Shown: positions 1-64,000 of the stretch, piece after piece
How positions within the stretch are numbered: the stretch's first letter is position 1
Layout of the letters: each line of letters starts with the position of its first letter
Assembly: GCF_902832885.1 (NCBI RefSeq)
Contig: NZ_CADFDK010000001.1
Span: 496,001 to 560,000 of the forward strand
Reading direction: 5' to 3'
DNA: 64,000 bases
Source: Burkholderia seminalis DSM 23518
GTDB lineage: Bacteria > Pseudomonadota > Gammaproteobacteria > Burkholderiales > Burkholderiaceae
Made by a program: the position numbers and the translations under genes
Notes under the pieces: model-generated
Told to the model about the DNA's origin: nothing
What the model saw: only the letters and a program-made list of their open reading frames with translations
The model's database searches: none

Positions 1-1
1 G

Positions 2-3000
2 ATCAACAACAGCGCAGGGCAAATCGAAGCGAACGGTACGAATGCGGCGCTCGCGCTGTCGGGGAGCAGCGTCGACAACAGCGACGGGCGCATCGTCAAT
101 ATCGGTAGCGGAGCGACAACGATCGATGGCGGTACATCGATCACAAACACGAACGCCTCCGGAAAAGCGGGGGCAGGCACGATTGGCGGAAACGGCGATG
201 TTACGCTGACCGCGCAAACGCTCACGAACGCACAAGGTGGTCAGACGCTGTCCGGGCGAGATTTGACGCTGAATATTGCAAACGACGTAAGGAATGCGAG
301 TGGCGTGCTGTCAGCCGCGAACAACCTCAAGTTGAGCGCGGTAAACGCAGCACTGGCGAATCAGGCTGGATCGATTCGTGCAAATGGCGCGCTGTCGCTC
401 AACACTGCATCTATCGACAACGCGTTCGGCAAAATCGGCAACGACACTGGCACCGGCGGCAGTGTCTCAATTCAGACCGGCACGCTTACCAACCAGAATG
501 GCGTGATCGGCAGCGATCAGGATCTGACGCTAACCGCGAGCACGTTGAGCGGTGATGGTTCGATTGTGGCGGGCCGAAACGGTGCGGTGGCACTCGGTAG
601 CGATTACACGCAGACCACGGCGAACAAGTTGCACGCAAATGGGGACCTCACGTTTTCCACGTCGGGAAAACTGACGAACCGAGGCGTGCTGGATGCCAAC
701 GGCGCGCTGACCGTGAACGCTGCGAACGTGGAGAACCAAGCAGGCGCCGATCTGAATTCCAGTAAGACGACGGTCAACGCGAACGGCGGCGCGATCGATA
801 ACGCAGGTCGCATCGAAGGCGATACGGTTGCGACCAACAGCGCGACGCTGAACAACACCGCGACGATCATCGGCCGCGAAGTCAGCACCACTGCGAACAC
901 GATCAACAATACCGGTGCGGCGGCCGTGATTGCGGCGGCCGAACGGGTGAATTTGTTCGCGTCCAACCAGTTGTCGAACACGGGCGGCGCGAATATCTTC
1001 AGCGCGGGCGATATCAATATCGCCGCGAACGGTCAGCGCGACGCGAACGGGTTTCTCGCGAACCGTACGCAAAATGTCTTGAACGATCAGTCCACGATCG
1101 AAGCGCAAGGCAGCGTCGAACTCGCGGCTGGTACGTTCACGAACACACGTCCGGCTCCCGTAGTGACTACTGAAACCACGAGCACGACGAGCAAGCACGA
1201 AACCAAACGTCAGAAGTACATCGTGTGCGCGACGATGAATGCAGACCCGAACGGCGGGTGTTCGCAGGCGATGTGGGTCAACGGTTACAAGACGCCGCTC
1301 ACTTCAACCTATAGTCCTTCGCAGGTTGTATCGGAAACGTCCGGACCAAACGCGACTGACAAGGTATTGGTCGTGAACGTGAACGGCAAGCAGCAGACGA
1401 TTTATTACAACACGCTGACGACCAACGCGGACGGTACGGTTACGGTCAACTATTGGGATGCATACGATCCGCACGTCAACTACGTTCCGGATACGGAATA
1501 CACGACGCGCAGCGATGGCCACAACGGCTATCAGCGTGTCGAAATCTGGCGCGACACGACAACCACGGTCCAGCAGGACAAGGTAACGAGCCAGGCGCAA
1601 CAGGCGCAACTCGTGGCTGGCAACAACATCGTGATGAAGAACGTCGGGACGATCAACAACGAATACAGCTCACTTGCGGCGGGCGGGTCGATCAAAATAG
1701 GCGACTCGGATGTGTCCGGCAGTGCAGGTTCAGGCAGCTACGGTGGCACGGTCGTGAACAACGTCGGGCGGACGCTGTATCAGTATCAGACCGACAGTAT
1801 CGTATCGATGTACGCGTGGAACGAGGATACGACGCGGGATCGCGGAACGATCGTTCAGCCTTCGAAGGTCTATACACCCGTTGCCATCGGCGGCACGGGG
1901 GGCACGATTGTCGCCAACCAGTCGGTGATCATCGACGCGAAGGATGTCAACAACCAGAACGTCGCGGCGCAGAATTCTTCGACGGGCGCAACTGGCGGCA
2001 CGCTTGGAAATAATTCGGCCAATGAGGGCGTGTCCGGTGGAAAGTTGACGCCGGTCGGTGCCGCAGGCGGGGCATCGACGCCTGTTGGTGCGCAGCAATC
2101 GGTGGCGAATGCGTCCGGCGCATTGCCGATCACGTTACCGACGAGCGGTCTTTATTCGATTCACGACGCACCTGGCCAGCCGTATCTGATCGTCACCGAT
2201 CCGCGGTTGACGAGCTATACGAATTTCATTTCGAGCGACTACATGCTCGGCCAGTTGAACCTGAACCCGGCGAGCATCGAAAAGCGCTTGGGCGACGGGA
2301 TGTATGAGCAGCAGATGGTGCGCAATCAGATTACGCAACTGACGGGGCGCACTTTCTTGCCGGGTTACGCGAGCGCCGAAGATGAGTATCGTGCGCTGAT
2401 GACGAACGGTGCGAACTACGCGAAGAACTTCGGATTGGTGCCCGGCATGGCGCTGACCGCTGCGCAAATGGACGCGCTGACGAGCGATATCGTGTGGCTC
2501 GTTGACCAGACCGTGACGCTGCCCGACGGCAGCACGACGCACGTGTTGGCTCCGGTCGTCTACATGGCGCAAACGCATGCGAACGATCTGCAACCGACCG
2601 GTGCCCTGATTGCGGCGGACGACGTTGAGATTCACACGACGGGCAGCACGACCAACACGGGCGTCATCAAGGGCGGCACGAAGACGATTCTCACCGCGAC
2701 CGATATCCTGAATCGCGGCGGCACGATTTCGAGCAGCAGCGCGAACGGCACGACGGTCGTATCGGCCAGCAACGACGTGGTGAACTCGTCGGGGATGATC
2801 ACTGGCAACCGGGTTGCAGTCAGCGCTGGCCGGGATATCGTCAACACGACGCTGGTTGATGCGGTGGGTGCGACCGGTGCATCGGGCGCAAGTAAGGCCA
2901 ATACAAGCTTGATCGGCCAGCAAGGCACGATCGCAGCAACGGGCGACCTTTCCGTGCAGGCTGGTCGCGACCTGACGCTTCACGGTGCAAGTCTGTCGGC

Positions 3001-6000
3001 CGGCGGCGATGCGCTGGTCACGGCGGGCCGCGATATCAACGTCGATACGGTTCAGTCTACGACGAACCAATCGATGTATCTGAGTGATCAGCATCATTGG
3101 GAAGAATCCACGACGAAGAACGTAACGAGCGGCATTACCGCAGGCGGCAGCGTGGGGATGCAAAGCGGTAACGATACGACGCTTAAGGGCGCGAATGTAT
3201 CGGCCGGCAAGGATTTGTCGGTACTGGCTGGCGGCAACCTCACGGCAACGACGGTCACCGACACAGCGAAGCTCGATAACGTCGCGACCGATGGGCGCGC
3301 GCGCAAGGAAGTAGACCATACCTACGACGAAACCGCAGTCGGCACCACCTTCTCGGCTGGTCGCAATGCAGCATTGTCGGCCATCGACATCGCTGATGCG
3401 TCGAAAGGCAATGTCACGTTGACGGGCTCGTCGGTTACGTCGGGTACCAACAGCGTGACGCCGGGCGGTGTGACGATTGCCGGCAGCGGTAACGTGACGA
3501 TCAACGAAGGCCGTGAGGAACACGACAGCTACAAGAACGTCCAGACGAAGCGCGGCAGTTTCGTATCGGGTTCGACCACCAAGGAATCGCACGACACGCA
3601 AGCTAACATCGGTGTCGCGAGCACCGTATCGGGCGATACCGTCAGGATTCAGTCCGGCCAGGACATCACGGTTCAGGGCAGCAACGTAGTCGGCACAAAC
3701 GATGTCGATCTGTACGCGGCGCGTGACGTCAGGATCACGACTTCGCAAGATACGGTGAAGTCGGCGAACAGCTTCGAGAAAAAGGAATCGGGCCTCATGT
3801 CGAACGGAGGCATGTCGGTTTCGATCGGCACGCGCTCGATGACGGATCAGCAGCATTCGACGGAAGTCACGAACACCGGCAGCATGGTCGGTTCCTTGAA
3901 CGGCAATCTGAATGTGACCGCCGGAAGCAACCTGCACGCTACCGGTAGCACGTTGCACGCAGGTAATGACGTGTCGCTCGAAGGCAAGACTGTCAAGATC
4001 GATTCGGCTTACGACACGATGAGTCAGGCGGAACAGCAGCAATACCGACAGGCTGGCGTGACGGTTGGCGTGACCAGCCCCGTCATCGCCTTGGCACAGA
4101 CCGGCAGGCAGATGGTCGAAGCGGCTGGAAAAACCAAGGGCGATCCACGTCTGACCGCGCTGGCGGCCGCAACGACGGGCCTTGCTGCGAAGAACGCCTA
4201 TGATGCAACGGGCGGCGGCGATCCGTCGGCACTCGGCAAGACCGTCGGTATCAATATTTCCGTCGGCGCGAGCAAGAGCGACAACCAGTCGCAATCGCAA
4301 GCGAGTACGGCAGTCGGTAGTGCGGTGTCGGCTGGCCGCAACGTATCGATAAAGGCAACGGGCGCTGGTGCCGATAGCAATATCGACGTAATCGGTAGTA
4401 CGATTTCGGCCGGTGGCAACGCTAAGCTTGCCGCAGACGGCAAGGTGAATCTGGAAGCGGCTGAAAGTACCAGCAGCCAGTCATCGAAGAATAGTGGCGG
4501 AAGCTTCGGCGTCGGAGTGTCGATTGGGGGCGGTAAGCAGAATGGAATTGCATTCACGGCTGGCGTCGCGGGCAATCGAGGAAACACCGATGGCAATTCA
4601 ACCGCTTGGACGAATACGCACGTCACGGCAGGCGATACGCTGACGATTCAATCCGGCAGCGATACGAACATCAAAGGTGCGGTCGCGTCCGGCAAGCAAG
4701 TCGTCGCGGACGTGGGCGGCAACCTGAACGTCGAGAGCTTGCAGGACACCGACCATTACAATTCGAAGCAACAAGGCGCAGGCGTATCGGTCAGCGTGTG
4801 CGTGCCGCCGTTGTGTGCCGGCCCGTCGAGTGTATCGGGCAACATCAGTCAGCAGAAGATGAACAGCGACTACGCGTCCGTCGCCGAACAGTCGGGCATT
4901 AAGGCTGGCGACGGCGGTTATCAGGTCGATGTAAAGGGCAATACGGACCTGAAAGGTGGCGTGATCGCGAGTAACGACAAGGCTGTACAGGACGGCAAGA
5001 ACAGCCTGACGACGGCGACGCTGACGACGAGCGATATCCTGAATCATGCGTCTTACGACGCGTCGTCGGTCGGGATTTCTGGCGGTTACGGCGGCGGCAT
5101 CGGTAAGAACCAAAAGGGAACGGCCGATAACGTAAATCCGGTTGCCGGCACGAACCTCCCGGATCGCGGCGGATTTTCCGCTACTCCCCCGATTGCGTTG
5201 AGCGCATCGGACAATGCGAGTTCAACCACGCGTAGCGGGATCAGTGGCGGTTCGCTCAAGATCACCGACAACGCCAAGCAACAGCAGATGACTGGCAAGT
5301 CTGCCGACGAGACAGTCGCGAGCGTCAATCGCGATACGTCGAATACGGGCGGCACGCTCGCGCCTATTTTCGACAAGGACAAGGTGCAGGCCGGGTTTGA
5401 TATCACCAGTCAGTTCATCAATCAGGCTGGCACGTTTGTCGATAATCGGCTAAAGGAAGCGGATGCAGCAAAAGCGGCATCGAAGAATCTCGACCTGACG
5501 CCCGAACAACGGGCAGCAGCGCAGCAGAAAGCCGATCAGTTGATGGCAGATTGGGGGCCGGGTGGGACCTACCGGCAGGTACTGTCGGCGTTGACGGCAG
5601 CAGCAGGCGGCAACGTCACGGGTAGCAGCGGACAGTTTGTTCAAGCTGGCGTCGTGAACTACTTGCAACAACAGGGCGCGTCGTACATCGGTGATCTTGT
5701 CAAGACGGGCGCGGTCACGGAAGGCAGTCCGCTGCACGCAGCAATGCATGCGATCGTGGCCTGTGCTGGCGCGGCTGCAAGTAGTCAGAATTGCGGCGCT
5801 GGTGCGATAGGGGCAGCGACGTCGAGCCTGTTGAGCAATCTGTTCACCGATAGTCCGAACGAAACCGCGACGGAGAAGCAGGCCAAGGGGAGCCTGATTT
5901 CCAGCATTGTCGCGGGCGTTGCCACCGCCGGCGGACTGAACGCAGCGACAGCAACGACGGCGGGTCAAACGGAAGTCGAAAACAACTTCCTCACGCAGCC

Positions 6001-6820
6001 TGAGCAGACCGCACGCTCGTTGGCGAAAATCAGTTGTTCGACGGCAGCCGATCCGTCGGTGTGTAACCAGAAGGTCAAGCAGCAGTATGGCAAGCTCTGG
6101 GAAGCGAACGAAGCCAAGGTAAAGGACTGCGCCAGTGCCGATGCATGTAAGGCCGTGCTTACCGATCTTCGGCAGCAGCAAGTCGAATACGGTGCTCGCG
6201 AAAACGAACTGCAACAGAAGCTTCGGAATACCGGGAGCCTGTCTGCCGCCGAGATGGACGAGCTGCTGAATCTCAAGTCGTCCGACACGAATTTAATGTC
6301 GCTCCGTACAGCAGCGCTTCAGAGCTACACGCGCTATGCTGGCATGGATGCGCTCAAGTCGTTGCAGGGGTCGGAGCTGATTGCGGAGCTTGGAATCGGA
6401 GCATCACCGGGTGCCGGCTTCGGCGTGGCGGCGGCCATTACTGGCGTTGGACGCAATGGGTTACCCCTGGTTAACGGGCGCTACCCAATTAACAGCAAAT
6501 ACGCCGATCAGCAGTTTCCGATGGACAAGCTGTCGCCTGAGATTCAGCAGAAGTATCCCCAAGGAATTAAATTTAATTCGCAGGGGTTCCCTGATTTCTT
6601 GCCCTACGCGAAGGCTAAAACAGACATCAGCAACTTGACTGGCAACTATCGAACTGATGAAGCTCTTGCCAATAAGAAGGTCGGACTATCGGAAACTCCC
6701 GAAGGCTATGTTTGGCACCACGTCGAAAATGGTCAGACTATGCTTTTGATACCGCAAGACCTTCATAATGCGGTGCGCCACACAGGTGGGTCCGCTGTCC
6801 TTCAACCGCCGGGAGATTGA
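2..6820 (+). CDS. cdiA: CdiA/FhaB-family contact-dependent inhibition exoprotein, 5'-truncated by window edge
   Basis: The frame is open from the first complete codon, so the gene starts upstream of the window; 2272 residues are visible. Most of it is filamentous-haemagglutinin repeat sequence rich in Gly, Asn, Thr and Ser, as expected for a secreted beta-helical TpsA stalk. Around residues 387-537 a Tyr/Thr-rich segment with a Cys pair interrupts the repeats. The delimiter VENN lies at 5975-5986 (residues 1992-1995). The 277 residues after it form the variable toxin tip: first a segment with four Cys (two pairs), then a C-terminal domain with Trp-His-His at 6713-6721 and a further conserved His and Gly-Gly near the end, typical of the WHH branch of HNH/Endo VII nucleases. 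The next genes encode a SUKH-like immunity protein and the TpsB transporter. The family role is delivery of the tip into contacted neighbours; nuclease activity is inferred from motif only. Confidence 0.93.
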   Translation: MNNSAGQIEANGTNAALALSGSSVDNSDGRIVNIGSGATTIDGGTSITNTNASGKAGAGTIGGNGDVTLTAQTLTNAQGGQTLSGRDLTLNIANDVRNASGVLSAANNLKLSAVNAALANQAGSIRANGALSLNTASIDNAFGKIGNDTGTGGSVSIQTGTLTNQNGVIGSDQDLTLTASTLSGDGSIVAGRNGAVALGSDYTQTTANKLHANGDLTFSTSGKLTNRGVLDANGALTVNAANVENQAGADLNSSKTTVNANGGAIDNAGRIEGDTVATNSATLNNTATIIGREVSTTANTINNTGAAAVIAAAERVNLFASNQLSNTGGANIFSAGDINIAANGQRDANGFLANRTQNVLNDQSTIEAQGSVELAAGTFTNTRPAPVVTTETTSTTSKHETKRQKYIVCATMNADPNGGCSQAMWVNGYKTPLTSTYSPSQVVSETSGPNATDKVLVVNVNGKQQTIYYNTLTTNADGTVTVNYWDAYDPHVNYVPDTEYTTRSDGHNGYQRVEIWRDTTTTVQQDKVTSQAQQAQLVAGNNIVMKNVGTINNEYSSLAAGGSIKIGDSDVSGSAGSGSYGGTVVNNVGRTLYQYQTDSIVSMYAWNEDTTRDRGTIVQPSKVYTPVAIGGTGGTIVANQSVIIDAKDVNNQNVAAQNSSTGATGGTLGNNSANEGVSGGKLTPVGAAGGASTPVGAQQSVANASGALPITLPTSGLYSIHDAPGQPYLIVTDPRLTSYTNFISSDYMLGQLNLNPASIEKRLGDGMYEQQMVRNQITQLTGRTFLPGYASAEDEYRALMTNGANYAKNFGLVPGMALTAAQMDALTSDIVWLVDQTVTLPDGSTTHVLAPVVYMAQTHANDLQPTGALIAADDVEIHTTGSTTNTGVIKGGTKTILTATDILNRGGTISSSSANGTTVVSASNDVVNSSGMITGNRVAVSAGRDIVNTTLVDAVGATGASGASKANTSLIGQQGTIAATGDLSVQAGRDLTLHGASLSAGGDALVTAGRDINVDTVQSTTNQSMYLSDQHHWEESTTKNVTSGITAGGSVGMQSGNDTTLKGANVSAGKDLSVLAGGNLTATTVTDTAKLDNVATDGRARKEVDHTYDETAVGTTFSAGRNAALSAIDIADASKGNVTLTGSSVTSGTNSVTPGGVTIAGSGNVTINEGREEHDSYKNVQTKRGSFVSGSTTKESHDTQANIGVASTVSGDTVRIQSGQDITVQGSNVVGTNDVDLYAARDVRITTSQDTVKSANSFEKKESGLMSNGGMSVSIGTRSMTDQQHSTEVTNTGSMVGSLNGNLNVTAGSNLHATGSTLHAGNDVSLEGKTVKIDSAYDTMSQAEQQQYRQAGVTVGVTSPVIALAQTGRQMVEAAGKTKGDPRLTALAAATTGLAAKNAYDATGGGDPSALGKTVGINISVGASKSDNQSQSQASTAVGSAVSAGRNVSIKATGAGADSNIDVIGSTISAGGNAKLAADGKVNLEAAESTSSQSSKNSGGSFGVGVSIGGGKQNGIAFTAGVAGNRGNTDGNSTAWTNTHVTAGDTLTIQSGSDTNIKGAVASGKQVVADVGGNLNVESLQDTDHYNSKQQGAGVSVSVCVPPLCAGPSSVSGNISQQKMNSDYASVAEQSGIKAGDGGYQVDVKGNTDLKGGVIASNDKAVQDGKNSLTTATLTTSDILNHASYDASSVGISGGYGGGIGKNQKGTADNVNPVAGTNLPDRGGFSATPPIALSASDNASSTTRSGISGGSLKITDNAKQQQMTGKSADETVASVNRDTSNTGGTLAPIFDKDKVQAGFDITSQFINQAGTFVDNRLKEADAAKAASKNLDLTPEQRAAAQQKADQLMADWGPGGTYRQVLSALTAAAGGNVTGSSGQFVQAGVVNYLQQQGASYIGDLVKTGAVTEGSPLHAAMHAIVACAGAAASSQNCGAGAIGAATSSLLSNLFTDSPNETATEKQAKGSLISSIVAGVATAGGLNAATATTAGQTEVENNFLTQPEQTARSLAKISCSTAADPSVCNQKVKQQYGKLWEANEAKVKDCASADACKAVLTDLRQQQVEYGARENELQQKLRNTGSLSAAEMDELLNLKSSDTNLMSLRTAALQSYTRYAGMDALKSLQGSELIAELGIGASPGAGFGVAAAITGVGRNGLPLVNGRYPINSKYADQQFPMDKLSPEIQQKYPQGIKFNSQGFPDFLPYAKAKTDISNLTGNYRTDEALANKKVGLSETPEGYVWHHVENGQTMLLIPQDLHNAVRHTGGSAVLQPPGD

Positions 6821-6821
6821 C

Positions 6822-7322
6822 GTGAAAATTGAGGCTCGCAAAGCATTGCCGGCGCCATCGTCGGATGCAATCAAAAATCTTGAGGCAACCATAAAGGTGA
6901 GTTTACCTCAAGAATATATTGACCTGCTTGGGACAATGAATGGTGCTTACATCCAAGAGAATATATTTGATATTCCTGGGGGCAACAACGCGGGGGTAAG
7001 TCAATTTATTCCTTTTGATAAAATCATCTATTGCAAATCGCTCATTGAACAAACCGGGCCGAAGAAATTTCTACCATTTGCTTACGCGTCTGGAGGGAAT
7101 TATGTTTGCTTGTCGATCAAGGAACGCGAATTTGGGGTGGTGTATTTCTTTGACCATGAAGTGCCGGGAGTGAAGGCTCTTACAAAGATCGCCCCCTCTT
7201 TATCCAAATTTCTTGACGTACTTCGCCCATTCTCTGTGGGCGACGTTGAGCTTGATCCAAATGATGTTGGTGAGGTCTGGATTGATCCTGACTTCCTTAA
7301 GCAAATAAGAGGCGAGCGTTAA
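6822..7322 (+). CDS. cdiI: SMI1/KNR4 (SUKH)-family immunity protein to the CdiA toxin tip
   Basis: A 166-residue cytoplasmic protein. The GTG start is one base after the exoprotein stop and is preceded by GGGAG, so translation is probably coupled; an upstream in-frame ATG lies inside the toxin gene and is less likely. The pattern of short acidic helices with LPQEYIDLLGTMNG near residues 30-45 and an aromatic-rich core (FLPFAYASGG, VVYFFDHE) fits the SMI1/KNR4 fold, which is the usual immunity fold paired with WHH nucleases. The gene is clearly more AT-rich than its surroundings, as is common for exchanged toxin/immunity cassettes. It should bind and neutralise the C-terminal nuclease domain; specificity is inferred from adjacency. 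Confidence 0.85.
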   Translation: MKIEARKALPAPSSDAIKNLEATIKVSLPQEYIDLLGTMNGAYIQENIFDIPGGNNAGVSQFIPFDKIIYCKSLIEQTGPKKFLPFAYASGGNYVCLSIKEREFGVVYFFDHEVPGVKALTKIAPSLSKFLDVLRPFSVGDVELDPNDVGEVWIDPDFLKQIRGER

Positions 7323-7387
7323 TTGAGGGGTATTGATATTTTTTCGTTGAAAACGATTGCCGATGAGATAGCAGGATCGAGGGTTAG

Positions 7388-9154
7388 GTGAAGATAAAAT
7401 CAACGAAACGATTAGCGGTGTTGCCTCTCACGGCATTGGTATCGCTCATGGTACAGGCACAGCAAGCGCCTACACCGGCCGATCGTGCCGCTGCCGCGCG
7501 TGCAAACGCCGAACAAGACCGACAGGCGAAGCAGCAACGTGACGCGCAGCAGCGGGAAGCCACTGTGAGTGCCCCTGCTGTTCGATCGGAAGTACCCCAA
7601 GTCGAAACGTATCCGTCGTTGCCGACCGAGCAACCGTGTTTCCGTATCGACCGCTTCGCGCTCGATGTACCGGATTCATTGCCCGACGCCGCAAAGTCGC
7701 AAGGGGCATCCGCATTGCCGATGGATCGATTCGCCTTCGCGCGCGAATGGCTCGCTCACTATTCCGGCCAGTGCGTCGGGAAGCAAGGCATAGATACGAT
7801 CGTCAAGGGACTGTCGCGCGCGATCCTGGCGCGCGGCTACATCACGACGCGTGTCCTACTGTCGGAACAGGACCTGTCGACGGGGACGCTGAAGCTGGCG
7901 CTGGTGCCCGGCGTAATCCGGCATGTGCGGCTTGCGGACGAGAAGCTGCGCGGCACCTGGAAGACCGCGTTCCCGACCGGAGACGGTGAACTGTTGAACC
8001 TGCGCGACCTCGAACAGGGTCTCGAGCAGATGAAGCGCGTGACGAGCCAGGACGTGTCGATGCAGATCGTGCCGGCCGACGTGCCGGGGGCGAGCGACGT
8101 AGTGCTCGATGTGAAGCGCGGCAAACCGTGGACGGTCGTCGCCTCGATCGACAATTCGGGCACACGCGCGACTGGCAAGCTACAGGGCAATCTGTCGATC
8201 GGCATCGACAATCCGCTCGGCCTGAACGACATCTTCAACGTCGGCGTGAGCCAAGACCTTGAACTCGGTGACAAGCGCCTTGGTTCCCACGGCTGGAACG
8301 GTTTTTATTCGATCCCGTGGGGCTACTGGACCGCAACGTTATCGGCCTACACGAACACGTACTACCAGCAAATCGCGGGCGTGAATCAAACGTTCGTGGC
8401 GAGCGGGAATTCCAAGACGATTGATTTCAAACTGGCGCGCGTGCTTGCACGCAGTCAGAACGACGTGTTGGGCGGCTACGTCCGTTTGCTGCGTCGCTTC
8501 GGTCAGAGTTTCATCGAAGATACGGAAATCTCGCAGCAGCGCCGCAACAACACGTTCGTTGAATTCGGCCTGACCGATCGTCACTACTTCGACGGGGCGC
8601 AGTTCGACGGCACGCTGGCGTACCGGCAGGGCGTCGGAGGCTTGGGTGCGCAGGACGACATTCTTGCTGCCGGTGGTGGTCCGACTTACCGTTTCAAGAT
8701 GGCGGTACTCGACGCGAACCTGTCGGTGCCGTTCGCGATCGCGAAGCAGCCGTTCCGATACTTGACGAGCATTCACAGCCAATATACCGGGAACTCGCTG
8801 TACTACATCGATGACTTGACGATCGGCAGTCGCTACACAGTTCGCGGTTTCGACGGCGAAACGATGCTGGCGGCGGCGCGCGGCTTCTACTGGCGCAACG
8901 AACTGCAGATGCCGATCGGACAGACCGGACAGGCGATCTATGCAGGACTGGATTACGGTCGCGTTTGGGGGCCGCAACCGGTTGCGTTGGTCGGTACGCA
9001 GTTGGCCGGTGCCGTAATCGGCATCAAGGGCAGCGTCGCGACGCGCTTCGGCGGCTACGGTTACGACCTGTTCGCCGGTACGCCGGTCTACAAGCCGTCT
9101 GGATTTCCGACCGCGCGCGTCACGCTCGGGTTTCAAGTGACGGCTCAATTCTGA
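7388..9154 (+). CDS. cdiB: TpsB/ShlB-FhaC family outer-membrane transporter (CdiB)
   Basis: A 588-residue outer-membrane protein that exports the upstream exoprotein. GTG start after GAGGG; the N-terminus is a signal peptide ending near AQA, followed by an Ala/Gln/Arg-rich linker. Residues about 80-250 look like the two POTRA domains (for example the TRVLLSEQDLSTGTLKLALVPG region), and the rest is a 16-strand beta-barrel ending in Phe. The VRGF motif of the conserved loop-6 tip is present. The order toxin-immunity-transporter is the Burkholderia arrangement, not the enterobacterial transporter-first order. Confidence 0.92.
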   Translation: MKIKSTKRLAVLPLTALVSLMVQAQQAPTPADRAAAARANAEQDRQAKQQRDAQQREATVSAPAVRSEVPQVETYPSLPTEQPCFRIDRFALDVPDSLPDAAKSQGASALPMDRFAFAREWLAHYSGQCVGKQGIDTIVKGLSRAILARGYITTRVLLSEQDLSTGTLKLALVPGVIRHVRLADEKLRGTWKTAFPTGDGELLNLRDLEQGLEQMKRVTSQDVSMQIVPADVPGASDVVLDVKRGKPWTVVASIDNSGTRATGKLQGNLSIGIDNPLGLNDIFNVGVSQDLELGDKRLGSHGWNGFYSIPWGYWTATLSAYTNTYYQQIAGVNQTFVASGNSKTIDFKLARVLARSQNDVLGGYVRLLRRFGQSFIEDTEISQQRRNNTFVEFGLTDRHYFDGAQFDGTLAYRQGVGGLGAQDDILAAGGGPTYRFKMAVLDANLSVPFAIAKQPFRYLTSIHSQYTGNSLYYIDDLTIGSRYTVRGFDGETMLAAARGFYWRNELQMPIGQTGQAIYAGLDYGRVWGPQPVALVGTQLAGAVIGIKGSVATRFGGYGYDLFAGTPVYKPSGFPTARVTLGFQVTAQF

Positions 9155-9227
9155 CCATTTTTCCCGACCGCGATGACAAGAAGTCTAGCGTGCAGATTTT
9201 CAGTGCAGTACAAAAGGGGACAAAACC

Positions 9228-9863
9228 TTGAAATCGATAAAACAAAATTCTGCGCTGATTCTCATGGCAGCATCGGCGACACTTGCCGGCTGTGCTTCGA
9301 ACATGGCGGACATCCCGCGCGAGCAAAAACTCGCACCGGTTGTTGTGTACGTCGAGTCGTGCGGCAATTACCAGCTTGACGGCGCGCTATCGAAATACGT
9401 TTGGGATACGGTTGAAATCAAGTATGAGAACCGTCGTCGGAGGATGAATCAGTTGCTCAATATGTGCAACAAATTCAACGCGTCGATTGCGTCGGCGATC
9501 TCTGCGGAAGGCATCAATGCAAGGATCGTGTCCGTGACGACCGAAGAGCCGCCGACGCAGGAAGTTCGCGACCGGGATGCCGTCGCCTTGGGGGCAACGT
9601 ATGCGCTCTACGTTGGAAAGCCGATCTTCAAATCGATTCTTCAATCATCAGGACAACGGCCGCTTACGATTGTCGCCTACGACCTGAACCTTTACCGGGT
9701 AGGAAGAAACAAGCCGATCGGGACGGGGGAAGCGAACGATTTGGATGCGAGCATCGCCGCAAATCGTGTTGCGCATACGCTTGTTGAGCGCTGTAACCCG
9801 AGTTTCGTATATGGCTGCGCCAATGACCCAAGTTACGGGATTACTGGAACAGTTGGCGGTTGA
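9228..9863 (+). CDS. Putative lipoprotein at the end of the CDI locus
   Basis: A 211-residue protein of unknown function. The start is a TTG with a good Shine-Dalgarno sequence (AGGGGA eight bases upstream); no ATG gives a signal peptide. The N-terminus is a lipoprotein signal with LAGC, lipidated Cys at residue 22. The mature part is polar and contains several Cys (VESCGNY, MCNKF, ERCNPS, YGCAN). It lies 73 bp after cdiB on the same strand. Burkholderia CDI loci often carry a small lipoprotein gene (bcpO), but usually between immunity and transporter genes; this one is larger and last, so equivalence is only a guess. Confidence 0.72.
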   Translation: MKSIKQNSALILMAASATLAGCASNMADIPREQKLAPVVVYVESCGNYQLDGALSKYVWDTVEIKYENRRRRMNQLLNMCNKFNASIASAISAEGINARIVSVTTEEPPTQEVRDRDAVALGATYALYVGKPIFKSILQSSGQRPLTIVAYDLNLYRVGRNKPIGTGEANDLDASIAANRVAHTLVERCNPSFVYGCANDPSYGITGTVGG

Positions 9864-9900
9864 ACTTCGAGCAGCCCGTGGATAGAAGACTTACAAGGTA

Positions 9901-9999
9901 TGTCCGGCGAACCGGATCATCGAAGTGCGCACGGATGGCACGCTGTTCGACTCCGGTGGGAATTACGAGGAATTCCTGACGAGTCTGGGGCAGGAGTAA
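9901..9999 (+). pseudogene. 3' remnant of an ABC-F family ATPase gene
   Basis: Reading 9901-9999 gives 32 residues plus stop that match the extreme C-terminal pattern of YbiT/EttA-like ABC-F ATPases: ANRIIEVRTDG, then FDSGGNYEEF and a terminal LGQE. An in-frame TAG at 9883 closes the frame, and no Walker or signature motifs occur upstream. The fragment keeps its terminator (10036-10067). It is therefore a leftover tail, probably separated from the rest of the gene when the CDI locus or its flank was inserted or rearranged. Confidence 0.72.
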
Positions 10000-10035
10000 G
10001 TATCCTGAGTCGTACCTGATCCGTTGCACCCAAGA

Positions 10036-10067
10036 GGGCCGCCGAGTTGTACTTGGCGGCCCTTTTT
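10036..10067 (+). terminator. Rho-independent terminator
   Basis: Perfect 8-bp stem GGGCCGCC / GGCGGCCC with an 11-nt loop, followed by five T. It follows the ABC-F remnant and also isolates the CDI locus from the next cluster. Confidence 0.88.
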
Positions 10068-10193
10068 GTTTCCGCCGGTTGCGACGCCCGCTGGCGTCGC
10101 CCATTCCGGTTTCCTCTGCTCAATCGACTTCGGGTAAATTACACTCCAAACGCACGTCGCCATTCCCCATTCCGACCCGGAGCCCGTTTCTCG

Positions 10194-10943
10194 ATGCAGG
10201 ACCATTCTCTCCCGCTCGACCTGTCCGGCCTTGCGCCAAGCCTGTACGCGCAGGGCACCGAGGAGGGCATCCTGTCGCGCATGATGGAGCGAATCGCGCC
10301 AGTCAATCGCTTCTGCGTCGATATCGGCGCGAGCGACGGCCTGCGCAACAGCAACACCGCGCGGCTGCTGCGTGAGGAAGATTGGGCCGGCGTACTGGTG
10401 GAAGGCAGCGCATACCGGTTCGGCAAGCTTGCCGCTCACTACGCGGGTGCAGAGCGCGTCCGGCTGCATCACGACCGCGTCCAGCCCGACACGGTCGACC
10501 ACCTGCTCGCCGATGCGGACACGCCTGAGGACTTCGACCTGCTATCGATCGACATCGACGGCAACGACTACTGGGTCTGGCGTGGGCTGCAAGCGTTCAA
10601 GCCGCGCATCGTCGTGATCGAGTACAACCCGTACTACACGCCGCCCGAGCGCTGGGTCATGTGCTTCAACCCGGATCACGAATGGGACGGCTCGACCTAT
10701 TACGGCGCAAGCCTCGAATCGCTCGTCCATCTCGGCAGGCAAAAGGGCTATGAACTCGTCTGCTGCGACGACATGGGCAACAACGCGTTCTTCGTGCGGC
10801 AGGACCTGTATCCGCTGCTGGGCATCGCGAACAACGATCCTTCGGTGCTGTTCCGGCCGGCGATGTACAAGCTGCGCTACGTCGGGCACAACACGTTCCT
10901 GACCGGTCATCCGTATCGGCACGGGCCGGCCGAGCATATCTGA
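10194..10943 (+). CDS. FkbM-like SAM-dependent methyltransferase, first gene of the tailoring cluster
   Basis: A 249-residue cytoplasmic protein. ATG 10194 is chosen because the in-frame extension upstream runs into the preceding terminator. Motifs: DIGASDG at 43-49 (SAM-binding glycine loop), LLSIDIDGNDYW at 116-127 and VVIEYN at 140-145, the pattern of the FkbM methyltransferase superfamily, which O-methylates sugars and polyketide-type hydroxyls. Its stop is immediately followed by the ATG of the next gene, so it opens a tight run of five genes. The substrate is unknown. Confidence 0.75.
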   Translation: MQDHSLPLDLSGLAPSLYAQGTEEGILSRMMERIAPVNRFCVDIGASDGLRNSNTARLLREEDWAGVLVEGSAYRFGKLAAHYAGAERVRLHHDRVQPDTVDHLLADADTPEDFDLLSIDIDGNDYWVWRGLQAFKPRIVVIEYNPYYTPPERWVMCFNPDHEWDGSTYYGASLESLVHLGRQKGYELVCCDDMGNNAFFVRQDLYPLLGIANNDPSVLFRPAMYKLRYVGHNTFLTGHPYRHGPAEHI

Positions 10944-11936
10944 ATGGGGCCGCTCGCCGCCACCTTCGACGAGATTCGAGAGGCCTACGCGCTCGGCCGC
11001 GGTCCCGCGCCGCGCCGGGTCAGTGAACGCGTGTGGCATCTGCCGGCCGACGGCGGCGATATGGCCGTCAAGCTTTACGCGTCCGAGCACCATGCACGCG
11101 CGGCAAAGGAGGCTGCCATCCTCGCGCACCTCGAAACTCACGGCGATACCCGGTTCCATGTACAGACGCTGAAGCGCACGACGGACGGCGATCCGCTGTG
11201 GACGGGGCAACACTCGCACGCGCTGCTGACGCGCTGGGAGGCCGGGCAGTTCAGGACCTACGACACGTTTTCACCGGCCGAATGGGATGCGCTCGGCGCC
11301 AGTCTGGCCGCGTTGCACCTGGGCCTCGAACAGTTTCATCTGCCATCACTTGATACGATTCGCGCGCGCTTGGCTGCAATCGACGTGGATGCGGTGCGCC
11401 GCAGCCTGCTGGATGCATTGAATCGCTCGCGCTCGAACGACAACGCCGCGAACTTGCGCCGTTACGTCGATCTCGCGCTGCGCATGCTCGATCGCTACTA
11501 TCCCGGCAGCCTCGACGCGTTTCCCGCCGACGACCCGCAGCACCCGATCCACAACGACTACAACCAGTTCAACTATCTGTTCACGGGCCGGCTGCCGCCG
11601 CTGATCCTCGACTGGGAAGCGTCGATCGGCGCGCCGCGCGAATACGAACTGGTACGCTGCCTGAATCATCTGCCGCTGGAAGCGCCGCAACGGGCGGAAG
11701 CGTTCGTGCGTGCCTACCAGCGGGTGCGGCCGGTGAATCCGGCGCGTATCGCCTGGGCGGTCGATGCGGCGTGCCTGCAGCACGCACTCAAGCTGTGGAT
11801 CGTGCAAGGCTGGCTGGACGATCCGTCGCGCTTCGCGTCGCACCTGAGCGGCGCGGTGACGATGGCATCCGCGATGGTGGACGCACGCGGCCATCTGGTC
11901 GATTTCTTTTCCCGTTGCGTGGAAGCAGGAAGCTGA
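10944..11936 (+). CDS. APH-fold phosphotransferase
   Basis: A 330-residue protein starting directly after the preceding stop. It has an AVKLY strand (Lys43, ATP-binding lysine), HNDYNQFN at 203-210 (catalytic Brenner-type loop, with Asn replacing the usual Gly) and LDWE at 222-225 (metal-binding Asp). This is the aminoglycoside/choline/homoserine-kinase superfamily. It is one of two APH-fold proteins in the cluster. A small-molecule hydroxyl or amine is the likely acceptor; resistance, activation and biosynthesis are all possible. Confidence 0.75.
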   Translation: MGPLAATFDEIREAYALGRGPAPRRVSERVWHLPADGGDMAVKLYASEHHARAAKEAAILAHLETHGDTRFHVQTLKRTTDGDPLWTGQHSHALLTRWEAGQFRTYDTFSPAEWDALGASLAALHLGLEQFHLPSLDTIRARLAAIDVDAVRRSLLDALNRSRSNDNAANLRRYVDLALRMLDRYYPGSLDAFPADDPQHPIHNDYNQFNYLFTGRLPPLILDWEASIGAPREYELVRCLNHLPLEAPQRAEAFVRAYQRVRPVNPARIAWAVDAACLQHALKLWIVQGWLDDPSRFASHLSGAVTMASAMVDARGHLVDFFSRCVEAGS

Positions 11937-11937
11937 C

Positions 11938-12816
11938 GTGAGTGTGAATCCGAACGAGATCCCGAATCCGCCGCCGTCCGGCGAGCGCCAGCATGTGTTT
12001 CCGCCGCCGCTGGATCGCGATTACCGGGTCGAAAACGGCCGCATCCGGACGCGCTCGCTGGAAGCGCATATCGTCGATCACTGCAACCTGACCTGCGCGG
12101 AATGCTGCTCGCTGTCGCCGCTCCTGCCGGCGTGGCACGCGAGCCCCGATTCGATCGAGGCCGATCTGCGCATGGCCGCGAAGGTATTGAGCCCGCGCAT
12201 GTTCAAGCTGGTCGGCGGCGAGCCGCTGTTGCATCCGGCGCTCGTCGAAATCGTCGAACGCGTGCGCGGCACGGGTATCGCGCCCGTGATTTCGGTCACG
12301 ACCAACGGCCTGAAACTCGGCGAGATGCCGGACGCGTTCTGGCAAGCGGTCGATGCGCTGACGATCTCGCGCTATCCGAGGCCGGCGCTTTCGCCCGAAC
12401 TGATCGCGCACGTCGAGCGCCAGGCCGCGCGTTTCGGCGTACGCCTGAACTGGAAGGTGCAGGACGTGTTCACGACGATGAATCGCGCCCAGCCCGGCAC
12501 GGACCGCGACGAAGCGCAGCGTCTCTATCACGATTGCTGGATTCGCGAGCGCTGCCACATGATTCGCGACGGCATGTTCTACACGTGCACGCGTCCCGCG
12601 CATTTCCATACGCTTTACCGGGGCGAGAAGGATTTCCAGGCCGACGGCCTGCCGTTGCGCGACGATGCGGACATGCTCGACGCAATGCTCGCCTATCTGC
12701 AGCGCGACGCGCCGCTCGAAGCGTGCCTGCATTGCCAGGGCGGCAGCGCGCCGGTGGCGCCGCATCGCATCCTGAAACGCGTTGAAGTGGACCTCCTGAA
12801 GGCTCGTTATCCATGA
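11938..12816 (+). CDS. Radical SAM enzyme with C-terminal cysteine cluster
   Basis: A 292-residue protein with a GTG start one base after the preceding stop. The CxxxCxxC motif that binds the SAM-cleaving 4Fe-4S cluster is at Cys49, Cys53 and Cys56 (CNLTCAEC); GGEP follows at 93-96, as in true radical SAM proteins. Additional Cys near the C-terminus (RERCH, YTCTRP, CLHCQGG) resemble a SPASM/twitch-type auxiliary cluster region. The substrate is unknown. Its stop overlaps the next start by ATGA, indicating coupled translation with the ligase-like gene. Confidence 0.85.
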   Translation: MSVNPNEIPNPPPSGERQHVFPPPLDRDYRVENGRIRTRSLEAHIVDHCNLTCAECCSLSPLLPAWHASPDSIEADLRMAAKVLSPRMFKLVGGEPLLHPALVEIVERVRGTGIAPVISVTTNGLKLGEMPDAFWQAVDALTISRYPRPALSPELIAHVERQAARFGVRLNWKVQDVFTTMNRAQPGTDRDEAQRLYHDCWIRERCHMIRDGMFYTCTRPAHFHTLYRGEKDFQADGLPLRDDADMLDAMLAYLQRDAPLEACLHCQGGSAPVAPHRILKRVEVDLLKARYP

Positions 12817-13880
12817 TCGTCGGCACGCGCGACCCGTTCGGGTTCGATCGTCTTCACTACCATCCGCGCAGCGGCGTGTCGGCATCCGGCATCCGCGCCG
12901 TCCTGCACGCGTCGGCGCAGCCGGCCGGTGCGCCGGACACGGCCGCCATCGCGGGTTACCTGAGCGGCGAGCGGCTCGTCGGCCGCACCGTGCTGCGCGA
13001 CGTGCTCGCGGTGCCGCCGGGGCATGCGCTGATCCGTTCGCCGCAAGGATTGACGGTGCAGCCGTCGCCCGAGCGGCCGCGGCATGCCGATCTGGACACC
13101 GTGCTGCGCGCGTCGCTGCAACGCGCGCTCGACAGCGGCAAGCGCGTTGCACTGGCGCTGAGCGGCGGCCTCGATTCGGCGCTGCTGCTCGCGTTGTTGC
13201 GCGAACTCGGCGCGCTGCCGCACGTGACGGCCTACGTGCTCGCGACCGAGATGCCCGACTATTGCGAGCTCGACGCGGCGCTTGAACTCGCGACGCAGAT
13301 GCAGGCGAACGTGAAGATCGTGCGGGCGAATGAAGCCGATTTCGTCGCGGCGCTGCCGAGAACGACCCATGCGGTCGAGGAGCCGATGTTCAATCTGCAT
13401 CCGGTCGCGAAGCGGTTGCTGGCCGAGGCCATGGCGGCGGACGGCATCGAGGTTGCAATTACCGGCGACGGCGCGGATCAGGTGTTGCGCCGCGACCGGT
13501 CGGCCAATTACCTGCCGCTGTGCCACGCGTTGTTCGATGCGGCGGCGGTTGACCTGCATCCGCCGTTCGTCGATGCGGAGGTCGTCGCGCATCTGACGAG
13601 CATCGCGCCGGACCCGAACAAGCAATGCCTGCGCGATCTCGGTGCGCGCCTGAACCTGCCGGACCGTCTGGTGCACGGCCCCAAGCGCGGACGACTCGCG
13701 CCGGCGATGGACCTCGGCGCGCTGCTCGATCGCGAGCGCACGCATGCGCTGGCCGGTACGCTCGGCCTTGCCGCGCCCGCACTGCGGGCCGATACCGAGC
13801 GCGTGCTGTGGGCGACGCTGACCCTGATCCTCGATCATCTCGAGCACCTTTACCGCGATGCCGCGCATCGTCCAACCTGA
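12813..13880 (+). CDS. Asparagine-synthetase-like ATP-dependent amide ligase lacking the glutaminase domain
   Basis: A 355-residue protein; ATGA overlap with the radical SAM gene fixes the start. SGGLDS at 117-122 is the ATP-pyrophosphatase loop of the AsnB family, with TGDGADQ at 217-223 as the second adenylation motif. The N-terminal part keeps only the end of an Ntn-type region (GRTVLRDVLAVPPGH) and begins Met-Ile, so the catalytic Cys2 for glutamine hydrolysis is absent; AsnB proteins are usually well over 500 residues. By analogy with beta-lactam synthetase and lasso-peptide cyclase, it may join a carboxylate to an amine other than ammonia. This is inference. Confidence 0.8.
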   Translation: MIVGTRDPFGFDRLHYHPRSGVSASGIRAVLHASAQPAGAPDTAAIAGYLSGERLVGRTVLRDVLAVPPGHALIRSPQGLTVQPSPERPRHADLDTVLRASLQRALDSGKRVALALSGGLDSALLLALLRELGALPHVTAYVLATEMPDYCELDAALELATQMQANVKIVRANEADFVAALPRTTHAVEEPMFNLHPVAKRLLAEAMAADGIEVAITGDGADQVLRRDRSANYLPLCHALFDAAAVDLHPPFVDAEVVAHLTSIAPDPNKQCLRDLGARLNLPDRLVHGPKRGRLAPAMDLGALLDRERTHALAGTLGLAAPALRADTERVLWATLTLILDHLEHLYRDAAHRPT

Positions 13881-13887
13881 ACCGCTC

Positions 13888-15096
13888 ATGACACGCATCC
13901 TGTTCTGCGTCGTGCCCGAGAAGGGCCACGTCAATCCGTGCATCGGCCCGGCCCAGCATCTGCGCGCGGCCGGCTGCGACGTCGCGTTCTACGCGCCGGC
14001 CGATATCAGCGAACAGCTCGACGGCGCCGGCGACTTCGCGTTCGTCGGGCCGCGCGAGACGCCCGAGCGCCACGACCTGTCGCGCGGCGCGAGCTTCGCC
14101 GCGAACATCCGCGACGCCGACTGGCTGCGGCACTGGATCCGCACGCTGCTGATCGACCTGGCGCCGTCGCAGGTGGACGGCATCCGTGCGGTGCTGCGCG
14201 ACTGGCGGCCCGATGTGGTCGTGATCGATCCGCTGCTTTACGCGGCCGCGATCGCCGCCGAGCTGGAAGGGCTGCCGTGGGTGTCGATGTCGAATTCGCT
14301 GAATCCGGTGCTGCCGGACGATCTCGATTCGGAACTGCTGCGCACGGTGCGATGGCTCGCGCCGGAACGTGCCGGGCTGTTTGCGCGCTACGGGCTCGAT
14401 GCGCGTTTTCGCGGGTGCGATGTCCTGTCGCCGCACCTGACGCTCGCGTTCACGACCGACGCGCTGGTCGGTGCGCCGCCGCCGGGTGTCGAGCTGGTCG
14501 GCCCCGCGATGCCGTCGGGGCCGCGCGGCGACGAGACGGCGTTTCCGTGGGCGCGTATCGACGCCGGTCGCCCGCTCGTCTACATGTCGCTCGGCAGCCA
14601 GCTTTACTACCATCCGGACCTGTTCTCGAAGGTGATCGACGCGACGCGCGCGACGTCGGCGCAACTGGTGCTGTCGGTAGGCGAACTGGTCGATTCGGAT
14701 CTGCTGCCGGCCGGTGACGAGCGCGTGATCGCGGTGCGCTATGCGCCGCAACTGGCGCTGCTGCGGCGCACGCATGCGTTCGTCAGCCATGGCGGCGCCA
14801 ATTCGGTGATGGAATCGCTCGCGTGCGGTGTGCCGATGCTGCTGTCGCCGTTCTGCAACGACCAGTTTCATTCGGCGCACTTCGTCGAGCGGGCCGGCGC
14901 GGCGTGCGTGCTCGATCTGCAGCGTGCCGGCGTCGCGGAGATTGCCGCTGCGCTCGAGCGCCTGTTGCGTCCGGGCCCGCTGCGCGAGCATGCGGCACGG
15001 ATTCGCGACAGCTACGCCGCGCGCGACGGCTCCGCGCAAGCCGCTCGCCTGATCAGCGCACTCGCTTCAGGAAACCGCCTGGCGACAGCGTCATGA
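13888..15096 (+). CDS. Family-1 (MGT/UGT-like) glycosyltransferase
   Basis: A 402-residue GT-B fold enzyme. ATG 13888 gives the standard N-terminus (MTRILFCVVPEKGHVNP); an in-frame ATG at 13858 would overlap the previous gene. The nucleotide-sugar motif HGGANSVMES at 301-310, followed by LACGVPMLLSPFCNDQ, is typical of UDP-glycosyltransferases acting on small lipophilic acceptors such as macrolides or lipids. Its 3' end overlaps the convergent methyltransferase-like gene by 44 bp. Confidence 0.85.
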   Translation: MTRILFCVVPEKGHVNPCIGPAQHLRAAGCDVAFYAPADISEQLDGAGDFAFVGPRETPERHDLSRGASFAANIRDADWLRHWIRTLLIDLAPSQVDGIRAVLRDWRPDVVVIDPLLYAAAIAAELEGLPWVSMSNSLNPVLPDDLDSELLRTVRWLAPERAGLFARYGLDARFRGCDVLSPHLTLAFTTDALVGAPPPGVELVGPAMPSGPRGDETAFPWARIDAGRPLVYMSLGSQLYYHPDLFSKVIDATRATSAQLVLSVGELVDSDLLPAGDERVIAVRYAPQLALLRRTHAFVSHGGANSVMESLACGVPMLLSPFCNDQFHSAHFVERAGAACVLDLQRAGVAEIAAALERLLRPGPLREHAARIRDSYAARDGSAQAARLISALASGNRLATAS

Positions 15097-15742
15097 GCAC
15101 GCGGTCCTCGATGTCGTGGTCGGCCTCGAAACGGTCGTCGCGGGCGAGAAATTCACGCGCGGCCGTGGCCGGGTTGTTGCCGCGGCCGTACGGCTTGCCG
15201 TCGAACATCGATGCGGGCAGATACTCCATGATGGTATCCATCACGATCGCATAGCTGCCGGGCGTCACGAGCGGCGCATAGCATTCGAGTTCGCGCAGCA
15301 CGTGCGCATGGGTATGCGTGAGATCGAGGATCGCCATCACGCGCGCGCCGTCGCGGAGCTGCGCGTGCACCGCCGCGAGCGTGTCGGCCGCGCACGATTC
15401 GCCTTCGATCAGCACCATGCGATGGGCCAGCCGGTGCGATTGCAGGCGTTGCCTGACCTCGTCGCGCAGCCGCGGTTCGACCGCGACGACGCGGCCGTGC
15501 CCGCCGGCCAGTTCCAGCATCGACGCGGAGAACACGACACCGCCGCCCGCCGCGATGCCGGTCTGCACGATACAGTCGGGGCGTTCGCGCCAGATCAGTT
15601 CCTGGAGCGCAAGCATGTCGCCGGGCAGATGGAAGAAGCGCTCGCCGAGCCAGCGCGTCTGGAACAGATGGTCGAATTCGGCGGCGCGCGTCAGCCATTC
15701 GATATTGAGGTCCCGTATGCGGGCCGAAGGACGCTCTGACAT
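15053..15742 (-). CDS. CmcI-like (cephalosporin hydroxylase/rhamnosyl O-methyltransferase family) protein
   Basis: A 229-residue protein from ATG 15742; a longer frame reaching 15913 lacks support. The core QTGIAAGGGVVFSA (SAM-binding glycine stretch), a VAVEP segment, the ILDLTHTHAHVLREL segment and GSYAIVMDT match the CmcI family, which are SAM-dependent methyltransferases despite the historical hydroxylase name. It is transcribed against the rest of the cluster. Its chosen start codon overlaps the ATG at 15741 on the other strand, which argues for the later GTG of that neighbour. Confidence 0.72.
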   Translation of the reverse strand: MSERPSARIRDLNIEWLTRAAEFDHLFQTRWLGERFFHLPGDMLALQELIWRERPDCIVQTGIAAGGGVVFSASMLELAGGHGRVVAVEPRLRDEVRQRLQSHRLAHRMVLIEGESCAADTLAAVHAQLRDGARVMAILDLTHTHAHVLRELECYAPLVTPGSYAIVMDTIMEYLPASMFDGKPYGRGNNPATAAREFLARDDRFEADHDIEDRVLMTLSPGGFLKRVR

Positions 15743-15767
15743 GGTCAATGCAACGAGTAGGAGTGAC

Positions 15768-16733
15768 GTGAAAACGCTGGAACCGTGGCTGCGCCGGTAC
15801 TGGAACATCGTGCCGGCACGCGGGCAGGCGATGGCATCGGGCCATACTAACAAAACGTATCTCGTCGAGTATGACGCGGGGCGCGCGGTGCTGCGCGTGT
15901 CGTGGCCCGGCAAGCCGGCCGAGCAGGTGCGTCGCGAGGCGTCGATACTCGGTCATCTCGGCGAGACGCGCACGGTGCCGGCATTACCCGCGCTGCCGCG
16001 GCTGAGGCCGACCGTCGATGCGCAATCCGGCGTGCTCATCGACGATGGAAGCTGGCTGCACCTGTTCGAACCTGTCGACGGCGATCCCGGCCTGCCGCAT
16101 GACGCGCAAGCGGGGGCGATCGATGCGATGCGCGCGCTCGCGCATCTGCATGCGGCACTGGCCACGATACCCGTGAGCGAATCGACGCCGCTGGCGTGGT
16201 TGTCGGCCCGTCATGCGCGCGTGTCGGCGCACGCGATGCCGTCGCTGCCGGCCGGTTTGAGCGGCGATTACGATGCGGTGATCCGGCGGATCGGCGCGCA
16301 TCTCGACGCCGCCGCGCACTGGCTGGCGGGGCCGGTGCATTGGCTGCACGGCGACTATCACGCGGGCAACCTGCTGTATGTCGGCCACACGGTGAACGGC
16401 GTGCTGGATTTCGACGATGCCGGGCAGGGCGCGCAGTGGCTTGAGGCGGCCTTCGCACTGTTCGCGCTGTCGCGCGACGCGGGCAGGGACGATCGTTTCG
16501 TGTTCGATGCGCAGCGCTGGGAGGCCGGCTTGCACGCCTATGCGGCGACGCGGCGCGACGGTGTACCGGGCTGGATGCGTGCCGAGCGCGATGCGTTGAT
16601 GACGCTGTTCTGCGTGGACCAGACGCTGATCCATCTGGAGGCGGCACAGCGCGGCTTGTGGATGCCGGGGCCCGGCATCGGCTTTCTCGGCGGCTGGCGG
16701 CAGTTGCTGGACAGTGCAGCGCCGGGAAACTGA
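15768..16733 (+). CDS. APH-fold phosphotransferase (second copy in the cluster)
   Basis: A 321-residue protein. GTG 15768 is preceded by AGGAG four bases upstream; the ATG at 15741 lacks this and collides with the divergent start. HGDYHAGN at 194-201 is the canonical Brenner catalytic loop and LDFDD at 213-217 holds the metal-binding Asp. This is the aminoglycoside phosphotransferase/homoserine-kinase-like family. It differs strongly from the copy at 10944-11936, so this is not a recent duplication. Substrate unknown. Confidence 0.78.
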   Translation: MKTLEPWLRRYWNIVPARGQAMASGHTNKTYLVEYDAGRAVLRVSWPGKPAEQVRREASILGHLGETRTVPALPALPRLRPTVDAQSGVLIDDGSWLHLFEPVDGDPGLPHDAQAGAIDAMRALAHLHAALATIPVSESTPLAWLSARHARVSAHAMPSLPAGLSGDYDAVIRRIGAHLDAAAHWLAGPVHWLHGDYHAGNLLYVGHTVNGVLDFDDAGQGAQWLEAAFALFALSRDAGRDDRFVFDAQRWEAGLHAYAATRRDGVPGWMRAERDALMTLFCVDQTLIHLEAAQRGLWMPGPGIGFLGGWRQLLDSAAPGN

Positions 16734-16745
16734 CCGGCCGTTGCT

Positions 16746-17321
16746 TCAGCTTCGCCGATTCAGGAACAGGCGGACGGCTTCGACCGTGTTGGGCCGCGCG
16801 TCGCCATGTCGCGAGCCGTCGTGCATGCAGAACAGCACGTCGCGACGCTGCGTCGCGCGGGCGTCGGCATGCGCGCACATCGCGTCGAACAGCGCCTGCG
16901 GCGACGGCGCCGGCCGCTGCCAGTCGTCCAGTATCGCGGTCCAGCCCGTGTGTTCGCGCCGCAGGCGCGCCAGCACGCCGGCGCGATCGTCCCGCGGCAT
17001 CAGCCCGTACGGCAGACGCAACGGGATCGCGTCCGGCGCGGCAATACCGGCCCGGCAATAGGCGTCGCGGATCAGTGCGTCGGTCGCCTCGATCTCGCCG
17101 ATCAGCGCGTCGTCCGCCAGCGCGCCCGGTCTGGCATGCGAATGGGTGTGATTGCCGAGGCGATGGCCTTCGCGCGCCATTCTCGCGGCGACGTCGAGTG
17201 CGCCCGCCAGATGTTTACCGAGCAGGAAGAAGGTCGCCTTGCACGATGCGTCGCGCAGGACGTCGAGCAGCGAAGGGGTCGACGGACCGGGGCCGTCGTC
17301 GAAGCTGAGGTGAATGGACAT
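16746..17321 (-). CDS. NodB-type polysaccharide deacetylase family protein
   Basis: A 191-residue single-domain carbohydrate esterase family 4 protein. SFDDGP at 6-11 supplies catalytic base and metal-binding Asp, and HTHSH at 58-62 the metal-binding His pair; a late MHDG supplies the catalytic His region. There is no signal peptide, so it should act in the cytoplasm, which favours an N-acetyl sugar on a small molecule or lipid over peptidoglycan. It is convergent with the second APH-fold gene, 12 bp apart. Confidence 0.8.
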   Translation of the reverse strand: MSIHLSFDDGPGPSTPSLLDVLRDASCKATFFLLGKHLAGALDVAARMAREGHRLGNHTHSHARPGALADDALIGEIEATDALIRDAYCRAGIAAPDAIPLRLPYGLMPRDDRAGVLARLRREHTGWTAILDDWQRPAPSPQALFDAMCAHADARATQRRDVLFCMHDGSRHGDARPNTVEAVRLFLNRRS

Positions 17322-17379
17322 CGCGGGCGGGCGTGCCGTCTAGGGTGTACCGGACGAACGATAGCGCAATTCGCGCCGG

Positions 17380-17919
17380 CTACTGAATCGGCTCGACGTG
17401 CAGCGGACAGGTGCCGATCGGGCGCAAGCGCTTGCCGGTCCACGTATAGAAGAACCGGGCGGCCTTCGCGTGGTTGTCGTCGCAATCGCCGTTGAAGCAG
17501 CCGGCGATGATCAGCAGCGTACTGCCGGCACGGAAGTCGACGCGCTCGTCGTCGTTGCCCATCACGCCCGAAATGGCGGTGACGCCCGGCATCGTGTATG
17601 TCGCACCCGAGTACTTGTCGACGATCGCGAAATTCCGGCAATCCGTGCCGCAACCCCAGATCGCGACGCGATAGTGACCGGCAAAATTGGCCGGTTGCGT
17701 GAATGCGTCGCGGATCACGGTGCGGTACAGGCGTGCTTCCTTGCTGGTCAATCGGGGCGATGCGGCCGGCTGGCGCGGCGCGCGCGCGGCCGGTGCCGGA
17801 TAGCGGTCGAACGACGGTGACGGGCATGCCGCCGCGGGCGCCGCACGGGCAGTGCCTGAACCGGTGATCAGCGCAGCCGCTGTGCCGGCGAGCAGCAGCA
17901 TTCGATGGGCGAGCGCCAC
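17380..17919 (-). CDS. Secreted hypothetical protein
   Basis: A 179-residue protein. GTG 17919 has AAGGA seven bases upstream and gives a signal peptide (MALAHRMLLLAG... cleaved near ARA-AP); the longer frame to 18066 lacks this. The mature domain has Cys-rich stretches (IWGCGTDCRNF, GCFNGDCDDN, GTCPL), suggesting disulfides in the periplasm. The motif FAGHYRVAIWGCGTDC is characteristic, but the family is not recognised with confidence. No clear functional link to its neighbours. Confidence 0.7.
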   Translation of the reverse strand: MALAHRMLLLAGTAAALITGSGTARAAPAAACPSPSFDRYPAPAARAPRQPAASPRLTSKEARLYRTVIRDAFTQPANFAGHYRVAIWGCGTDCRNFAIVDKYSGATYTMPGVTAISGVMGNDDERVDFRAGSTLLIIAGCFNGDCDDNHAKAARFFYTWTGKRLRPIGTCPLHVEPIQ

Positions 17920-18199
17920 GCGAGCATCCTTCAGGTTCGAGGTTGAAGGCCGGCCGGCGGCGACGATTCCATGACGCTTCATGCGCGCCGGCGAGACGGA
18001 ATGCGATCGTCGGTACGTGCCTTCGGCCGCATGTCGAGCTTGCAGTGCCGGCCGGCACGCCGTCAAGCATTGTCAAATCGCCGCGATATCACGATGCCTG
18101 ACGTTTCGGACCCGGCATGAAGGCTGTCATGCAGGGGGGGATTGAGTATGCTTGGATTCGATTCGCGGTACTCACGCCGTGACAACCGGGAGGCTTCAC

Positions 18200-18679
18200 A
18201 TGAATGCACGTCTATACCGCGCGACCATTGCCGGCGCGCTGATCGGTTTGCTCGCGCCGTTTCCGGTGGCCCATGCGCAGCTGGGCGATGTCCTGAAACA
18301 GGTCGGCGGCGGCGATTCGGGCGGCAGCGCGGGTGGTGCGTTCGGCAACCTCGGCGGCCTCGGCGGCGCGCTGACGGGCGGCGGCGGGGCGTCGCTGACG
18401 CCGGGCAGCACCGGCAACGTCGCGGGCCTGCTGCAGTTCTGCATCCAGAACAACTATCTCGGCGGCGCGTCCGGCAGTGGCGCGTCGTCGGTGAAGGACG
18501 CGCTGCTGAGCAAGCTCGGCGGCAATGCGTCGTCGGACAGCGGTTATACGAGCGGCGCGAGCGGGATCCTCGACGCCGGCAACGGCGGCAAGCTCGACCT
18601 GAGCGGCGGCGGCCTGAAGCAGCAGGTGACCAGGCAGATCTGCGACAAGGTACTGACGCAGGCGAAATCGCTGCTGTAA
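18200..18679 (+). CDS. DUF2501-family secreted protein
   Basis: A 159-residue protein with a signal peptide ending AHA-QLGD; ATG 18200 has a GGGAGG Shine-Dalgarno sequence. The middle is Gly/Ser-rich low complexity (GGLGGALTGGGG). The C-terminal half carries the conserved QFCIQNNYL and TRQICDKVL Cys motifs of the DUF2501/YjjA family. Periplasmic, function unknown. Confidence 0.78.
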   Translation: MNARLYRATIAGALIGLLAPFPVAHAQLGDVLKQVGGGDSGGSAGGAFGNLGGLGGALTGGGGASLTPGSTGNVAGLLQFCIQNNYLGGASGSGASSVKDALLSKLGGNASSDSGYTSGASGILDAGNGGKLDLSGGGLKQQVTRQICDKVLTQAKSLL

Positions 18680-18827
18680 GCACCACAGCGGCACGCACGG
18701 CGCGTGCCGGCATCGAAGGGGGGGCGGTGCTCGTGCACCGTTCACCGTCAGCCATTCAGGCCGTTACTTCCGCAGCGGCGACAAGACCGTCGCGCCGGGC
18801 GACGCCGCGGCCCGCGCGCACCACGGC

Positions 18828-19193
18828 TCAGTCGGCCAGCCGCTTGTCCGCGAGGGCCTTGCAGCAGTCTTCATACACCCATTGCACGAGTTTCGCGCGG
18901 TAATCGAGATCGTCGGTGTCGACGATTTCCTCGACCGCGTCGCGCGCCCACGACGCGTCGACGAACCCCGCATGCCGCTTCGCGATGTCCTGCGCGAGCG
19001 CCGCGAGCTTCGCGACCGCGAGCCAGTCGGCCTGACGGTGATGGCGGTCGAGCCAGCGGTGCGCGGCCTGGACCTGGAACGTGGCGTCCGGCCACGATTC
19101 GTTGAGGTAAAACGCGCCGAGGTTGCCGCAGGTGAGCCAGCAGAGCAGCTCAAGGCGGTCTTGCGAGCCGAGGGTATGGGATGCGTCGGTCAT
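18828..19193 (-). CDS. Conserved hypothetical protein
   Basis: A 121-residue soluble, probably all-helical, acidic protein (LLCWLTCGNLGAFYL, WARDAVEEIVDTDD). ATG 19193 is chosen as the first Met giving protein-like composition; the extension to 19361 is Arg/Pro-rich and looks like a shadow. No family recognised. Confidence 0.6.
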   Translation of the reverse strand: MTDASHTLGSQDRLELLCWLTCGNLGAFYLNESWPDATFQVQAAHRWLDRHHRQADWLAVAKLAALAQDIAKRHAGFVDASWARDAVEEIVDTDDLDYRAKLVQWVYEDCCKALADKRLAD

Positions 19194-19718
19194 GGCAGCG
19201 CTCACGAAATGCGTCGATTCCTGGCGGCGCCGGATGCAATGAGCCGGTGCCGATATTAAAAACATAGCACGATGCGGGCCTGCCCGCGCACCCGGGCCGA
19301 TGCTGATGTGGCGGCGGTCGCGCACACGCCGCCGGCGGCATGCGCGGCCGGCGAGCGCCACGCGGCGCGACGGCTCCCCGATTCTTTCGAATGGCTGTCA
19401 ATCGTCATGCCGGCCGACCGAAACGCTCGCTAGAATGTCGGCTTTCCCGCGACGCATGGGACCGGAGCAAGCGCTGAAGCGCCAACTCTGGTCGACCGCG
19501 CAAGGGCATGGGACCAGAGCAAGCGCTGAAGCGCAAACTCGGGTCGACCGCACAAGGGCATGGGACCAGAGTAAGCGCTAAAGCGCCAACTCGGGTCGAC
19601 CGCGCAAGGGCATGGGACCAGAGTAGGCGCTAAAGCGCCAACTCTGGTCGACCGCACAAGGGCATGGGACCAGAGTAAGCGCTAAAGCGCCAACTCTGGT
19701 CGACAGGAGACGGAAGCG
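19194..19718. other. Intergenic region holding the repeat array and a possible promoter
   Basis: Outside the repeats only one candidate signal is seen: a TAGAAT hexamer at 19431-19436, a good sigma-70 -10 box, but with no convincing -35. It would place the transcription start just before the first repeat. The rest is GC-rich with no credible gene; short frames across the repeats are artefacts of the 52-bp period. Confidence 0.5.
19454..19704. repeat. Five tandem 52-bp repeats with internal hairpins upstream of an aldehyde dehydrogenase gene
   Basis: Copies begin with GCATGGGACC at 19454, 19506, 19558, 19610 and 19662, an exact 52-bp period; the fifth ends at GTCGAC (19704), just before the Shine-Dalgarno AGGAGA. 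Each unit contains ACCAGAGT ... ACTCTGGT inverted arms around AGCGCT and AAGCGC. Arms are perfect in copies 4 and 5 and carry one or two mismatches in copies 1-3. The array fills most of the gap between 19193 and 19719. If transcribed, it would give a leader of up to five hairpins. It is not a CRISPR: there are no distinct spacers. Confidence 0.92.
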
Positions 19719-21155
19719 ATGAAAATCTACGACCAGTTCTACATCGACGGCGCATGGCGCAAACCGGCCGGAACCGGCACGATCGACGTGATCGACTCGG
19801 CCACCGAGGCCGTGATCGGCCGGATTCCCGAAGGCGTCGCATCCGACGCGCAGGACGCGATCCGCGCGGCGCGCGCGGCCTTCGACGCATGGGCGGCCAC
19901 GCCGGCCGCGACACGCGCGGGCTACCTGCGCAAGATCGTCGAGCATCTGCAGGCGCGCAGCGAGGAACTCGCGCAATCGATCACCGGCGAAGTCGGGATG
20001 CCGATCAAGCTGTCGCGCGCGATCCAGGTCGGCGGCCCGATCTACAACTGGAAGGCGTACGCGAAGCTCGCCGAGTCGTTCGAATTCGAGGCGCAGGTCG
20101 GCAACTCGCTCGTGGTGCGCGAGCCGGTCGGCGTCGTCGCGGCGATCACGCCGTGGAACTACCCGCTGAACCAGGTCACGCTGAAGGTCGCGCCGGCGCT
20201 CGCGGCCGGCTGCACGGTCGTGCTGAAGCCGTCCGAAGTCGCACCGCTCAACGCGTTCATGCTCGCCGAAGCGATTCACGAAGCCGGGCTGCCGGCCGGC
20301 GTGTTCAACCTCGTGTGCGGTTATGGCCCGGTCGTCGGCGAGGTGCTGGCCACCGATCCGGACGTCGACATGGTGTCGTTTACGGGCTCGACGCGCGCGG
20401 GCAAGCGCGTGGCCGAGCTGGCGGCCGCGGGCGTCAAGCGCGTCGCGCTGGAGCTGGGCGGCAAGTCGGCATCGGTGATTCTTGACGACGCCGATTTCGC
20501 GACGGCCGTGAAGGGTACGGTGAACGCGTGCTACCTGAACGCGGGACAGACCTGCTCGGCGCACACGCGCATGCTGGTGCCGGAAGCGCGCTACGACGAA
20601 GCGCGCGCGTTGGCGAAGGCCGCGGCCGAAGCGTACGTCGCGGGCGACCCGCGGCAGGATACGACGCGCCTCGGCGCGCTGGCGTCGGCCGTGCAGCAGC
20701 AGCGCGTGCAGGCGTACATCCAGCGCGGCATCGACGAAGGCGCGGAACTCGTGACGGGCGGCACGGGCCTGCCGGACGGCCTCGCGAAGGGCTTCTTCGT
20801 GAAGCCGACGGTGTTCGGCCGCGTCGATCCGAAATCGACGATCGCGCAGGAAGAGATCTTCGGGCCGGTGCTGTCGATCATCACGTATCGCGATGAAGAG
20901 GAAGCCGTGCGCATCGCGAACGATTCGCCGTACGGGCTCGGCGGCGCGGTGTGGGCCGGCAGCGACGAACGCGCGATGCGCGTCGCGCGCCGCCTCCGCA
21001 CGGGGCAGGTCGACATCAACGGCGGCACGTGGAACGCCGCGGCGCCGTTCGGCGGCTACAAGCAGTCGGGGCACGGCCGCGAGAACGGCGTGTACGGGCT
21101 CGAGGAGTATCTCGAGTACAAGTCGATGCAGCTGAAGCCGGCGAAGCCTGCCTGA
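19719..21155 (+). CDS. NAD(P)-dependent aldehyde dehydrogenase
   Basis: A 478-residue, full-length ALDH-superfamily enzyme that oxidises an aldehyde to the acid. Catalytic Cys279 lies in NAGQTCSAH, general base Glu245 in [13 protein letters not shown] at 145-149 and FTGST at 221-225 form the cofactor site. ATG 19719 has AGGAGA eight bases upstream, directly after the repeat array. A strong terminator follows. The substrate cannot be told from sequence; no pathway genes flank it apart from a nitronate monooxygenase beyond the terminator. Confidence 0.92.
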
Positions 21156-21180
21156 GCGCCGCGCGCCGCATGGAACGGAA

Positions 21181-21207
21181 ACGGCACGCTCGCGTGCCGT
21201 TTTTTTA
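21181..21207 (+). terminator. Rho-independent terminator after aldehyde dehydrogenase
   Basis: Stem ACGGCAC / GTGCCGT with a GCTCGC loop, followed by T7 (part of the stem plus six more T). Confidence 0.9.
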
Positions 21208-21278
21208 TTGACGGCCGTCAAGGTGCGCGTCGGTGGATCGTCGATCATCGCGGTTCCGATGTTCCGACGAGGTTTCAG

Positions 21279-22469
21279 ATGACCGTACGCAGTTCCTTTC
21301 CGCCGCTGACGATTCGCGGCCGCACCTTGTTGCCCGTCGTGCAGGGCGGCATGGGCGTCGGCATCTCCGCACACCGGCTGGCCGGCAGCGTCGCGCGCGA
21401 AGGCGCGGTCGGCACGATTGCGAGCATCGACCTGCGCCACCATCATGCGGACCTGCTCGCACGCTGCCGCGCGCAACCCGATCGCGCGACGCTCGAGGCC
21501 GCGAACCGCGAGGCGCTCGCGCGCGAGATCCGTCTCGCTAAGACGTACAGCGAAGGGCGCGGGATGATCGCGGTCAACGTGATGAAGGCGGTGAGCGCGC
21601 ACGCGGACTACGTGCGCGTCGCGTGCGACGAGGGCGCGGACGCGATCGTGATGGGCGCGGGCCTGCCGCTCGACCTGCCCGATCTCACGCAAGGGCACGA
21701 CATCGCGCTGATCCCGATCCTGTCGGACAGCCGCGGGATCGCGCTGGTGCTGAAGAAGTGGATGAAGAAGGGGCGCCTGCCCGATGCGATCGTGATCGAG
21801 CATCCGGCGCACGCGGGCGGCCACCTCGGCGTCACGCAGATCGACGACATGCACGACGCGCGTTTCGATTTCGCGCGGGTGCTCGACGAGACCGCGCAGG
21901 TGATGGCGTCGCTCGGTCTCGAACGCGAAACGATTCCGCTGGTCGTGGCGGGCGGCGTGAACAGTCACGACACGGTGCGCGCGGCATTCGCGGCCGGCGC
22001 GAATGGCGTGCAGGTCGGAACGCCGTTCGCGGTGACGGAAGAAGGGGATGCGCATCCGTACTTCAAGCGCGTGCTTGCCGATGCGACGCCCGACGACATC
22101 GTCGAATTCGTCAGTGTGACGGGGCTGCCCGCCCGCGCGGTGAAGACGCCGTGGCTCGATCGTTACCTGCGCAACGAGACGCGCATTCGCAACAAGCTCG
22201 GCGCGTTCAAGCAGCGTTGCCCGACCGCGCTCGAATGCCTGAGCGTATGCGGGCTGCGCGACGGCATCGAGAAATTCGGCCACTTCTGCATCGACACGCG
22301 GCTTGCGGCCGCGCTGCGCGGCGACGTCGCGAACGGGCTGTTCTTCCGCGGCCGCGAAGCGTTGCCGTTCGGCCGCGCGATCCGCAGCGTGCGCGATCTG
22401 CTCGACCTGCTGCTGACGGGCAGTGCGACCGAGCCTGCGGCAAACCGTCCCACGTTTACGCTGGCTTGA
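21279..22469 (+). CDS. Nitronate monooxygenase / FMN-dependent oxidoreductase
   Basis: A 396-residue TIM-barrel flavoprotein of the NMO/YrpB family. N-terminal VVQGGMGVGIS and the phosphate-binding GGVNSHD...AAGANGVQVGTPFA bind FMN; HPAHAGGHLG contains the conserved active-site His. Class I NMOs oxidise nitronates such as propionate-3-nitronate. A C-terminal Cys-containing extension (ALECLSVCGLRDG) is present. Its stop codon overlaps the FNR-like box that precedes ompW. Confidence 0.85.
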   Translation: MTVRSSFPPLTIRGRTLLPVVQGGMGVGISAHRLAGSVAREGAVGTIASIDLRHHHADLLARCRAQPDRATLEAANREALAREIRLAKTYSEGRGMIAVNVMKAVSAHADYVRVACDEGADAIVMGAGLPLDLPDLTQGHDIALIPILSDSRGIALVLKKWMKKGRLPDAIVIEHPAHAGGHLGVTQIDDMHDARFDFARVLDETAQVMASLGLERETIPLVVAGGVNSHDTVRAAFAAGANGVQVGTPFAVTEEGDAHPYFKRVLADATPDDIVEFVSVTGLPARAVKTPWLDRYLRNETRIRNKLGAFKQRCPTALECLSVCGLRDGIEKFGHFCIDTRLAAALRGDVANGLFFRGREALPFGRAIRSVRDLLDLLLTGSATEPAANRPTFTLA

Positions 22470-22479
22470 CCAATATCAA
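22466..22479 (+). promoter_or_regulatory. FNR/ANR-like operator and class II promoter of ompW
   Basis: TTGAC-CAAT-ATCAA differs from the FNR/ANR consensus (TTGAT-N4-ATCAA) by one base. A -10-like GAGAAT at 22502-22507 would put the start near 22514, exactly 41.5 bp from the box centre, the class II activation geometry. OmpW is a known FNR target in enterics. Confidence 0.6.
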
Positions 22480-22534
22480 GATGACGAAAAGACCCTACAT
22501 GGAGAATGGAAACCATTCTTTGGGGGTCCGTACC

Positions 22535-23176
22535 ATGCATAAAACGATTCGAACTTGTGTCACCGCAGCCGCCGTCGCGGCCACCTTCGTCGCGATGCCG
22601 TCGCTGTCGCACGCGGCATCGCCCGGTGACGGCATCAACCAGGGTGACGTACTGGTCCGGCTTCGCGCGATCAGCATCCAGCCGAACGAGCGCGCGAGCG
22701 ATACGCTCGGCGCGATCAACACGGGCGTGAACAACGCGATCGTGCCGGAGCTCGACTTCACGTACATGATCCGCGACTACCTCGGCGTCGAGCTGATCCT
22801 CGGCACGTCGCGGCACCAGATGACGTCGAGCCTCGGCAATCTCGGCGGCGTGGGCGTGCTGCCGCCGACGCTGCTGCTGCAGTATCACTTCAACCACGCG
22901 GGCAAGGTACGGCCGTACGTCGGCGCCGGGTTGAACTACACGTACTTCTACAACAACGGGCTCAACGTCGGCGGGGAGGGCGTGTCGATCAACAAGAGCA
23001 GCTTCGGCCCCGCACTGCAGTTCGGCGTGGACGTGCAACTGACGAAGAAGGTGTTCATGAACGTCGACGTGAAGAAGATCTGGATGAGCACCGATGCGAC
23101 GCTGGGCGACAAGGGCATCGGCACGCTGCACATCGATCCGCTGATCGTCGGCGTGGGCGTCGGGATGAAGTTCTGA
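22535..23176 (+). CDS. ompW: OmpW-family outer-membrane protein
   Basis: A 213-residue protein: signal peptide cleaved after LSHA, then an eight-stranded barrel ending in Phe. VLVRLRAISIQP at the mature N-terminus, LGVELILGTSRH and the PYVGAGLNYTYFYNN strand are typical of OmpW. ATG 22535 is preceded by a GGGGG stretch and gives the clean signal peptide; ATG 22499 is possible but less likely. OmpW proteins move small hydrophobic molecules across the outer membrane. Probably induced at low oxygen through the upstream FNR-like box. Confidence 0.92.
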   Translation: MHKTIRTCVTAAAVAATFVAMPSLSHAASPGDGINQGDVLVRLRAISIQPNERASDTLGAINTGVNNAIVPELDFTYMIRDYLGVELILGTSRHQMTSSLGNLGGVGVLPPTLLLQYHFNHAGKVRPYVGAGLNYTYFYNNGLNVGGEGVSINKSSFGPALQFGVDVQLTKKVFMNVDVKKIWMSTDATLGDKGIGTLHIDPLIVGVGVGMKF

Positions 23177-23206
23177 CGCGGCAGGAAAAGAACAGAGTTG
23201 GGGTTG

Positions 23207-23240
23207 GCGGCATGGCGGTCGGCATGCCGCTCTTTTTTTG
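23207..23240 (+). terminator. Rho-independent terminator after ompW
   Basis: Stem GCGGCATG / CATGCCGC with an 8-nt loop followed by TC and seven T. Confidence 0.88.
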
Positions 23241-23250
23241 TGCGGCGGAT

Positions 23251-23454
23251 TTACAGCTTGTCGTACTGGAAGCGCATCGCGGTGCCTTCGCGCGTGATGC
23301 GCTCCCACACCGCGCGCTTTTCGTCGTCGCTCAGGAACACCCAGTTCGACACTTCGGCGGCCGTGCGGCCGCAACCCTTGCAGACTTCGTCGAAGAGGGT
23401 CGAGCACACGCCGATGCAGGGGCTGTCGGGCAGGTCGTGGAGATTGGAGGCCAT
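23251..23454 (-). CDS. DUF1289-family small cysteine-rich protein
   Basis: A 67-residue protein with the DUF1289 signature: SPCIGVC, then CKGCGRT and WVFLSDDEKRAVW. The four Cys probably bind metal. ATG 23454 is taken as start; an ATG at 23490 would add 12 residues. It lies convergent to ompW, behind the shared terminator region. Function unknown. Confidence 0.82.
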   Translation of the reverse strand: MASNLHDLPDSPCIGVCSTLFDEVCKGCGRTAAEVSNWVFLSDDEKRAVWERITREGTAMRFQYDKL

Positions 23455-23848
23455 CGGAAGGGTTCGCGCGGTTGAATCGTGAACCGCCATTTTAATGCAT
23501 CGCGGCCGCCGGGTCGGCCGGCGCCGGCCGGCATGCGATCCCGGTGCGCCGGCGCGACCGTCCGGCCGCGCGCCCGGTATGCGACCGCGGTTTCGCCCCT
23601 GACCGTTTTTCCCGGTGGACAGATGCCGATTACCCGATAGAATTCCCCCGGAACGCCCCGCCGCGCGGGCAGCCTGGCTGGCCGGCGGCGGGAATCTGTT
23701 CCGTTTGCGCGACACCGGCATGTTTTTTTTGTGACGGCGCGCGAATGATGGTAGTTTTCGGGGTTTTCGAGGGGTGGCGCGCCAGAATGCGCCGCCATGA
23801 CGAGGCAGACGGCAGCCGGGCAACGTGTCCGGCCGGAGGGAGAACGGG
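23455..23848. other. Divergent intergenic region between the DUF1289 gene and potF
   Basis: No gene is seen. It holds a candidate promoter for potF at 23616-23643 and a T8 run at 23718-23730 without a convincing hairpin before it. The start of transcription of the DUF1289 gene is not evident. Confidence 0.6.
23616..23643 (+). promoter_or_regulatory. Candidate sigma-70 promoter of the potFGHI operon
   Basis: TGGACA, 16-bp spacer, TAGAAT. It would leave a leader of about 200 nt before potF. Confidence 0.45.
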
Positions 23849-24943
23849 ATGAAAGCAAAGGTAGTGGGCCGGTTCGCAGCGCTCGCGCTGTGCGTGGGGG
23901 CGTCGGCGGCAGCGGCGAAGGATACGCAGCTCAATGTCTATAACTGGTCGGACTACATTGCGAAGGATACGATCCCGAACTTCGAGAAGCAGACGGGTGT
24001 CAAGGTCCGCTACGACAACTACGACAGCGACGACACGCTGCAGGCGAAGCTGCTGACCGGCAGCTCGGGCTACGACATCGTCGTGCCGACCAGCAACTAC
24101 GCGGGCAAGCAGATCGCCGCCGGCATCTTCGCGCCGCTCGACAAGTCGAAGCTGCCGAACCTCAAGTACCTCGATCCGCAACTGATGGCGCTCGTCGCCG
24201 GCGCGGACCCGGGCAACAAGTACTCGGTGCCCTGGGCGTACGGCACGACCGGTCTCGCGTACAACCTGACGAAGGCGCAGCAGGCGCTCGGCAAGGTGCC
24301 GCTCGACAACTGGGACATCCTGTTCAAGCCGGAAAACCTCTCGAAGCTGAAGACCTGCGGCGTGTCGGTGCTCGACGCGCCCGACCAGATGTTCGCGGCG
24401 ACGCTGCACTACATCGGCAAGGATCCGATGAGCACGAACCCGGCCGACTACAAGGCCGCGATGGAAGTGCTGAAGAAGATCCGCCCGTACATCACGCAAT
24501 TCAACTCGTCGGGCTACATCAACGACCTGGTCGGCGGCGACATCTGCTTCGCGTTCGGCTGGTCGGGCGATGTCGTGATCGCGAAGCATCGCGCGATCGA
24601 GGCGAAGAAGCCGTACAAGGTCGAGTACTACATTCCGAAGGGCGGCGCGCCGGTGTGGTTCGACGTGATGGCGATCCCGAAGGACGCGAAGAACAAGGAA
24701 GCGGCCCTCGCGTGGATCAACTACATCGAGGACCCGAAGGTGCACGCGGCGATCACGAACGCGGTGTACTACCCGAGCGCCAACGCCGAGGCCCGCAAGT
24801 ACGTGCGGCCCGACGTCGCGAACGACCCGGCCGTCTACCCGCCGGCCGACGTCGTGAAGACGCTGTTCCTGCTCAAGCCGCTGCCGCCTGAAATCCAGCG
24901 TCTGCAGACGCGTTTGTGGACCGAGCTGAAGTCGGGCCGCTGA
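23849..24943 (+). CDS. potF: Putrescine-type ABC transporter substrate-binding protein
   Basis: A 364-residue periplasmic binding protein. ATG 23849 has GGAGGGAG upstream and gives a signal peptide cleaved after ASAAAA. The mature start LNVYNWSDYIAKDTIPNFEKQTGVKV is the PotF/PotD signature; FGWSGDVVIA and GGAPVWFDVMAIPKDA line the polyamine pocket. It captures putrescine or a related polyamine for the PotGHI importer encoded next. Confidence 0.92.
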   Translation: MKAKVVGRFAALALCVGASAAAAKDTQLNVYNWSDYIAKDTIPNFEKQTGVKVRYDNYDSDDTLQAKLLTGSSGYDIVVPTSNYAGKQIAAGIFAPLDKSKLPNLKYLDPQLMALVAGADPGNKYSVPWAYGTTGLAYNLTKAQQALGKVPLDNWDILFKPENLSKLKTCGVSVLDAPDQMFAATLHYIGKDPMSTNPADYKAAMEVLKKIRPYITQFNSSGYINDLVGGDICFAFGWSGDVVIAKHRAIEAKKPYKVEYYIPKGGAPVWFDVMAIPKDAKNKEAALAWINYIEDPKVHAAITNAVYYPSANAEARKYVRPDVANDPAVYPPADVVKTLFLLKPLPPEIQRLQTRLWTELKSGR

Positions 24944-24971
24944 CGCGAGCCGAAGTGAACCCGCAGTCATG

Positions 24972-24997
24972 AAGCCCCTGGTGCCCCCGGGGGCTTT
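24972..24997 (+). terminator. Intercistronic hairpin between potF and potG
   Basis: AAGCCCC / GGGGCTT arms with an 11-nt loop and a short T stretch (TTTGTT). Likely a partial terminator or 3' stabiliser that keeps binding-protein mRNA in excess over the transporter mRNA. Confidence 0.6.
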
Positions 24998-25029
24998 GTT
25001 CGTCTAACGCAGGAGAGAAGCAGCACATC

Positions 25030-26190
25030 ATGAATAGCCAGTCGGGTGCGCCGGTCGCGGGCGCGCCGTTCTCCGTTTCCTCCTCCGGCGCCGATGCGCG
25101 CGCCGAGAACTTTGTCCAGATCGTCGACGTCGTCAAGAAATTCGGCGACACCGAGGCCGTGCGCAGCGTCAACCTGACCGTGCGCCAGGGCGAGCTGTTC
25201 GCGCTGCTCGGCAGCTCGGGCTGCGGCAAGTCGACGTTGCTGCGGATGCTCGCGGGCCTCGAGACGGTCACGTCGGGCAAGATCCTGATCGACGGCGAGG
25301 ACCTCGCGCAGATGCCGCCGTACAAGCGGCCCGTGAACATGATGTTCCAGTCGTATGCGCTGTTCCCGCACATGTCGGTCGAGTCGAACGTCGCGTTCGG
25401 ACTGAAGCAGGAAGGCACGCCGAAGGCCGAGCTGAAGGAACGCGTCGCGTCCGCGCTCGAACTCGTGCAGATGAGCAAGTACGCGAAGCGCAAGCCGCAC
25501 CAGCTGTCCGGCGGCCAGCAGCAGCGCGTCGCGCTGGCCCGTTCGCTGGTCAAGCGCCCGAAGCTGCTGCTGCTCGACGAGCCGATGTCCGCGCTCGACA
25601 AGCAGATCCGCCAGCGCACGCAGATCGAGCTCGTCAACATCCTGAACAAGGTCGGCGTCACCTGCATCATGGTCACGCACGACCAGGAAGAAGCGATGAC
25701 GATGGCGAACCGCCTCGCGGTGATGAGCGAAGGCCAGATCGTGCAGATCGGCTCGCCGAACGAAGTCTACGAATACCCGAACAGCCGCTTCTCGGCCGAA
25801 TTCATCGGCTCGACGAACCTGTTCGACGGCGTGACCGTCGAGGACGAACCCGACCACGTGTACATCGAATCGCCGGAGCTGCCGAGCCGGCTGTACGTGA
25901 GCCACGGGATCTCGGGCCCGCTCGGGATGCCGGTCACGGTGTCGGTGCGCCCCGAGCGGATCGCGCTCACGCGCAAGCCGCCCGAAGGCGCGTTCAACTG
26001 GGCGCGCGGCCGCATCAGCAACGTCGCGTACATGGGCGGCTATTCGCTGTATCACGTGAAGCTCGACGCGGGCAAGACGGTGATCGCGAACGTGTCGAGC
26101 CTCGCGATTTCCGAGCTCGACACACCGGCGCTCGGCGACGAGATCTACGTGCGCTGGAGCGCGACGGCCGGCGTGGTGCTGACGTCATGA
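25030..26190 (+). CDS. potG: Polyamine ABC transporter ATP-binding protein
   Basis: A 386-residue ATPase. Walker A GSSGCGKST at 61-69, signature LSGGQQQR at 159-166 and Walker B LLLLDEP at 179-185, with a C-terminal TOBE domain after residue 280 as in PotA/PotG. ATG 25030 follows AGGAGAGAAG. Its stop overlaps the start of potH by ATGA, giving coupled translation. Energises uptake through PotH and PotI. Confidence 0.93.
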   Translation: MNSQSGAPVAGAPFSVSSSGADARAENFVQIVDVVKKFGDTEAVRSVNLTVRQGELFALLGSSGCGKSTLLRMLAGLETVTSGKILIDGEDLAQMPPYKRPVNMMFQSYALFPHMSVESNVAFGLKQEGTPKAELKERVASALELVQMSKYAKRKPHQLSGGQQQRVALARSLVKRPKLLLLDEPMSALDKQIRQRTQIELVNILNKVGVTCIMVTHDQEEAMTMANRLAVMSEGQIVQIGSPNEVYEYPNSRFSAEFIGSTNLFDGVTVEDEPDHVYIESPELPSRLYVSHGISGPLGMPVTVSVRPERIALTRKPPEGAFNWARGRISNVAYMGGYSLYHVKLDAGKTVIANVSSLAISELDTPALGDEIYVRWSATAGVVLTS

Positions 26191-27113
26191 ACGCGTTCAA
26201 GTCCCTGCTCGAGTGGCCGGTGCGGCGCTTCAACCTGACGGGCGCGTCGGCGGTCGTCGCCGGGCCGTTCACGTGGCTCGTGCTGTTCTTCCTGGTGCCG
26301 TTCGTGCTGGTCGTCAAGATCAGCTTCGCGGAGTTGCAGCTCGGCATCCCGCCGTACACGGAACTCGCGTCGTATACCGACGGCGTCGTGCACATCGCGC
26401 TGAACCTGTCGCACTACGCGTTCCTGTTCACGGACAGCCTGTATTTCGCGACCTACGTGAACTCGGTGTGGGTGGCCGCGATCACGACGCTGCTGTGCCT
26501 GCTGGTCGGCTATCCGATGGCGTACTACATCGCGCGCTCGAATCCGGCGACCCGCAACCTGCTGATGATGGGCGTGATGCTGCCGTTCTGGACGTCGTTC
26601 CTGATTCGCGTGTACGCGTGGATCGGCATCCTGAAGAACAACGGGCTGCTGAACAACTTCCTGATGTGGATCGGCCTCACGCACACGCCGATCGAGCTGT
26701 ACCGCACGAACTACGCGGTGTACATCGGGATGGTGTACTCGTACCTGCCGTTCCTCGTGATGCCGCTCTACGCGCACCTCGTGAAGATGGATCTGCGCCT
26801 GCTCGAGGCCGCGTACGACCTCGGCGCGAAGCCGTGGAAGGCGTTCGTGCAGATCACGCTGCCGCTGTCGAAGAACGGGATCATCGCGGGCTGCCTGCTG
26901 GTGTTCATCCCGGCGGTCGGCGAGTACGTGATTCCGGAGCTGCTCGGCGGCGCGAACACGCTGATGATCGGCCGCGTGATGTGGAACGAGTTCTTCAACA
27001 ACGCGGACTGGCCGATGGCGTCGGCGGTGACCTGCGCGATGGTGCTGCTGCTGCTCGTGCCGATGGCGATGTTCCAGCACTTCCAGGCGAAGGAACAGGG
27101 AGGCCGTCGATGA
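26187..27113 (+). CDS. potH: Polyamine ABC transporter permease
   Basis: A 308-residue inner-membrane protein with about six transmembrane helices. The EAA-type loop LLEAAYDLGAKPWKAFVQITLPLSKNGI near residues 210-236 contacts the ATPase. ATGA overlaps at both ends tie it to potG and potI. Confidence 0.92.
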   Translation: MNAFKSLLEWPVRRFNLTGASAVVAGPFTWLVLFFLVPFVLVVKISFAELQLGIPPYTELASYTDGVVHIALNLSHYAFLFTDSLYFATYVNSVWVAAITTLLCLLVGYPMAYYIARSNPATRNLLMMGVMLPFWTSFLIRVYAWIGILKNNGLLNNFLMWIGLTHTPIELYRTNYAVYIGMVYSYLPFLVMPLYAHLVKMDLRLLEAAYDLGAKPWKAFVQITLPLSKNGIIAGCLLVFIPAVGEYVIPELLGGANTLMIGRVMWNEFFNNADWPMASAVTCAMVLLLLVPMAMFQHFQAKEQGGRR

Positions 27114-27931
27114 AGCCGAACCGTTATTTGCAGTTCGCGGCGCTGTTTGCCGGCTTCGCGTTCCTGTACATCCCGATCCTCAGCCTGATCGTCTATTCGT
27201 TCAACGAGTCGAAGCTCGTCACCGTGTGGTCGGGCTTCTCGTTTCGCTGGTATGCGGCGCTCGTGCAGGACGACGAGCTGCTGACGGCCGCGTGGCTGTC
27301 GCTGAAGATCGGCGTGCTGACCGCGTTCGCGTCGGTGTTCATCGGCACGTGGGCCGGCTTCGTGCTCGCGCGGATGGGGCGCTTTCGCGGCTTCGCGCTG
27401 TTCAGCGGGATGATCAACGCGCCGCTCGTGATCCCCGAAGTCATTCAGGGGATCTCGCTGCTGCTGCTGTTCATCGAACTGGCGAAGTGGATCGGCTGGC
27501 CGGCCGAGCGCGGCGTGTTCACGATCTGGCTCGGCCACGTGATGCTGTGCATCTCGTACGTCGCGATCATCGTGCAGTCGCGCGTGCGCGAGCTGAACCC
27601 GTCGCTGGAAGAGGCCGCGCTCGATCTCGGCGCGACGCCGCTGAAGGTGTTCTTCACGATCACGTTGCCGCTGATCTCGCAGGCGCTGATCGCGGGCTGG
27701 CTGCTGTCGTTCACGCTGTCGATCGACGACCTCGTGCTGTCGGCGTTCCTGTCGGGCCCCGGCTCGACGACACTGCCGCTCGTCGTGTTCTCGCGCGTGC
27801 GTCTCGGCCTGAATCCGGAGATGAACGCGCTCGCGACGCTGTTCATCGTCGCGGTGACGGCCGGTGTCGTGATCGCGAACTTCGTGATGCTGCGTCAGGA
27901 ACGCAAGCGGATGGCGGGTTACGCGGGCTGA
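27110..27931 (+). CDS. potI: Polyamine ABC transporter permease
   Basis: A 273-residue inner-membrane protein, partner of PotH. The EAA loop is LEEAALDLGATPLKVFFTITLPLISQAL. ATG 27110 overlaps the potH stop. A bidirectional terminator follows. Confidence 0.92.
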   Translation: MKPNRYLQFAALFAGFAFLYIPILSLIVYSFNESKLVTVWSGFSFRWYAALVQDDELLTAAWLSLKIGVLTAFASVFIGTWAGFVLARMGRFRGFALFSGMINAPLVIPEVIQGISLLLLFIELAKWIGWPAERGVFTIWLGHVMLCISYVAIIVQSRVRELNPSLEEAALDLGATPLKVFFTITLPLISQALIAGWLLSFTLSIDDLVLSAFLSGPGSTTLPLVVFSRVRLGLNPEMNALATLFIVAVTAGVVIANFVMLRQERKRMAGYAG

Positions 27932-27955
27932 CGGACAGGCCGCGGCCGCGATGAA

Positions 27956-27993
27956 AAACGCCCGGTGCCGACGACGAGTCGGGCCGGGCGTTT
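27956..27993 (+). terminator. Bidirectional terminator between potI and the tauE-like gene
   Basis: AAACGCCCGG / CCGGGCGTTT arms; T-runs lie on the outer side on both strands (five A at 27954-27958 on this strand serve the leftward operon). Confidence 0.8.
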
Positions 27994-28027
27994 CGTTTGG
28001 CGACGCGTGCGCGGCACCGCCGGTGGC

Positions 28028-28834
28028 TCATGCGCCGAACGCGGCTTTCGCCAGCAACCCGAGCGCAACGCACACGAGCACGGCCGCGAAGCCGGCCTGC
28101 ACGTGCCGCGCGGCGAGGCGGCGCGACGCGCCGCGGCCGGCGGCCATGCCGAACGCGGTTGCGACGGTGAACCACAGCGTCACGTCGAGCGGCGCACGTG
28201 TGCCCGACACGAGCGTCGCGAGCACGCCGCCCGTGCCGACCAGCGCGATCACCATCAGCGACGTCGCGACCACGCCGTGCATCGATACATTCGTGAACTT
28301 GCGCAGCATCGGCACGATCACGAAGCCGCCGCCGACGCCGAGCAACCCCGTCATCAGTCCCGTCATCGCGCCGGTCGACGCCAGCGCCACGACGACCGGC
28401 CAGGACCACACCAGCCGGCCCGTATCGGGATTCACGCGGCCGACGCACAGCGGCGACGCGTCGGCGTCGACCGCTGCCTGCCGCAGCGCCTGCCGCAACA
28501 GGCGGCCGGCGACGACCAGCATCGTCAGTGCGAACAGCGTGAGCAGCAGGCGCTGCGGCAACATGTGCGCGAGCCGTACGCCGAGCGTGGTCAGCGGCAC
28601 GCCGGCCACGGCCATCAGCAGCGCCGCGCGATAGCGCACGAGCCCGCGGCGGAAGCCTTCGAGCGCACCGAGCGCGGCACTGCCTGCTACCGCGACGAGC
28701 GCGACGGGCGTGGCCTGCTGCATCGGCCAGCTCATTCCGACGACGAGCGCGGGCACCGCGAGAATGCCGCCGCCGGCGCCGGTCAGCCCGAGCACGGCGC
28801 CGACGAAGCTGCCCAGTACGAGGGAAATCAGCAT
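28028..28834 (-). CDS. TauE/SafE-family sulfite exporter-like permease
   Basis: A 268-residue integral membrane protein with two repeated halves, each beginning with a Gly-rich loop (LTGAGGGILAVPAL and LLGVGGGFVIVPML), the TauE/SafE signature. It is the last gene of the sulfide operon, 18 bp after the preceding stop, so export of sulfite or another oxidised sulfur anion produced by the upstream enzymes is likely. Confidence 0.87.
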   Translation of the reverse strand: MLISLVLGSFVGAVLGLTGAGGGILAVPALVVGMSWPMQQATPVALVAVAGSAALGALEGFRRGLVRYRAALLMAVAGVPLTTLGVRLAHMLPQRLLLTLFALTMLVVAGRLLRQALRQAAVDADASPLCVGRVNPDTGRLVWSWPVVVALASTGAMTGLMTGLLGVGGGFVIVPMLRKFTNVSMHGVVATSLMVIALVGTGGVLATLVSGTRAPLDVTLWFTVATAFGMAAGRGASRRLAARHVQAGFAAVLVCVALGLLAKAAFGA

Positions 28835-28852
28835 GACGTCATCGCGCTCCGG

Positions 28853-30526
28853 TCAACGTGCGACGGCGGGCTTCGCGAGCCATTCGCGGCCCTTGAGCAT
28901 CGCCTTCCAGTAGAGCGGCGGCAGCACGCGTTCCTTGAGCAGCCACGCGAGCCGTGACGGGCGCTTGCCGTCGATCAGCCATGCGGGGAAGGTCGGCGCG
29001 ACCTTGCCGCCATACAGGAATTCGGCGAGCACGATCTTGCCGCGCTCGACGGTGAGCGGGCATGAGCCGTAGCCGTCGTACGCGGCATCGCCGTGCGCGC
29101 GGCCGAGCGACGCGAGCAGGTTGTGCGCGACGACGGGCGCCTGCTTGCGGGCGGCGGCGGCCGTTTTCGCATTGGTCGTGTTGGTGACGTCGCCGAGCGC
29201 GTAGACGTCCGGAAACTGCCGGTGCCGCAGCGTCGCCGGATCGACGTCGATCCAGCCGGCCGCGTCGGCGAGCGGGCTCGAACGCACGAAGTCGGGCGCC
29301 TTTTGCGGCGGCACGACGTGGATCATGTCGAACCCACGCACGACGGTTTCCTTGCCGCCGTCCGGCAGCGTGCGCGCGAACGTCGCCTGGCGTGCCGGGC
29401 CGTCGATCGCGACGAGGTTGTGGCCGAACGACAGCGCGATGTCGTAGCTTTTCACGTATTCCATCAGCGCCGGTACGTAGTCGGCGACGCCGAACAGCGC
29501 CGCGCCCGCATTCAGGAATTCGACGTTCGCGGCGTCGAGCCGGCCTGCGCGCCGCCAGTGGTCGCACGACAGGTACATCGCCTTCTGCGGCGCGCCCGCG
29601 CACTTGATCGGCATCGGCGGCTGCGTGAACAGCGCATGGCCGCCGCGGAACGCGCGCACGAGTTCCCACGTGTACGGCGCGAGATCGTAGCGGTAGTTCG
29701 ACGTGACGCCGTTGCGGCCGAGCGTGTCGGCGAGGCCGTCGATCGCGTGCCAGTCGAGCTTGAGTCCCGGGCACACGACGAGCTTGCGGTAGCCGATGCG
29801 GCGGCAGCCGTCGAGCACGACCGTGTGCGCGTCGGGCTCGAAGCCCGCGACGGCGGCCTGGATCCGGTGCACGCCGCGCGGCAGCACGTCGGTCATCCGG
29901 CGTGCGGTGGTTTCCGGCTGGAACACGCCCGCGCCGACCATCGTCCAGCCCGGCTGGTAGTAGTGGACGTCGGCCGGATCGATCACCGCGATGTCGAGCG
30001 ACGCGTCGCGCGCGAGCAGGCTCGACGCGACCGCGATGCCGGCCGCACCCGCGCCGACGATCACGATGTCGTGCCGTGCGTCGACGACGGGTGGCGCGGC
30101 TTGCCGGCCGCCCGATGCGATGCGCGACGCGATTCCGCCCAGGTCGTAGCCGGCCGCGCCGGCCGTCGCGATGATGTCGTTCAGCGGCCGCAGACCCGCC
30201 TGCGACAGCGCCCACAGCGTGGCCGAACGCGTGCCGCTGCGGCAGTAGGCGAGTACCGGGCCGTCGAGCGACGCGAGCAGCGCGCCGAACTGCGCGGCCT
30301 GGTCGTCGGTGACCTTGCCGGTATCGACCGGCAGGTAAAGCACGTCGATGCCGAGCGGCGCGGCCGCCGCGCGGATTTCGGTGACGGTCGGCTGGTCGGC
30401 GCCTTCGCCGTCCGGCCGGTTGCAGACGATCGCGCGGATGCCGGCCGCGTGAAGCGCGGGCAGGTCGGCCGCGGTGATTTGCGGCGAGACCGACAGCGTG
30501 TCGGTCAGCTTGCGGATGGAGGTCAT
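28853..30526 (-). CDS. sqr: DUF442 phosphatase/sulfurtransferase-like domain fused to sulfide:quinone oxidoreductase
   Basis: A 557-residue fusion. Residues 1-110 form a DUF442 (TIGR01244) domain with the P-loop CRSGTRS at 95-101, resembling dual-specificity phosphatases and rhodanese-like sulfurtransferases. From residue 150 an FAD-dependent oxidoreductase follows: GAGAAG at 158-163, active Cys309 in KCAGAPQKAMYLS (close to the mitochondrial SQR motif), Cys252 in VVCPG, and ALGDVTNTTNAK near the C-terminus. It should oxidise sulfide to sulfane sulfur and pass electrons to quinone; the N-terminal domain may accept or transfer the persulfide. ATG 30526 is preceded by GAGGTC-like purines; the long upstream extension is a shadow. 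Confidence 0.87.
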   Translation of the reverse strand: MTSIRKLTDTLSVSPQITAADLPALHAAGIRAIVCNRPDGEGADQPTVTEIRAAAAPLGIDVLYLPVDTGKVTDDQAAQFGALLASLDGPVLAYCRSGTRSATLWALSQAGLRPLNDIIATAGAAGYDLGGIASRIASGGRQAAPPVVDARHDIVIVGAGAAGIAVASSLLARDASLDIAVIDPADVHYYQPGWTMVGAGVFQPETTARRMTDVLPRGVHRIQAAVAGFEPDAHTVVLDGCRRIGYRKLVVCPGLKLDWHAIDGLADTLGRNGVTSNYRYDLAPYTWELVRAFRGGHALFTQPPMPIKCAGAPQKAMYLSCDHWRRAGRLDAANVEFLNAGAALFGVADYVPALMEYVKSYDIALSFGHNLVAIDGPARQATFARTLPDGGKETVVRGFDMIHVVPPQKAPDFVRSSPLADAAGWIDVDPATLRHRQFPDVYALGDVTNTTNAKTAAAARKQAPVVAHNLLASLGRAHGDAAYDGYGSCPLTVERGKIVLAEFLYGGKVAPTFPAWLIDGKRPSRLAWLLKERVLPPLYWKAMLKGREWLAKPAVAR

Positions 30527-30558
30527 GTCGGGGTCTCGGTTGGGGCAGCGCGTGCGGC

Positions 30559-31443
30559 TCAGATCGCGTCGAGCGGGATCTTCAGGTAGCGCACGCCATT
30601 GTTCTCGGGCTCGGGCAGGTGGCCGGCACGCATGTTGACCTGCACGGACGGCAGCATCAGCACGGGCATGTCGAGCGTCGCGTCGCGTGCGGTGCGCATC
30701 GCGACGAAATCGTCCTCGGTCACGCCGTCCTTCACGTGCACGTTCGCGCGGCGCTGCTCGGCCACCGTCGTCACGAACTGCACGTCGCGGCCGCCCGGCT
30801 GGTAGTCGTGGCACAGGTACAGGCGCGTGTCGGGCGGCAGCGCGAGCACGCGCGCGATCGAGCGGTACAGCGTGCGTGCGTCGCCGCCGGGGAAGTCGCA
30901 GCGGGCCGTGCCGTAGTCGGGCATGAACAGCGTGTCGCCGACGAATGCCGCGCGCTGCGTCGCGTCGTCGACGCAGTAGGTCATGCACGCGGGCGTGTGG
31001 CCCGGCGTGTGCAGCGCGCGGATCGTCAGCGCGCCGAGCGCGAGCGTGTCGCCGTCGTCGACGAGCCGGTCGAACTGGCGGCCGTCTTCCGCGAAGCCGG
31101 GGCCGGCGTTGAACAGCGTGCCGAACACGTGCTGCACGCGGCGCACGTGCGAACCGATCGCGATCCGGCCGCCGACCCGCGCTTTCAGGTACGGCGCGGC
31201 CGACAGGTGGTCGGCGTGCACGTGCGTTTCCAGCAGCCACTCGACGGTTGCGCCGAGTTCGGCGACGCGGGCGATCAGCCGGTCGGCGCTGGCCGTGCGC
31301 GTGCGGCCGGATGTTGGGTCGTAGTCGAGCACGCTGTCGATCAGCGCGCACGCGCGGCTGTCGGTATCGAGCAGGAGATAGCTGACGGTGTGGGTCGCCG
31401 GGTCGAAAAAGCCTTCGACCGACAGGGCGGGGGCGTTGCTCAC
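30559..31443 (-). CDS. pdo: MBL-fold persulfide dioxygenase (ETHE1/SdoA/Blh type)
   Basis: A 294-residue metallo-beta-lactamase-fold protein. HVHADH at 74-79 and later His/Asp residues (HTPGHTP, GDTLFMPDYG, LCHDY) bind a single iron in this subfamily. It oxidises glutathione persulfide to sulfite. GTG 31443 has GAGGA seven bases upstream. It is the first gene behind the sigma-54 promoter; its sulfite product fits the TauE-like exporter at the operon end. Confidence 0.87.
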   Translation of the reverse strand: MSNAPALSVEGFFDPATHTVSYLLLDTDSRACALIDSVLDYDPTSGRTRTASADRLIARVAELGATVEWLLETHVHADHLSAAPYLKARVGGRIAIGSHVRRVQHVFGTLFNAGPGFAEDGRQFDRLVDDGDTLALGALTIRALHTPGHTPACMTYCVDDATQRAAFVGDTLFMPDYGTARCDFPGGDARTLYRSIARVLALPPDTRLYLCHDYQPGGRDVQFVTTVAEQRRANVHVKDGVTEDDFVAMRTARDATLDMPVLMLPSVQVNMRAGHLPEPENNGVRYLKIPLDAI

Positions 31444-31488
31444 GGGGTGTCCTCGATCGGGTTCTGCATCTGCAATCGCGATCTTTAC

Positions 31489-31504
31489 TTCAAGAAGCGT
31501 GCCA
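31489..31504 (-). promoter_or_regulatory. Sigma-54 promoter of the sulfide oxidation operon
   Basis: On the minus strand the sequence reads TGGCAC-N5-TTGAA, one mismatch from the -24/-12 consensus (TGGCAC-N5-TTGCA). It sits about 45 bases before the GTG of the dioxygenase gene, with the start of transcription expected near 31478. Confidence 0.75.
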
Positions 31505-31583
31505 GCCAGCGGTGCGGCATCGGCCGATTAGACAGGGGCTTGATTCGGCTCGGGTTTTCGGTGCGTCGGCGGCCTCGTGATGG

Positions 31584-31660
31584 TGGCAGCGACACCCGGT
31601 GGCGGACGAAGACTGCCACAACTGGCAGTGTCGTGGCAGAATTGGCAGTCCGCCTGGCAG
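31584..31660. promoter_or_regulatory. Upstream activator sites: repeated TGGCAG motifs
   Basis: TGGCAG occurs at 31584, 31623, 31634, 31643 and 31655; with CTGCCA at 31613 the second forms a 16-bp inverted repeat (31613-31628). The cluster lies about 105-180 bp upstream of the predicted transcription start, the usual place for an enhancer-binding protein, and just before the activator gene. Confidence 0.6.
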
Positions 31661-31696
31661 TCCGCCCGGGCGCCTCTTCACCGAGCGAGCCTCCGC

Positions 31697-33079
31697 ATGC
31701 ATCCGCACGACACCATTCCGATCGTTCCCGCGCCGCGTCGCGACGCGCTGCCGGACGTGCGCGCGCTCGTCGCTTATCTCGAGCAGGACCCGCAGCCGAT
31801 GATCGTGGTCGATCCCGACTACCGCATCCTCGCGGCGAACGAGGCGTACCGGCGCCAGTTCGGTGTAGCCGGCGTCGAGCACGTGGGCCGGCACTGTTTC
31901 CAGGTTTCGCATCACTACGACGTGCCGTGCGACCAGGCCGGCGAGCATTGCCCGATGAAGCAGGCGCTCGAATCGCGCGGGCTGAACCGCGTGCTGCACA
32001 TCCATCGCACGCCGCGCGGCCCCGAGCATGTCGACGTCGAGCTGCGGCCGATCTTCGATGCGGACGGCAACGTGATCGCCTATGTCGAGCGGCTGACGAC
32101 GGTGCGCAGCGCATCCGCGCAACCGAGCGCGGAGGGGCTCGTCGGCGGCTCCGACGCCTTCAATGCGGCGCTCGGCGCGCTGCAGCGCGTCGCGCCGTGG
32201 ACGCTGCCGGTGCTGCTGCTCGGCGAATCGGGCACCGGCAAGGAACTGTTCGCCCGCGCCTTGCACGAGGCGAGCGATCGCGCGATGGGGCCGTTCGTCG
32301 TCGTCGATTGCTCGGGGATCGCCGAGACGCTGTTCGAGAGCGAACTGTTCGGTTACGAGAAAGGCGCGTTTACGGGCGCGAACCAGCGCAAGCCGGGCCT
32401 CGTCGAAACCGCGCAGGGCGGCACGCTGTTTCTCGACGAGATCGGCGACGTGCCGCTGCCGATGCAGGTGAAGCTGCTGCGGCTGATCGAGTCGGGCACG
32501 TTCCGGCGCGTCGGCGGCGTCGAGGCGCTGCGCGCCGATTTCCGGCTCGTCGCGGCCACGCACAAGCCGCTGCGCGAGATGATCGACGACGGCCGGTTCC
32601 GGCAGGATCTCTACTACCGGATCAACGCGTTTCCGATTCCGCTGCCGGCGTTGCGCGAACGGCAGGGCGACGTCGCGCTGCTGGCCGAGTCGATCCTGCG
32701 ACGGATCGCGAATGCGCGCGGCAAGGCAGGCGACGCGAATGCGCGGCCGTACAGGCTGACCGAACACGCACGCGCGTGCCTCGACGCGTATGCGTGGCCC
32801 GGCAACATCCGCGAGTTGCGCAACGTGCTCGAACGCGCGTGCCTGTTCGCGGACGACGGGACGATCCGGGTCGAGCATCTGCCGGCCGAACTGGTCGCGG
32901 CAGCGGCGGCGCCGCAAGATCCCGCGGCGGACGCGCGCGACGTGCCGGACGCGGAACTCGTGCGTATCGCGCGTACGTTCGACGGCACGCGCAAGGCGCT
33001 TGCCGAGCGGCTCGGGATGAGCGAGCGGACGCTGTACCGGCGGATTAAGGCGCTCGGCGTAGGTTCGCGCGAGCGTTGA
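31697..33079 (+). CDS. fisR: FisR-type sigma-54-dependent activator of sulfide oxidation
   Basis: A 460-residue enhancer-binding protein. Residues 25-135 are a PAS-like sensor with Cys67, Cys78 and Cys85; spacings of 11 and 7 equal those I recall for the three sensing cysteines of Cupriavidus FisR. The AAA+ domain has GESGTGKE at 176-183, GAFTGA at 223-228 (sigma-54 contact) and [10 protein letters not shown] at 241-250. A Fis-type helix-turn-helix ends the protein ([19 protein letters not shown]). ATG 31697 excludes a Trp/Gln-rich N-terminal extension that would read through the operator repeats. It is divergent from the pdo-sqr-tauE operon, which it presumably activates in response to sulfane sulfur. 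Confidence 0.88.
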
Positions 33080-33156
33080 ACGCGCATGTCGCGCGCGGCT
33101 GGCAACGGTACACGGGTTTGCCGATAATGACGTATTCCCGTTCCGCCTCTTCGCCG

Positions 33157-33681
33157 ATGAACCGACGCTTCCTTTCGCCTTGCCTGTTTCTTGCGGCCGC
33201 CGTCTCGTGCAACCCGGCCCAGGCCGCCGACTATACGTGGACCGATGCGGCCGGCGCGCACGCGGTGACGCTGGCCAGGACCGAGTCCGGCGACGATGTC
33301 GAGCTGAAGGTGGCGGCGACGCTCGACGGCCATCCCGACTGGACGGTGCGCGACTACGTGAAGGCCTGTCCGGTCGATGTGATCCTCGACGTCGTACCGA
33401 AGTCGATCGAAATGCGCGACCTGCTCGGCAACGGCCGCAAGCAGTTCCTGTTCGCGTACAAGATCGGCTGCCGCGGCGACGTCAGTGCCGATCAGGTCAA
33501 GTATTTCCTGGTGGATGCCGGCACGAAATACGTGCTGCGCGGCGAGGAAACCGTGACGGTCAACGGCAAGTTCGTCGACGGCGGCGCGGCGCCCGTGCCG
33601 AACGCGGACCTGAAGGCGCAGCCCGTGCTTCTGCGTTACATGACGAAGCGCTGGCGCGGGATCAGCGCACGCAACGACTAG
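33157..33681 (+). CDS. Secreted hypothetical protein
   Basis: A 174-residue protein; ATG 33157 gives a signal peptide (MNRRFLSPCLFLAAAVSC... cleaved near AQA-ADYTW). Upstream in-frame ATGs at 33076 and 33127 give no signal peptide, and there is no clear Shine-Dalgarno sequence. The mature part has one Cys pair (KACPVD, KIGCRGD) and a beta-rich pattern. No family recognised. It follows fisR on the same strand after about 77 bp. Confidence 0.65.
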   Translation: MNRRFLSPCLFLAAAVSCNPAQAADYTWTDAAGAHAVTLARTESGDDVELKVAATLDGHPDWTVRDYVKACPVDVILDVVPKSIEMRDLLGNGRKQFLFAYKIGCRGDVSADQVKYFLVDAGTKYVLRGEETVTVNGKFVDGGAAPVPNADLKAQPVLLRYMTKRWRGISARND

Positions 33682-33745
33682 GCCGGCGGCCGATGCGTGC
33701 AGGGTGATCGGGCGGCACACCGCGGCCCGTCCGCCGCCCGCCTCG

Positions 33746-34780
33746 TCATGCGCTCAGCGCACGGGCGCCAGTTGCCATCGCTTCGCGCACGAAACCGAGC
33801 AGCGTCTCGTCGGTCCACGAATCCTTCGTCAGCGCCGGCTCGTTCATCAGCGCCGCGCGGAATTTCGCGTGCGTGGCCGGATCGTGCCCCGCGTAGCTGC
33901 GGAACAGTTCGAGCCAGCGCTGCGCGAGCGCGCGGCCTTGCGGCGAATCGGGCCGCGTGCCCGCGTCGATCGCGTCGCGCACGTCGGCCATCAGTTGCGG
34001 CCATTCCATCGCACGTTCGGCGTAGTGCGCGCGCATGAAGCGGATCTCGTCCGGCGCGAGGTACGGCTCGAAGAGCCGCATCTTCGTTTCCGACGATGCG
34101 CGCAGCACGTAGTCGCGCAGCGCGGTCGAGATGCCGATCTTCGACTGCATCGCCGGTTCGTGCTCGTGCATCCGGTTGAGCTTCGCGAGCAACCGCGGAT
34201 CGTTGTTCGTGTCGCGCACGAGCAGCGCCATCCAGCGTGCGGCGAGCGCACGCACGCGCTCGTCCTCGGCGGGCACGCCCGCGTCATACAGCGCACGGAC
34301 CTCGTCGACGAGCGCGATCCATTCCGCGTCGCCCGTCTGGCTCTTCCGGTACATCGGCATGCGCGCGAGTTCTTCCTCGGAGAAATATTTGTCGTACACG
34401 GTCATCAACTCCAGTGTGGTGAGCCAATCGGCCAGTTCCGGCTCCGTGCCCGCCGCGAGCTGCGCATGCAGGTTCACGAGCCGCTCGCGCAGCTGCGCGG
34501 TCTGCGCCAGCTGACGGTCGAGCAGCGCGATCTGCTTCGCGACGAGCTCGACGAGCGGGGTGCCGGGCTGGTTCAGGTGATCGCCGATTTCGGCGAGCGA
34601 CAGGCCGAAGCGACGCAGCGCCTGGATCTGGTGGAGCCGGGCGATGTCGTGGCGGTCGTACAGCCGGTAGCCGTTGTCGGCGCGCGCCGAAGGCGTCAGC
34701 AAACCGATTGCGTGATAGTGATGAAGCGTGCGGACGGTCAGTCCGCTGCGTTTCGCCAGTTCTCCCACTTTCAGCCGCAT
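33746..34780 (-). CDS. MerR-family regulator with two TipAS-like domains
   Basis: A 344-residue regulator. N-terminal MerR helix-turn-helix (LKVGELAKRSGLTVRTLHHYHAIGLL), coiled coil at 75-110, then two homologous TipAS-like blocks at about 132-190 (YFSEEELARM...ARWMALL) and 240-296 (YLAPDEIRFM...AQRWLELF). TipAL-type proteins of about 250 residues have one such block, which binds small-molecule antibiotics. It lies downstream of the RND pump operon on the same strand, so drug-responsive control is plausible but unproven. Confidence 0.85.
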   Translation of the reverse strand: MRLKVGELAKRSGLTVRTLHHYHAIGLLTPSARADNGYRLYDRHDIARLHQIQALRRFGLSLAEIGDHLNQPGTPLVELVAKQIALLDRQLAQTAQLRERLVNLHAQLAAGTEPELADWLTTLELMTVYDKYFSEEELARMPMYRKSQTGDAEWIALVDEVRALYDAGVPAEDERVRALAARWMALLVRDTNNDPRLLAKLNRMHEHEPAMQSKIGISTALRDYVLRASSETKMRLFEPYLAPDEIRFMRAHYAERAMEWPQLMADVRDAIDAGTRPDSPQGRALAQRWLELFRSYAGHDPATHAKFRAALMNEPALTKDSWTDETLLGFVREAMATGARALSA

Positions 34781-34907
34781 TCGTTCCTCCGTTCGGTGCG
34801 CACACTGGAGTCTCGAACGTTACGCTACGTGAGGGTCAAGCGGAAGATCGGCATTCGGCGGCCGGACGCGTGCGGGGTCGCCGCACGCGGCCGGCCGAAG
34901 GGGCCGG

Positions 34908-36473
34908 TCATGGCGTCGAAGGGGCGGTATCGGGCGCGGCGGCGTGGGCCTGCTGGCCGGTTGCGGCATCGCCGGCCGTGCTGCCGGTCTTGGCGGATGT
35001 GTCGCCGTTGCCGGCCGGCGGCGTGCCCATCGCCTGGTACAGCCGCGCGGTATTCGCGAACCGCGCGCCGGTCGCGCGGATCTCGTCGAGCCGCGCGTTG
35101 CGGTACTGCAGCTCGCTCGCGCGCGCGGCCGACGGCGGCAGCGCGCCGAGCCGCACGCGGGCCGCCGCGTCGTCGTATGCGCCGCGCGCTGAAAGGGCGG
35201 CACGCGACGACGCATCGAGCGCTTCCGCATCGTGTTCGAGCGCCGCCAGTGAATCGGCGACGTTCTGGAACGCGCCGAGCACGGCCTGCTTGTACTGGTC
35301 GACCGCGGCCTCGTAGGTCGCCTTCGCCGCACGGCGCTGCGCGAGCAGCGCGCCGCCGTGGAAGATCGGCTGGCTCAGCGACGCGCCGACGTTCCAGATC
35401 GCGCCGGCGCCCGACAGCATCGTCGGCCAGCTGAAGCCGCCTCGTCCCATCGCGGCCGACAGCGACAGCTGCGGGAACATCTGCGCGGTCGCGAGGCCCA
35501 CTTCGGCCGCGGCTGCCTTCAGCCCCGCATCGGCCGCCTGGATGTCCGGGCGGCTTTTCAGGAGGTCCGACGGCACGACGACGGGCACCTGCTCGGGCAG
35601 ATGCAGATCGGCGAGCGCGAGATCCGCCGGCGGCCGGTCGGGCGTGCGGCCGACCAGCACCGCGAGCGCATGCCGCGCCGAGTCGCGCTGCTGGCGCAGC
35701 GCGGGCAGGCTCGCCGCGAACGTGTCGGCGCTTTGCCGCGCGTTCAGCGCGTCGCTGCGCGACGCCGAGCCGAGCGCATAGCGGCGTTCGGCGTCGTGCG
35801 CCTGGTCGTTCGCGAGCGCGACGAGCCGCTCGGTCGTGCCGATCTGCGCGTTGAGCACCGACACGGTGATCGACGCGGTGACGATGTTCGCGGCCAGCGC
35901 GCGCCGCGCGGATTCGAGCTGGAACGCGCTGACGTCGACGCGTTTCGCGAGCGCGCGGTTCGCGAAGCGCGACACGCCGAACAGGTCGATCGTATAGCTG
36001 GCCTGCAGTTGCCCGACGAACGTGTCGTACAGCAGCGTCGGCGCGCCGAGCGCGGGAATCGGCACGCCGAGCGCGCGCTGGCGTGTCGCCTGGGCGCCTG
36101 CGTCGATCGACGGCAGCATCGAGCTGCCGATCTGCCCGCGCAGCTGTTCGCGCGCGGCGTCCAGCGAATGCGACGCCGCGCCGAGCGTCGGGCTGTTGCG
36201 CAGCCCTTCGTCGACGAGCGCGTTCAGCGCGTCGGAGCGGTACTGTTTCCACCAGTCGGGCACCGGCTGCGCGCCGACTTCGAACTGCTGCGCGACGCCT
36301 TGCGCGGACACGGTCTGCTGTACTTGCGGCACGGTGCCGTAGTGCGCGGGCGACGGCATCGCGGGCGGCTCGCCGCTCGGCGCGAACCACGCGCAGCCCG
36401 CGAGCGGGCCGGCGAGGCTCGCCACCGCGAGCGCCCGCACGGCTTTCGTTTTCAGGTTCATCGATTCATCCAT
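34908..36473 (-). CDS. RND efflux outer-membrane channel lipoprotein (NodT/OprM family)
   Basis: A 521-residue outer-membrane factor. The lipoprotein signal ends LAGC (Cys27). The two homologous halves contain the usual SYTIDLFGVSRFAN and NVGASLSQPIFHGG motifs of OprM-type proteins. ATG 36473 begins two bases after the pump stop and has GGGAG seven bases upstream; ATG 36461 is an alternative. A Pro/Ala/Thr-rich C-terminal tail of about 35 residues is unusual. Last gene of the efflux operon. Confidence 0.9.
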   Translation of the reverse strand: MDESMNLKTKAVRALAVASLAGPLAGCAWFAPSGEPPAMPSPAHYGTVPQVQQTVSAQGVAQQFEVGAQPVPDWWKQYRSDALNALVDEGLRNSPTLGAASHSLDAAREQLRGQIGSSMLPSIDAGAQATRQRALGVPIPALGAPTLLYDTFVGQLQASYTIDLFGVSRFANRALAKRVDVSAFQLESARRALAANIVTASITVSVLNAQIGTTERLVALANDQAHDAERRYALGSASRSDALNARQSADTFAASLPALRQQRDSARHALAVLVGRTPDRPPADLALADLHLPEQVPVVVPSDLLKSRPDIQAADAGLKAAAAEVGLATAQMFPQLSLSAAMGRGGFSWPTMLSGAGAIWNVGASLSQPIFHGGALLAQRRAAKATYEAAVDQYKQAVLGAFQNVADSLAALEHDAEALDASSRAALSARGAYDDAAARVRLGALPPSAARASELQYRNARLDEIRATGARFANTARLYQAMGTPPAGNGDTSAKTGSTAGDAATGQQAHAAAPDTAPSTP

Positions 36474-36475
36474 GG

Positions 36476-39400
36476 TCAGGCTCCCGACGGCGCGGCCGAT
36501 GCGCTGCCGCCTGGCGGCGGGCCGTCCTGCGGGTCGCGTTCGTCGCGCTTCACGCGGAACCACGTCGCGTACAGCGCGGGCAGGTAGAACAGCGTCAGCA
36601 CGGTCGCGCTCGTGATGCCGCCCATCAGCGCGGTCGCCATCGGCCCGAAGAAGTTCGAGCGCAGCAGCGGGATCAGCGCGAGCACGGCGGCCGCGGCCGT
36701 CAGCGTGATCGGGCGGAACCGCCGCACGGTCGCGCCGATGATCGCGTCGATGCGGCCGTGGCCCACCGCGATGTCCTGCTCGATCTGGTCGACGAGGATC
36801 ACCGAGTTGCGCATGATGATCCCGAACATCGCGATCACGCCGAGCATCGCGACGAAGCCGAACGGCTGGCCGAACAGCAGCAGCGTCGCGACCACGCCGA
36901 TCAGCCCGAGCGGCGCGGTCAGCACCACCATCAGCACGCGCGAGAAGCTCTGCAGCTGGATCATCAGCAGCGTGAACACCGCGATCGCCATCAGCGGCAT
37001 CTGCGCGTTGATCGACGCCTGCGCCTTCGCGCTTTCCTCGACCGAGCCGCCGATGTTGATCTGATAGCCGACCGGCAACTGCGCGCGCAGCGCGTTCAGC
37101 TTCGCGTCGACCGCATGCGTGACGTCGATGCCCTGGGCACCGGCGCGCACGTCCGACTGCACGGTGAGGGTCGGCTGGCGGTCGCGCTCCCACACGACGC
37201 CGTATTCGAGCGTCGGCGTGAAGCGGCCGAGCGAGCCGAGCGGCACGGGGCCGTTCGGTGTCGGCAGCGCGAGGCCCGCGAGCTTCGCCGGATCGACGCG
37301 ATCGGCCTTCGGCGCGCGCAGGTCGACCGCGATCAGCTTGTCGCGCTCGCGATACTGCGTGACGGTCGTGCCGGACAGCGTCATTGCGAGGAAGCTCGAT
37401 ACGTCCTGCGACGTGACGTTCAGCTCGCGCGCCTTCTTCTGGTCGATCTCGAAGCGCACCGAGCGCTCGGCCGGCTCGTCCCAGTCGAACTGCACGTTGA
37501 CCGTGCGCGCGTCGCCGCGCATCGTCGCCGCGACCTTCTCGGCGATCGAGCGCACCGTCGCGATGCTGTCGCCGCTCACGCGGAACTGCACCGGATAGCC
37601 GACCGGCGGGCCGTTCTCGAGCCGCGACAGGCGCCAGCGCACGGCCGGGAAGCGGTCGCGCAGCGTGGTTTCGAGCCAGGTCGCGAGTTTTTCGCGATCC
37701 TCGACCGATTTCGCGGTGATCACGAACTGCGCGAAGTTCGGCAGTTGCAGCTGCTGGTCGAGCGGCAGGTAGAAACGCGGCGCGCCGCTGCCGACGAAGT
37801 TCACCGAATGGTCGATCTCGGGGCGCTTGTCGATCGCCTTCTCGAGGCGTTCGGTTTCGCGCAGCGTCGCCGCGAACGACGCGCCTTCGGGCAACCGCAG
37901 GTCGACCAGCAGCTCGGGACGGTCGGAGCTCGGGAAGAACTGCTGCGGCACCAGCGAGAAGCCCATCAGCGACACGACGAACAGCGCGCCGGTGATCAGC
38001 AGCACGACGAAGCGCCGTTCGATGCACCACGCGATCCAGCCGCGCAGCCGGCGGTAGAAGCGCGTGTCGTAGATGTCGTGTTCGTGATCGTCGGGCAGGT
38101 GCGCCTCGTGCGCCTGGCGCTTGCGCTCGGGCAGCAGGTGGTAACCGAGCAGCGGGATCAGCACGACGGCGGCGAACCACGACGCGATCAGCGCGATCGC
38201 GGACACCTCGAAGATCGAGCGCGTGTATTCGCCGGTGCTCGATTTCGCGAGCGCGATCGGCAGGAAGCCCGACACGGTCACGAGCGTGCCCGTCAGCATC
38301 GGGAACGCGGTGCTCGTGTACGCGAACGCGGCGGCGCGTGCGCGGCTGTAGCCCTGTTCGAGCTTCACGGCCATCATTTCGACCGCGATGATCGCGTCGT
38401 CGACGAGCAGCCCGAGCGCGAGCACGAGCGTGCCGAGCGACACCTTGTGCAGCCCGATGTCGAACAGGTACATGAAGAGGGCGGTGACCGCGAGCACGAC
38501 CGGAATCGAGATCACGACGACCATCCCGGTGCGCAGGCCGAGCGACACGAGACTCACGACCAGCACGATCGCGACGGCTTCGGCGACGGCTTCGAGGAAG
38601 TCGTCGACCGAATGCGACACCGCGTGCGGCATGCTCGACACTTCGGTCAGCTTCAGGCCGGCCGGCAGTTGCGCCTGCAGGTCCTTCGATTCCGCGTCGA
38701 GCGCCTTGCCGAGCCGGATCACGTCGCCGCCCGGCTGCATCGTCACGCCGATGCCGAGCACGGCCTTGCCGTTCGCGCGCATCTGCGTGACGGCCGGGTC
38801 GTCGTAGCCGCGCTCCACCGTCGCGAGATCGCCGAGCCGGAACGTGCGGCCGTTGATGCGGATCACCGTATCGGCGATCGCGTCGACGTTGTCGAACTGG
38901 CCGCTCGGCCGCACGAACACGCGATCGTCGGCGGTGGTCAGCACGCCGGTCGACGAGATGTCGTTCTGCGCGTTGATGGCCTGCCCGAGCTGCTGCGGCG
39001 AGATGCCGAGGCGCGTGAGCTGCGCGTTGTTCACCTCGATGAAGATCCGCTGGTCGGGATCGCCGAAATAGTCGACCTTGCCGACGCCCGGCACGCGCAG
39101 CAGCACGGTGCGCAGCTGATCCGCGTAGTCGTGCAGTTGCGCGGGCGTGAAGCCGTCGCCCTCGAGCGTCCAGATGTTGGTGTAGACGTCGCCGAACTCG
39201 TCGTTGAAGAACGGGCCCTGCACGCCGGGCGGCAGCGTATAGCCGATGTCGCCCACTTTCTTGCGGATCTGGTACCAGGTCTCGGGCACGTCCTTCACGG
39301 GCGCCGAATCCTTCATCGTGAAGAAGATCAGCGATTCGCCGGGGCGCGAATAGCTGCGCAGGAAGTCGATGGCCGGCGTCTCCTGCAGCTTGCGGCCGAT

Positions 39401-39625
39401 CCGGTCGGTCACCTGTTCCTGCACCTGCCGCGCACTCGCGCCGGGCCAGAACGTGCGGATCACCATCACGCGGAACGTGAACGGCGGGTCTTCGGATTGC
39501 GCGAGGCGCGTGTAGGCGAGGATGCCCGCAAGCGTCGCGAGCGCGATCAGGTAGACGACGAGCGCCTGGTGGCGCAGTGCCCACGCCGACAGGTTGAAGC
39601 GGCCTTCTTCGTGCGGGGTGCTCAC
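36476..39625 (-). CDS. RND-family efflux pump inner-membrane transporter
   Basis: A 1049-residue proton-driven exporter of the AcrB/TriC class. Twelve transmembrane helices are expected; the proton-relay pair Asp409-Asp410 lies in LLVDDAIIAVEMM, and the usual large periplasmic loops follow helices 1 and 7. GTG 39625 overlaps the stop of the adaptor gene by GTGA. The sequence start (ALVVYLIALATLAGILAYTRLAQSEDPPFTFRVMVIRTFWPGAS) is nearer TriC-like than AcrB-like pumps; the substrate cannot be named. Confidence 0.93.
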   Translation of the reverse strand: MSTPHEEGRFNLSAWALRHQALVVYLIALATLAGILAYTRLAQSEDPPFTFRVMVIRTFWPGASARQVQEQVTDRIGRKLQETPAIDFLRSYSRPGESLIFFTMKDSAPVKDVPETWYQIRKKVGDIGYTLPPGVQGPFFNDEFGDVYTNIWTLEGDGFTPAQLHDYADQLRTVLLRVPGVGKVDYFGDPDQRIFIEVNNAQLTRLGISPQQLGQAINAQNDISSTGVLTTADDRVFVRPSGQFDNVDAIADTVIRINGRTFRLGDLATVERGYDDPAVTQMRANGKAVLGIGVTMQPGGDVIRLGKALDAESKDLQAQLPAGLKLTEVSSMPHAVSHSVDDFLEAVAEAVAIVLVVSLVSLGLRTGMVVVISIPVVLAVTALFMYLFDIGLHKVSLGTLVLALGLLVDDAIIAVEMMAVKLEQGYSRARAAAFAYTSTAFPMLTGTLVTVSGFLPIALAKSSTGEYTRSIFEVSAIALIASWFAAVVLIPLLGYHLLPERKRQAHEAHLPDDHEHDIYDTRFYRRLRGWIAWCIERRFVVLLITGALFVVSLMGFSLVPQQFFPSSDRPELLVDLRLPEGASFAATLRETERLEKAIDKRPEIDHSVNFVGSGAPRFYLPLDQQLQLPNFAQFVITAKSVEDREKLATWLETTLRDRFPAVRWRLSRLENGPPVGYPVQFRVSGDSIATVRSIAEKVAATMRGDARTVNVQFDWDEPAERSVRFEIDQKKARELNVTSQDVSSFLAMTLSGTTVTQYRERDKLIAVDLRAPKADRVDPAKLAGLALPTPNGPVPLGSLGRFTPTLEYGVVWERDRQPTLTVQSDVRAGAQGIDVTHAVDAKLNALRAQLPVGYQINIGGSVEESAKAQASINAQMPLMAIAVFTLLMIQLQSFSRVLMVVLTAPLGLIGVVATLLLFGQPFGFVAMLGVIAMFGIIMRNSVILVDQIEQDIAVGHGRIDAIIGATVRRFRPITLTAAAAVLALIPLLRSNFFGPMATALMGGITSATVLTLFYLPALYATWFRVKRDERDPQDGPPPGGSASAAPSGA

Positions 39626-40731
39626 GATGCGAAGTCCTCCGGATGCAGCGGGGCGACCGGGCGCACCTTCTCGCCCGCGTTGACCGTATGCACGCCCTGC
39701 AGCACGACGCGCTCGCCCGGCTGCAGTCCGTGCGACACCGTCACCGTGCGCTCGTTGAAGCGGGCGACGTCGACGCGGCGCAATTCGAGCGTGTCGTCCT
39801 TCGCGCGCACGACCCAGACGGCCGGCTGCGCGCCGTCGTGGAACAGCGCGGTCGCGGGCAGCGTGACCGGCTGCGCGTCGCCGGCGGCCGGCGCGCCGTC
39901 GAGTGCGACGTTCGCGGTCATGCCGAGCCGGATCGCCGGGTCGGGTGCGGCGAGCGTGAGCCTTACGCGATAGGTGCGGCTTTGCGGATCGGCGGCCGGC
40001 GCGATTTCGCGCACCTTCGCGGCGAACTGGCGCCCCGGCAGCGACGGCAGCGTGACGGTCGCCGCATGGCCGGGCGCGAGCGACGCGAGCGCGGCCTCGG
40101 GCACGTCGCTGACGACGTCGACGTCGCCCGACCACGCGAGCTGGTAGACGGGCTGGCCGGCCGACACGTTCTGGCCGGTATCGGCCTGTTCGGCGGTGAT
40201 GTAGCCCGCATGATCGGCGACGAGCGTCGCATACCGAAGCTGGTTCTTCGCGAGCGCGAGCTGCTGCTGCGCCTGGTCGCGCTGCGCGAGCGCCGACGTG
40301 TAGCTGTTCTGGGTCTGTTCGAGCTGCGCGGTCGCGATCAGGTGTTCCTGCGCCTGCGCGCGATCGCGGTCGAGCTGCTGCTTCGCGAACGCGAGGCTGT
40401 GCGTCGCGGCGTCGAGTTGCGCCTGTGCGCTCGCGGCGTTTTTCTCGACATCGGACGGATCGAGCAGCGCGACGACCTGGCCGACCTTGACCGTGTCGCC
40501 GAGGCGCACCTTGCGCTCGATGATCTTGCCGGCGATGCGGAACGACAGCGGGGTCGCGTAGCGCGGCTGGATGTCGCCGGGCAGCGAGCGGGCCGCCGCC
40601 GCGGTGTCGGCCCGCGCGGGCAGCGCGACGACGGGGCGCGGGGCCGGCGGTGCGGATTCTTTCGGATGACAGGCGGCAAGGACAAGCGCGGCGCCGATCA
40701 GCAGCGTGGCGCGGGAACCGGAGCGATTCAC
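39622..40731 (-). CDS. RND efflux periplasmic adaptor lipoprotein
   Basis: A 369-residue membrane-fusion protein. GTG 40731 gives a lipoprotein signal with LAAC (Cys21); the extension to 40821 does not. The order is: biotinyl-lipoyl half (GKIIERKVRLGDTVKVGQVVALLD), helical hairpin (residues about 95-165), second lipoyl half (ADHAGYITAEQADTGQNVSAGQPV), then beta-barrel and membrane-proximal domains. It bridges the inner-membrane pump and outer-membrane channel encoded downstream. Confidence 0.9.
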   Translation of the reverse strand: MNRSGSRATLLIGAALVLAACHPKESAPPAPRPVVALPARADTAAAARSLPGDIQPRYATPLSFRIAGKIIERKVRLGDTVKVGQVVALLDPSDVEKNAASAQAQLDAATHSLAFAKQQLDRDRAQAQEHLIATAQLEQTQNSYTSALAQRDQAQQQLALAKNQLRYATLVADHAGYITAEQADTGQNVSAGQPVYQLAWSGDVDVVSDVPEAALASLAPGHAATVTLPSLPGRQFAAKVREIAPAADPQSRTYRVRLTLAAPDPAIRLGMTANVALDGAPAAGDAQPVTLPATALFHDGAQPAVWVVRAKDDTLELRRVDVARFNERTVTVSHGLQPGERVVLQGVHTVNAGEKVRPVAPLHPEDFAS

Positions 40732-40845
40732 GAAACCCCCAGGTGAGGTAGAGCGGAACGAAGCCGGCAAGCGCGGGAGCGCTTGCCCCAAACGGCGCCG
40801 GCACGGGCGCGCGGACAGCACTTTCGAAAACTGTGGCGAATTCTA

Positions 40846-40859
40846 ATACACACCTGTAT
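40846..40859. promoter_or_regulatory. Candidate TetR operator in the divergent efflux/regulator promoter region
   Basis: ATACA-CACC-TGTAT inverted repeat in the 177-bp gap between the adaptor gene and the divergent TetR gene. It is the best symmetric site there. Confidence 0.45.
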
Positions 40860-40908
40860 CTGAATGCAAAGATGAATCTGAAAGGGGAATGGTGCTAGAC
40901 TGCGCGCC

Positions 40909-41529
40909 ATGAAACCACAGCGCTTAACTCGCGAGCAGAGCAGGGACCAGACGCGCGAACGTCTGCTGAAAGCCGCGCATCGCATTTTTCTGAAGAAAGG
41001 TTATGTGGCCGCGAGCGTCGAGGACGTCGCGGCGGCGGCCGGCTATACGCGCGGCGCGTTCTATTCGAACTTCCGCAGCAAGTCCGACCTGCTGCTGGAA
41101 TTGCTGGAGCGCAACCACGCGGAGGTGCGGGCCGATTTCGAGGCTATTTTCGAAGGCGGCGGATCGCGCGAGCAGATGGAATCGATGTCGCTCGCGTATT
41201 ACCGCACGCTGTTTCGCGACGACGAGTATTCGCTGCTGTGGGGCGAGGCGAAGCTGCAGGCCGCGCGCGACGCGAAGTTCCGCGTGCGCTTCAACCAGTT
41301 CCTGCACGGCAAGCGCGTGCAGATGGCCGAGTTCATCGAGCGCTTCGCCGAACGGTCCGGCACGCCGCTGCTGCTGCCGGCGGACACGCTCGCGTTCGGG
41401 TTGATGTGCCTGTGCGACGGCGTGCAGTCGTACTACACGGCCGATCCGCAGCACGTGTCGGCCGACGTGGCCGAATCGGTGCTGGCGGGGTTCTTCGCGC
41501 GGGTCGTGCTGGGGCGCACGCCGGACTGA
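40909..41529 (+). CDS. TetR-family repressor of the RND pump
   Basis: A 206-residue regulator with an N-terminal helix-turn-helix (AAHRIFLKKGYVAASVEDVAAAAGYTRGAFYSNFRSKSDLL split over residues 22-62) of the AcrR kind. It is divergent from the efflux operon; repression relieved by a pump substrate is the usual arrangement. Confidence 0.9.
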   Translation: MKPQRLTREQSRDQTRERLLKAAHRIFLKKGYVAASVEDVAAAAGYTRGAFYSNFRSKSDLLLELLERNHAEVRADFEAIFEGGGSREQMESMSLAYYRTLFRDDEYSLLWGEAKLQAARDAKFRVRFNQFLHGKRVQMAEFIERFAERSGTPLLLPADTLAFGLMCLCDGVQSYYTADPQHVSADVAESVLAGFFARVVLGRTPD

Positions 41530-41556
41530 CCGGCGCGGGCGGGCCGGCTGCGCGCG

Positions 41557-43326
41557 TCAGCGCTCGCCGGTCATCCGGCGGTAGGCGTCGAGCAGCGAGG
41601 TCTTGTAGACGACCCCCGCGAGCGTCGGTTCGGCTTCGCTTTCGATGACCGGCAGCCGTTCGCCCTGGAACGCCATGAAGCGTTCGAGCGCGGTCGCGAG
41701 CGGCATGTCGGGCGTGAGCAGCGGAAACGGCGTGTGCGCGTAGTGCGCGGCCGTCTTGTCGGCCGTGTCGCGCTTGTCGAGCAGGTCCGACGTGATGTCC
41801 TTCAGCGCGACCGCGCCGCGAAAGCGTCCCGCGTCGTCGGTCACGTACAGATACTTCACCGGGTATTCGAGAAATACGCGCGTCATGTCGGCGACGCTTG
41901 CGGTGAGCGGGACGACCGTCTGCGCGGGCTGGATCAGCTCGCGCATCTGCGTGGTGCGCAGCCGCTGCCGCTCCTGTGCATCCTGGTAGTGGTGCTGCGT
42001 GATCTCGTACATCGACGTCGTGCCCGTCGCGCGCGCGACGAAGTACGCGAACACGCACGACACCAGCAGCGGCAGCACGACCTGGTAGCTCAGCGTCATC
42101 TCGAAGATCATCAGGATCGCCATCAGGGGCGCCTGCGTGGCGCCCGCCATGAACGCCCCCATCCCGACGATCGCATACGCGAAATAGGCCGACGTATGGC
42201 CGGGCCACAGCGCGTCCATCGCGAGCCCGAACAGCGAGCCGAATACCGCGCCGACGAACAGCGTCGGCGTGAACACGCCGCCGATCGCGCCCGAGCCGGC
42301 CGTCGCGGCCGTCGCGATCACCTTGAACACGAGCACCGCGACGAGCGCCTGCCAGGTCCACGGCGCATGGAGGATGTGGTTCACGACGCTGTAGCCGTTG
42401 CCCCAGACGTCCGGAATCCACACCGAGATCACGCCGACGACGAGGCCGCCGAGCGCGAGCCGCACGGGCAGCGGCACGGGCAGCCGCTTGAACTGGTGCT
42501 TCGACGCGTCGAGCAGGTGCAGGAACTGCGGCGCGAGCACGCCGCATAGCGCGCCGAGCACGACGAACGGCAGGACCTCGGGGCCCGTGACGGCCGGAAA
42601 CACCGGCATCTCGTACGGCGGCCGGTAACCGGCGAATTCGCGCATCACGATGTTCGCGACGACCGACGCGACCACCATCGGTCCGAAGCTCTCCATCGCG
42701 ATCGTGCCGAGCACGATTTCCGACACGAAAAACGCGCCCGCGATCGGCGCGTTGTAGGCGGACGTGATGCCGGCGGCGGCCCCGCAGGCGACCAGCAGGC
42801 GCAGGCGCGGCGGGTCGAAGTGCGCGAAGCGGCCGACGAGCGACGCGGCGAGCGCCGCGAGCTGCACCATCGGGCCCTCGCGGCCGATCGAGCCGCCGGT
42901 GCCGATCGTCAGCAGCGACGACACGCTGCGCCACAGGCTCTGCCGTACCGGCACGACGCCGTTGCCGAGCGCGACGGATTCCATGTAGTCGGTCTTGGCG
43001 GCTTGCCTGTCGCCGCGCGTCGCGAGCAGCAGCACGCAGCCGGCGAGGAAGCCGCCCGCCGCCGGCATCCAGAACCGGACGTACCACGGCAGGCTCTTGG
43101 CCATCAGCACGAAGCTGCCGCTGTGCCCCGAGATCAGGCGCTGCATCAGGTCGATGCCTTCGCGGAACGCCATCGTGGCGAAGGCGCCGCCGACGCCGAC
43201 GATGGCCGACCAGATCAGCATCGTGTGGGCGTCCGACAGGCGGAACAGCTTTTGGGCGCGAGTACGCAGCTTCAGCAGGAACGAGAGCACGGCTGAAAGA
43301 GGGCGATGGAAAACGACGCGAAGCAT
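41557..43326 (-). CDS. ClC-family chloride channel/antiporter with C-terminal CBS domains
   Basis: A 589-residue protein. ATG 43326 is chosen; a TTG at 43401 would overlap the upstream gene. GTGGSIGREGP carries the gating Glu and GAIGGVFTPTLF the second chloride-filter motif. After the membrane domain, two CBS domains occupy roughly the last 150 residues. It moves chloride, in many bacterial members coupled to protons. Confidence 0.9.
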   Translation of the reverse strand: MLRVVFHRPLSAVLSFLLKLRTRAQKLFRLSDAHTMLIWSAIVGVGGAFATMAFREGIDLMQRLISGHSGSFVLMAKSLPWYVRFWMPAAGGFLAGCVLLLATRGDRQAAKTDYMESVALGNGVVPVRQSLWRSVSSLLTIGTGGSIGREGPMVQLAALAASLVGRFAHFDPPRLRLLVACGAAAGITSAYNAPIAGAFFVSEIVLGTIAMESFGPMVVASVVANIVMREFAGYRPPYEMPVFPAVTGPEVLPFVVLGALCGVLAPQFLHLLDASKHQFKRLPVPLPVRLALGGLVVGVISVWIPDVWGNGYSVVNHILHAPWTWQALVAVLVFKVIATAATAGSGAIGGVFTPTLFVGAVFGSLFGLAMDALWPGHTSAYFAYAIVGMGAFMAGATQAPLMAILMIFEMTLSYQVVLPLLVSCVFAYFVARATGTTSMYEITQHHYQDAQERQRLRTTQMRELIQPAQTVVPLTASVADMTRVFLEYPVKYLYVTDDAGRFRGAVALKDITSDLLDKRDTADKTAAHYAHTPFPLLTPDMPLATALERFMAFQGERLPVIESEAEPTLAGVVYKTSLLDAYRRMTGER

Positions 43327-43393
43327 AGCACTGCGCCGCGCCGGCGGGACGGTCCCGTCGGGCGCGGCGCGCGAAGTGTCACGGGCGGGCAAT

Positions 43394-44461
43394 TCAGCCA
43401 AGCCAGTGCTGCACGGCCCAGGTGATCCCGTAGCCGCCGACGAGCAGCCACACGTACAGGATCAGGCCGGTCATCAGCGCACGCGGGCCGGCGGCGCGGA
43501 TCTGCGCGACGCGGGTCTCGATGCCGAGCGCGGTCATCGCCATCGTCAGCGCGAAGGTGTCGAGCACGTTCAGCGTATGCGTGACGTCGGTCGGCAGCAC
43601 GTTCAGCGAATTGACGATCACGAAGCCGAGGAAGCCGAGCGCGAACCAGGGTACCGCCACCTTGCGCTTGCCGTGCGCGCCGCCGGCCGTTGCCCGCGCC
43701 GAGCGGGCGAGCCACCAGCCGAGCACCAGCAGCACGGGGACCAGCAGCATCACGCGCGTCATCTTCACGATCGTCGCGACGTGTGCGACCTCCGGGCTGA
43801 TGTCGCTGGCCGCCCCGACGACCTGCGCGACTTCGTGGATCGTGCCGCCGAAGAACAGGCCGAGGCCGGCCGGATCGAGGTTCAGCAGCCCGGCGTGATA
43901 CGCGACCGGGTACAGGAACATCGACAGCGTGCCGAACAGCACGACGCTGCCCACGGCCATCGCGCTCTGGTGCGGCTTCGACTGCAGCGTCGATTCGAAC
44001 GCGAGCACGGCGGCCGCGCCGCAGATCGCGCTGCCGGCGGCGGTCAGCAGCGCGGCGTCGCGGTCGAGCTTCATCAGCTTCATGCCGGCCCAGGTGCCGA
44101 TCGCGAGCGTGCTGACGACGACCAGCACCGATACCGCGAGGCCCGGCAGGCCGACCTGCGCGATTTCCTGCAGGCTCACGCGCAACCCGAAGAACGCGAC
44201 CGCGATGCGCAGCAGCTTGCGCGCGGAGAAGTTCACGCCGGCGGCCCAGCTGGCCGGCATGCCGTCGCGCAGCGCATTGCCGTACAGCGCGCCGGCGACG
44301 ATGCCGACGATCAGCGGCGACAGGCCGAGCCCCGCGATCGCGGGAAGCTCGGACAGGCTCGTGACGGCGGCGGCGAACAGCGCGACGAACAGCACGCCGT
44401 TCAACTGGCCGCGCATCGACGGCGCGGCATGGCTGAGAGGGGGAGTCGGAGCAGTGGACAT
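43394..44461 (-). CDS. YeiH-family (UPF0324) putative sulfate exporter
   Basis: A 355-residue integral membrane protein of about ten helices. The motifs LLRIAVAFFGLRVS, AAGSAICGAAAVLA and FFGGTIHEVAQVVGA are diagnostic of the YeiH/UPF0324 family. The divergent LysR gene matches the yeiE-yeiH pairing seen in enterics, where YeiE responds to sulfite. The transported anion is uncertain. Confidence 0.86.
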   Translation of the reverse strand: MSTAPTPPLSHAAPSMRGQLNGVLFVALFAAAVTSLSELPAIAGLGLSPLIVGIVAGALYGNALRDGMPASWAAGVNFSARKLLRIAVAFFGLRVSLQEIAQVGLPGLAVSVLVVVSTLAIGTWAGMKLMKLDRDAALLTAAGSAICGAAAVLAFESTLQSKPHQSAMAVGSVVLFGTLSMFLYPVAYHAGLLNLDPAGLGLFFGGTIHEVAQVVGAASDISPEVAHVATIVKMTRVMLLVPVLLVLGWWLARSARATAGGAHGKRKVAVPWFALGFLGFVIVNSLNVLPTDVTHTLNVLDTFALTMAMTALGIETRVAQIRAAGPRALMTGLILYVWLLVGGYGITWAVQHWLG

Positions 44462-44510
44462 GAGAGCACCGTGATGGAGCGTGTGGCGATGCTGTAATCC
44501 TAATTTTGTT

Positions 44511-44520
44511 ATATCGATAT
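44511..44520. promoter_or_regulatory. Palindrome in the yeiH/lysR divergent promoter region
   Basis: Perfect 10-bp palindrome ATATCGATAT in a short AT-rich stretch of the 112-bp divergent gap; candidate site for the LysR regulator. Confidence 0.4.
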
Positions 44521-44573
44521 GAAAAATTGTGATTTGTGACGTAAACTATCCGGAAAGACGATAATTCGTCCCC

Positions 44574-45467
44574 ATGACCCCGGATCAACTGATAACGTTC
44601 GCCGCCGTCGCCGAACACCTGAACATCAGCCGCGCCGCCGTGGCGCTGCATCTGTCGCAGCCGGCCGTGTCGGGCCAGTTGCGGCTGCTGCAGGACGAAT
44701 TCGGCGAGCCGCTGTACCAGCGCGACGGCCGTGGCATTCGCCTCACGCCGGTCGGCGAGCAGCTCGCGCAGTACGCGAAGGCGCAGCGCGACACGTTCGC
44801 GCAGGCGCGTGCGTTTCGAGACGCGGTGCGCGGGCTCGAGGCCGGCACGCTGCGCATCGGCGCGAGCACGACGCCCGCGAGCTACCTGCTGCCGTACCTG
44901 ATCGCGGCGTTCCAGCCGCTTGCGCCGCGCGTGACCATCCAGACGATGAGCGGCAATACGGCCGACGTCGTGGCCGCGCTGCCGTCGCTCGACATCGCGC
45001 TGATCGAGGGGCCGCCCGGCGAGGCGCTGCCGCCCGGTACGGCCGTCCATGCGTGGCACGAGGACGAGATCGTCGCGATCGTGCCGGCCGGCCATCCGCT
45101 GGCCGCGCCACGCTACGACGCGGGGGTGACGCTCGATGCGCTCGCCGCGCACCCGCTCGTGTTGCGCGAGGAAGGGTCGGCCGTGCGGCAACTCGTCGAG
45201 CGCGCGTTCGCGCACGGCGGCGCGCCGATGCGCGTCGCGTTCGAGATCGCCGGGGTCGAGGCCGTGAAGGAGGCCGTGCGCGCGGGGATGGGCGTCGGCT
45301 TCGTGTCCGCGATGTCGCTGCGTCACCCGGATGCGGCGCTCGTGCTGCGCTCGCTCGCGCCGGCGCCGCTCACCCGGCATTTTTCCATTCTCTTGCCGCA
45401 CGGCGGCGCGCCGTCGCGCGTGGCCGCGCAATTCCTCGACATGAGCCTCGCGCAGGACCTCGCCTGA
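44574..45467 (+). CDS. LysR-family transcriptional regulator
   Basis: A 297-residue LysR protein: winged helix at 1-60 (LNISRAAVALHLSQPAVSGQLRLLQDEFGEPLYQR), then a periplasmic-binding-protein-like effector domain from about residue 90. It is divergent from the YeiH-like exporter and probably controls it, as YeiE does. Confidence 0.9.
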   Translation: MTPDQLITFAAVAEHLNISRAAVALHLSQPAVSGQLRLLQDEFGEPLYQRDGRGIRLTPVGEQLAQYAKAQRDTFAQARAFRDAVRGLEAGTLRIGASTTPASYLLPYLIAAFQPLAPRVTIQTMSGNTADVVAALPSLDIALIEGPPGEALPPGTAVHAWHEDEIVAIVPAGHPLAAPRYDAGVTLDALAAHPLVLREEGSAVRQLVERAFAHGGAPMRVAFEIAGVEAVKEAVRAGMGVGFVSAMSLRHPDAALVLRSLAPAPLTRHFSILLPHGGAPSRVAAQFLDMSLAQDLA

Positions 45468-45603
45468 GGCGCCGAAACCGCCTGCCGGGCCCGCGCGGGA
45501 ACGGGCGTTGCGGGCTGCCGGGCGCGCGTTTGCGTCCCGCCAGGTCTTAGGGATTTCCTCTATGGCGTGGCTCCGGCGCGAGGCGCACCATCCGTCTCAA
45601 GCA

Positions 45604-45621
45604 AATGGAACCGGTTCCATT
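45604..45621. promoter_or_regulatory. PtxS-like operator of the 2-ketogluconate operon
   Basis: Perfect 18-bp palindrome centred on CCGG: AATGGAACC GGTTCCATT. It resembles the Pseudomonas PtxS site TGAAACCGGTTTCA with one change per half-site, and lies 19 bp before the kguE start. Confidence 0.8.
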
Positions 45622-45639
45622 CCGGTAAAAAAGGGCAAA

Positions 45640-46404
45640 ATGGCAGACATCGTGATCGTGGCGAGCGCATTCGGGATGGACCGGGTGCGCCAGGAGGGCC
45701 ACAGTGCATTCATCGCGACCGTCGCGGCATCCGGCGCGACCGGCTTCGAGGTGCGGCGCGAACTGTTCGCGTCGGACGACGATGCGACGCCCGGCGCGCT
45801 GACCGCGCTCGGCGCGCAGATCGCCGGCCACGGGCTGTGGTCGGTGTACTCGACGCCGGCCACGCTGTACACGGAAACGGGTGCGCTCGACGCCGATGCG
45901 TTGCACGACGCGCTCGCGGAAGCCGACGCGCTCGGCGCGCGCTTCGTGAAATTCCAGCTCGGCGGTTTCGCCGGCGACGCGCACGCGGCCGACATCGTCG
46001 CGCTGTCGCGCGGCGCGAAGGCGCGTGTGGTGGTCGAGAACGGCCAGCTTCCGGTCGGCGGGGCGCTCATGCAGTTCCGCGGGCTGTTCGACGCGCTGGC
46101 CGCGGCTGGCGTGCGCGATGCGCTCGGGATGACGTTCGACATCGGCAACTGGCAGTGGCCGGGCGAAGCGCCGCTCGATTGCGCGCAGGTGCTCGCGCCG
46201 CATGTCGAATACATTCACTGCAAGGCCGTCGAAGGCGAGGGCGCGCGCCGTTTCGCGGTCGCGCCGGCACCGGACGACGCGCTCGTGACCGGCGTGCTCG
46301 CGGCGCTGCCGCCGCACGCGCCGCGCGGCATCGAGTTTCCGTTCGACGCGGCCGATCCGGCGGGCGATGCATGTCGCCGGGTCGCATGGCTCGCGGCCGC
46401 GTGA
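45640..46404 (+). CDS. kguE: 2-ketogluconate operon TIM-barrel epimerase/isomerase
   Basis: A 254-residue sugar-phosphate isomerase/epimerase-like protein (AP endonuclease family 2 fold), with VVVENGQL and GMTFDIGNWQWPGE contributing metal ligands. ATG 45640 follows AAGGG; the upstream extension reads through the operator. First gene of kguEKTD. KguE's exact reaction is not well established. Confidence 0.85.
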   Translation: MADIVIVASAFGMDRVRQEGHSAFIATVAASGATGFEVRRELFASDDDATPGALTALGAQIAGHGLWSVYSTPATLYTETGALDADALHDALAEADALGARFVKFQLGGFAGDAHAADIVALSRGAKARVVVENGQLPVGGALMQFRGLFDALAAAGVRDALGMTFDIGNWQWPGEAPLDCAQVLAPHVEYIHCKAVEGEGARRFAVAPAPDDALVTGVLAALPPHAPRGIEFPFDAADPAGDACRRVAWLAAA

Positions 46405-46432
46405 TCGCACCCGCATCCCGAGGAGTTCATTC

Positions 46433-47425
46433 ATGAAAGCAGCACTCGATGTCGTGACCTACGGCGAAGCGATGGCGATGTTCGTCGCGGCCGAGCCCGG
46501 CCATCTCGCGCAGGCGGGGCAATTCACGAAGCGGATCGCGGGCGCCGACCTGAACGTCGCGATCGGCCTGTCGCGGCTCGGTTTCCGGGTCGGCTGGATG
46601 AGCCGCGTGGGCCGCGATTCGTTCGGCGGCTACGTGCTCGACACGCTGGCGCGCGAAGGCATCGACGCGTCGTGCGTGACGGTCGATCCGCGTTACCCGA
46701 CCGGTTTCCAGCTGAAGTCGCGCAACGACGACGGCAGCGATCCGACCGTCGAATATTTCCGCAAGGGCTCGGCCGCGAGCCATCTGTCGTGCGACGACTA
46801 CGTGGCCGACTACGTGCTCGGCGCGCGCCACCTGCACCTGACGGGCGTCGCGCCGGCGATCTCCGCGACCTCGTGCGAGCTGGCGTTCCAGCTGGCGCGC
46901 GAAATGCGCGCGGCCGGCAAGACGATCTCGTTCGACCCGAACCTGCGCCCGACGCTGTGGCCGTCCGCCGACGTGATGGCGAAAACGCTGAACGCGCTCG
47001 CGACGCTCGCCGACTGGGTGCTGCCGGGCCTCGCCGAAGGGCAGCAGCTCACCGGGCACGACACGCCGGCCGACATCGCGGGCTTCTATCTCGCGCAGGG
47101 TGCGCGCGGCGTCGTGATCAAGCTCGGCGCCGAAGGCGCGTATTTCCGCACGGCCGACGGCCGCGAGGGCACGGTCGTGGGCGAGCGCGTCGAACGGGTG
47201 GTCGACACGGTCGGCGCCGGCGACGGTTTCGCGGTCGGCGTGGTCAGCGCGTTGCTGGAAGGCCGCAGCGTCGAGCAGGCCGTCGCGCGCGGCAACCGGA
47301 TCGGCGCGCTCGCCATCCAGGTGATCGGCGATTCGGAAGGGTTGCCGACGCGTGAAGCCCTCGACCGGCTCGAAAATGTCAGCAATCGCACCGATCGCTT
47401 AGAGGAAACCGTCACCGCGCAATGA
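46433..47425 (+). CDS. kguK: PfkB-family 2-ketogluconate kinase
   Basis: A 330-residue kinase that makes 2-keto-6-phosphogluconate. N-terminal Gly-rich GEAMAMF...AGADLNVAIGLSRLG and C-terminal DTVGAGDGFAVGVV (catalytic Asp) are the two PfkB signatures. ATG 46433 has GAGGAG upstream. Confidence 0.87.
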   Translation: MKAALDVVTYGEAMAMFVAAEPGHLAQAGQFTKRIAGADLNVAIGLSRLGFRVGWMSRVGRDSFGGYVLDTLAREGIDASCVTVDPRYPTGFQLKSRNDDGSDPTVEYFRKGSAASHLSCDDYVADYVLGARHLHLTGVAPAISATSCELAFQLAREMRAAGKTISFDPNLRPTLWPSADVMAKTLNALATLADWVLPGLAEGQQLTGHDTPADIAGFYLAQGARGVVIKLGAEGAYFRTADGREGTVVGERVERVVDTVGAGDGFAVGVVSALLEGRSVEQAVARGNRIGALAIQVIGDSEGLPTREALDRLENVSNRTDRLEETVTAQ

Positions 47426-47540
47426 GAGGCCGGACACGGCACAATCCGCGGATCCATTTCGTGTGCGACGCACACGCAGTTTTGTTCCAGGCCGACGGGT
47501 GTCCAGGCACCCAGTCCGGTCGACATACGGAGACACGCTC

Positions 47541-48821
47541 ATGGCAGCCAATCTTGCAACCCGACGCTGGTGGACGATCATGCCGATCGTGTTCATCACG
47601 TACAGCCTCGCTTACCTCGACCGCGCGAACTACGGGTTCGCGGCGGCGGCCGGCATCAACCAGGACCTCGGGGTCAGCAAGGGCCTGTCGTCGCTGATCG
47701 GCGCGCTGTTCTTCCTCGGCTACTTCTTCTTCCAGATCCCCGGCGCGATCTATGCGGAGCGCCGCAGCGTGAAGAAGCTCGTGTTCGTCAGCCTGATCCT
47801 GTGGGGCGCCTGCGCGGCACTCACGGGCGTGGTCAGCAACATCCCGTCGCTGATGGCGATCCGCTTCGTGCTCGGTGTCGTCGAAGCGGCCGTGATGCCG
47901 GCGATGCTGATCTACATCAGCAACTGGTTCACGAAGAACGAGCGCTCGCGCGCGAACACGTTCCTGATCCTCGGCAACCCGGTCACGGTGCTGTGGATGT
48001 CGATCGTGTCGGGTTATCTCGTGCATGAATTCGGCTGGCGCCACATGTTCATCGCCGAAGGCGTGCCGGCCGTCATCTGGGCCGTGTGCTGGTGGTTCCT
48101 CGTGCAGGACAAGCCGGCCGATTCGCCGCGGCTCTCGGCACAGGAAAAGCGTGACCTCGACGCCGCGCTCGCGGCCGAGCAGGCAGCGATCAAGCCCGTG
48201 CGCAACTACGGCGAGGCATTCCGCTCGCCGGCCGTGATCAAGCTGTGCGCGCAGTATTTCTGCTGGAGCATCGGCGTGTACGGCTTCGTGCTGTGGCTGC
48301 CGTCGATCGTCAAGAACGGTTCCGAGCTCGGGATGGTCGCGACCGGCTGGCTGTCCGCGCTGCCGTATCTGGCGGCGACGATCGCGATGCTCGCCGCCTC
48401 GTGGGCCTCCGACAAGGTCGGCTCGCGCCGCGGCTTCGTGTGGCCGTTCCTGCTGATCGGCGCGGCCGCGTTCGCCGCGTCGTACGCGCTCGGCTCGTCG
48501 CATTTCTGGATCTCGTATGCGCTCCTGGTCGTCGCGGGTGCGGCGATGTATGCGCCGTACGGCCCGTTCTTCGCGATCGTGCCGGAACTGCTGCCGAAGA
48601 ACGTCGCCGGCGGCGCGATGGCGCTGATCAACAGCATGGGCGCGCTCGGCTCGTTCGTCGGCTCGTACTTCGTCGGCTACCTGAACGGTGCGACCGGGTC
48701 GCCCGTCGCATCGTATGCGTTCATGAGCGCCGCGCTCGTCGCCGCGGTGATCCTCACGCTGTCCGTCAAACCCCAGGCGCGCGATGCGCATCCGCTCGCC
48801 GCGCCGCTGCAAGGAAAATGA
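47541..48821 (+). CDS. kguT: MFS 2-ketogluconate transporter
   Basis: A 426-residue major-facilitator protein of the anion:cation symporter family: 12 helices, with the LDRANYGFAAAAGINQDLG signature after helix 1. ATG 47541 is the first Met fitting this start. Imports 2-ketogluconate for the kinase and reductase in the same operon. Confidence 0.87.
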   Translation: MAANLATRRWWTIMPIVFITYSLAYLDRANYGFAAAAGINQDLGVSKGLSSLIGALFFLGYFFFQIPGAIYAERRSVKKLVFVSLILWGACAALTGVVSNIPSLMAIRFVLGVVEAAVMPAMLIYISNWFTKNERSRANTFLILGNPVTVLWMSIVSGYLVHEFGWRHMFIAEGVPAVIWAVCWWFLVQDKPADSPRLSAQEKRDLDAALAAEQAAIKPVRNYGEAFRSPAVIKLCAQYFCWSIGVYGFVLWLPSIVKNGSELGMVATGWLSALPYLAATIAMLAASWASDKVGSRRGFVWPFLLIGAAAFAASYALGSSHFWISYALLVVAGAAMYAPYGPFFAIVPELLPKNVAGGAMALINSMGALGSFVGSYFVGYLNGATGSPVASYAFMSAALVAAVILTLSVKPQARDAHPLAAPLQGK

Positions 48822-48824
48822 AAC

Positions 48825-49790
48825 ATGAAGCCCCGTATCGTCGCGTACAAGCCGCTGCCCGATGACGTTCTCGCGTACCTGCGCGAGCATGCGGACGTCG
48901 TGCAGGCCGATGGCGCCGATGCGCTTGCCGCCGCACTCGGCGACGCGGACGGCGCGATCGGCGCGAGCCTGAAGGTCACGCCGCAGATGCTCGATCGCGC
49001 CCCGCGGCTGAAGGCGTGGTCGACGATCTCGGTCGGCTACGACAACTTCGACGTCGCCGATCTCACGCGCCGCGGCATCGTGCTCGCGCATACGCCCGAC
49101 GTGCTGACCGAGTCGACCGCCGATACGGTGTTCTCGCTGATCCTGGCGTCCGCGCGGCGCGTGGTCGAACTGGCCGAGTGGGTCAAGGCCGGCCACTGGC
49201 ATCGCAGCATCGGCCCCGACCTGTACGGGACCGACGTGCAGGGCAAGACGCTCGGCATCGTCGGGCTCGGCCGAATCGGCGGCGCGGTCGCGCGCCGCGC
49301 GGCGCTCGGCTTCCGGATGCAGGTGCTGTACGCGAACCGCTCCGCGCATGCGGAAGCCGAGACGCAGTACGGCGCACGGCGCGTGACGCTCGACGCGTTG
49401 CTCGCCCAGTCGGATTTCGTGTGCGTGCAGGTGCCGCTGTCGCCGGAGACGCGCCACCTGATCGGCGCACCCGAATTCGCGAAGATGAAGCGCGGCGCGA
49501 TCCTGATCAACGCGTCGCGCGGGCCCGTCGTCGACGAGGCCGCGCTGGTCGACGCGCTGCGCGCGGGCACGATCCGCGGGGCGGGGCTCGACGTGTTCGA
49601 GCAGGAGCCGCTGCCGGCGGATTCGCCGCTGCTGCGGATGAAGAACGTCGTCGCGCTGCCGCATATCGGCTCGGCGACGCACGAGACGCGCCACGCGATG
49701 GCGCGCTGCGCCGCGGAAAACCTGGTCGGCGCGCTGGCCGGCACGCTGCGCACGAATCTCGTCAATCCGGACGCGCTCGCGCACGCCTGA
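48825..49790 (+). CDS. kguD: 2-keto-6-phosphogluconate reductase (D-2-hydroxyacid dehydrogenase family)
   Basis: A 321-residue NAD(P)-dependent reductase. [13 protein letters not shown] is the Rossmann loop; active-site Arg ([10 protein letters not shown]), Glu (DVFEQEP) and His (LPHIGSAT) are present. It starts three bases after the kguT stop. It converts 2-keto-6-phosphogluconate to 6-phosphogluconate. Confidence 0.87.
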
Positions 49791-50122
49791 GCCGCCGCCG
49801 GCACCCGGCCGGGACGGCGCGGGCACGGTTAGAGTCGAGGGTCTTGGTGCGGGCGGGCCGGCTGCGTTATGATCGCCCGCTCTCGTTGCATCGACGCGCC
49901 GGCTACACTGCCGGTGGCGTCGCGCGGCGGGAATCCGCGCCAGGTCCGGGCGGCCGATTGCCGATGCACGCGACTGGCGGGCGCTGGTCGACCGCGAAAC
50001 ACGGGGCCGGCGCAGGCGCAGAAGCGCTCAGACAGGGGAGTCCGCCGGGTGGCTTACGTTTCCAACAACAAAGGTCCGTCTGCTCACGAAGCGGCGCGGA
50101 TCGTACGTCGCGAGGCACGACA
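49791..50122. other. kguD-ptxS intergenic region with a candidate promoter
   Basis: No gene is seen. TTGGTG (49844-49849) and TATGAT (49868-49873) with an 18-bp spacer form a plausible sigma-70 promoter for ptxS. No second copy of the 18-bp palindrome occurs here. Confidence 0.45.
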
Positions 50123-51166
50123 GTGACCGATTCGCAACCTTCCACGACGCGTCCGGCGACGATCAGCGACGTCGCGCGCGAGGCCGGCACGGGCAAGACC
50201 AGCGTGTCGCGCTACCTGAACGGCGAAACCCACGTGCTGTCCGTCGATCTGCGCCAGCGGATCGAGTCGGCGATCGCGCGGCTCAACTACCGGCCGAACC
50301 AGATGGCGCGCGGGCTCAAGCGCGGCCGCAACCGGCTGCTCGGCATGCTCGCGGCCGACCTGACCAATCCCTACACCGTCGAAGTGCTGCAGGGCGTCGA
50401 GGCCGCGTGCCATGCGCTCGGCTACATGCCGCTCATCTGTCACGCGGCGAACGAGGTCGAGATGGAGCGGCGCTTCCTGCAGCTGCTCACGACCTACCGG
50501 GTCGAAGGGCTGATCGTCAACGCGCTCGGCGCGGAGGAGGACGTGCTGCGCCCGTTGCGCGGCGCGGGGATCCCGGCCGTGCTCGTCGACCGGACGGTCG
50601 AGGGCTTCGAGGCCGACCTGATCGGCCTCGACAACGCCGACGCGATCGAGATGGCGCTCGCGCACCTGGTCGAACACGGCTTCGACGCGATCCATTTCGT
50701 CGTGCAGCCGTTCGAGCGCGTCAGCTCGCGGCGCGTGCGCGAGGCGGCATTCCGCGCGGCGCTCGACGCGCGCGGGCTGCCGGTGCCGCCGACGGTCGTG
50801 CTCGACCTGAACGCGCCCGACGCGGCCGCCGCGGCGCTGGCCGACATCGACACCCGCATCGACGCCGCCTCGCGGCGCGGCGTGCGTGCGGCGCTGTTCG
50901 CCGCGAACGCGCCGGTCGCGCTCGCGATCGCGCGCCACCTGCGTGCGCGTTTCGGCGCCGCGTGGCAGCAGAAGGCGGCGCTGCTGTCGATCGACGATCC
51001 GGAATGGGCCGAGCTGATCGGCATCACGACGATTCGTCAGCCGACCTACGAAATCGGCTACAAGGCCGTCGAATTTGTGCACGAGCGGATCGACGGCGCG
51101 GCGGGCGACGTACGCGTCGCGATGCTGCCCGGCGAGCTGTGTGCGCGCGCGTCGACCACAAGCTGA
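50123..51166 (+). CDS. ptxS: LacI-family regulator of 2-ketogluconate use
   Basis: A 347-residue LacI-type protein. The GTG start (MTDSQPSTTRPATISDVAREAG) is preceded by GAGG. The helix-turn-helix (TISDVAREAGTGKTSVSRYLNG) and hinge (NQMARGLKRGR) precede a sugar-binding core. Its position after kguEKTD and the palindrome before kguE identify it as a PtxS-like repressor released by 2-ketogluconate. The recognition-helix region should explain the altered operator half-site. Confidence 0.85.
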   Translation: MTDSQPSTTRPATISDVAREAGTGKTSVSRYLNGETHVLSVDLRQRIESAIARLNYRPNQMARGLKRGRNRLLGMLAADLTNPYTVEVLQGVEAACHALGYMPLICHAANEVEMERRFLQLLTTYRVEGLIVNALGAEEDVLRPLRGAGIPAVLVDRTVEGFEADLIGLDNADAIEMALAHLVEHGFDAIHFVVQPFERVSSRRVREAAFRAALDARGLPVPPTVVLDLNAPDAAAAALADIDTRIDAASRRGVRAALFAANAPVALAIARHLRARFGAAWQQKAALLSIDDPEWAELIGITTIRQPTYEIGYKAVEFVHERIDGAAGDVRVAMLPGELCARASTTS

Positions 51167-51220
51167 GTATCATGCGGGGCACGCAGCGCGTCAGGTGCGC
51201 TGCCCCGAACAAGGAAATAC

Positions 51221-52009
51221 ATGACTGTCGCTCCCGTCACGCTGGCGCTGCTGATCGCCGCCACGCTGATCATCGCGCTGCTGCCGCTCGTCCTCTTCCG
51301 CATCCTGCGCAAGCCGCTTGCGCTCAATCGCCGCGACACGATCGTCGGCGTCGCCGTCTTCACGCTGTTTGCGATGATCGCCGAGCGCGCGTTTCACGGG
51401 CTCGTGCTGAGCCGCACGCCGGAGGACGGCTGGCTGACGCAGCCGCTCGCGTTCGTCGCGTACAGCGCGCTCGCGACGGCCGTATTCGAGGAAGCCGGCC
51501 GCTATCTCGGGATGCGTTTCCTGAACCGCCGCTACGGCGAGTCGGCCGGCGACGGCCGCGGGATCGGCTACGGGATCGGTCATGCCGGCGCCGAAGCATG
51601 GTTCGTCGGCGTGCTCGTGTGGGGCCAGTGGTCGTATCTCGCGTGGCTCGCGAGCCGCGGCCAGCTCGAGACGCAGTTGTCCGACCTGCCGGTCGACACC
51701 GTGGTGCGGCTGCACATGATGCTCGCGACGCTGTCGGCGCAGTCGATCCTGTTGTTGCTGCTCGAACGCTGCGCGGCGTTCGCGGTGCAGCTCGCGCTGT
51801 CGGTGCTGGTCTGGCGCGGCGTGCGCGCCGGTCGCGCGGGCGTGTTGCCGCTCGCGATCGTGCTGCATGCGCTCGCGGCCGTGCCGACGCTGCTGTACCA
51901 GGTGCGCGTGCTGCCGGCCGCGTGGGTCGAGGCCGCGTATTTCGTGCTGGGCGCGGTCCTGGTCGCCGTGCTGGTGAAGACGTGCCGGCCGTCGCGAACG
52001 GCAGCCTGA
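51221..52009 (+). CDS. YhfC-family putative intramembrane protease
   Basis: A 262-residue protein of about seven or eight membrane helices. FEEAGRY at 89-95 and GIGHAGAEA from 118 match the conserved Glu and His motifs of the YhfC family, which is related to CPBP-type glutamic proteases. Substrate unknown. The following gene starts 13 bp later. Confidence 0.75.
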   Translation: MTVAPVTLALLIAATLIIALLPLVLFRILRKPLALNRRDTIVGVAVFTLFAMIAERAFHGLVLSRTPEDGWLTQPLAFVAYSALATAVFEEAGRYLGMRFLNRRYGESAGDGRGIGYGIGHAGAEAWFVGVLVWGQWSYLAWLASRGQLETQLSDLPVDTVVRLHMMLATLSAQSILLLLLERCAAFAVQLALSVLVWRGVRAGRAGVLPLAIVLHALAAVPTLLYQVRVLPAAWVEAAYFVLGAVLVAVLVKTCRPSRTAA

Positions 52010-52021
52010 CGGGGGAGCGTA

Positions 52022-52384
52022 ATGGATGACTATCTGATCGAATGCCAGAGCGCGGAATTCGACGCGCTCGCGCGCGTGATCTGCGATCTCTTTCCGGAGC
52101 AGACGCGCTTTGCCGAAAGCAGCGATGCGCGCGGGCGCTTCCTGTCCGTGCACTGGCTCGCGATGCGTTTCGGCGCGACGCCGAAGCGGATGACGCTCGA
52201 TATCCGCATCGTGCCGGCGGCGTTCGCGCGCTATCTTGCGCTCAAGCCGATGCAGCGTGCGCGCAGCCATGCGGTGCTGCATGCGTACACGGAAGCGATG
52301 CTCGGCTCGCTCGAGGAGCGGCATGCGGCCGGCGAGGCCGTCGAGCGCAACGCGGAACTCGAGCTCGACGAGGACTTTGCGTGA
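52022..52384 (+). CDS. Small conserved hypothetical protein
   Basis: A 120-residue soluble protein, acidic at the C-terminus (RNAELELDEDFA). A Shine-Dalgarno-like GGGGGAG precedes ATG 52022. It probably shares a transcript with the YhfC-like gene. Family not recognised with confidence. Confidence 0.7.
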   Translation: MDDYLIECQSAEFDALARVICDLFPEQTRFAESSDARGRFLSVHWLAMRFGATPKRMTLDIRIVPAAFARYLALKPMQRARSHAVLHAYTEAMLGSLEERHAAGEAVERNAELELDEDFA

Positions 52385-52417
52385 GCGGGTGCGCCGGCAT
52401 CGTGCCGGCGCGGCGGG

Positions 52418-52849
52418 TTACGCGTCGCGGTAGACCTGCGCGAAGCGCTGCGCCTGCACGACGCCGTAGTCGCCGGGCGCGTATTGCATGACCCAGTCGC
52501 CGGCGACGCCGCGCAGCGTGTCGCCGTTTTCCGAGCGGGCGATCGTGAACGGCTCGTCCATCCGGCGGGCGAGCACGACGGCCGGCCGGTTCCGGTAGGC
52601 GCCCGGCGTGCCGTGCGCGAGTGCCGGATCGGCGGGCAGGTATTTGGCGTCGAAGCGTGCGCGCGACACGACCCAGCGATCGCCGGTCGAGCCGGTGATC
52701 AGCGCGTCGCCCGCGACGTAGCGGTTCGGACCTTCGAGGCTCATCAGTTCGCCGTCGGCATCCGCGAAAGCCACGGCGACGGTTTCGTCCTTGACGACGC
52801 GACGGGCCTGCGGATCGGTACGCAGATCGAGGTGCTTGAGTTCGAGCAT
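52418..52849 (-). CDS. PGDYG-domain protein
   Basis: A 143-residue soluble protein with the name-giving PGDYG motif at 125-129 and a preceding GDWVMQYA stretch. Function unknown. It is convergent with the preceding small gene, separated by 33 bp. Confidence 0.8.
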   Translation of the reverse strand: MLELKHLDLRTDPQARRVVKDETVAVAFADADGELMSLEGPNRYVAGDALITGSTGDRWVVSRARFDAKYLPADPALAHGTPGAYRNRPAVVLARRMDEPFTIARSENGDTLRGVAGDWVMQYAPGDYGVVQAQRFAQVYRDA

Positions 52850-52984
52850 GGCGGGAAGGTACGGGAAAGCTGGAAAAGCCGGGAGCTTATCCCGAATTCG
52901 GCGCGCCGTGTGGCGCGCCGATCGCCGGCGGAGACGCGGCGCCGTCCGCCCGGGCGGGGCAGCACGGCGCCGGCGGGGTGGGCG

Positions 52985-53536
52985 TCAGGGTTGCGCGGGT
53001 GCGCTGGCGGCCGGCGCGGCTGCCGCCTTGCCTTCCTTGCCCTTCGCCTTGCCCTTGCCGCGATGCTCGCCGCCGTGGTGCAGCCAGCTGCGGAACGTCG
53101 TGTCGGCCAGCGCCTTCTGCTCGGCCGGGAAGCTCTCGTAGAGCGGCGCGAAGGCGTCGGCGAGCTTCTTCGCACCGTCGGCGTTCGCCTGCGACAGTTC
53201 CGCATACTGCTTCATGTCGTCGAGTGCGGAGACGTCGTGCTTGGCCATCCGTTCGCTGTAGAGGCGGCCCATCGTTGCGCCGTTGTCGCGCATCGTGTCG
53301 GCGAACGTCTTCCACTGCGGTTCCTGCGCCGACGTGATCTTCAACTGGTCGTGCAGGTACTTGATGCGCTGCTCGATGCGCGCTTCGTGGCGTGCCGCGC
53401 GCTGCTCGGCGCTCGGGGCCGACGCCGCGGCCGTCGTGGCCGGGGCCTGCGCGGGCGCTTGCGGCTGTGCCGGGGTTTGCGCGAACGCGCTGGCTGCAAC
53501 GGCGAGCGTAGCGAGGGTGAGCGAGATTTTCTTCAT
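52985..53536 (-). CDS. Spy/CpxP-like LTxxQ-family periplasmic protein
   Basis: A 183-residue protein with a signal peptide cleaved after AFA. A Gln/Pro/Ala-rich linker is followed by a helical domain with LKITSAQEPQWKTF (an LTxxQ-like repeat) at about 67-80, and a Lys/Gly/Ala-rich tail. Family members act as periplasmic chaperones or stress sensors. ATG 53536 has GGAG upstream. Confidence 0.8.
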   Translation of the reverse strand: MKKISLTLATLAVAASAFAQTPAQPQAPAQAPATTAAASAPSAEQRAARHEARIEQRIKYLHDQLKITSAQEPQWKTFADTMRDNGATMGRLYSERMAKHDVSALDDMKQYAELSQANADGAKKLADAFAPLYESFPAEQKALADTTFRSWLHHGGEHRGKGKAKGKEGKAAAAPAASAPAQP

Positions 53537-53709
53537 GATTGGCTCTCCGGGGTGGTGTCGTGCGAGCGGGCGCGGCGGTCACCGCCGCAAGCGCGCTTCT
53601 CGCGTCGCCGTTATTAGTAGCACGTTGCGTGCGGCGCGGCAGTGAATGCGACACTTGCTTACATCCGATACGAATCGAAATTGAAAGGCCCGGATTCGGG
53701 CGATGCCGG

Positions 53710-53738
53710 TTGGGCACGCGGGCGTTCGGCGCTATCAT
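53710..53738 (+). promoter_or_regulatory. Candidate sigma-70 promoter of the Lrp-family gene
   Basis: TTGGGC, 17-bp spacer, TATCAT; 47 bp before the ATG at 53786. Confidence 0.55.
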
Positions 53739-53785
53739 CGCGTCACCTTCCACTCAGCCGGCGCGTTGCGTGCCGGCCCAGCCTC

Positions 53786-54250
53786 ATGCGTCCACCCCGC
53801 CTCGACCAACTCGACGATCTCGACCGGCAACTCGTCGCGCTGCTGCAAGCCGATGCGCGCGCCAGCGTCGCGGATCTCGCGCGCCAGCTCGACGTCGCGC
53901 GCACGACGGTCGTCGCACGCATCGCGCGGCTCGAACGCACCAACGTGATTGCCGGGTACAGCGTGCGGCTCGGGCAGGACGTGCTCGACGCGAGCATTTA
54001 TGCGTACGTCGGCATCATCCTCACGCCGAAGTTCGGCAAGGACGTATTGCGCAAGCTCGACCGGATGCCCGAAGTGCAGCTGCTGTGCGCGGTGAGCGGC
54101 GAGTACGACTACGTCGCGTGGTTGCGCGCCGATTCGCCCGAACGGCTCAACGACCTGCTCGACCAGATCGGGACGCTCGAAGGCGTCGAGCGCACGACGA
54201 CGTCGATCATCCTGTCGCGCAAGATCGATCGCGGGACGATCGGCGGCTGA
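53786..54250 (+). CDS. Lrp/AsnC-family transcriptional regulator
   Basis: A 154-residue regulator. N-terminal helix-turn-helix (LDRQLVALLQADARASVADLARQLDVARTTV) and C-terminal RAM/AsnC ligand domain (YAYVGIILTPKFGKDV, VSGEYDYVAWLRA). ATG 53786 fits the promoter; the longer frame to 53642 would include that promoter. It may control the saccharopine-dehydrogenase-like gene downstream. Confidence 0.87.
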   Translation: MRPPRLDQLDDLDRQLVALLQADARASVADLARQLDVARTTVVARIARLERTNVIAGYSVRLGQDVLDASIYAYVGIILTPKFGKDVLRKLDRMPEVQLLCAVSGEYDYVAWLRADSPERLNDLLDQIGTLEGVERTTTSIILSRKIDRGTIGG

Positions 54251-54749
54251 CCTGCCGCACGCGTTGCCGTGCGCGAGCGTGCCAGCGCGTGCATTGCGCG
54301 GGTTTGCGCGACGTCGTGGGGTTTCGCTTGCCGCCCGCCCGCGGCCATATTCGTCCCGACCGCCGGCGCATTGCCTGATGGGCAGGGTGCCGGCCGTCGC
54401 CTGCCTGCGCATCCGGCGCGTCTCTTCCTTCCGAACGCCTTCGTGTCGCCTGCTTCGACCGGCGTGCCGCTCCTGACGCGCGCGGTTCGTGCGTCGGCGC
54501 CATGCCATTCCTCGTCTTCGCCTTCGTCCTTCGTTCTTGCGCGTGAAGCCTGCAACGGCCTGCCTGCAGGCGCGCTTATACGCGATTTTTAGATGAATCG
54601 GACGTTTCGACGAAATGTATCGTCATAACGTCGAAATTATCGGTCGTTTCGCATCATTCTTCGTCTTGGAACTGATTTTGCGCGTCCCTAAACTGTGTTC
54701 ATGGCTCGACGCCGTTCACAACACCAACCCATCATCAGGAGATAAGCGC
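54251..54749. other. Intergenic region before the saccharopine-dehydrogenase-like gene
   Basis: The first 330 bp are GC-rich with no credible gene. From about 54585 the sequence turns AT-rich and contains a TTTCG-A-CGAAA palindrome at 54605-54615, then the promoter at 54666-54694. These could be Lrp-family binding sites. Confidence 0.55.
54666..54694 (+). promoter_or_regulatory. Sigma-70 promoter of the saccharopine-dehydrogenase-like gene
   Basis: TTGGAA, 17-bp spacer, TAAACT; transcription would start near 54701, about 50 nt before the ATG. Confidence 0.65.
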
Positions 54750-55850
54750 ATGAAAATCGCCATCGTCGGCGCAGGTCTGATCGGCCACACCATTGCTCAC
54801 ATGCTGCGTGAAACGGGCGACTACGAAGTCGTCGCGTTCGACCGCGACGCGGATGCGCTCACGAAGCTGTCGCGCGAAGGCATCGCGACGCAACGCGTCG
54901 ATTCCGCCGATGCGAATGCGATTCGCGAAGCAGTGAAGGGCTTCGATGCGCTCGTCAATGCGCTGCCTTACTACCTCGCGGTGAACGTTGCCGCCGCCGC
55001 GAAGGCTGCCGGCGTCCATTACTTCGACCTGACCGAAGACGTGCGCGCCACCCACGCGATCCGCGAACTGGCCGACGGCTCCGACCGTGCGTTCATGCCG
55101 CAGTGCGGCCTCGCGCCGGGCTTCATCGGCATCGCCGCGCACGAACTCGTGAACGGCTTCAGCGAAGTGCGCGACGTGAAGATGCGCGTCGGCGCGCTGC
55201 CCGAGTATCCGACCAACGCGCTGAAGTACAACCTGACGTGGAGCGTCGACGGCCTGATCAACGAATACTGCCAGCCGTGCGAAGCGATCCGCGACGGCCG
55301 CAAGCAGTGGGTGCAGCCGCTCGAAGGCCTCGAGCACTTCTCGCTGGACGGCACCGAATACGAAGCGTTCAACACGTCGGGCGGCCTCGGCACGCTGTGC
55401 GAGACGCTGTCGGGCAAGGTCGAGACGCTCGACTACAAGTCGGTGCGCTATCCGGGCCACCGCGAGCTCGTCCAGTTCCTGCTGGAAGACCTGCGCCTGT
55501 CGACCGACCGCGACACGCTGAAGTCGATCATGCGCCGTGCGGTGCCGTCGACGAAGCAGGACGTCGTGCTGGTGTTCGTCACGGTGACGGGCGTGAAGGA
55601 CGGCCAGCTCGTGCAGGACGTGTTCACGCGCAAGATCTTCGCGAAGGACGTGTGCGGGATGCACATGAGCGCGATCCAGATCACGACGGCCGGCGCGATG
55701 TGCGCGGTGCTGGATCTGTTCCGCGAAAAGAAGCTGCCGCAGAGCGGTTTCATCCCGCAGGAAAAGGTGTCGCTGAAGGCGTTCCTGTCGAACCGCTTCG
55801 GCAAGCTGTACGACGGCGGCACGATGGAGCGCGTGCACGCGCTCGCCTGA
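54750..55850 (+). CDS. Saccharopine dehydrogenase family oxidoreductase
   Basis: A 366-residue NAD(P)-dependent enzyme: Rossmann loop GAGLIGHTIA at 7-16, then QCGLAPGFIG near residue 115-125 and YPGHRELVQFL, typical of the saccharopine dehydrogenase/lysine 6-dehydrogenase family. ATG 54750 has AGGAG upstream. With an Lrp-type regulator next to it, a step of lysine or related amino-acid catabolism is the best guess. Confidence 0.85.
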   Translation: MKIAIVGAGLIGHTIAHMLRETGDYEVVAFDRDADALTKLSREGIATQRVDSADANAIREAVKGFDALVNALPYYLAVNVAAAAKAAGVHYFDLTEDVRATHAIRELADGSDRAFMPQCGLAPGFIGIAAHELVNGFSEVRDVKMRVGALPEYPTNALKYNLTWSVDGLINEYCQPCEAIRDGRKQWVQPLEGLEHFSLDGTEYEAFNTSGGLGTLCETLSGKVETLDYKSVRYPGHRELVQFLLEDLRLSTDRDTLKSIMRRAVPSTKQDVVLVFVTVTGVKDGQLVQDVFTRKIFAKDVCGMHMSAIQITTAGAMCAVLDLFREKKLPQSGFIPQEKVSLKAFLSNRFGKLYDGGTMERVHALA

Positions 55851-55883
55851 CCCTCCGCCAGCCTCGGGCACGAGGGCCGTACG

Positions 55884-55920
55884 ACGCCGGGAGCGCAGCA
55901 GCGCTTCCGGCGTTGTCGTT
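55884..55920 (+). terminator. Terminator after the saccharopine-dehydrogenase-like gene
   Basis: Near-perfect 13-bp stem ACGCCGGGAGCGC / GCGCTTCCGGCGT with an AGCA loop and a T-rich tail (TGTCGTTT). It may also serve the convergent kinase gene. Confidence 0.75.
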
Positions 55921-55953
55921 TGTGACGCGCAAGGCGGGAACGGTGCGGTGCGC

Positions 55954-56571
55954 TCAGGCCGGCAGCGGCGGGACGATCGTCGCAGGTTGCGGCGGCGGCA
56001 CGATGCGGTACAGCAGCGCGTCGACGTCCGCGTCGGACGGTGCGGTGTTGTCGAACATCACGATGCCGTCGCATTCCTGGCCGGTCGGCACGAAGCGGCG
56101 CTGCCGGTATTCGTCCCAGTGCGCGAGCTTGTAGGCATCGTTCGGATTGCCGCGTGCGACGATCCGTGCGTGTGCAACGTCTTCCGACGTGTGGACCCAG
56201 ACGACCGTCAGCGTGACGTCGGGCGCGATGCCGAGCCACGCGCGATCGAGGATGCGCCGGTCGCGCACTTCGCGCGACAGCGGGCCGACGACGATCGCGC
56301 TGATGCCGAGCGCGAGATTGTCGCGGGCCGTATCGAGCAGGCCGTGATATTCGGGATCGCGCAGGTGTTTCAGGTAGAGCGGGCTGTCGCGGTCGTTCGG
56401 ATCTTCCGTGAGCGCGCCCATCGCGGCCGAGCTGTAGCGGCCGTACAGCGTGTCCTTGTCGAGCAGGCAGAACGCCTCGCCGGTGGCGCGCATCAGCGGC
56501 CCGATGAGCCGCTTCGCGAGCGTGGTCTTGCCGGTGCCGGCGTGACCGCAGAAGAACACCAGGTGCGTCAC
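55954..56571 (-). CDS. P-loop (zeta-toxin/gluconokinase-like) predicted kinase
   Basis: A 205-residue ATPase. GTG 56571 overlaps the stop of the small upstream gene by GTGA. Walker A GHAGTGKTT at 9-17; an LLDKDTLYGRYSS stretch and IVVGPLSRE provide the second Asp and lid motif of the AAA_33/zeta-toxin-like kinase group. It ends with a Pro-rich tail. The substrate is unknown. Co-translation with a cydX-like gene is unusual. Confidence 0.75.
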   Translation of the reverse strand: MTHLVFFCGHAGTGKTTLAKRLIGPLMRATGEAFCLLDKDTLYGRYSSAAMGALTEDPNDRDSPLYLKHLRDPEYHGLLDTARDNLALGISAIVVGPLSREVRDRRILDRAWLGIAPDVTLTVVWVHTSEDVAHARIVARGNPNDAYKLAHWDEYRQRRFVPTGQECDGIVMFDNTAPSDADVDALLYRIVPPPQPATIVPPLPA

Positions 56572-56714
56572 GAAGCCTGGCTCCCCGGCCGCGTGCCCGA
56601 CGCGTCGTTGCGCCTGTCGCCGCGCGAGAAGACTTCCGCTTCCAGCCACATCGCGTTGATGATGCCGAAGCCGAGCGCCACGCCGATGCCGAGTATCCAC
56701 GAGAAATACCACAT
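56568..56714 (-). CDS. cydX: CydX/YbgT-like small membrane protein, not adjacent to cydAB
   Basis: A 48-residue protein with the CydX pattern: MWYFSWILGIGVALGFGIIN as the single helix, then the conserved Glu region (AMWLEAEVF) and a polar tail. ATG 56714 has AAGGAGG at ideal spacing. CydX normally follows cydB and stabilises cytochrome bd oxidase; here no oxidase genes lie within the window, and the gene overlaps a kinase gene instead. Confidence 0.78.
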   Translation of the reverse strand: MWYFSWILGIGVALGFGIINAMWLEAEVFSRGDRRNDASGTRPGSQAS

Positions 56715-56902
56715 AGGTCTGCCTCCTTGACGGTTGGGCCGCACGGGCGTTGTGCGTTGCGCAACGCAGGTGCCGCGGGCCGGTCGAAGTACCCCGATGC
56801 GCGTGCTGCGGCGCACGCAGCCCGATCATGACCAATATCGGCGTGCCGTGCAAGCCGGGCCGTCCGCGCAGCAAACCGGTAAACTGATGCACAAACCGCA
56901 AC

Positions 56903-57892
56903 ATGACGGACGACATGCTGATCAACTGCGCTGCATACCAGGATGGCCGCAAGCTGGCCGACATCGATATCGACGCCATCAGCGACTACGTGTCGAAGCC
57001 CGAGTGCTTCGTGTGGGTCGCGCTGAAGGATCCGACGCCGGAGGAAATCGACCTGATGGGCGAGGAGTTCGGGCTGCACGAGCTCGCGCTCGAGGACGCC
57101 CGCAAGGGGCACCAGCGGCCGAAGATCGAGGAGTACGGCGATTCGCTGTTCGCCGTGCTGCATACGGTCGAGCTCGACGAGGACGACGAATTCAAGGTCG
57201 GCGAACTGAACGTGTTCGTCGGCCCGAACTACGTGCTGTCGATCCGCAACCATACCGAGCATGATTTCCGCGACGTGCGCAAGCGCTGCGAGCGGGAGCC
57301 GCATCTGCTGCGGGAGGGCTCGGCGTTCGTGTTCTACGCGTTGATGGACCAGGTGGTCGACCGCTACTTTCCGATCCTCGAAACGCTCGGTGCGGAGCTC
57401 GAGGAACTGGAGGACCGCATCTTCGCGAAAGCGACGCCCGCGTCGTCGCGCGCGATCATCGAGGATCTCTATTCGCTGAAACGCCGGCTCGTGATGCTGT
57501 ACCAGCACACGGCGCCGCTGATGGAGCCGCTCGCCAAGCTCACCGGCGGGCGCGTGCCGCAGGTGTGCAGCGGGATGGCCGCTTATTTCCGCGACGTGTA
57601 CGACCATCTGCAGCGGATCGTGAAGACGATTGAAGGACGCCGGGAGATGGTCGTCACGGCGATCCAGGTCAACCTCGGGATGATTTCGCTCGCCGAGAAC
57701 GAAGTGACGAAGCGGCTCGGCTCGTTCGCCGCGCTGTTCGCGATACCGACGATGATCGCCGGCATCTACGGGATGAATTTCGCGAACATGCCCGAGCTGC
57801 ACCTGAAATACGGCTTCTACGGCTGCATCGCGGTGATGGTCGTCGCCGATCTCGCGCTGTGGTGGCGTTTCAAGCGGGCAGGGTGGCTGTAG
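56903..57892 (+). CDS. corA: CorA-family magnesium/cobalt transporter
   Basis: A 329-residue divalent-cation channel: cytoplasmic funnel domain with a long acidic helix, then two C-terminal helices. The YGMNF signature is at 289-293, after the first helix. ATG 56903 is taken; ATG 56915 is also possible. It is divergent from the cydX-like gene. Confidence 0.93.
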   Translation: MTDDMLINCAAYQDGRKLADIDIDAISDYVSKPECFVWVALKDPTPEEIDLMGEEFGLHELALEDARKGHQRPKIEEYGDSLFAVLHTVELDEDDEFKVGELNVFVGPNYVLSIRNHTEHDFRDVRKRCEREPHLLREGSAFVFYALMDQVVDRYFPILETLGAELEELEDRIFAKATPASSRAIIEDLYSLKRRLVMLYQHTAPLMEPLAKLTGGRVPQVCSGMAAYFRDVYDHLQRIVKTIEGRREMVVTAIQVNLGMISLAENEVTKRLGSFAALFAIPTMIAGIYGMNFANMPELHLKYGFYGCIAVMVVADLALWWRFKRAGWL

Positions 57893-57897
57893 CCGGC

Positions 57898-58191
57898 TCA
57901 GGCCTGGCGTGGCGCGTGCTTGCCGACCACGACGCGCCACGGCCGCACGCGCCACGATTTCACGAGGCCGTTCTGCACGTACGGATCGGCGCGCGCGAAC
58001 GATTCGGCCGCTTCCGGCGAATCGCCTTCGAACACGAGCACGGCCTGATCGGCCGGGTCCGCCAGCGCACCGGCGAGCATCAGTTCGCCGCGCTCGGTCG
58101 CGGCCTGCGCGAGTGCGAGATGCTGCGCGCGGAAGGGTTCGCGCCGCGACAGGTAATCGTCGACGAGTTCGTAGATCAACTGGTAATGCAT
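57898..58191 (-). CDS. YciI-like (YCII) domain protein
   Basis: A 97-residue protein of the YCII ferredoxin-like fold: MHYQLIYELVDDYLSRR..., the catalytic-type His in AQHLALAQ, and AESFARADPYVQNGLV. Convergent with corA, 5 bp apart. Physiological role unknown. Confidence 0.87.
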   Translation of the reverse strand: MHYQLIYELVDDYLSRREPFRAQHLALAQAATERGELMLAGALADPADQAVLVFEGDSPEAAESFARADPYVQNGLVKSWRVRPWRVVVGKHAPRQA

Positions 58192-58648
58192 GATCGCTCC
58201 CGGAGTCGGTGGGTGCCGCCGGATCGCGGGCCGGCCGGCTCAGTATAGGGCACCGTACGGCCTTTGGCAGTGCGCTTTGCGCGGCGCGGCGCACGGTTGT
58301 CAGGGCGTCGGACGGATCGAAATGTGTGACCGGCTTTCGTCGACATTTTGGAATAAACGCAACTAACGGTCTGGTTTTCAAAGCGCCCGGATAGTGACGG
58401 GCGCCTTCGCACCACAGCACTGGTGCCTGGAATCGTCTGCAGGAAAAGAGGGGCAGTCACGTCCATTCCGGCCGGGGATTCCACGTGCCGGCGGCGGCTT
58501 CCGGGGCCGGCGAAAATGGATCGGAACCGTGCGCGGGGCCGCCCGGGCGGGCGCTGCGCGCGGGCGTTTCCATTGGCCGGAATGCGACCTATGCTGAACG
58601 AATCCGGAGCGAACTCCGTTCGCCCGATTCGCCCAGACGAGGTGAGCC
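58192..58648. other. Intergenic region between the YciI-like and YbaK-like genes
   Basis: No gene is supported. A modest AT-rich stretch lies at 58315-58380. An 18-bp hairpin (GCACCA-N6-TGGTGC) is at 58409-58426. No promoter is convincing. Confidence 0.5.
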
Positions 58649-59137
58649 ATGCCTGTATCAGCCACCCTGCAGGATTGCCTGCGCCAGAAGTCATCGCGGT
58701 ACGAAGTCGTGTACCACCCCTATAGCCATACGAGCATGGAGACGGCCGCCGCCGCGCATATCCCCGGCGACCGCCTCGCGAAAACCGTGCTCCTCGAGGA
58801 CGACGAGGGCTACGTCGCCGCGGTCTTGCCGACCACGCACGCGGTGCGCCTGTCGGATCTCTGGGTGAAGACGGGACGCCATCTCGTGCTCGCCCGGGAG
58901 GTCGAATTGCGCGAACTGTTCAAGGACTGCGACATGGGCGCGCTGCCGCCGGTATGCATGGCGTACGGGATGAAGACGTTCCTCGAGGAACGTCTCGCGC
59001 AGCAGCCGGAAGTCTATTTCGAGGCCGGCGACCACGAAGCGCTGATCCACATGATGCAGGATGAATTCCTGACGCTGATGGAGACGGCCGAACGCGCGCA
59101 TTTCTCGCACAAGATGCAAGGGATGATGCTGTCCTGA
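58649..59137 (+). CDS. YbaK/ProRS-associated-domain aminoacyl-tRNA deacylase-like protein
   Basis: A 162-residue single-domain protein. The YbaK fold is indicated by ETAAAAHIPGDRLAKTVLLEDD (the conserved Lys) and YGMKTFLEERLA. Family members hydrolyse mischarged tRNAs such as Cys-tRNAPro. ATG 58649 has a GAGGTGAG Shine-Dalgarno sequence. Confidence 0.83.
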   Translation: MPVSATLQDCLRQKSSRYEVVYHPYSHTSMETAAAAHIPGDRLAKTVLLEDDEGYVAAVLPTTHAVRLSDLWVKTGRHLVLAREVELRELFKDCDMGALPPVCMAYGMKTFLEERLAQQPEVYFEAGDHEALIHMMQDEFLTLMETAERAHFSHKMQGMMLS

Positions 59138-59165
59138 GGGAGCCTCGAATGCGGTGATGCGCAGG

Positions 59166-59191
59166 GCCGGTGCGCAGGCATGCGCACCGGC
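59166..59191 (+). terminator. Perfect hairpin downstream of the YbaK-like gene
   Basis: Arms GCCGGTGCGCA / TGCGCACCGGC (11 bp) with a GGCA loop. No T-run follows, so it may be a Rho-dependent or stabilising 3' structure. Confidence 0.5.
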
Positions 59192-59458
59192 GGGGAGGGT
59201 GTGTGCCTGCTTGATTGCGATGTTCCATCCAGTTAATTCGACATACGAATCTATTTCACGAGGTCTGAATTAAATTCAATTCGACCTTTGTTGTGTCGGA
59301 TTCCTGTTTATTCCAGCAAGGTTGACTCGTCCCGTCGACGTGTCACGGCATGCGATACCGGCGTGCTTCGATGCGGGCGCCCCGAAGCGCCGGTCGACCG
59401 CCTCCCATATTGACGCGTGGCGGGGTACGTTCGGCTCGTTGCCCCCAAGGGGGAGGTC

Positions 59459-59481
59459 ATTTCCCGTGCCGCACGGGAAAT
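59459..59481. repeat. Perfect 10-bp inverted repeat
   Basis: ATTTCCCGTG-CCG-CACGGGAAAT in the gene-free AT-rich region; too tight for a protein operator of normal spacing, more like a DNA or RNA hairpin. Confidence 0.8.
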
Positions 59482-59604
59482 ACACGAAAATCCATGTCGG
59501 ACGGGTTCGATATACGGATTGGAATATATCCATACAAATCAATTACCAATTCAATAATAAATACTTGATTTGTGCTTACCGGAATATTATTTGAATAAGC
59601 CCTC

Positions 59605-59664
59605 CAAACTTTGTATTTGGGCATCAAATAAAGTTTGACGGCAAAATTTTTTCCTTGCTATCGT
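59605..59664 (+). promoter_or_regulatory. Candidate tonB-operon promoter with overlapping operator
   Basis: TTGACG at 59635-59640, 18-bp spacer, TATCGT at 59659-59664. A perfect 8-bp inverted repeat CAAACTTT (59605-59612) / AAAGTTTG (59630-59637) overlaps the -35. It does not look like a Fur box. Confidence 0.5.
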
Positions 59665-59983
59665 CTGCACCCAAGTGAACGGCGCCATTGACATCACCGC
59701 GTAACGAACGGCGAATCGTCATACGAATTGCGAGGGGCGCCAGCTCAGCTGACAATTGCCTGACCGCGCGGGTGGGTGTTTTTCCGGTATAAATCCGGGC
59801 CGCATCGGCGCAACGATTTCGTGAAAAAGAATGAATTGGAATTCGAATGTGATTCTTTCAATTCGGATTGCTAATTGAATTTGAAATGAAATGTTCGGGG
59901 TGATGCGGTGGCGCTGCCGACCTGGCTGCGCTGCCGGCCGCAACCCGAAACTGGGCGAATCGCTTGGGGGATGGATGGTGGGC

Positions 59984-60682
59984 ATGAAAGTCGAAGAACA
60001 TCTGGCTACTTCGAACAGCGGGCTGGCCACGCTGGGGCGTCCGAGAGAGTTCGGCAAGAAGCAGCAGAACCCGGTGCGCCGGTTCGGCGGCATCGGGATC
60101 GTCCTGGTACTGCATGCAGTGCTGATCTACGCGCTGCTCAACGGCCTCGCGACCAAAGTCGTGCAGGTGATCCAGCATCCGATCGAGACCCGCATCATCG
60201 AGCCGGTCAAACCGCCGCCGCCACCGCCGATGCCGGTGGTCAAACTCCCGCCACCGAAATTCGCACCACCGCCGCCGCCGTTCGTGCCGCCGCCGGAAGT
60301 CCAGGTGCAGGCGCCGCCGCAGGCGACGATCACGCACCAGGCGGCCCCGGTGCCGTCCGCGCCGGCCGTGCAGGCGCCGGTGGTGGCGCCGCCGGCACCG
60401 GCCAAGCCGGTCAGCCATGACGTCGGGGTCGTCTGCCCGAATTCGGACGCGCTGCGTGCGTCGATCCAGTATCCGAAGGAAGCGCAGGAAAACAACATCA
60501 CCGGTGACGTGACGATCGAGTTCGTCGTGGATGCGGAAGGGAACATCACGAACGAGCGCGTCGCGCAGTCCGCGGATCCGATCCTCGATCGAGCCGCGTA
60601 CAACACCGTGAAACGGTTCAAATGCGTCGCACAGGGCCAGTCGGTGCGGGTCCAGGTGCCGTTCTCGTTCAATCTGAATTGA
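59984..60682 (+). CDS. tonB: TonB energy transducer
   Basis: A 232-residue protein: cytoplasmic N-terminus, one membrane helix at about 34-53, Pro-rich periplasmic spacer at 75-142, and a C-terminal TonB domain (147-232) with the conserved Tyr-Pro at 163-164. ATG 59984 is chosen, with ATG 59975 as alternative. It transmits proton-motive force from ExbB/ExbD to outer-membrane receptors. A Cys pair (C151 and C214) could form a disulfide. Confidence 0.9.
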   Translation: MKVEEHLATSNSGLATLGRPREFGKKQQNPVRRFGGIGIVLVLHAVLIYALLNGLATKVVQVIQHPIETRIIEPVKPPPPPPMPVVKLPPPKFAPPPPPFVPPPEVQVQAPPQATITHQAAPVPSAPAVQAPVVAPPAPAKPVSHDVGVVCPNSDALRASIQYPKEAQENNITGDVTIEFVVDAEGNITNERVAQSADPILDRAAYNTVKRFKCVAQGQSVRVQVPFSFNLN

Positions 60683-60768
60683 TGCAGTGGGCGGCCCGGC
60701 ACGCGCCGGGTCGGGGAAAACCGTCTCGAACTTACGTAATAAGTTCACCGAAAGAACTGGAGTGGGGT

Positions 60769-61671
60769 ATGACGAAGCGTTCACTGGCCGCGCTGGCGGC
60801 AAGCATGTTGATGTCCGTCGCCGTGGTCGACGGGTTCGTTGCGCCGCAGCTCGCCCATGCGCAGGCCAGCGGGGCGGCCGATGCATCGGCGCAGGCCGCG
60901 GCGCCGTCGGCCGCGCCGGCCACGGTCCCGGCCGCCGCCGAGCCGGCTCCGCCGCCCGCGCCGGCCACGACGGTCGCGGTCGACAATCCGTACGGGCTCG
61001 GCGCGCTGTGGAAGAACGGCGATTTCGTCGCGCGTTTCGTGCTGATCCTGCTGGTGATCATGTCGATGGGAAGCTGGTACATCATGATCACGAAGTTCCT
61101 GGAGCAGTTGCGCGCGAATCGCCGCGCGAAACTGGCCGACGCGCAGCTCTGGACCGCGCCGTCGCTGGCCGAGGGCGCCAGGATGCTCGACGAGGCGTCG
61201 CCGTTCCGGTTCATCGCCGAAACCGCGATCGAAGCCGGCGAGCATCACGAAGACGCGCTGCTCGAAGCGGTCGACCGCAACACGTGGATCGACGTATCGG
61301 TCGAGCGCTCGATCACGAACGTATCGAACCGGATGCAGGACGGCCTCGCGTTCCTGGCCACGGTGGGGTCGACCGCGCCGTTCGTCGGGCTGTTCGGCAC
61401 CGTCTGGGGAATCTATCACGCGCTGACGGCGATCGGCATCGCGGGCCAGGCCTCGATCGACAAGGTCGCGGGCCCGGTGGGCGAGGCGCTCATCATGACC
61501 GCGATCGGCCTCGCCGTCGCGGTGCCGGCGGTGCTCGGCTACAACTTCCTGGTCCGGCGCAACAAGTCGGTGATGGAGCGGGTCCGCAACTTCGGCGCGC
61601 AACTGCACACGGTGCTGCTGGCCGGCAACCGGCGCCCGGTGCGGGCGCCGGCGGCGTCGCTCGCGAACTGA
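60769..61671 (+). CDS. exbB: ExbB/TolQ-family proton channel protein
   Basis: A 300-residue protein with a signal-like N-terminus (cleavable after AHAQA) and an Ala/Pro-rich linker before the MotA/TolQ/ExbB domain (TVGSTAPFVGLFGTVWGIYHAL, IMTAIGLAVAVPAV). ATG 60769 follows GGAGTGGGG. Forms the pentameric channel with ExbD. Confidence 0.92.
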   Translation: MTKRSLAALAASMLMSVAVVDGFVAPQLAHAQASGAADASAQAAAPSAAPATVPAAAEPAPPPAPATTVAVDNPYGLGALWKNGDFVARFVLILLVIMSMGSWYIMITKFLEQLRANRRAKLADAQLWTAPSLAEGARMLDEASPFRFIAETAIEAGEHHEDALLEAVDRNTWIDVSVERSITNVSNRMQDGLAFLATVGSTAPFVGLFGTVWGIYHALTAIGIAGQASIDKVAGPVGEALIMTAIGLAVAVPAVLGYNFLVRRNKSVMERVRNFGAQLHTVLLAGNRRPVRAPAASLAN

Positions 61672-61691
61672 CCGGCTGACGGAGGCGCGCG

Positions 61692-62114
61692 ATGGCCATG
61701 AACGTCGGGCAGGACGATAGCGACGAGGTGATCGCCAACATCAACACGACGCCGCTCGTCGACGTGATGCTGGTGTTGTTGATCATCTTCCTGATCACGA
61801 TTCCGGTCGTGACGCACACGATCCAGCTTCAGTTGCCGAAGGAGACGGTGCAGCCGCTGCAGACGACGCCGAAAAGCATCGAGATCGCGGTGAATCGCGA
61901 CGGCGATTTCTTCTGGGGCGAGCAGCTGGTGGACGCGACAACGCTGCTCGCGAAGCTCAAGAGCGTGTCGCAACAACAGCCGCAGCCGAGCGTCCACGTG
62001 CGGGGCGACCAGAACACGCGCTACGAGTTCATCGGGCGAGTGGTCACGATGTGCGAGCGCGCGGGGATCGCGAAGCTGTCTTTCATTACGGAGCCGCCGG
62101 CGCGCGGCGGTTAG
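61692..62114 (+). CDS. exbD: ExbD/TolR-family protein (first copy)
   Basis: A 140-residue protein: single helix with the essential Asp in INTTPLVDVMLVLLIIFLI, then a periplasmic domain. 20 bp after exbB. Confidence 0.92.
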   Translation: MAMNVGQDDSDEVIANINTTPLVDVMLVLLIIFLITIPVVTHTIQLQLPKETVQPLQTTPKSIEIAVNRDGDFFWGEQLVDATTLLAKLKSVSQQQPQPSVHVRGDQNTRYEFIGRVVTMCERAGIAKLSFITEPPARGG

Positions 62115-62143
62115 GCGCCAACGCGGATCCACAGGAGTCGACG

Positions 62144-62575
62144 ATGGGGATGAACGTGCCTTCGGGCGGGAGCAATGCGGAACCGGACGTGATGGTGGAC
62201 ATCAACACCACGCCGCTGATCGACGTGATGCTGGTGCTGCTGATCATGCTGATCATCACGATTCCGATCCAGATGCATTCGGTGAAGATGGACCTGCCGG
62301 TCGGCAACCCGCCGCCGCCGGCCGCGCCGCCGGAAGTCGTGCAGATCGATATCGACTTCGACGGCACGACGACGTGGAACGGCGCGCCGGTGCCGGACCG
62401 TTCGGCGCTCGAGGCGAAACTGTCGCAGGTCGCGGCGGAACCCGTGCAGGCGGAGATCCACCTGCGCCCGAACAAGCTGGTGCCGTACAAGGACGTGGCG
62501 GCCGTGCTGGCGTCCGCGCAGCGCGTGGGCGCGACCAAGATCGGCCTGATCGGCAACGAACAGTTCATGCAATGA
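62144..62575 (+). CDS. exbD: ExbD/TolR-family protein (second copy)
   Basis: A 143-residue paralogue of the preceding gene, with the same INTTPLIDVMLVLLIM helix but a diverged, Pro-rich linker (NPPPPAAPPEV). ATG 62144 has AGGAG seven bases upstream. Two different ExbD subunits with one ExbB occur in some beta- and gammaproteobacterial TonB systems; division of labour is unclear. Confidence 0.92.
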   Translation: MGMNVPSGGSNAEPDVMVDINTTPLIDVMLVLLIMLIITIPIQMHSVKMDLPVGNPPPPAAPPEVVQIDIDFDGTTTWNGAPVPDRSALEAKLSQVAAEPVQAEIHLRPNKLVPYKDVAAVLASAQRVGATKIGLIGNEQFMQ

Positions 62576-62591
62576 CGAAACGGACGAGCCG

Positions 62592-63782
62592 ATGAACCAG
62601 CGACGATGGAAACGGATGGTGGCGGTGACGGCGCTCGGCGCGGCCTGCATGCTCGGCCGGCCGGCGCTGCCGGCGGACGCGCTGCGGCCGGACGTGGCGA
62701 AACCGCTCGCGGCGGCGCAGGAGTTGTACCGCGCGCACAAGTATCGCGACGCGCTCGGCAAGATCGCCCAGGCGGCGGCCGTGCCCAACCGGACGCCGTA
62801 CGAAACGTACATGGTGGAGGAGATGCGCGGCGCGGCGGCGATGGCGGCTGGCGACACGGGCACGGCCGCGCAGGCGTACGAGTCGGTGCTGAACTCGGGG
62901 CGGCTGTCGGGCGAGGACGAGCAGCGCACCACGGCCGCGCTGGCCGGCATCTACTTCCAGCAAAAGAACTACCCGCTGGCGATCCGGACCGCACAGCGCT
63001 ACCTGAAGGCCGGCGGCACGGATCCCGAAATGCGCACGCTGCTCACGCAGTCGTACTACCTGTCGAACGATTGCGCGCCGGTCGTGAGCCAGTTGAAGGC
63101 GAGCACCGACGCGCAGGCGAACGGCGGGCACGCGCCGGACGAAGGGCAGTTGCAGATGCTCGCGACGTGCGCGCAGAAAGTGAAGGACGGCAACGCGTAT
63201 CGCGGGGCACTCGGGCTGCTGGTCGCCTACCATCCGAGTCCCGCGTACTGGGACGAAATGATCGCGGCCATTCGCGGCACGCCCGGGTATCTGTCGTCGC
63301 TCGACCTCGACATCTACCGGTTGCGACGTGCGACGGGCTCGCTTGCGACGGCCGACGCGTACATGGAGATGACCCAACTCGCGCTGGTTGCGGGGTCTCC
63401 CGCCGAAGGCAAGCAGGTGATCGACCAGGGGTTCGCGACCGGCGTACTCGGCAAGGACGCACAGGCGGATCGCGAGAAGCGGCTGCAGGCGCTTGCCGCG
63501 AAGCGCGCGCAACCGGGCGGGGACGCCGCGACGCCGGTGACGCCGCTCGACACGGGCATGAATCTCGTCTTTTCGGGCCGGGCGCAGCAGGGTTTGCCGA
63601 TGATGGAGCAGGCGATCGCCAAGGGCGGCCTCGAGCATCCCGACGCGGCGCGACTGCGGCTCGGCGAGGCGTACTACGTGGCCGGCCAGAAGGCGCGTGC
63701 GGTGCAGGTGCTGCGCACGGTCAAGGGAACCGACGGTTCCGGTGACCTGGCCAGGCTGTGGACGGCGGTGGCTTCCCGGTAA
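62592..63782 (+). CDS. Secreted tetratricopeptide-type protein of the TonB operon
   Basis: A 396-residue protein with a signal peptide (cleavage near ALPADA) and TPR-like helical repeats along its length (AAQELYRAHKYRDALGKIAQ; IYFQQKNYPLAIRTAQRYLKAG; GEAYYVAGQKARAVQVL). It starts 16 bp after the second exbD and is almost certainly co-transcribed. Likely a periplasmic scaffold for the TonB/Exb complex; role unproven. Confidence 0.82.
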   Translation: MNQRRWKRMVAVTALGAACMLGRPALPADALRPDVAKPLAAAQELYRAHKYRDALGKIAQAAAVPNRTPYETYMVEEMRGAAAMAAGDTGTAAQAYESVLNSGRLSGEDEQRTTAALAGIYFQQKNYPLAIRTAQRYLKAGGTDPEMRTLLTQSYYLSNDCAPVVSQLKASTDAQANGGHAPDEGQLQMLATCAQKVKDGNAYRGALGLLVAYHPSPAYWDEMIAAIRGTPGYLSSLDLDIYRLRRATGSLATADAYMEMTQLALVAGSPAEGKQVIDQGFATGVLGKDAQADREKRLQALAAKRAQPGGDAATPVTPLDTGMNLVFSGRAQQGLPMMEQAIAKGGLEHPDAARLRLGEAYYVAGQKARAVQVLRTVKGTDGSGDLARLWTAVASR

Positions 63783-64000
63783 CGCAACGAAAGGGCGCCG
63801 GCACACGACGCGGGCGCAGTCAGTCGGCAAGCGGCGTGCCGCCGCGAGCGTTCCGATGCATGGCGGTCAGGTTCAACGACGAAAAGGGGCAACCTTGTTA
63901 GTTAGTAAACCGAATGAAATGAGCGAGACGCGTGCGCGCGGGCCGCGACGGTACCGCGCCGCGCCGCGCACGGCCCGCCCGCGGCTGCCGTGCACGGGCC
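63783..64000. other. Unassigned end of the window
   Basis: No gene is called. A possible ATG at 63919 opens a frame to the window end, but it is Arg/Pro-rich with no Shine-Dalgarno sequence, so it may not be real. No terminator is evident after the TPR gene. Confidence 0.5.

Follow-up and report, generated by a model that had tools for sequence, protein, structure and literature searches.

An eight-gene cassette shared by Burkholderia and other genera that may encode the synthesis of a soluble glycoside

HygY and SpeY are radical SAM enzymes of the hygromycin B and spectinomycin pathways, respectively, and HygY is made an epimerase by Cys183, its hydrogen donor. The mycothiol and bacillithiol pathways share a logic of glycosyltransferase (family GT4), de-N-acetylase, and ATP-dependent ligase (MshC or BshC), and in teicoplanin, GT1 glycosylation is followed by PIG-L de-N-acetylation. 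Bulgecin is a GlcNAc glycoside with an amide from Burkholderia. The window analyzed here, a 64,000-nucleotide stretch of Burkholderia seminalis DSM 23518, holds eight adjacent genes (A to H) at 10194 to 17321, and their ORFs, coordinates, and domains agree with the families that a preliminary description had assigned.

9906..9999, + strand: near-copy of the 3' end of an ABC-F-type ATPase gene, 94 bp, at the left cassette border, 94.7% identical to positions 14350-14443 of locus L141
10194..10943, + strand: A, FkbM-family methyltransferase, 249 aa (Pfam PF05050, E 2.4e-7; motifs DIGASDG and DIDG)
10944..11936, + strand: B, divergent APH-fold small-molecule kinase, 330 aa (NCBIfam PRK05231, E 8.4e-6, below cut-off)
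11938..12816, + strand: C, twitch radical SAM enzyme, predicted sugar/cyclitol epimerase, 292 aa (CNLTCAEC at residue 49)
12813..13880, + strand: D, AsnB-like ATP-dependent amide ligase without glutaminase, 355 aa (Pfam PF00733, E 1.1e-25)
13888..15096, + strand: E, MGT-type glycosyltransferase, 402 aa (NCBIfam TIGR01426, E 1.6e-38, below cut-off; PF00201, E 2.4e-18)
15053..15742, - strand: F, CmcI/rhamnosyl O-methyltransferase family, 229 aa (Pfam PF04989, E 1.3e-60, longer ORF as query)
15741..16733, + strand: G, APH-family kinase, 330 aa (Pfam PF01636, E 1.6e-22, longer ORF as query)
16746..17321, - strand: H, NodB-family de-N-acetylase, 191 aa (Pfam PF01522, E 1e-21; TIGR04243, E 1.2e-20, below cut-off)

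All eight proteins carry the motifs sought. The spacings from A to E are 0, 1, -4, and 7 nt, matching the gaps or overlaps of 0 to 7 bp reported before, and an alternative ATG for E lies upstream at 13858. F and the tail of E share 44 nt, and the start ATGs of F and G lie within one CATG palindrome, which is kept in 34 of 35 rows and is in frame with G in 32. The first five genes had been proposed to act as one unit; their tight packing holds, but the unit is larger, as F, G, and H accompany them across loci. The dN/dS values range from 0.06 to 0.43 across the eight genes, each well below 1 (10 loci per gene; point estimates without a test). No sigma-70-like promoter or terminator was detected in a scan of 9860-10260, and Rfam gave no match over 6500-20000.

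The eight genes occur in identical order and on the same strands in 35 of the 45 loci examined (34 distinct contigs), which speaks against a chance arrangement, and the loci with the full cassette span seven named genera and one proteobacterial metagenome-assembled genome. The co-occurrence check proposed for the radical SAM and AsnB-like genes showed C and D to be distributed identically in the genus Burkholderia: of the 65 genomes searched, the same 31 carry both. In addition, C is carried by all 34 sampled family genomes having a close A (80% or more). Scattering of homologues over unrelated loci did not occur: in a scan of genome contigs with two short peptide patterns, which yielded 72 loci and is not a census, all C homologues of >60% identity lie within the full block except at contig ends (L057 and L071), and those of 41 to 57% identity retain part of it. 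A 20.8-kb piece from Paraliomyxa (L084) contains A, B, C, and F and lacks D, E, G, and H, so C may be able to act where D and E are missing. In a sample of the order, 2 of 399 genomes gave a match at E 1e-15, one being the window genome itself and the other a match of 33%; in a sample of the phylum, profile A3 at E 1e-30 matched 1 of 398, again the window's own. Among plasmid records, C was found in one and D in none.

The flanks differ in all 11 loci outside Burkholderia. Seven loci were retrieved because they lack the cassette, and in four of them its flanking genes lie side by side, leaving an empty site. In these four (L131, L132, L134, and L136), an ABC-F gene stands next to gene I or J. 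The full ABC-F-type gene, examined in its L037 copy, encodes two ABC_tran domains and an ABC_tran_Xtn linker and gave no membrane domain match. The region 10194-17321 is thus a discrete, portable cassette, and its earlier reading as a single uncharacterized biosynthetic unit is supported by the gene order across genera, the identical distribution of C and D, and the empty site.

The AlphaFold model of C (pLDDT 90.8) has SpeY as its best Foldseek match (TM 0.84, E 3.1e-28, 31% identity) and thus shows the twitch fold. Besides the CxxxCxxC motif (CNLTCAEC), cysteines 200, 206, 217, 263, and 266 are invariant in 22 of 22 aligned rows, and Cys200, Cys217, Cys263, and Cys266 are the presumed ligands of an auxiliary cluster, as in a twitch enzyme. 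Through the SpeY alignments, Cys206 aligns with Cys183 of a Streptomyces HygY-like protein, and SpeY has Ser at this position. C is therefore predicted to be a HygY-type epimerase by virtue of this extra cysteine, a putative hydrogen donor. C might instead be a dehydrogenase or another radical enzyme like SpeY, giving a product with an oxidized sugar or cyclitol, since SpeY is the closest solved structure and sequence alone cannot fix the reaction; however, the invariance of Cys206 where SpeY has Ser makes this unlikely. C is 37% identical to the Streptomyces HygY-like protein, which is encoded in a plasmid cluster that also holds an APH(7'')-Ia-like gene. In the C tree, which did not include SpeY, this Streptomyces row and L034 and L085, the chosen outgroup, separate from the remaining 26 rows with SH-aLRT support of 100. 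In PADLOC, pVip models match C at E 1e-10 across some 100 residues of its radical SAM core, as would be expected of a viperin-like component of an anti-phage system. However, C scores 34 against the cut-off of 180 of the NCBIfam viperin model and superposes on the viperin structure with a TM of about 0.4, against 0.84 for SpeY, and none of the other seven proteins is matched in PADLOC at E 0.001, so that the probability of an anti-phage role is close to negligible.

D contains SGGLDS and GDGADQ and has no Cys2. It had been described as glutaminase-less, which is correct for the Cys2 glutaminase, but a remnant of the N-terminal domain, shortened to about 90 residues, persists. Among 20 homologues with script-called N termini, Cys2 is absent from all, and the PP-loop synthetase site is kept as SGG[LI]DS in 19 and GD[GA][AV]DQ in 20. 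D weakly matches beta-lactam synthetase and CarA in the PDB and lasso cyclase in NCBIfam. A full-length AsnB gene adjoins D in L069, L071, and L074 to L080 (L071 and L077 are cut by contig ends) and follows H in Trinickia L067. This AsnB was considered as the missing glutaminase partner of D and rejected; its sole counterpart in the window genome is a partial match of 42% that lies on a different contig, and D thus seems not to need it in Burkholderia.

Kinase B had no Pfam match at E 0.01, and its NCBIfam match, to the homoserine kinase model, is far below the cut-off. The HNDYNQFN-type and DWE motifs are present in 14 of 14 B homologues, and HGD[YF]HxGN and DFDD in 12 of 12 G homologues. Relatives of both kinases in the PDB are weak. 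The two had been called unrelated, which is too strong, as profile-profile comparison by hhalign joins them (probability 92%, E 5.9e-7). A is 63 to 81% identical to eight homologues, F is distantly related to the CmcI structure 2bm8 (E 1.3e-4), and the motif patterns chosen for A and F are missing in the most distant rows. Some members of the MGT and APH families inactivate macrolides or aminoglycosides, and sub-threshold profile matches of this kind were obtained; with its methyltransferases, which also modify toxic compounds, the cassette might serve antibiotic inactivation or self-protection. All resistance models listed are, however, far below their cut-offs, radical SAM enzymes and amide ligases are not resistance enzymes, and the core is co-inherited over phyla (see below), which makes this role very improbable.

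H contains the motifs SFDDGP, HTHSH, RLPY, and HDG, the last of which (as H[DE]G) is missing in 5 of 12 homologues. Its sequence begins directly at the catalytic domain, so H is probably cytoplasmic, as proposed before. NodB is the best NCBIfam match of H, as expected in a pathway for a Nod-factor-like lipo-oligosaccharide; however, its score with that model is 73.8, where the cut-off is 240, and neither NodA nor NodC was found in the eight genes or the neighbors scanned, which renders such a pathway extremely improbable. The Nod factor, resistance, and anti-phage readings were accordingly rejected.

Tailoring of mycobacterial glycolipids likewise involves FkbM, CmcI-type, and GT1 enzymes, and the cassette might be an operon for a surface glycolipid or for modification of an envelope polysaccharide. 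In a Burkholderiales exopolysaccharide region, asparagine synthases occur together with glycosyltransferases and a polysaccharide deacetylase (PMC3684757). However, that region also has WzxC, CapK, and several glycosyltransferases, two of the three asparagine synthases there bear the name glutamine-hydrolyzing, and the paper does not mention radical SAM. The eight genes include no membrane glycosyltransferase, flippase, or exporter, and only D has 19-residue windows of ≥1.6 on the Kyte-Doolittle scale, two of them at its PP-loop. The transporter genes among the scanned neighbors form a binding-protein-dependent ABC set at 23825-27113, far from the cassette and, judged by its parts, an importer. 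The surface glycolipid suggested in the preliminary description is thus without positive support, and an envelope operon is quite unlikely. In line with the lack of PKS and NRPS genes stated there, carrier protein, A, C, and KS domains are absent from the eight genes and the neighbors scanned. The capsule or O-antigen match named as a possible refutation was not found, the eight genes including no initiating transferase, flippase, polymerase, or exporter. No RiPP gene is among the eight; for a precursor peptide gene, the view covered the cassette itself, where the gaps inside A-E are at most 7 nt and the F and G start codons overlap. Capsule/O-antigen and NRPS/PKS readings were rejected, as no such gene is among the eight, and a RiPP reading was rejected as far as these eight genes go.

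Of 11 loci of another architecture, 8 combine a radical SAM enzyme, a D-like ligase, an MGT glycosyltransferase, and a PIG-L deacetylase, which is unrelated to NodB and substitutes for it. This distant core occurs in Verrucomicrobiota, Bdellovibrionota, Myxococcota, and Planctomycetota; no PIG-L was seen in L078. The core is thus kept over five phyla with the deacetylase swapped, and this natural replacement is good evidence for one pathway step. The distant clade also encodes a protein, X, with the motifs DVGQTxIK and NDAELAA, which look ROK/ASKHA-like. X had no Pfam match at E 10, and its Foldseek matches to exopolyphosphatase, hexokinase, and ManNAc and GlcNAc kinases all fell short of E 0.001, so such a kinship is no more than suggested.

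Taken together, we consider it probable (about 0.6) that the cassette encodes one pathway for a soluble, low-molecular-weight glycoside built from primary metabolites. In the proposed scheme, B and/or G would phosphorylate the sugar or the acceptor, E would join an N-acetylhexosamine to the acceptor, and H would remove the acetyl group. C would invert one sugar or cyclitol carbon, with the 5'-deoxyadenosyl radical taking a hydrogen and Cys206 returning one. D would adenylate a carboxylate and form an amide with ammonia or an amine, e.g., that freed by H, and A and F would add O-methyl groups. Substrates, step order, and product are our inference, and the product is best read as a soluble aminosugar glycoside amide. 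More tentatively, C, D, E, and a deacetylase may be the signature of an undescribed class of epimerized aminosugar amides made in five phyla or more; the Burkholderiales cassette would then represent an O-methylated, APH-phosphorylated branch of that class. That this set is conserved although none of the eight genes serves resistance or export would point to a role inside the cell, like that of a cofactor or osmolyte, and away from an antibiotic. As 31 of the 65 Burkholderia genomes searched carry the cassette, the metabolite could be widespread in the genus and have gone unnoticed. The cassette is bounded and conserved, and its chemical logic can be tested gene by gene.

Searches of profile and structure libraries and of open-licence literature retrieved no pathway with this gene set and no description of its product. 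With bulgecin, the likeness lies in the GlcNAc glycoside amide. For bulgecin from a Burkholderia cepacia complex strain, NRPS and sulfotransferase parts were expected and the bulgecin genes had not been located (PMC5472815), whereas the cassette has neither kind of part. Teicoplanin tailoring has the same GT1 glycosylation and de-N-acetylation, but the cassette lacks an NRPS scaffold. The AsnB-like synthetases without active glutaminase (beta-lactam synthetase, CarA, and lasso cyclase) share with D the PP-loop, the GDGADQ-type motif, and the lack of Cys2, while D differs in its N-terminal domain of about 90 residues and in its context. Mycothiol and bacillithiol synthesis may share the logic of GlcNAc transfer, deacetylation, and amide formation, with PIG-L in the distant clade; however, the cassette glycosyltransferase is GT1-like rather than GT4, its ligase is AsnB-like rather than MshC or BshC, and a radical SAM enzyme, kinases, and methyltransferases are added. 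Compared with the HygY and SpeY pathways, the eight genes include no cyclitol synthase, DegT aminotransferase, or SIS protein, and the neighbors scanned hold no cyclitol synthase or DegT aminotransferase either. However, C shares with HygY and SpeY the fold, the CxxxCxxC motif, and the twitch cysteines, and with the Streptomyces HygY-like protein the fifth cysteine; if the prediction is true, C would carry HygY-type sugar epimerization beyond the aminoglycosides of actinobacteria, into Burkholderiales and further phyla.

The cassette at window positions 10194 to 17321 is a probable sugar-tailoring biosynthetic cluster of eight genes, encoding an FkbM methyltransferase (A), a divergent APH-fold kinase (B), a twitch radical SAM enzyme (C), an AsnB-like ligase without a glutaminase domain (D), an MGT glycosyltransferase (E), a CmcI-type methyltransferase (F), an APH kinase (G), and a NodB-type de-N-acetylase (H). 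ORF and domain searches recovered all eight ORFs with the positions and domains of the preliminary description, and the sought motifs were found in all eight proteins. However, kinases B and G, described there as unrelated, were joined by profile comparison (hhalign probability, 92%; E value, 5.9e-7). The successive spacings from A to E are 0, 1, -4, and 7 nt, and F overlaps the tail of E by 44 nt. Genes F and G diverge from a single CATG palindrome that supplies both start codons (15740 to 15743), so the upstream signals of each gene would fall within the other; this palindrome is kept in 34 of the 35 full-block rows and is in frame with G in 32. The dN/dS ratios (Nei-Gojobori, against ten other loci) ranged from 0.06 to 0.43. 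Ligase D carries the SGGLDS and GDGADQ motifs and begins partway into what was once the glutaminase domain (its alignment to TIGR01536 starts at position 137), and AsnB tops its 25 PDB profile matches. The enzyme should take ammonia or an organic amine.

Gene C was present in 31 of the 65 genomes of the genus, and D occurred in the identical 31. The order A-B-C-D-E was the same in 29 of the 30 loci of C-bearing genus genomes that were read, including the window's own, with A and E only partly within the fetched pieces; in the remaining locus (L032), A to D were seen, and the piece stops after the start of D. All eight genes are present in G015 (locus L038), the thirty-first C-bearing genome. 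Of the 398 family genomes sampled, 34 (30 from the genus and 4 others) had a close match to A (at least 80%), and all 34 have C; four more A matches (29 to 33%, in genomes of about 2 Mb) were without C. When 45 loci were checked for the complete block, 35 had all eight genes in the order and strands of the window, and 34 of these are distinct, as L043 and L053 represent a single contig. The other ten were two contig ends (L057 and L071), L084, and seven loci picked because their genomes lack C. The tree of C, built by a quick method with eight forks below 80 left open, tracks families roughly.

Burkholderia accounts for 24 of the 35 full-block rows, and in 22 of these an ABC-F-type ATPase gene or a fragment of its 3' end lies left of the cassette, the exceptions being L038 (different flanks) and L055 (contig start). 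The right flank consists of genes I and J (J being DUF2501) or another ABC ATPase gene (L036, L048, L052, L053, and others). The ABC-F gene adjoins I or J in four of seven cassette-less loci (L131, L132, L134, and L136) and was not found in the pieces of L133 and L135, the latter having only a 31% match; in the seventh, L130, a contact-dependent-inhibition (CDI)-type locus occupies this position. None of the Burkholderia flanking genes was found in the 11 full-block rows from outside the genus (Paraburkholderia, Trinickia, Chitinasiproducens, Bordetella, Achromobacter, Verticiella, and a proteobacterial MAG). The cassette is portable. The 3' end of the ABC-F gene looks like an insertion hotspot in Burkholderia, with the following features at this border:

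Window 263-9863: CDI-type locus separating the ABC-F gene from the cassette, encoding a haemagglutinin-repeat protein with a C-terminal WHH/colicin-DNase-type domain, a SUKH protein, a ShlB/FhaC transporter, and a small ORF (9228-9863) with no Pfam match
L035 11878-13031: phage-integrase-family protein beside the ABC-F 3' end
L045 7929-8057 and L061 7899-8012: displaced 3' piece of the ABC-F gene
L056: CDI-type locus
L130: CDI-type locus at the same site, without the cassette

The window's CDI-type locus is bracketed by the 3' end of the ABC-F gene (L141 14350-14443) and a 94-bp near-repeat of it (94.7%), the whole arrangement covering about 13.5 kb. In L042, a 564-aa ORF between J and I (1471-3165) has a low third-position GC (0.43) and encodes an AIPR, abortive-infection-type protein (Pfam E value, 3.3e-42).

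A scan of genome contigs yielded 72 loci, including 26 full blocks, two cut off (L057 and L071), one with C and F (L073), one with A, B, C, and F (L084), 11 of another architecture (L074 to L083 and L087), and 31 with C-superfamily matches only, in which the best segments had about 24 to 37% identity (except a short 53% piece in L115) and the other seven genes were unmatched. Among the 11, L074 to L076, L078, and L080 contain C, a glutaminase-less D, a full-length AsnB, MGT, GT2, and protein X, with a PIG-L deacetylase as well in L074 to L076 and L080 and none seen by tblastn in L078. L081 to L083 and L087 contain C, a glutaminase-less AsnB-like protein (PF00733 without GATase by Pfam in three of the four), MGT, X, and PIG-L, and the sequences of L077 and L079 end early. 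C, a D-like ligase, E, and a deacetylase occur together in 8 of the 11 loci, with PIG-L (Pfam-confirmed in L074, L081, and L083 and found elsewhere by tblastn) instead of NodB. This exchange between unrelated deacetylases is good evidence for a deacetylation step in the pathway. The gene for protein X lies next to those for MGT and PIG-L in Verrucomicrobiota, Planctomycetota, Myxococcota, and Bdellovibrionota:

L074 15651-16457 and kin (alignment A10): protein X family, ~255-310 aa, motifs DVGQTxIK and NDAELAA

Five members of this family had no Pfam match at an E value of 10. Protein X may be a sugar kinase of the ROK-like type, in which case it would be a counterpart of the APH kinases of the cassette, but the fold-search matches are weak. 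Since A, B, C, and F stand alone in Paraliomyxa miuraensis (L084 8187-11501) and C is adjacent to F at a Kofleriaceae contig end (L073), the distribution suggests that these genes form a sub-module that does not depend on D, E, G, or H.

The enzyme classes of the cassette can be read from its sequence, from which we infer the order of steps, the substrates, and the product. The proposed pathway would comprise phosphorylation, glycosyl transfer, deacetylation, epimerization, amide ligation, and two O-methylations, yielding a soluble glycoside amide. The eight genes include no exporter, regulator, or known resistance gene, so the metabolite may be intracellular. No clear membrane segment was seen in any of the eight proteins; 19-residue windows of at least 1.6 on the Kyte-Doolittle scale occur only in D, which has two at its PP-loop. 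The gene set was not found in the open-licence papers searched. Each enzyme family is already known, and as far as these searches go, the gene combination and its spread are undescribed.

Alignment of C homologues (A3; 22 rows) revealed five invariant cysteines beyond the SAM-cluster triad, at positions 200, 206, 217, 263, and 266. The C model (pLDDT, 90.8) most resembles the twitch dehydrogenase SpeY (7wzv/7wzx/7x0b; TM score, 0.84), and the other listed families reach about 0.5 at most (query normalized). SpeY has a serine at the position of Cys206. A sequence relative of C (37% identical) on a Streptomyces plasmid, which neighbors an APH(7'')-Ia-like gene, DegT aminotransferases, and glycosyltransferases in what is likely a hygromycin-type cluster, has a cysteine (residue 183) at the position of the SpeY serine. 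C is predicted from this analysis to be an epimerase, because Cys206 aligns with the HygY-like Cys183 and cysteine hydrogen donors have been described for both HygY and NeoN. In HygY, the donor is reportedly Cys183, the loss of which yields a dehydrogenase. In NeoN of the neomycin pathway, Cys249 is likewise the hydrogen donor (PMC10991966).
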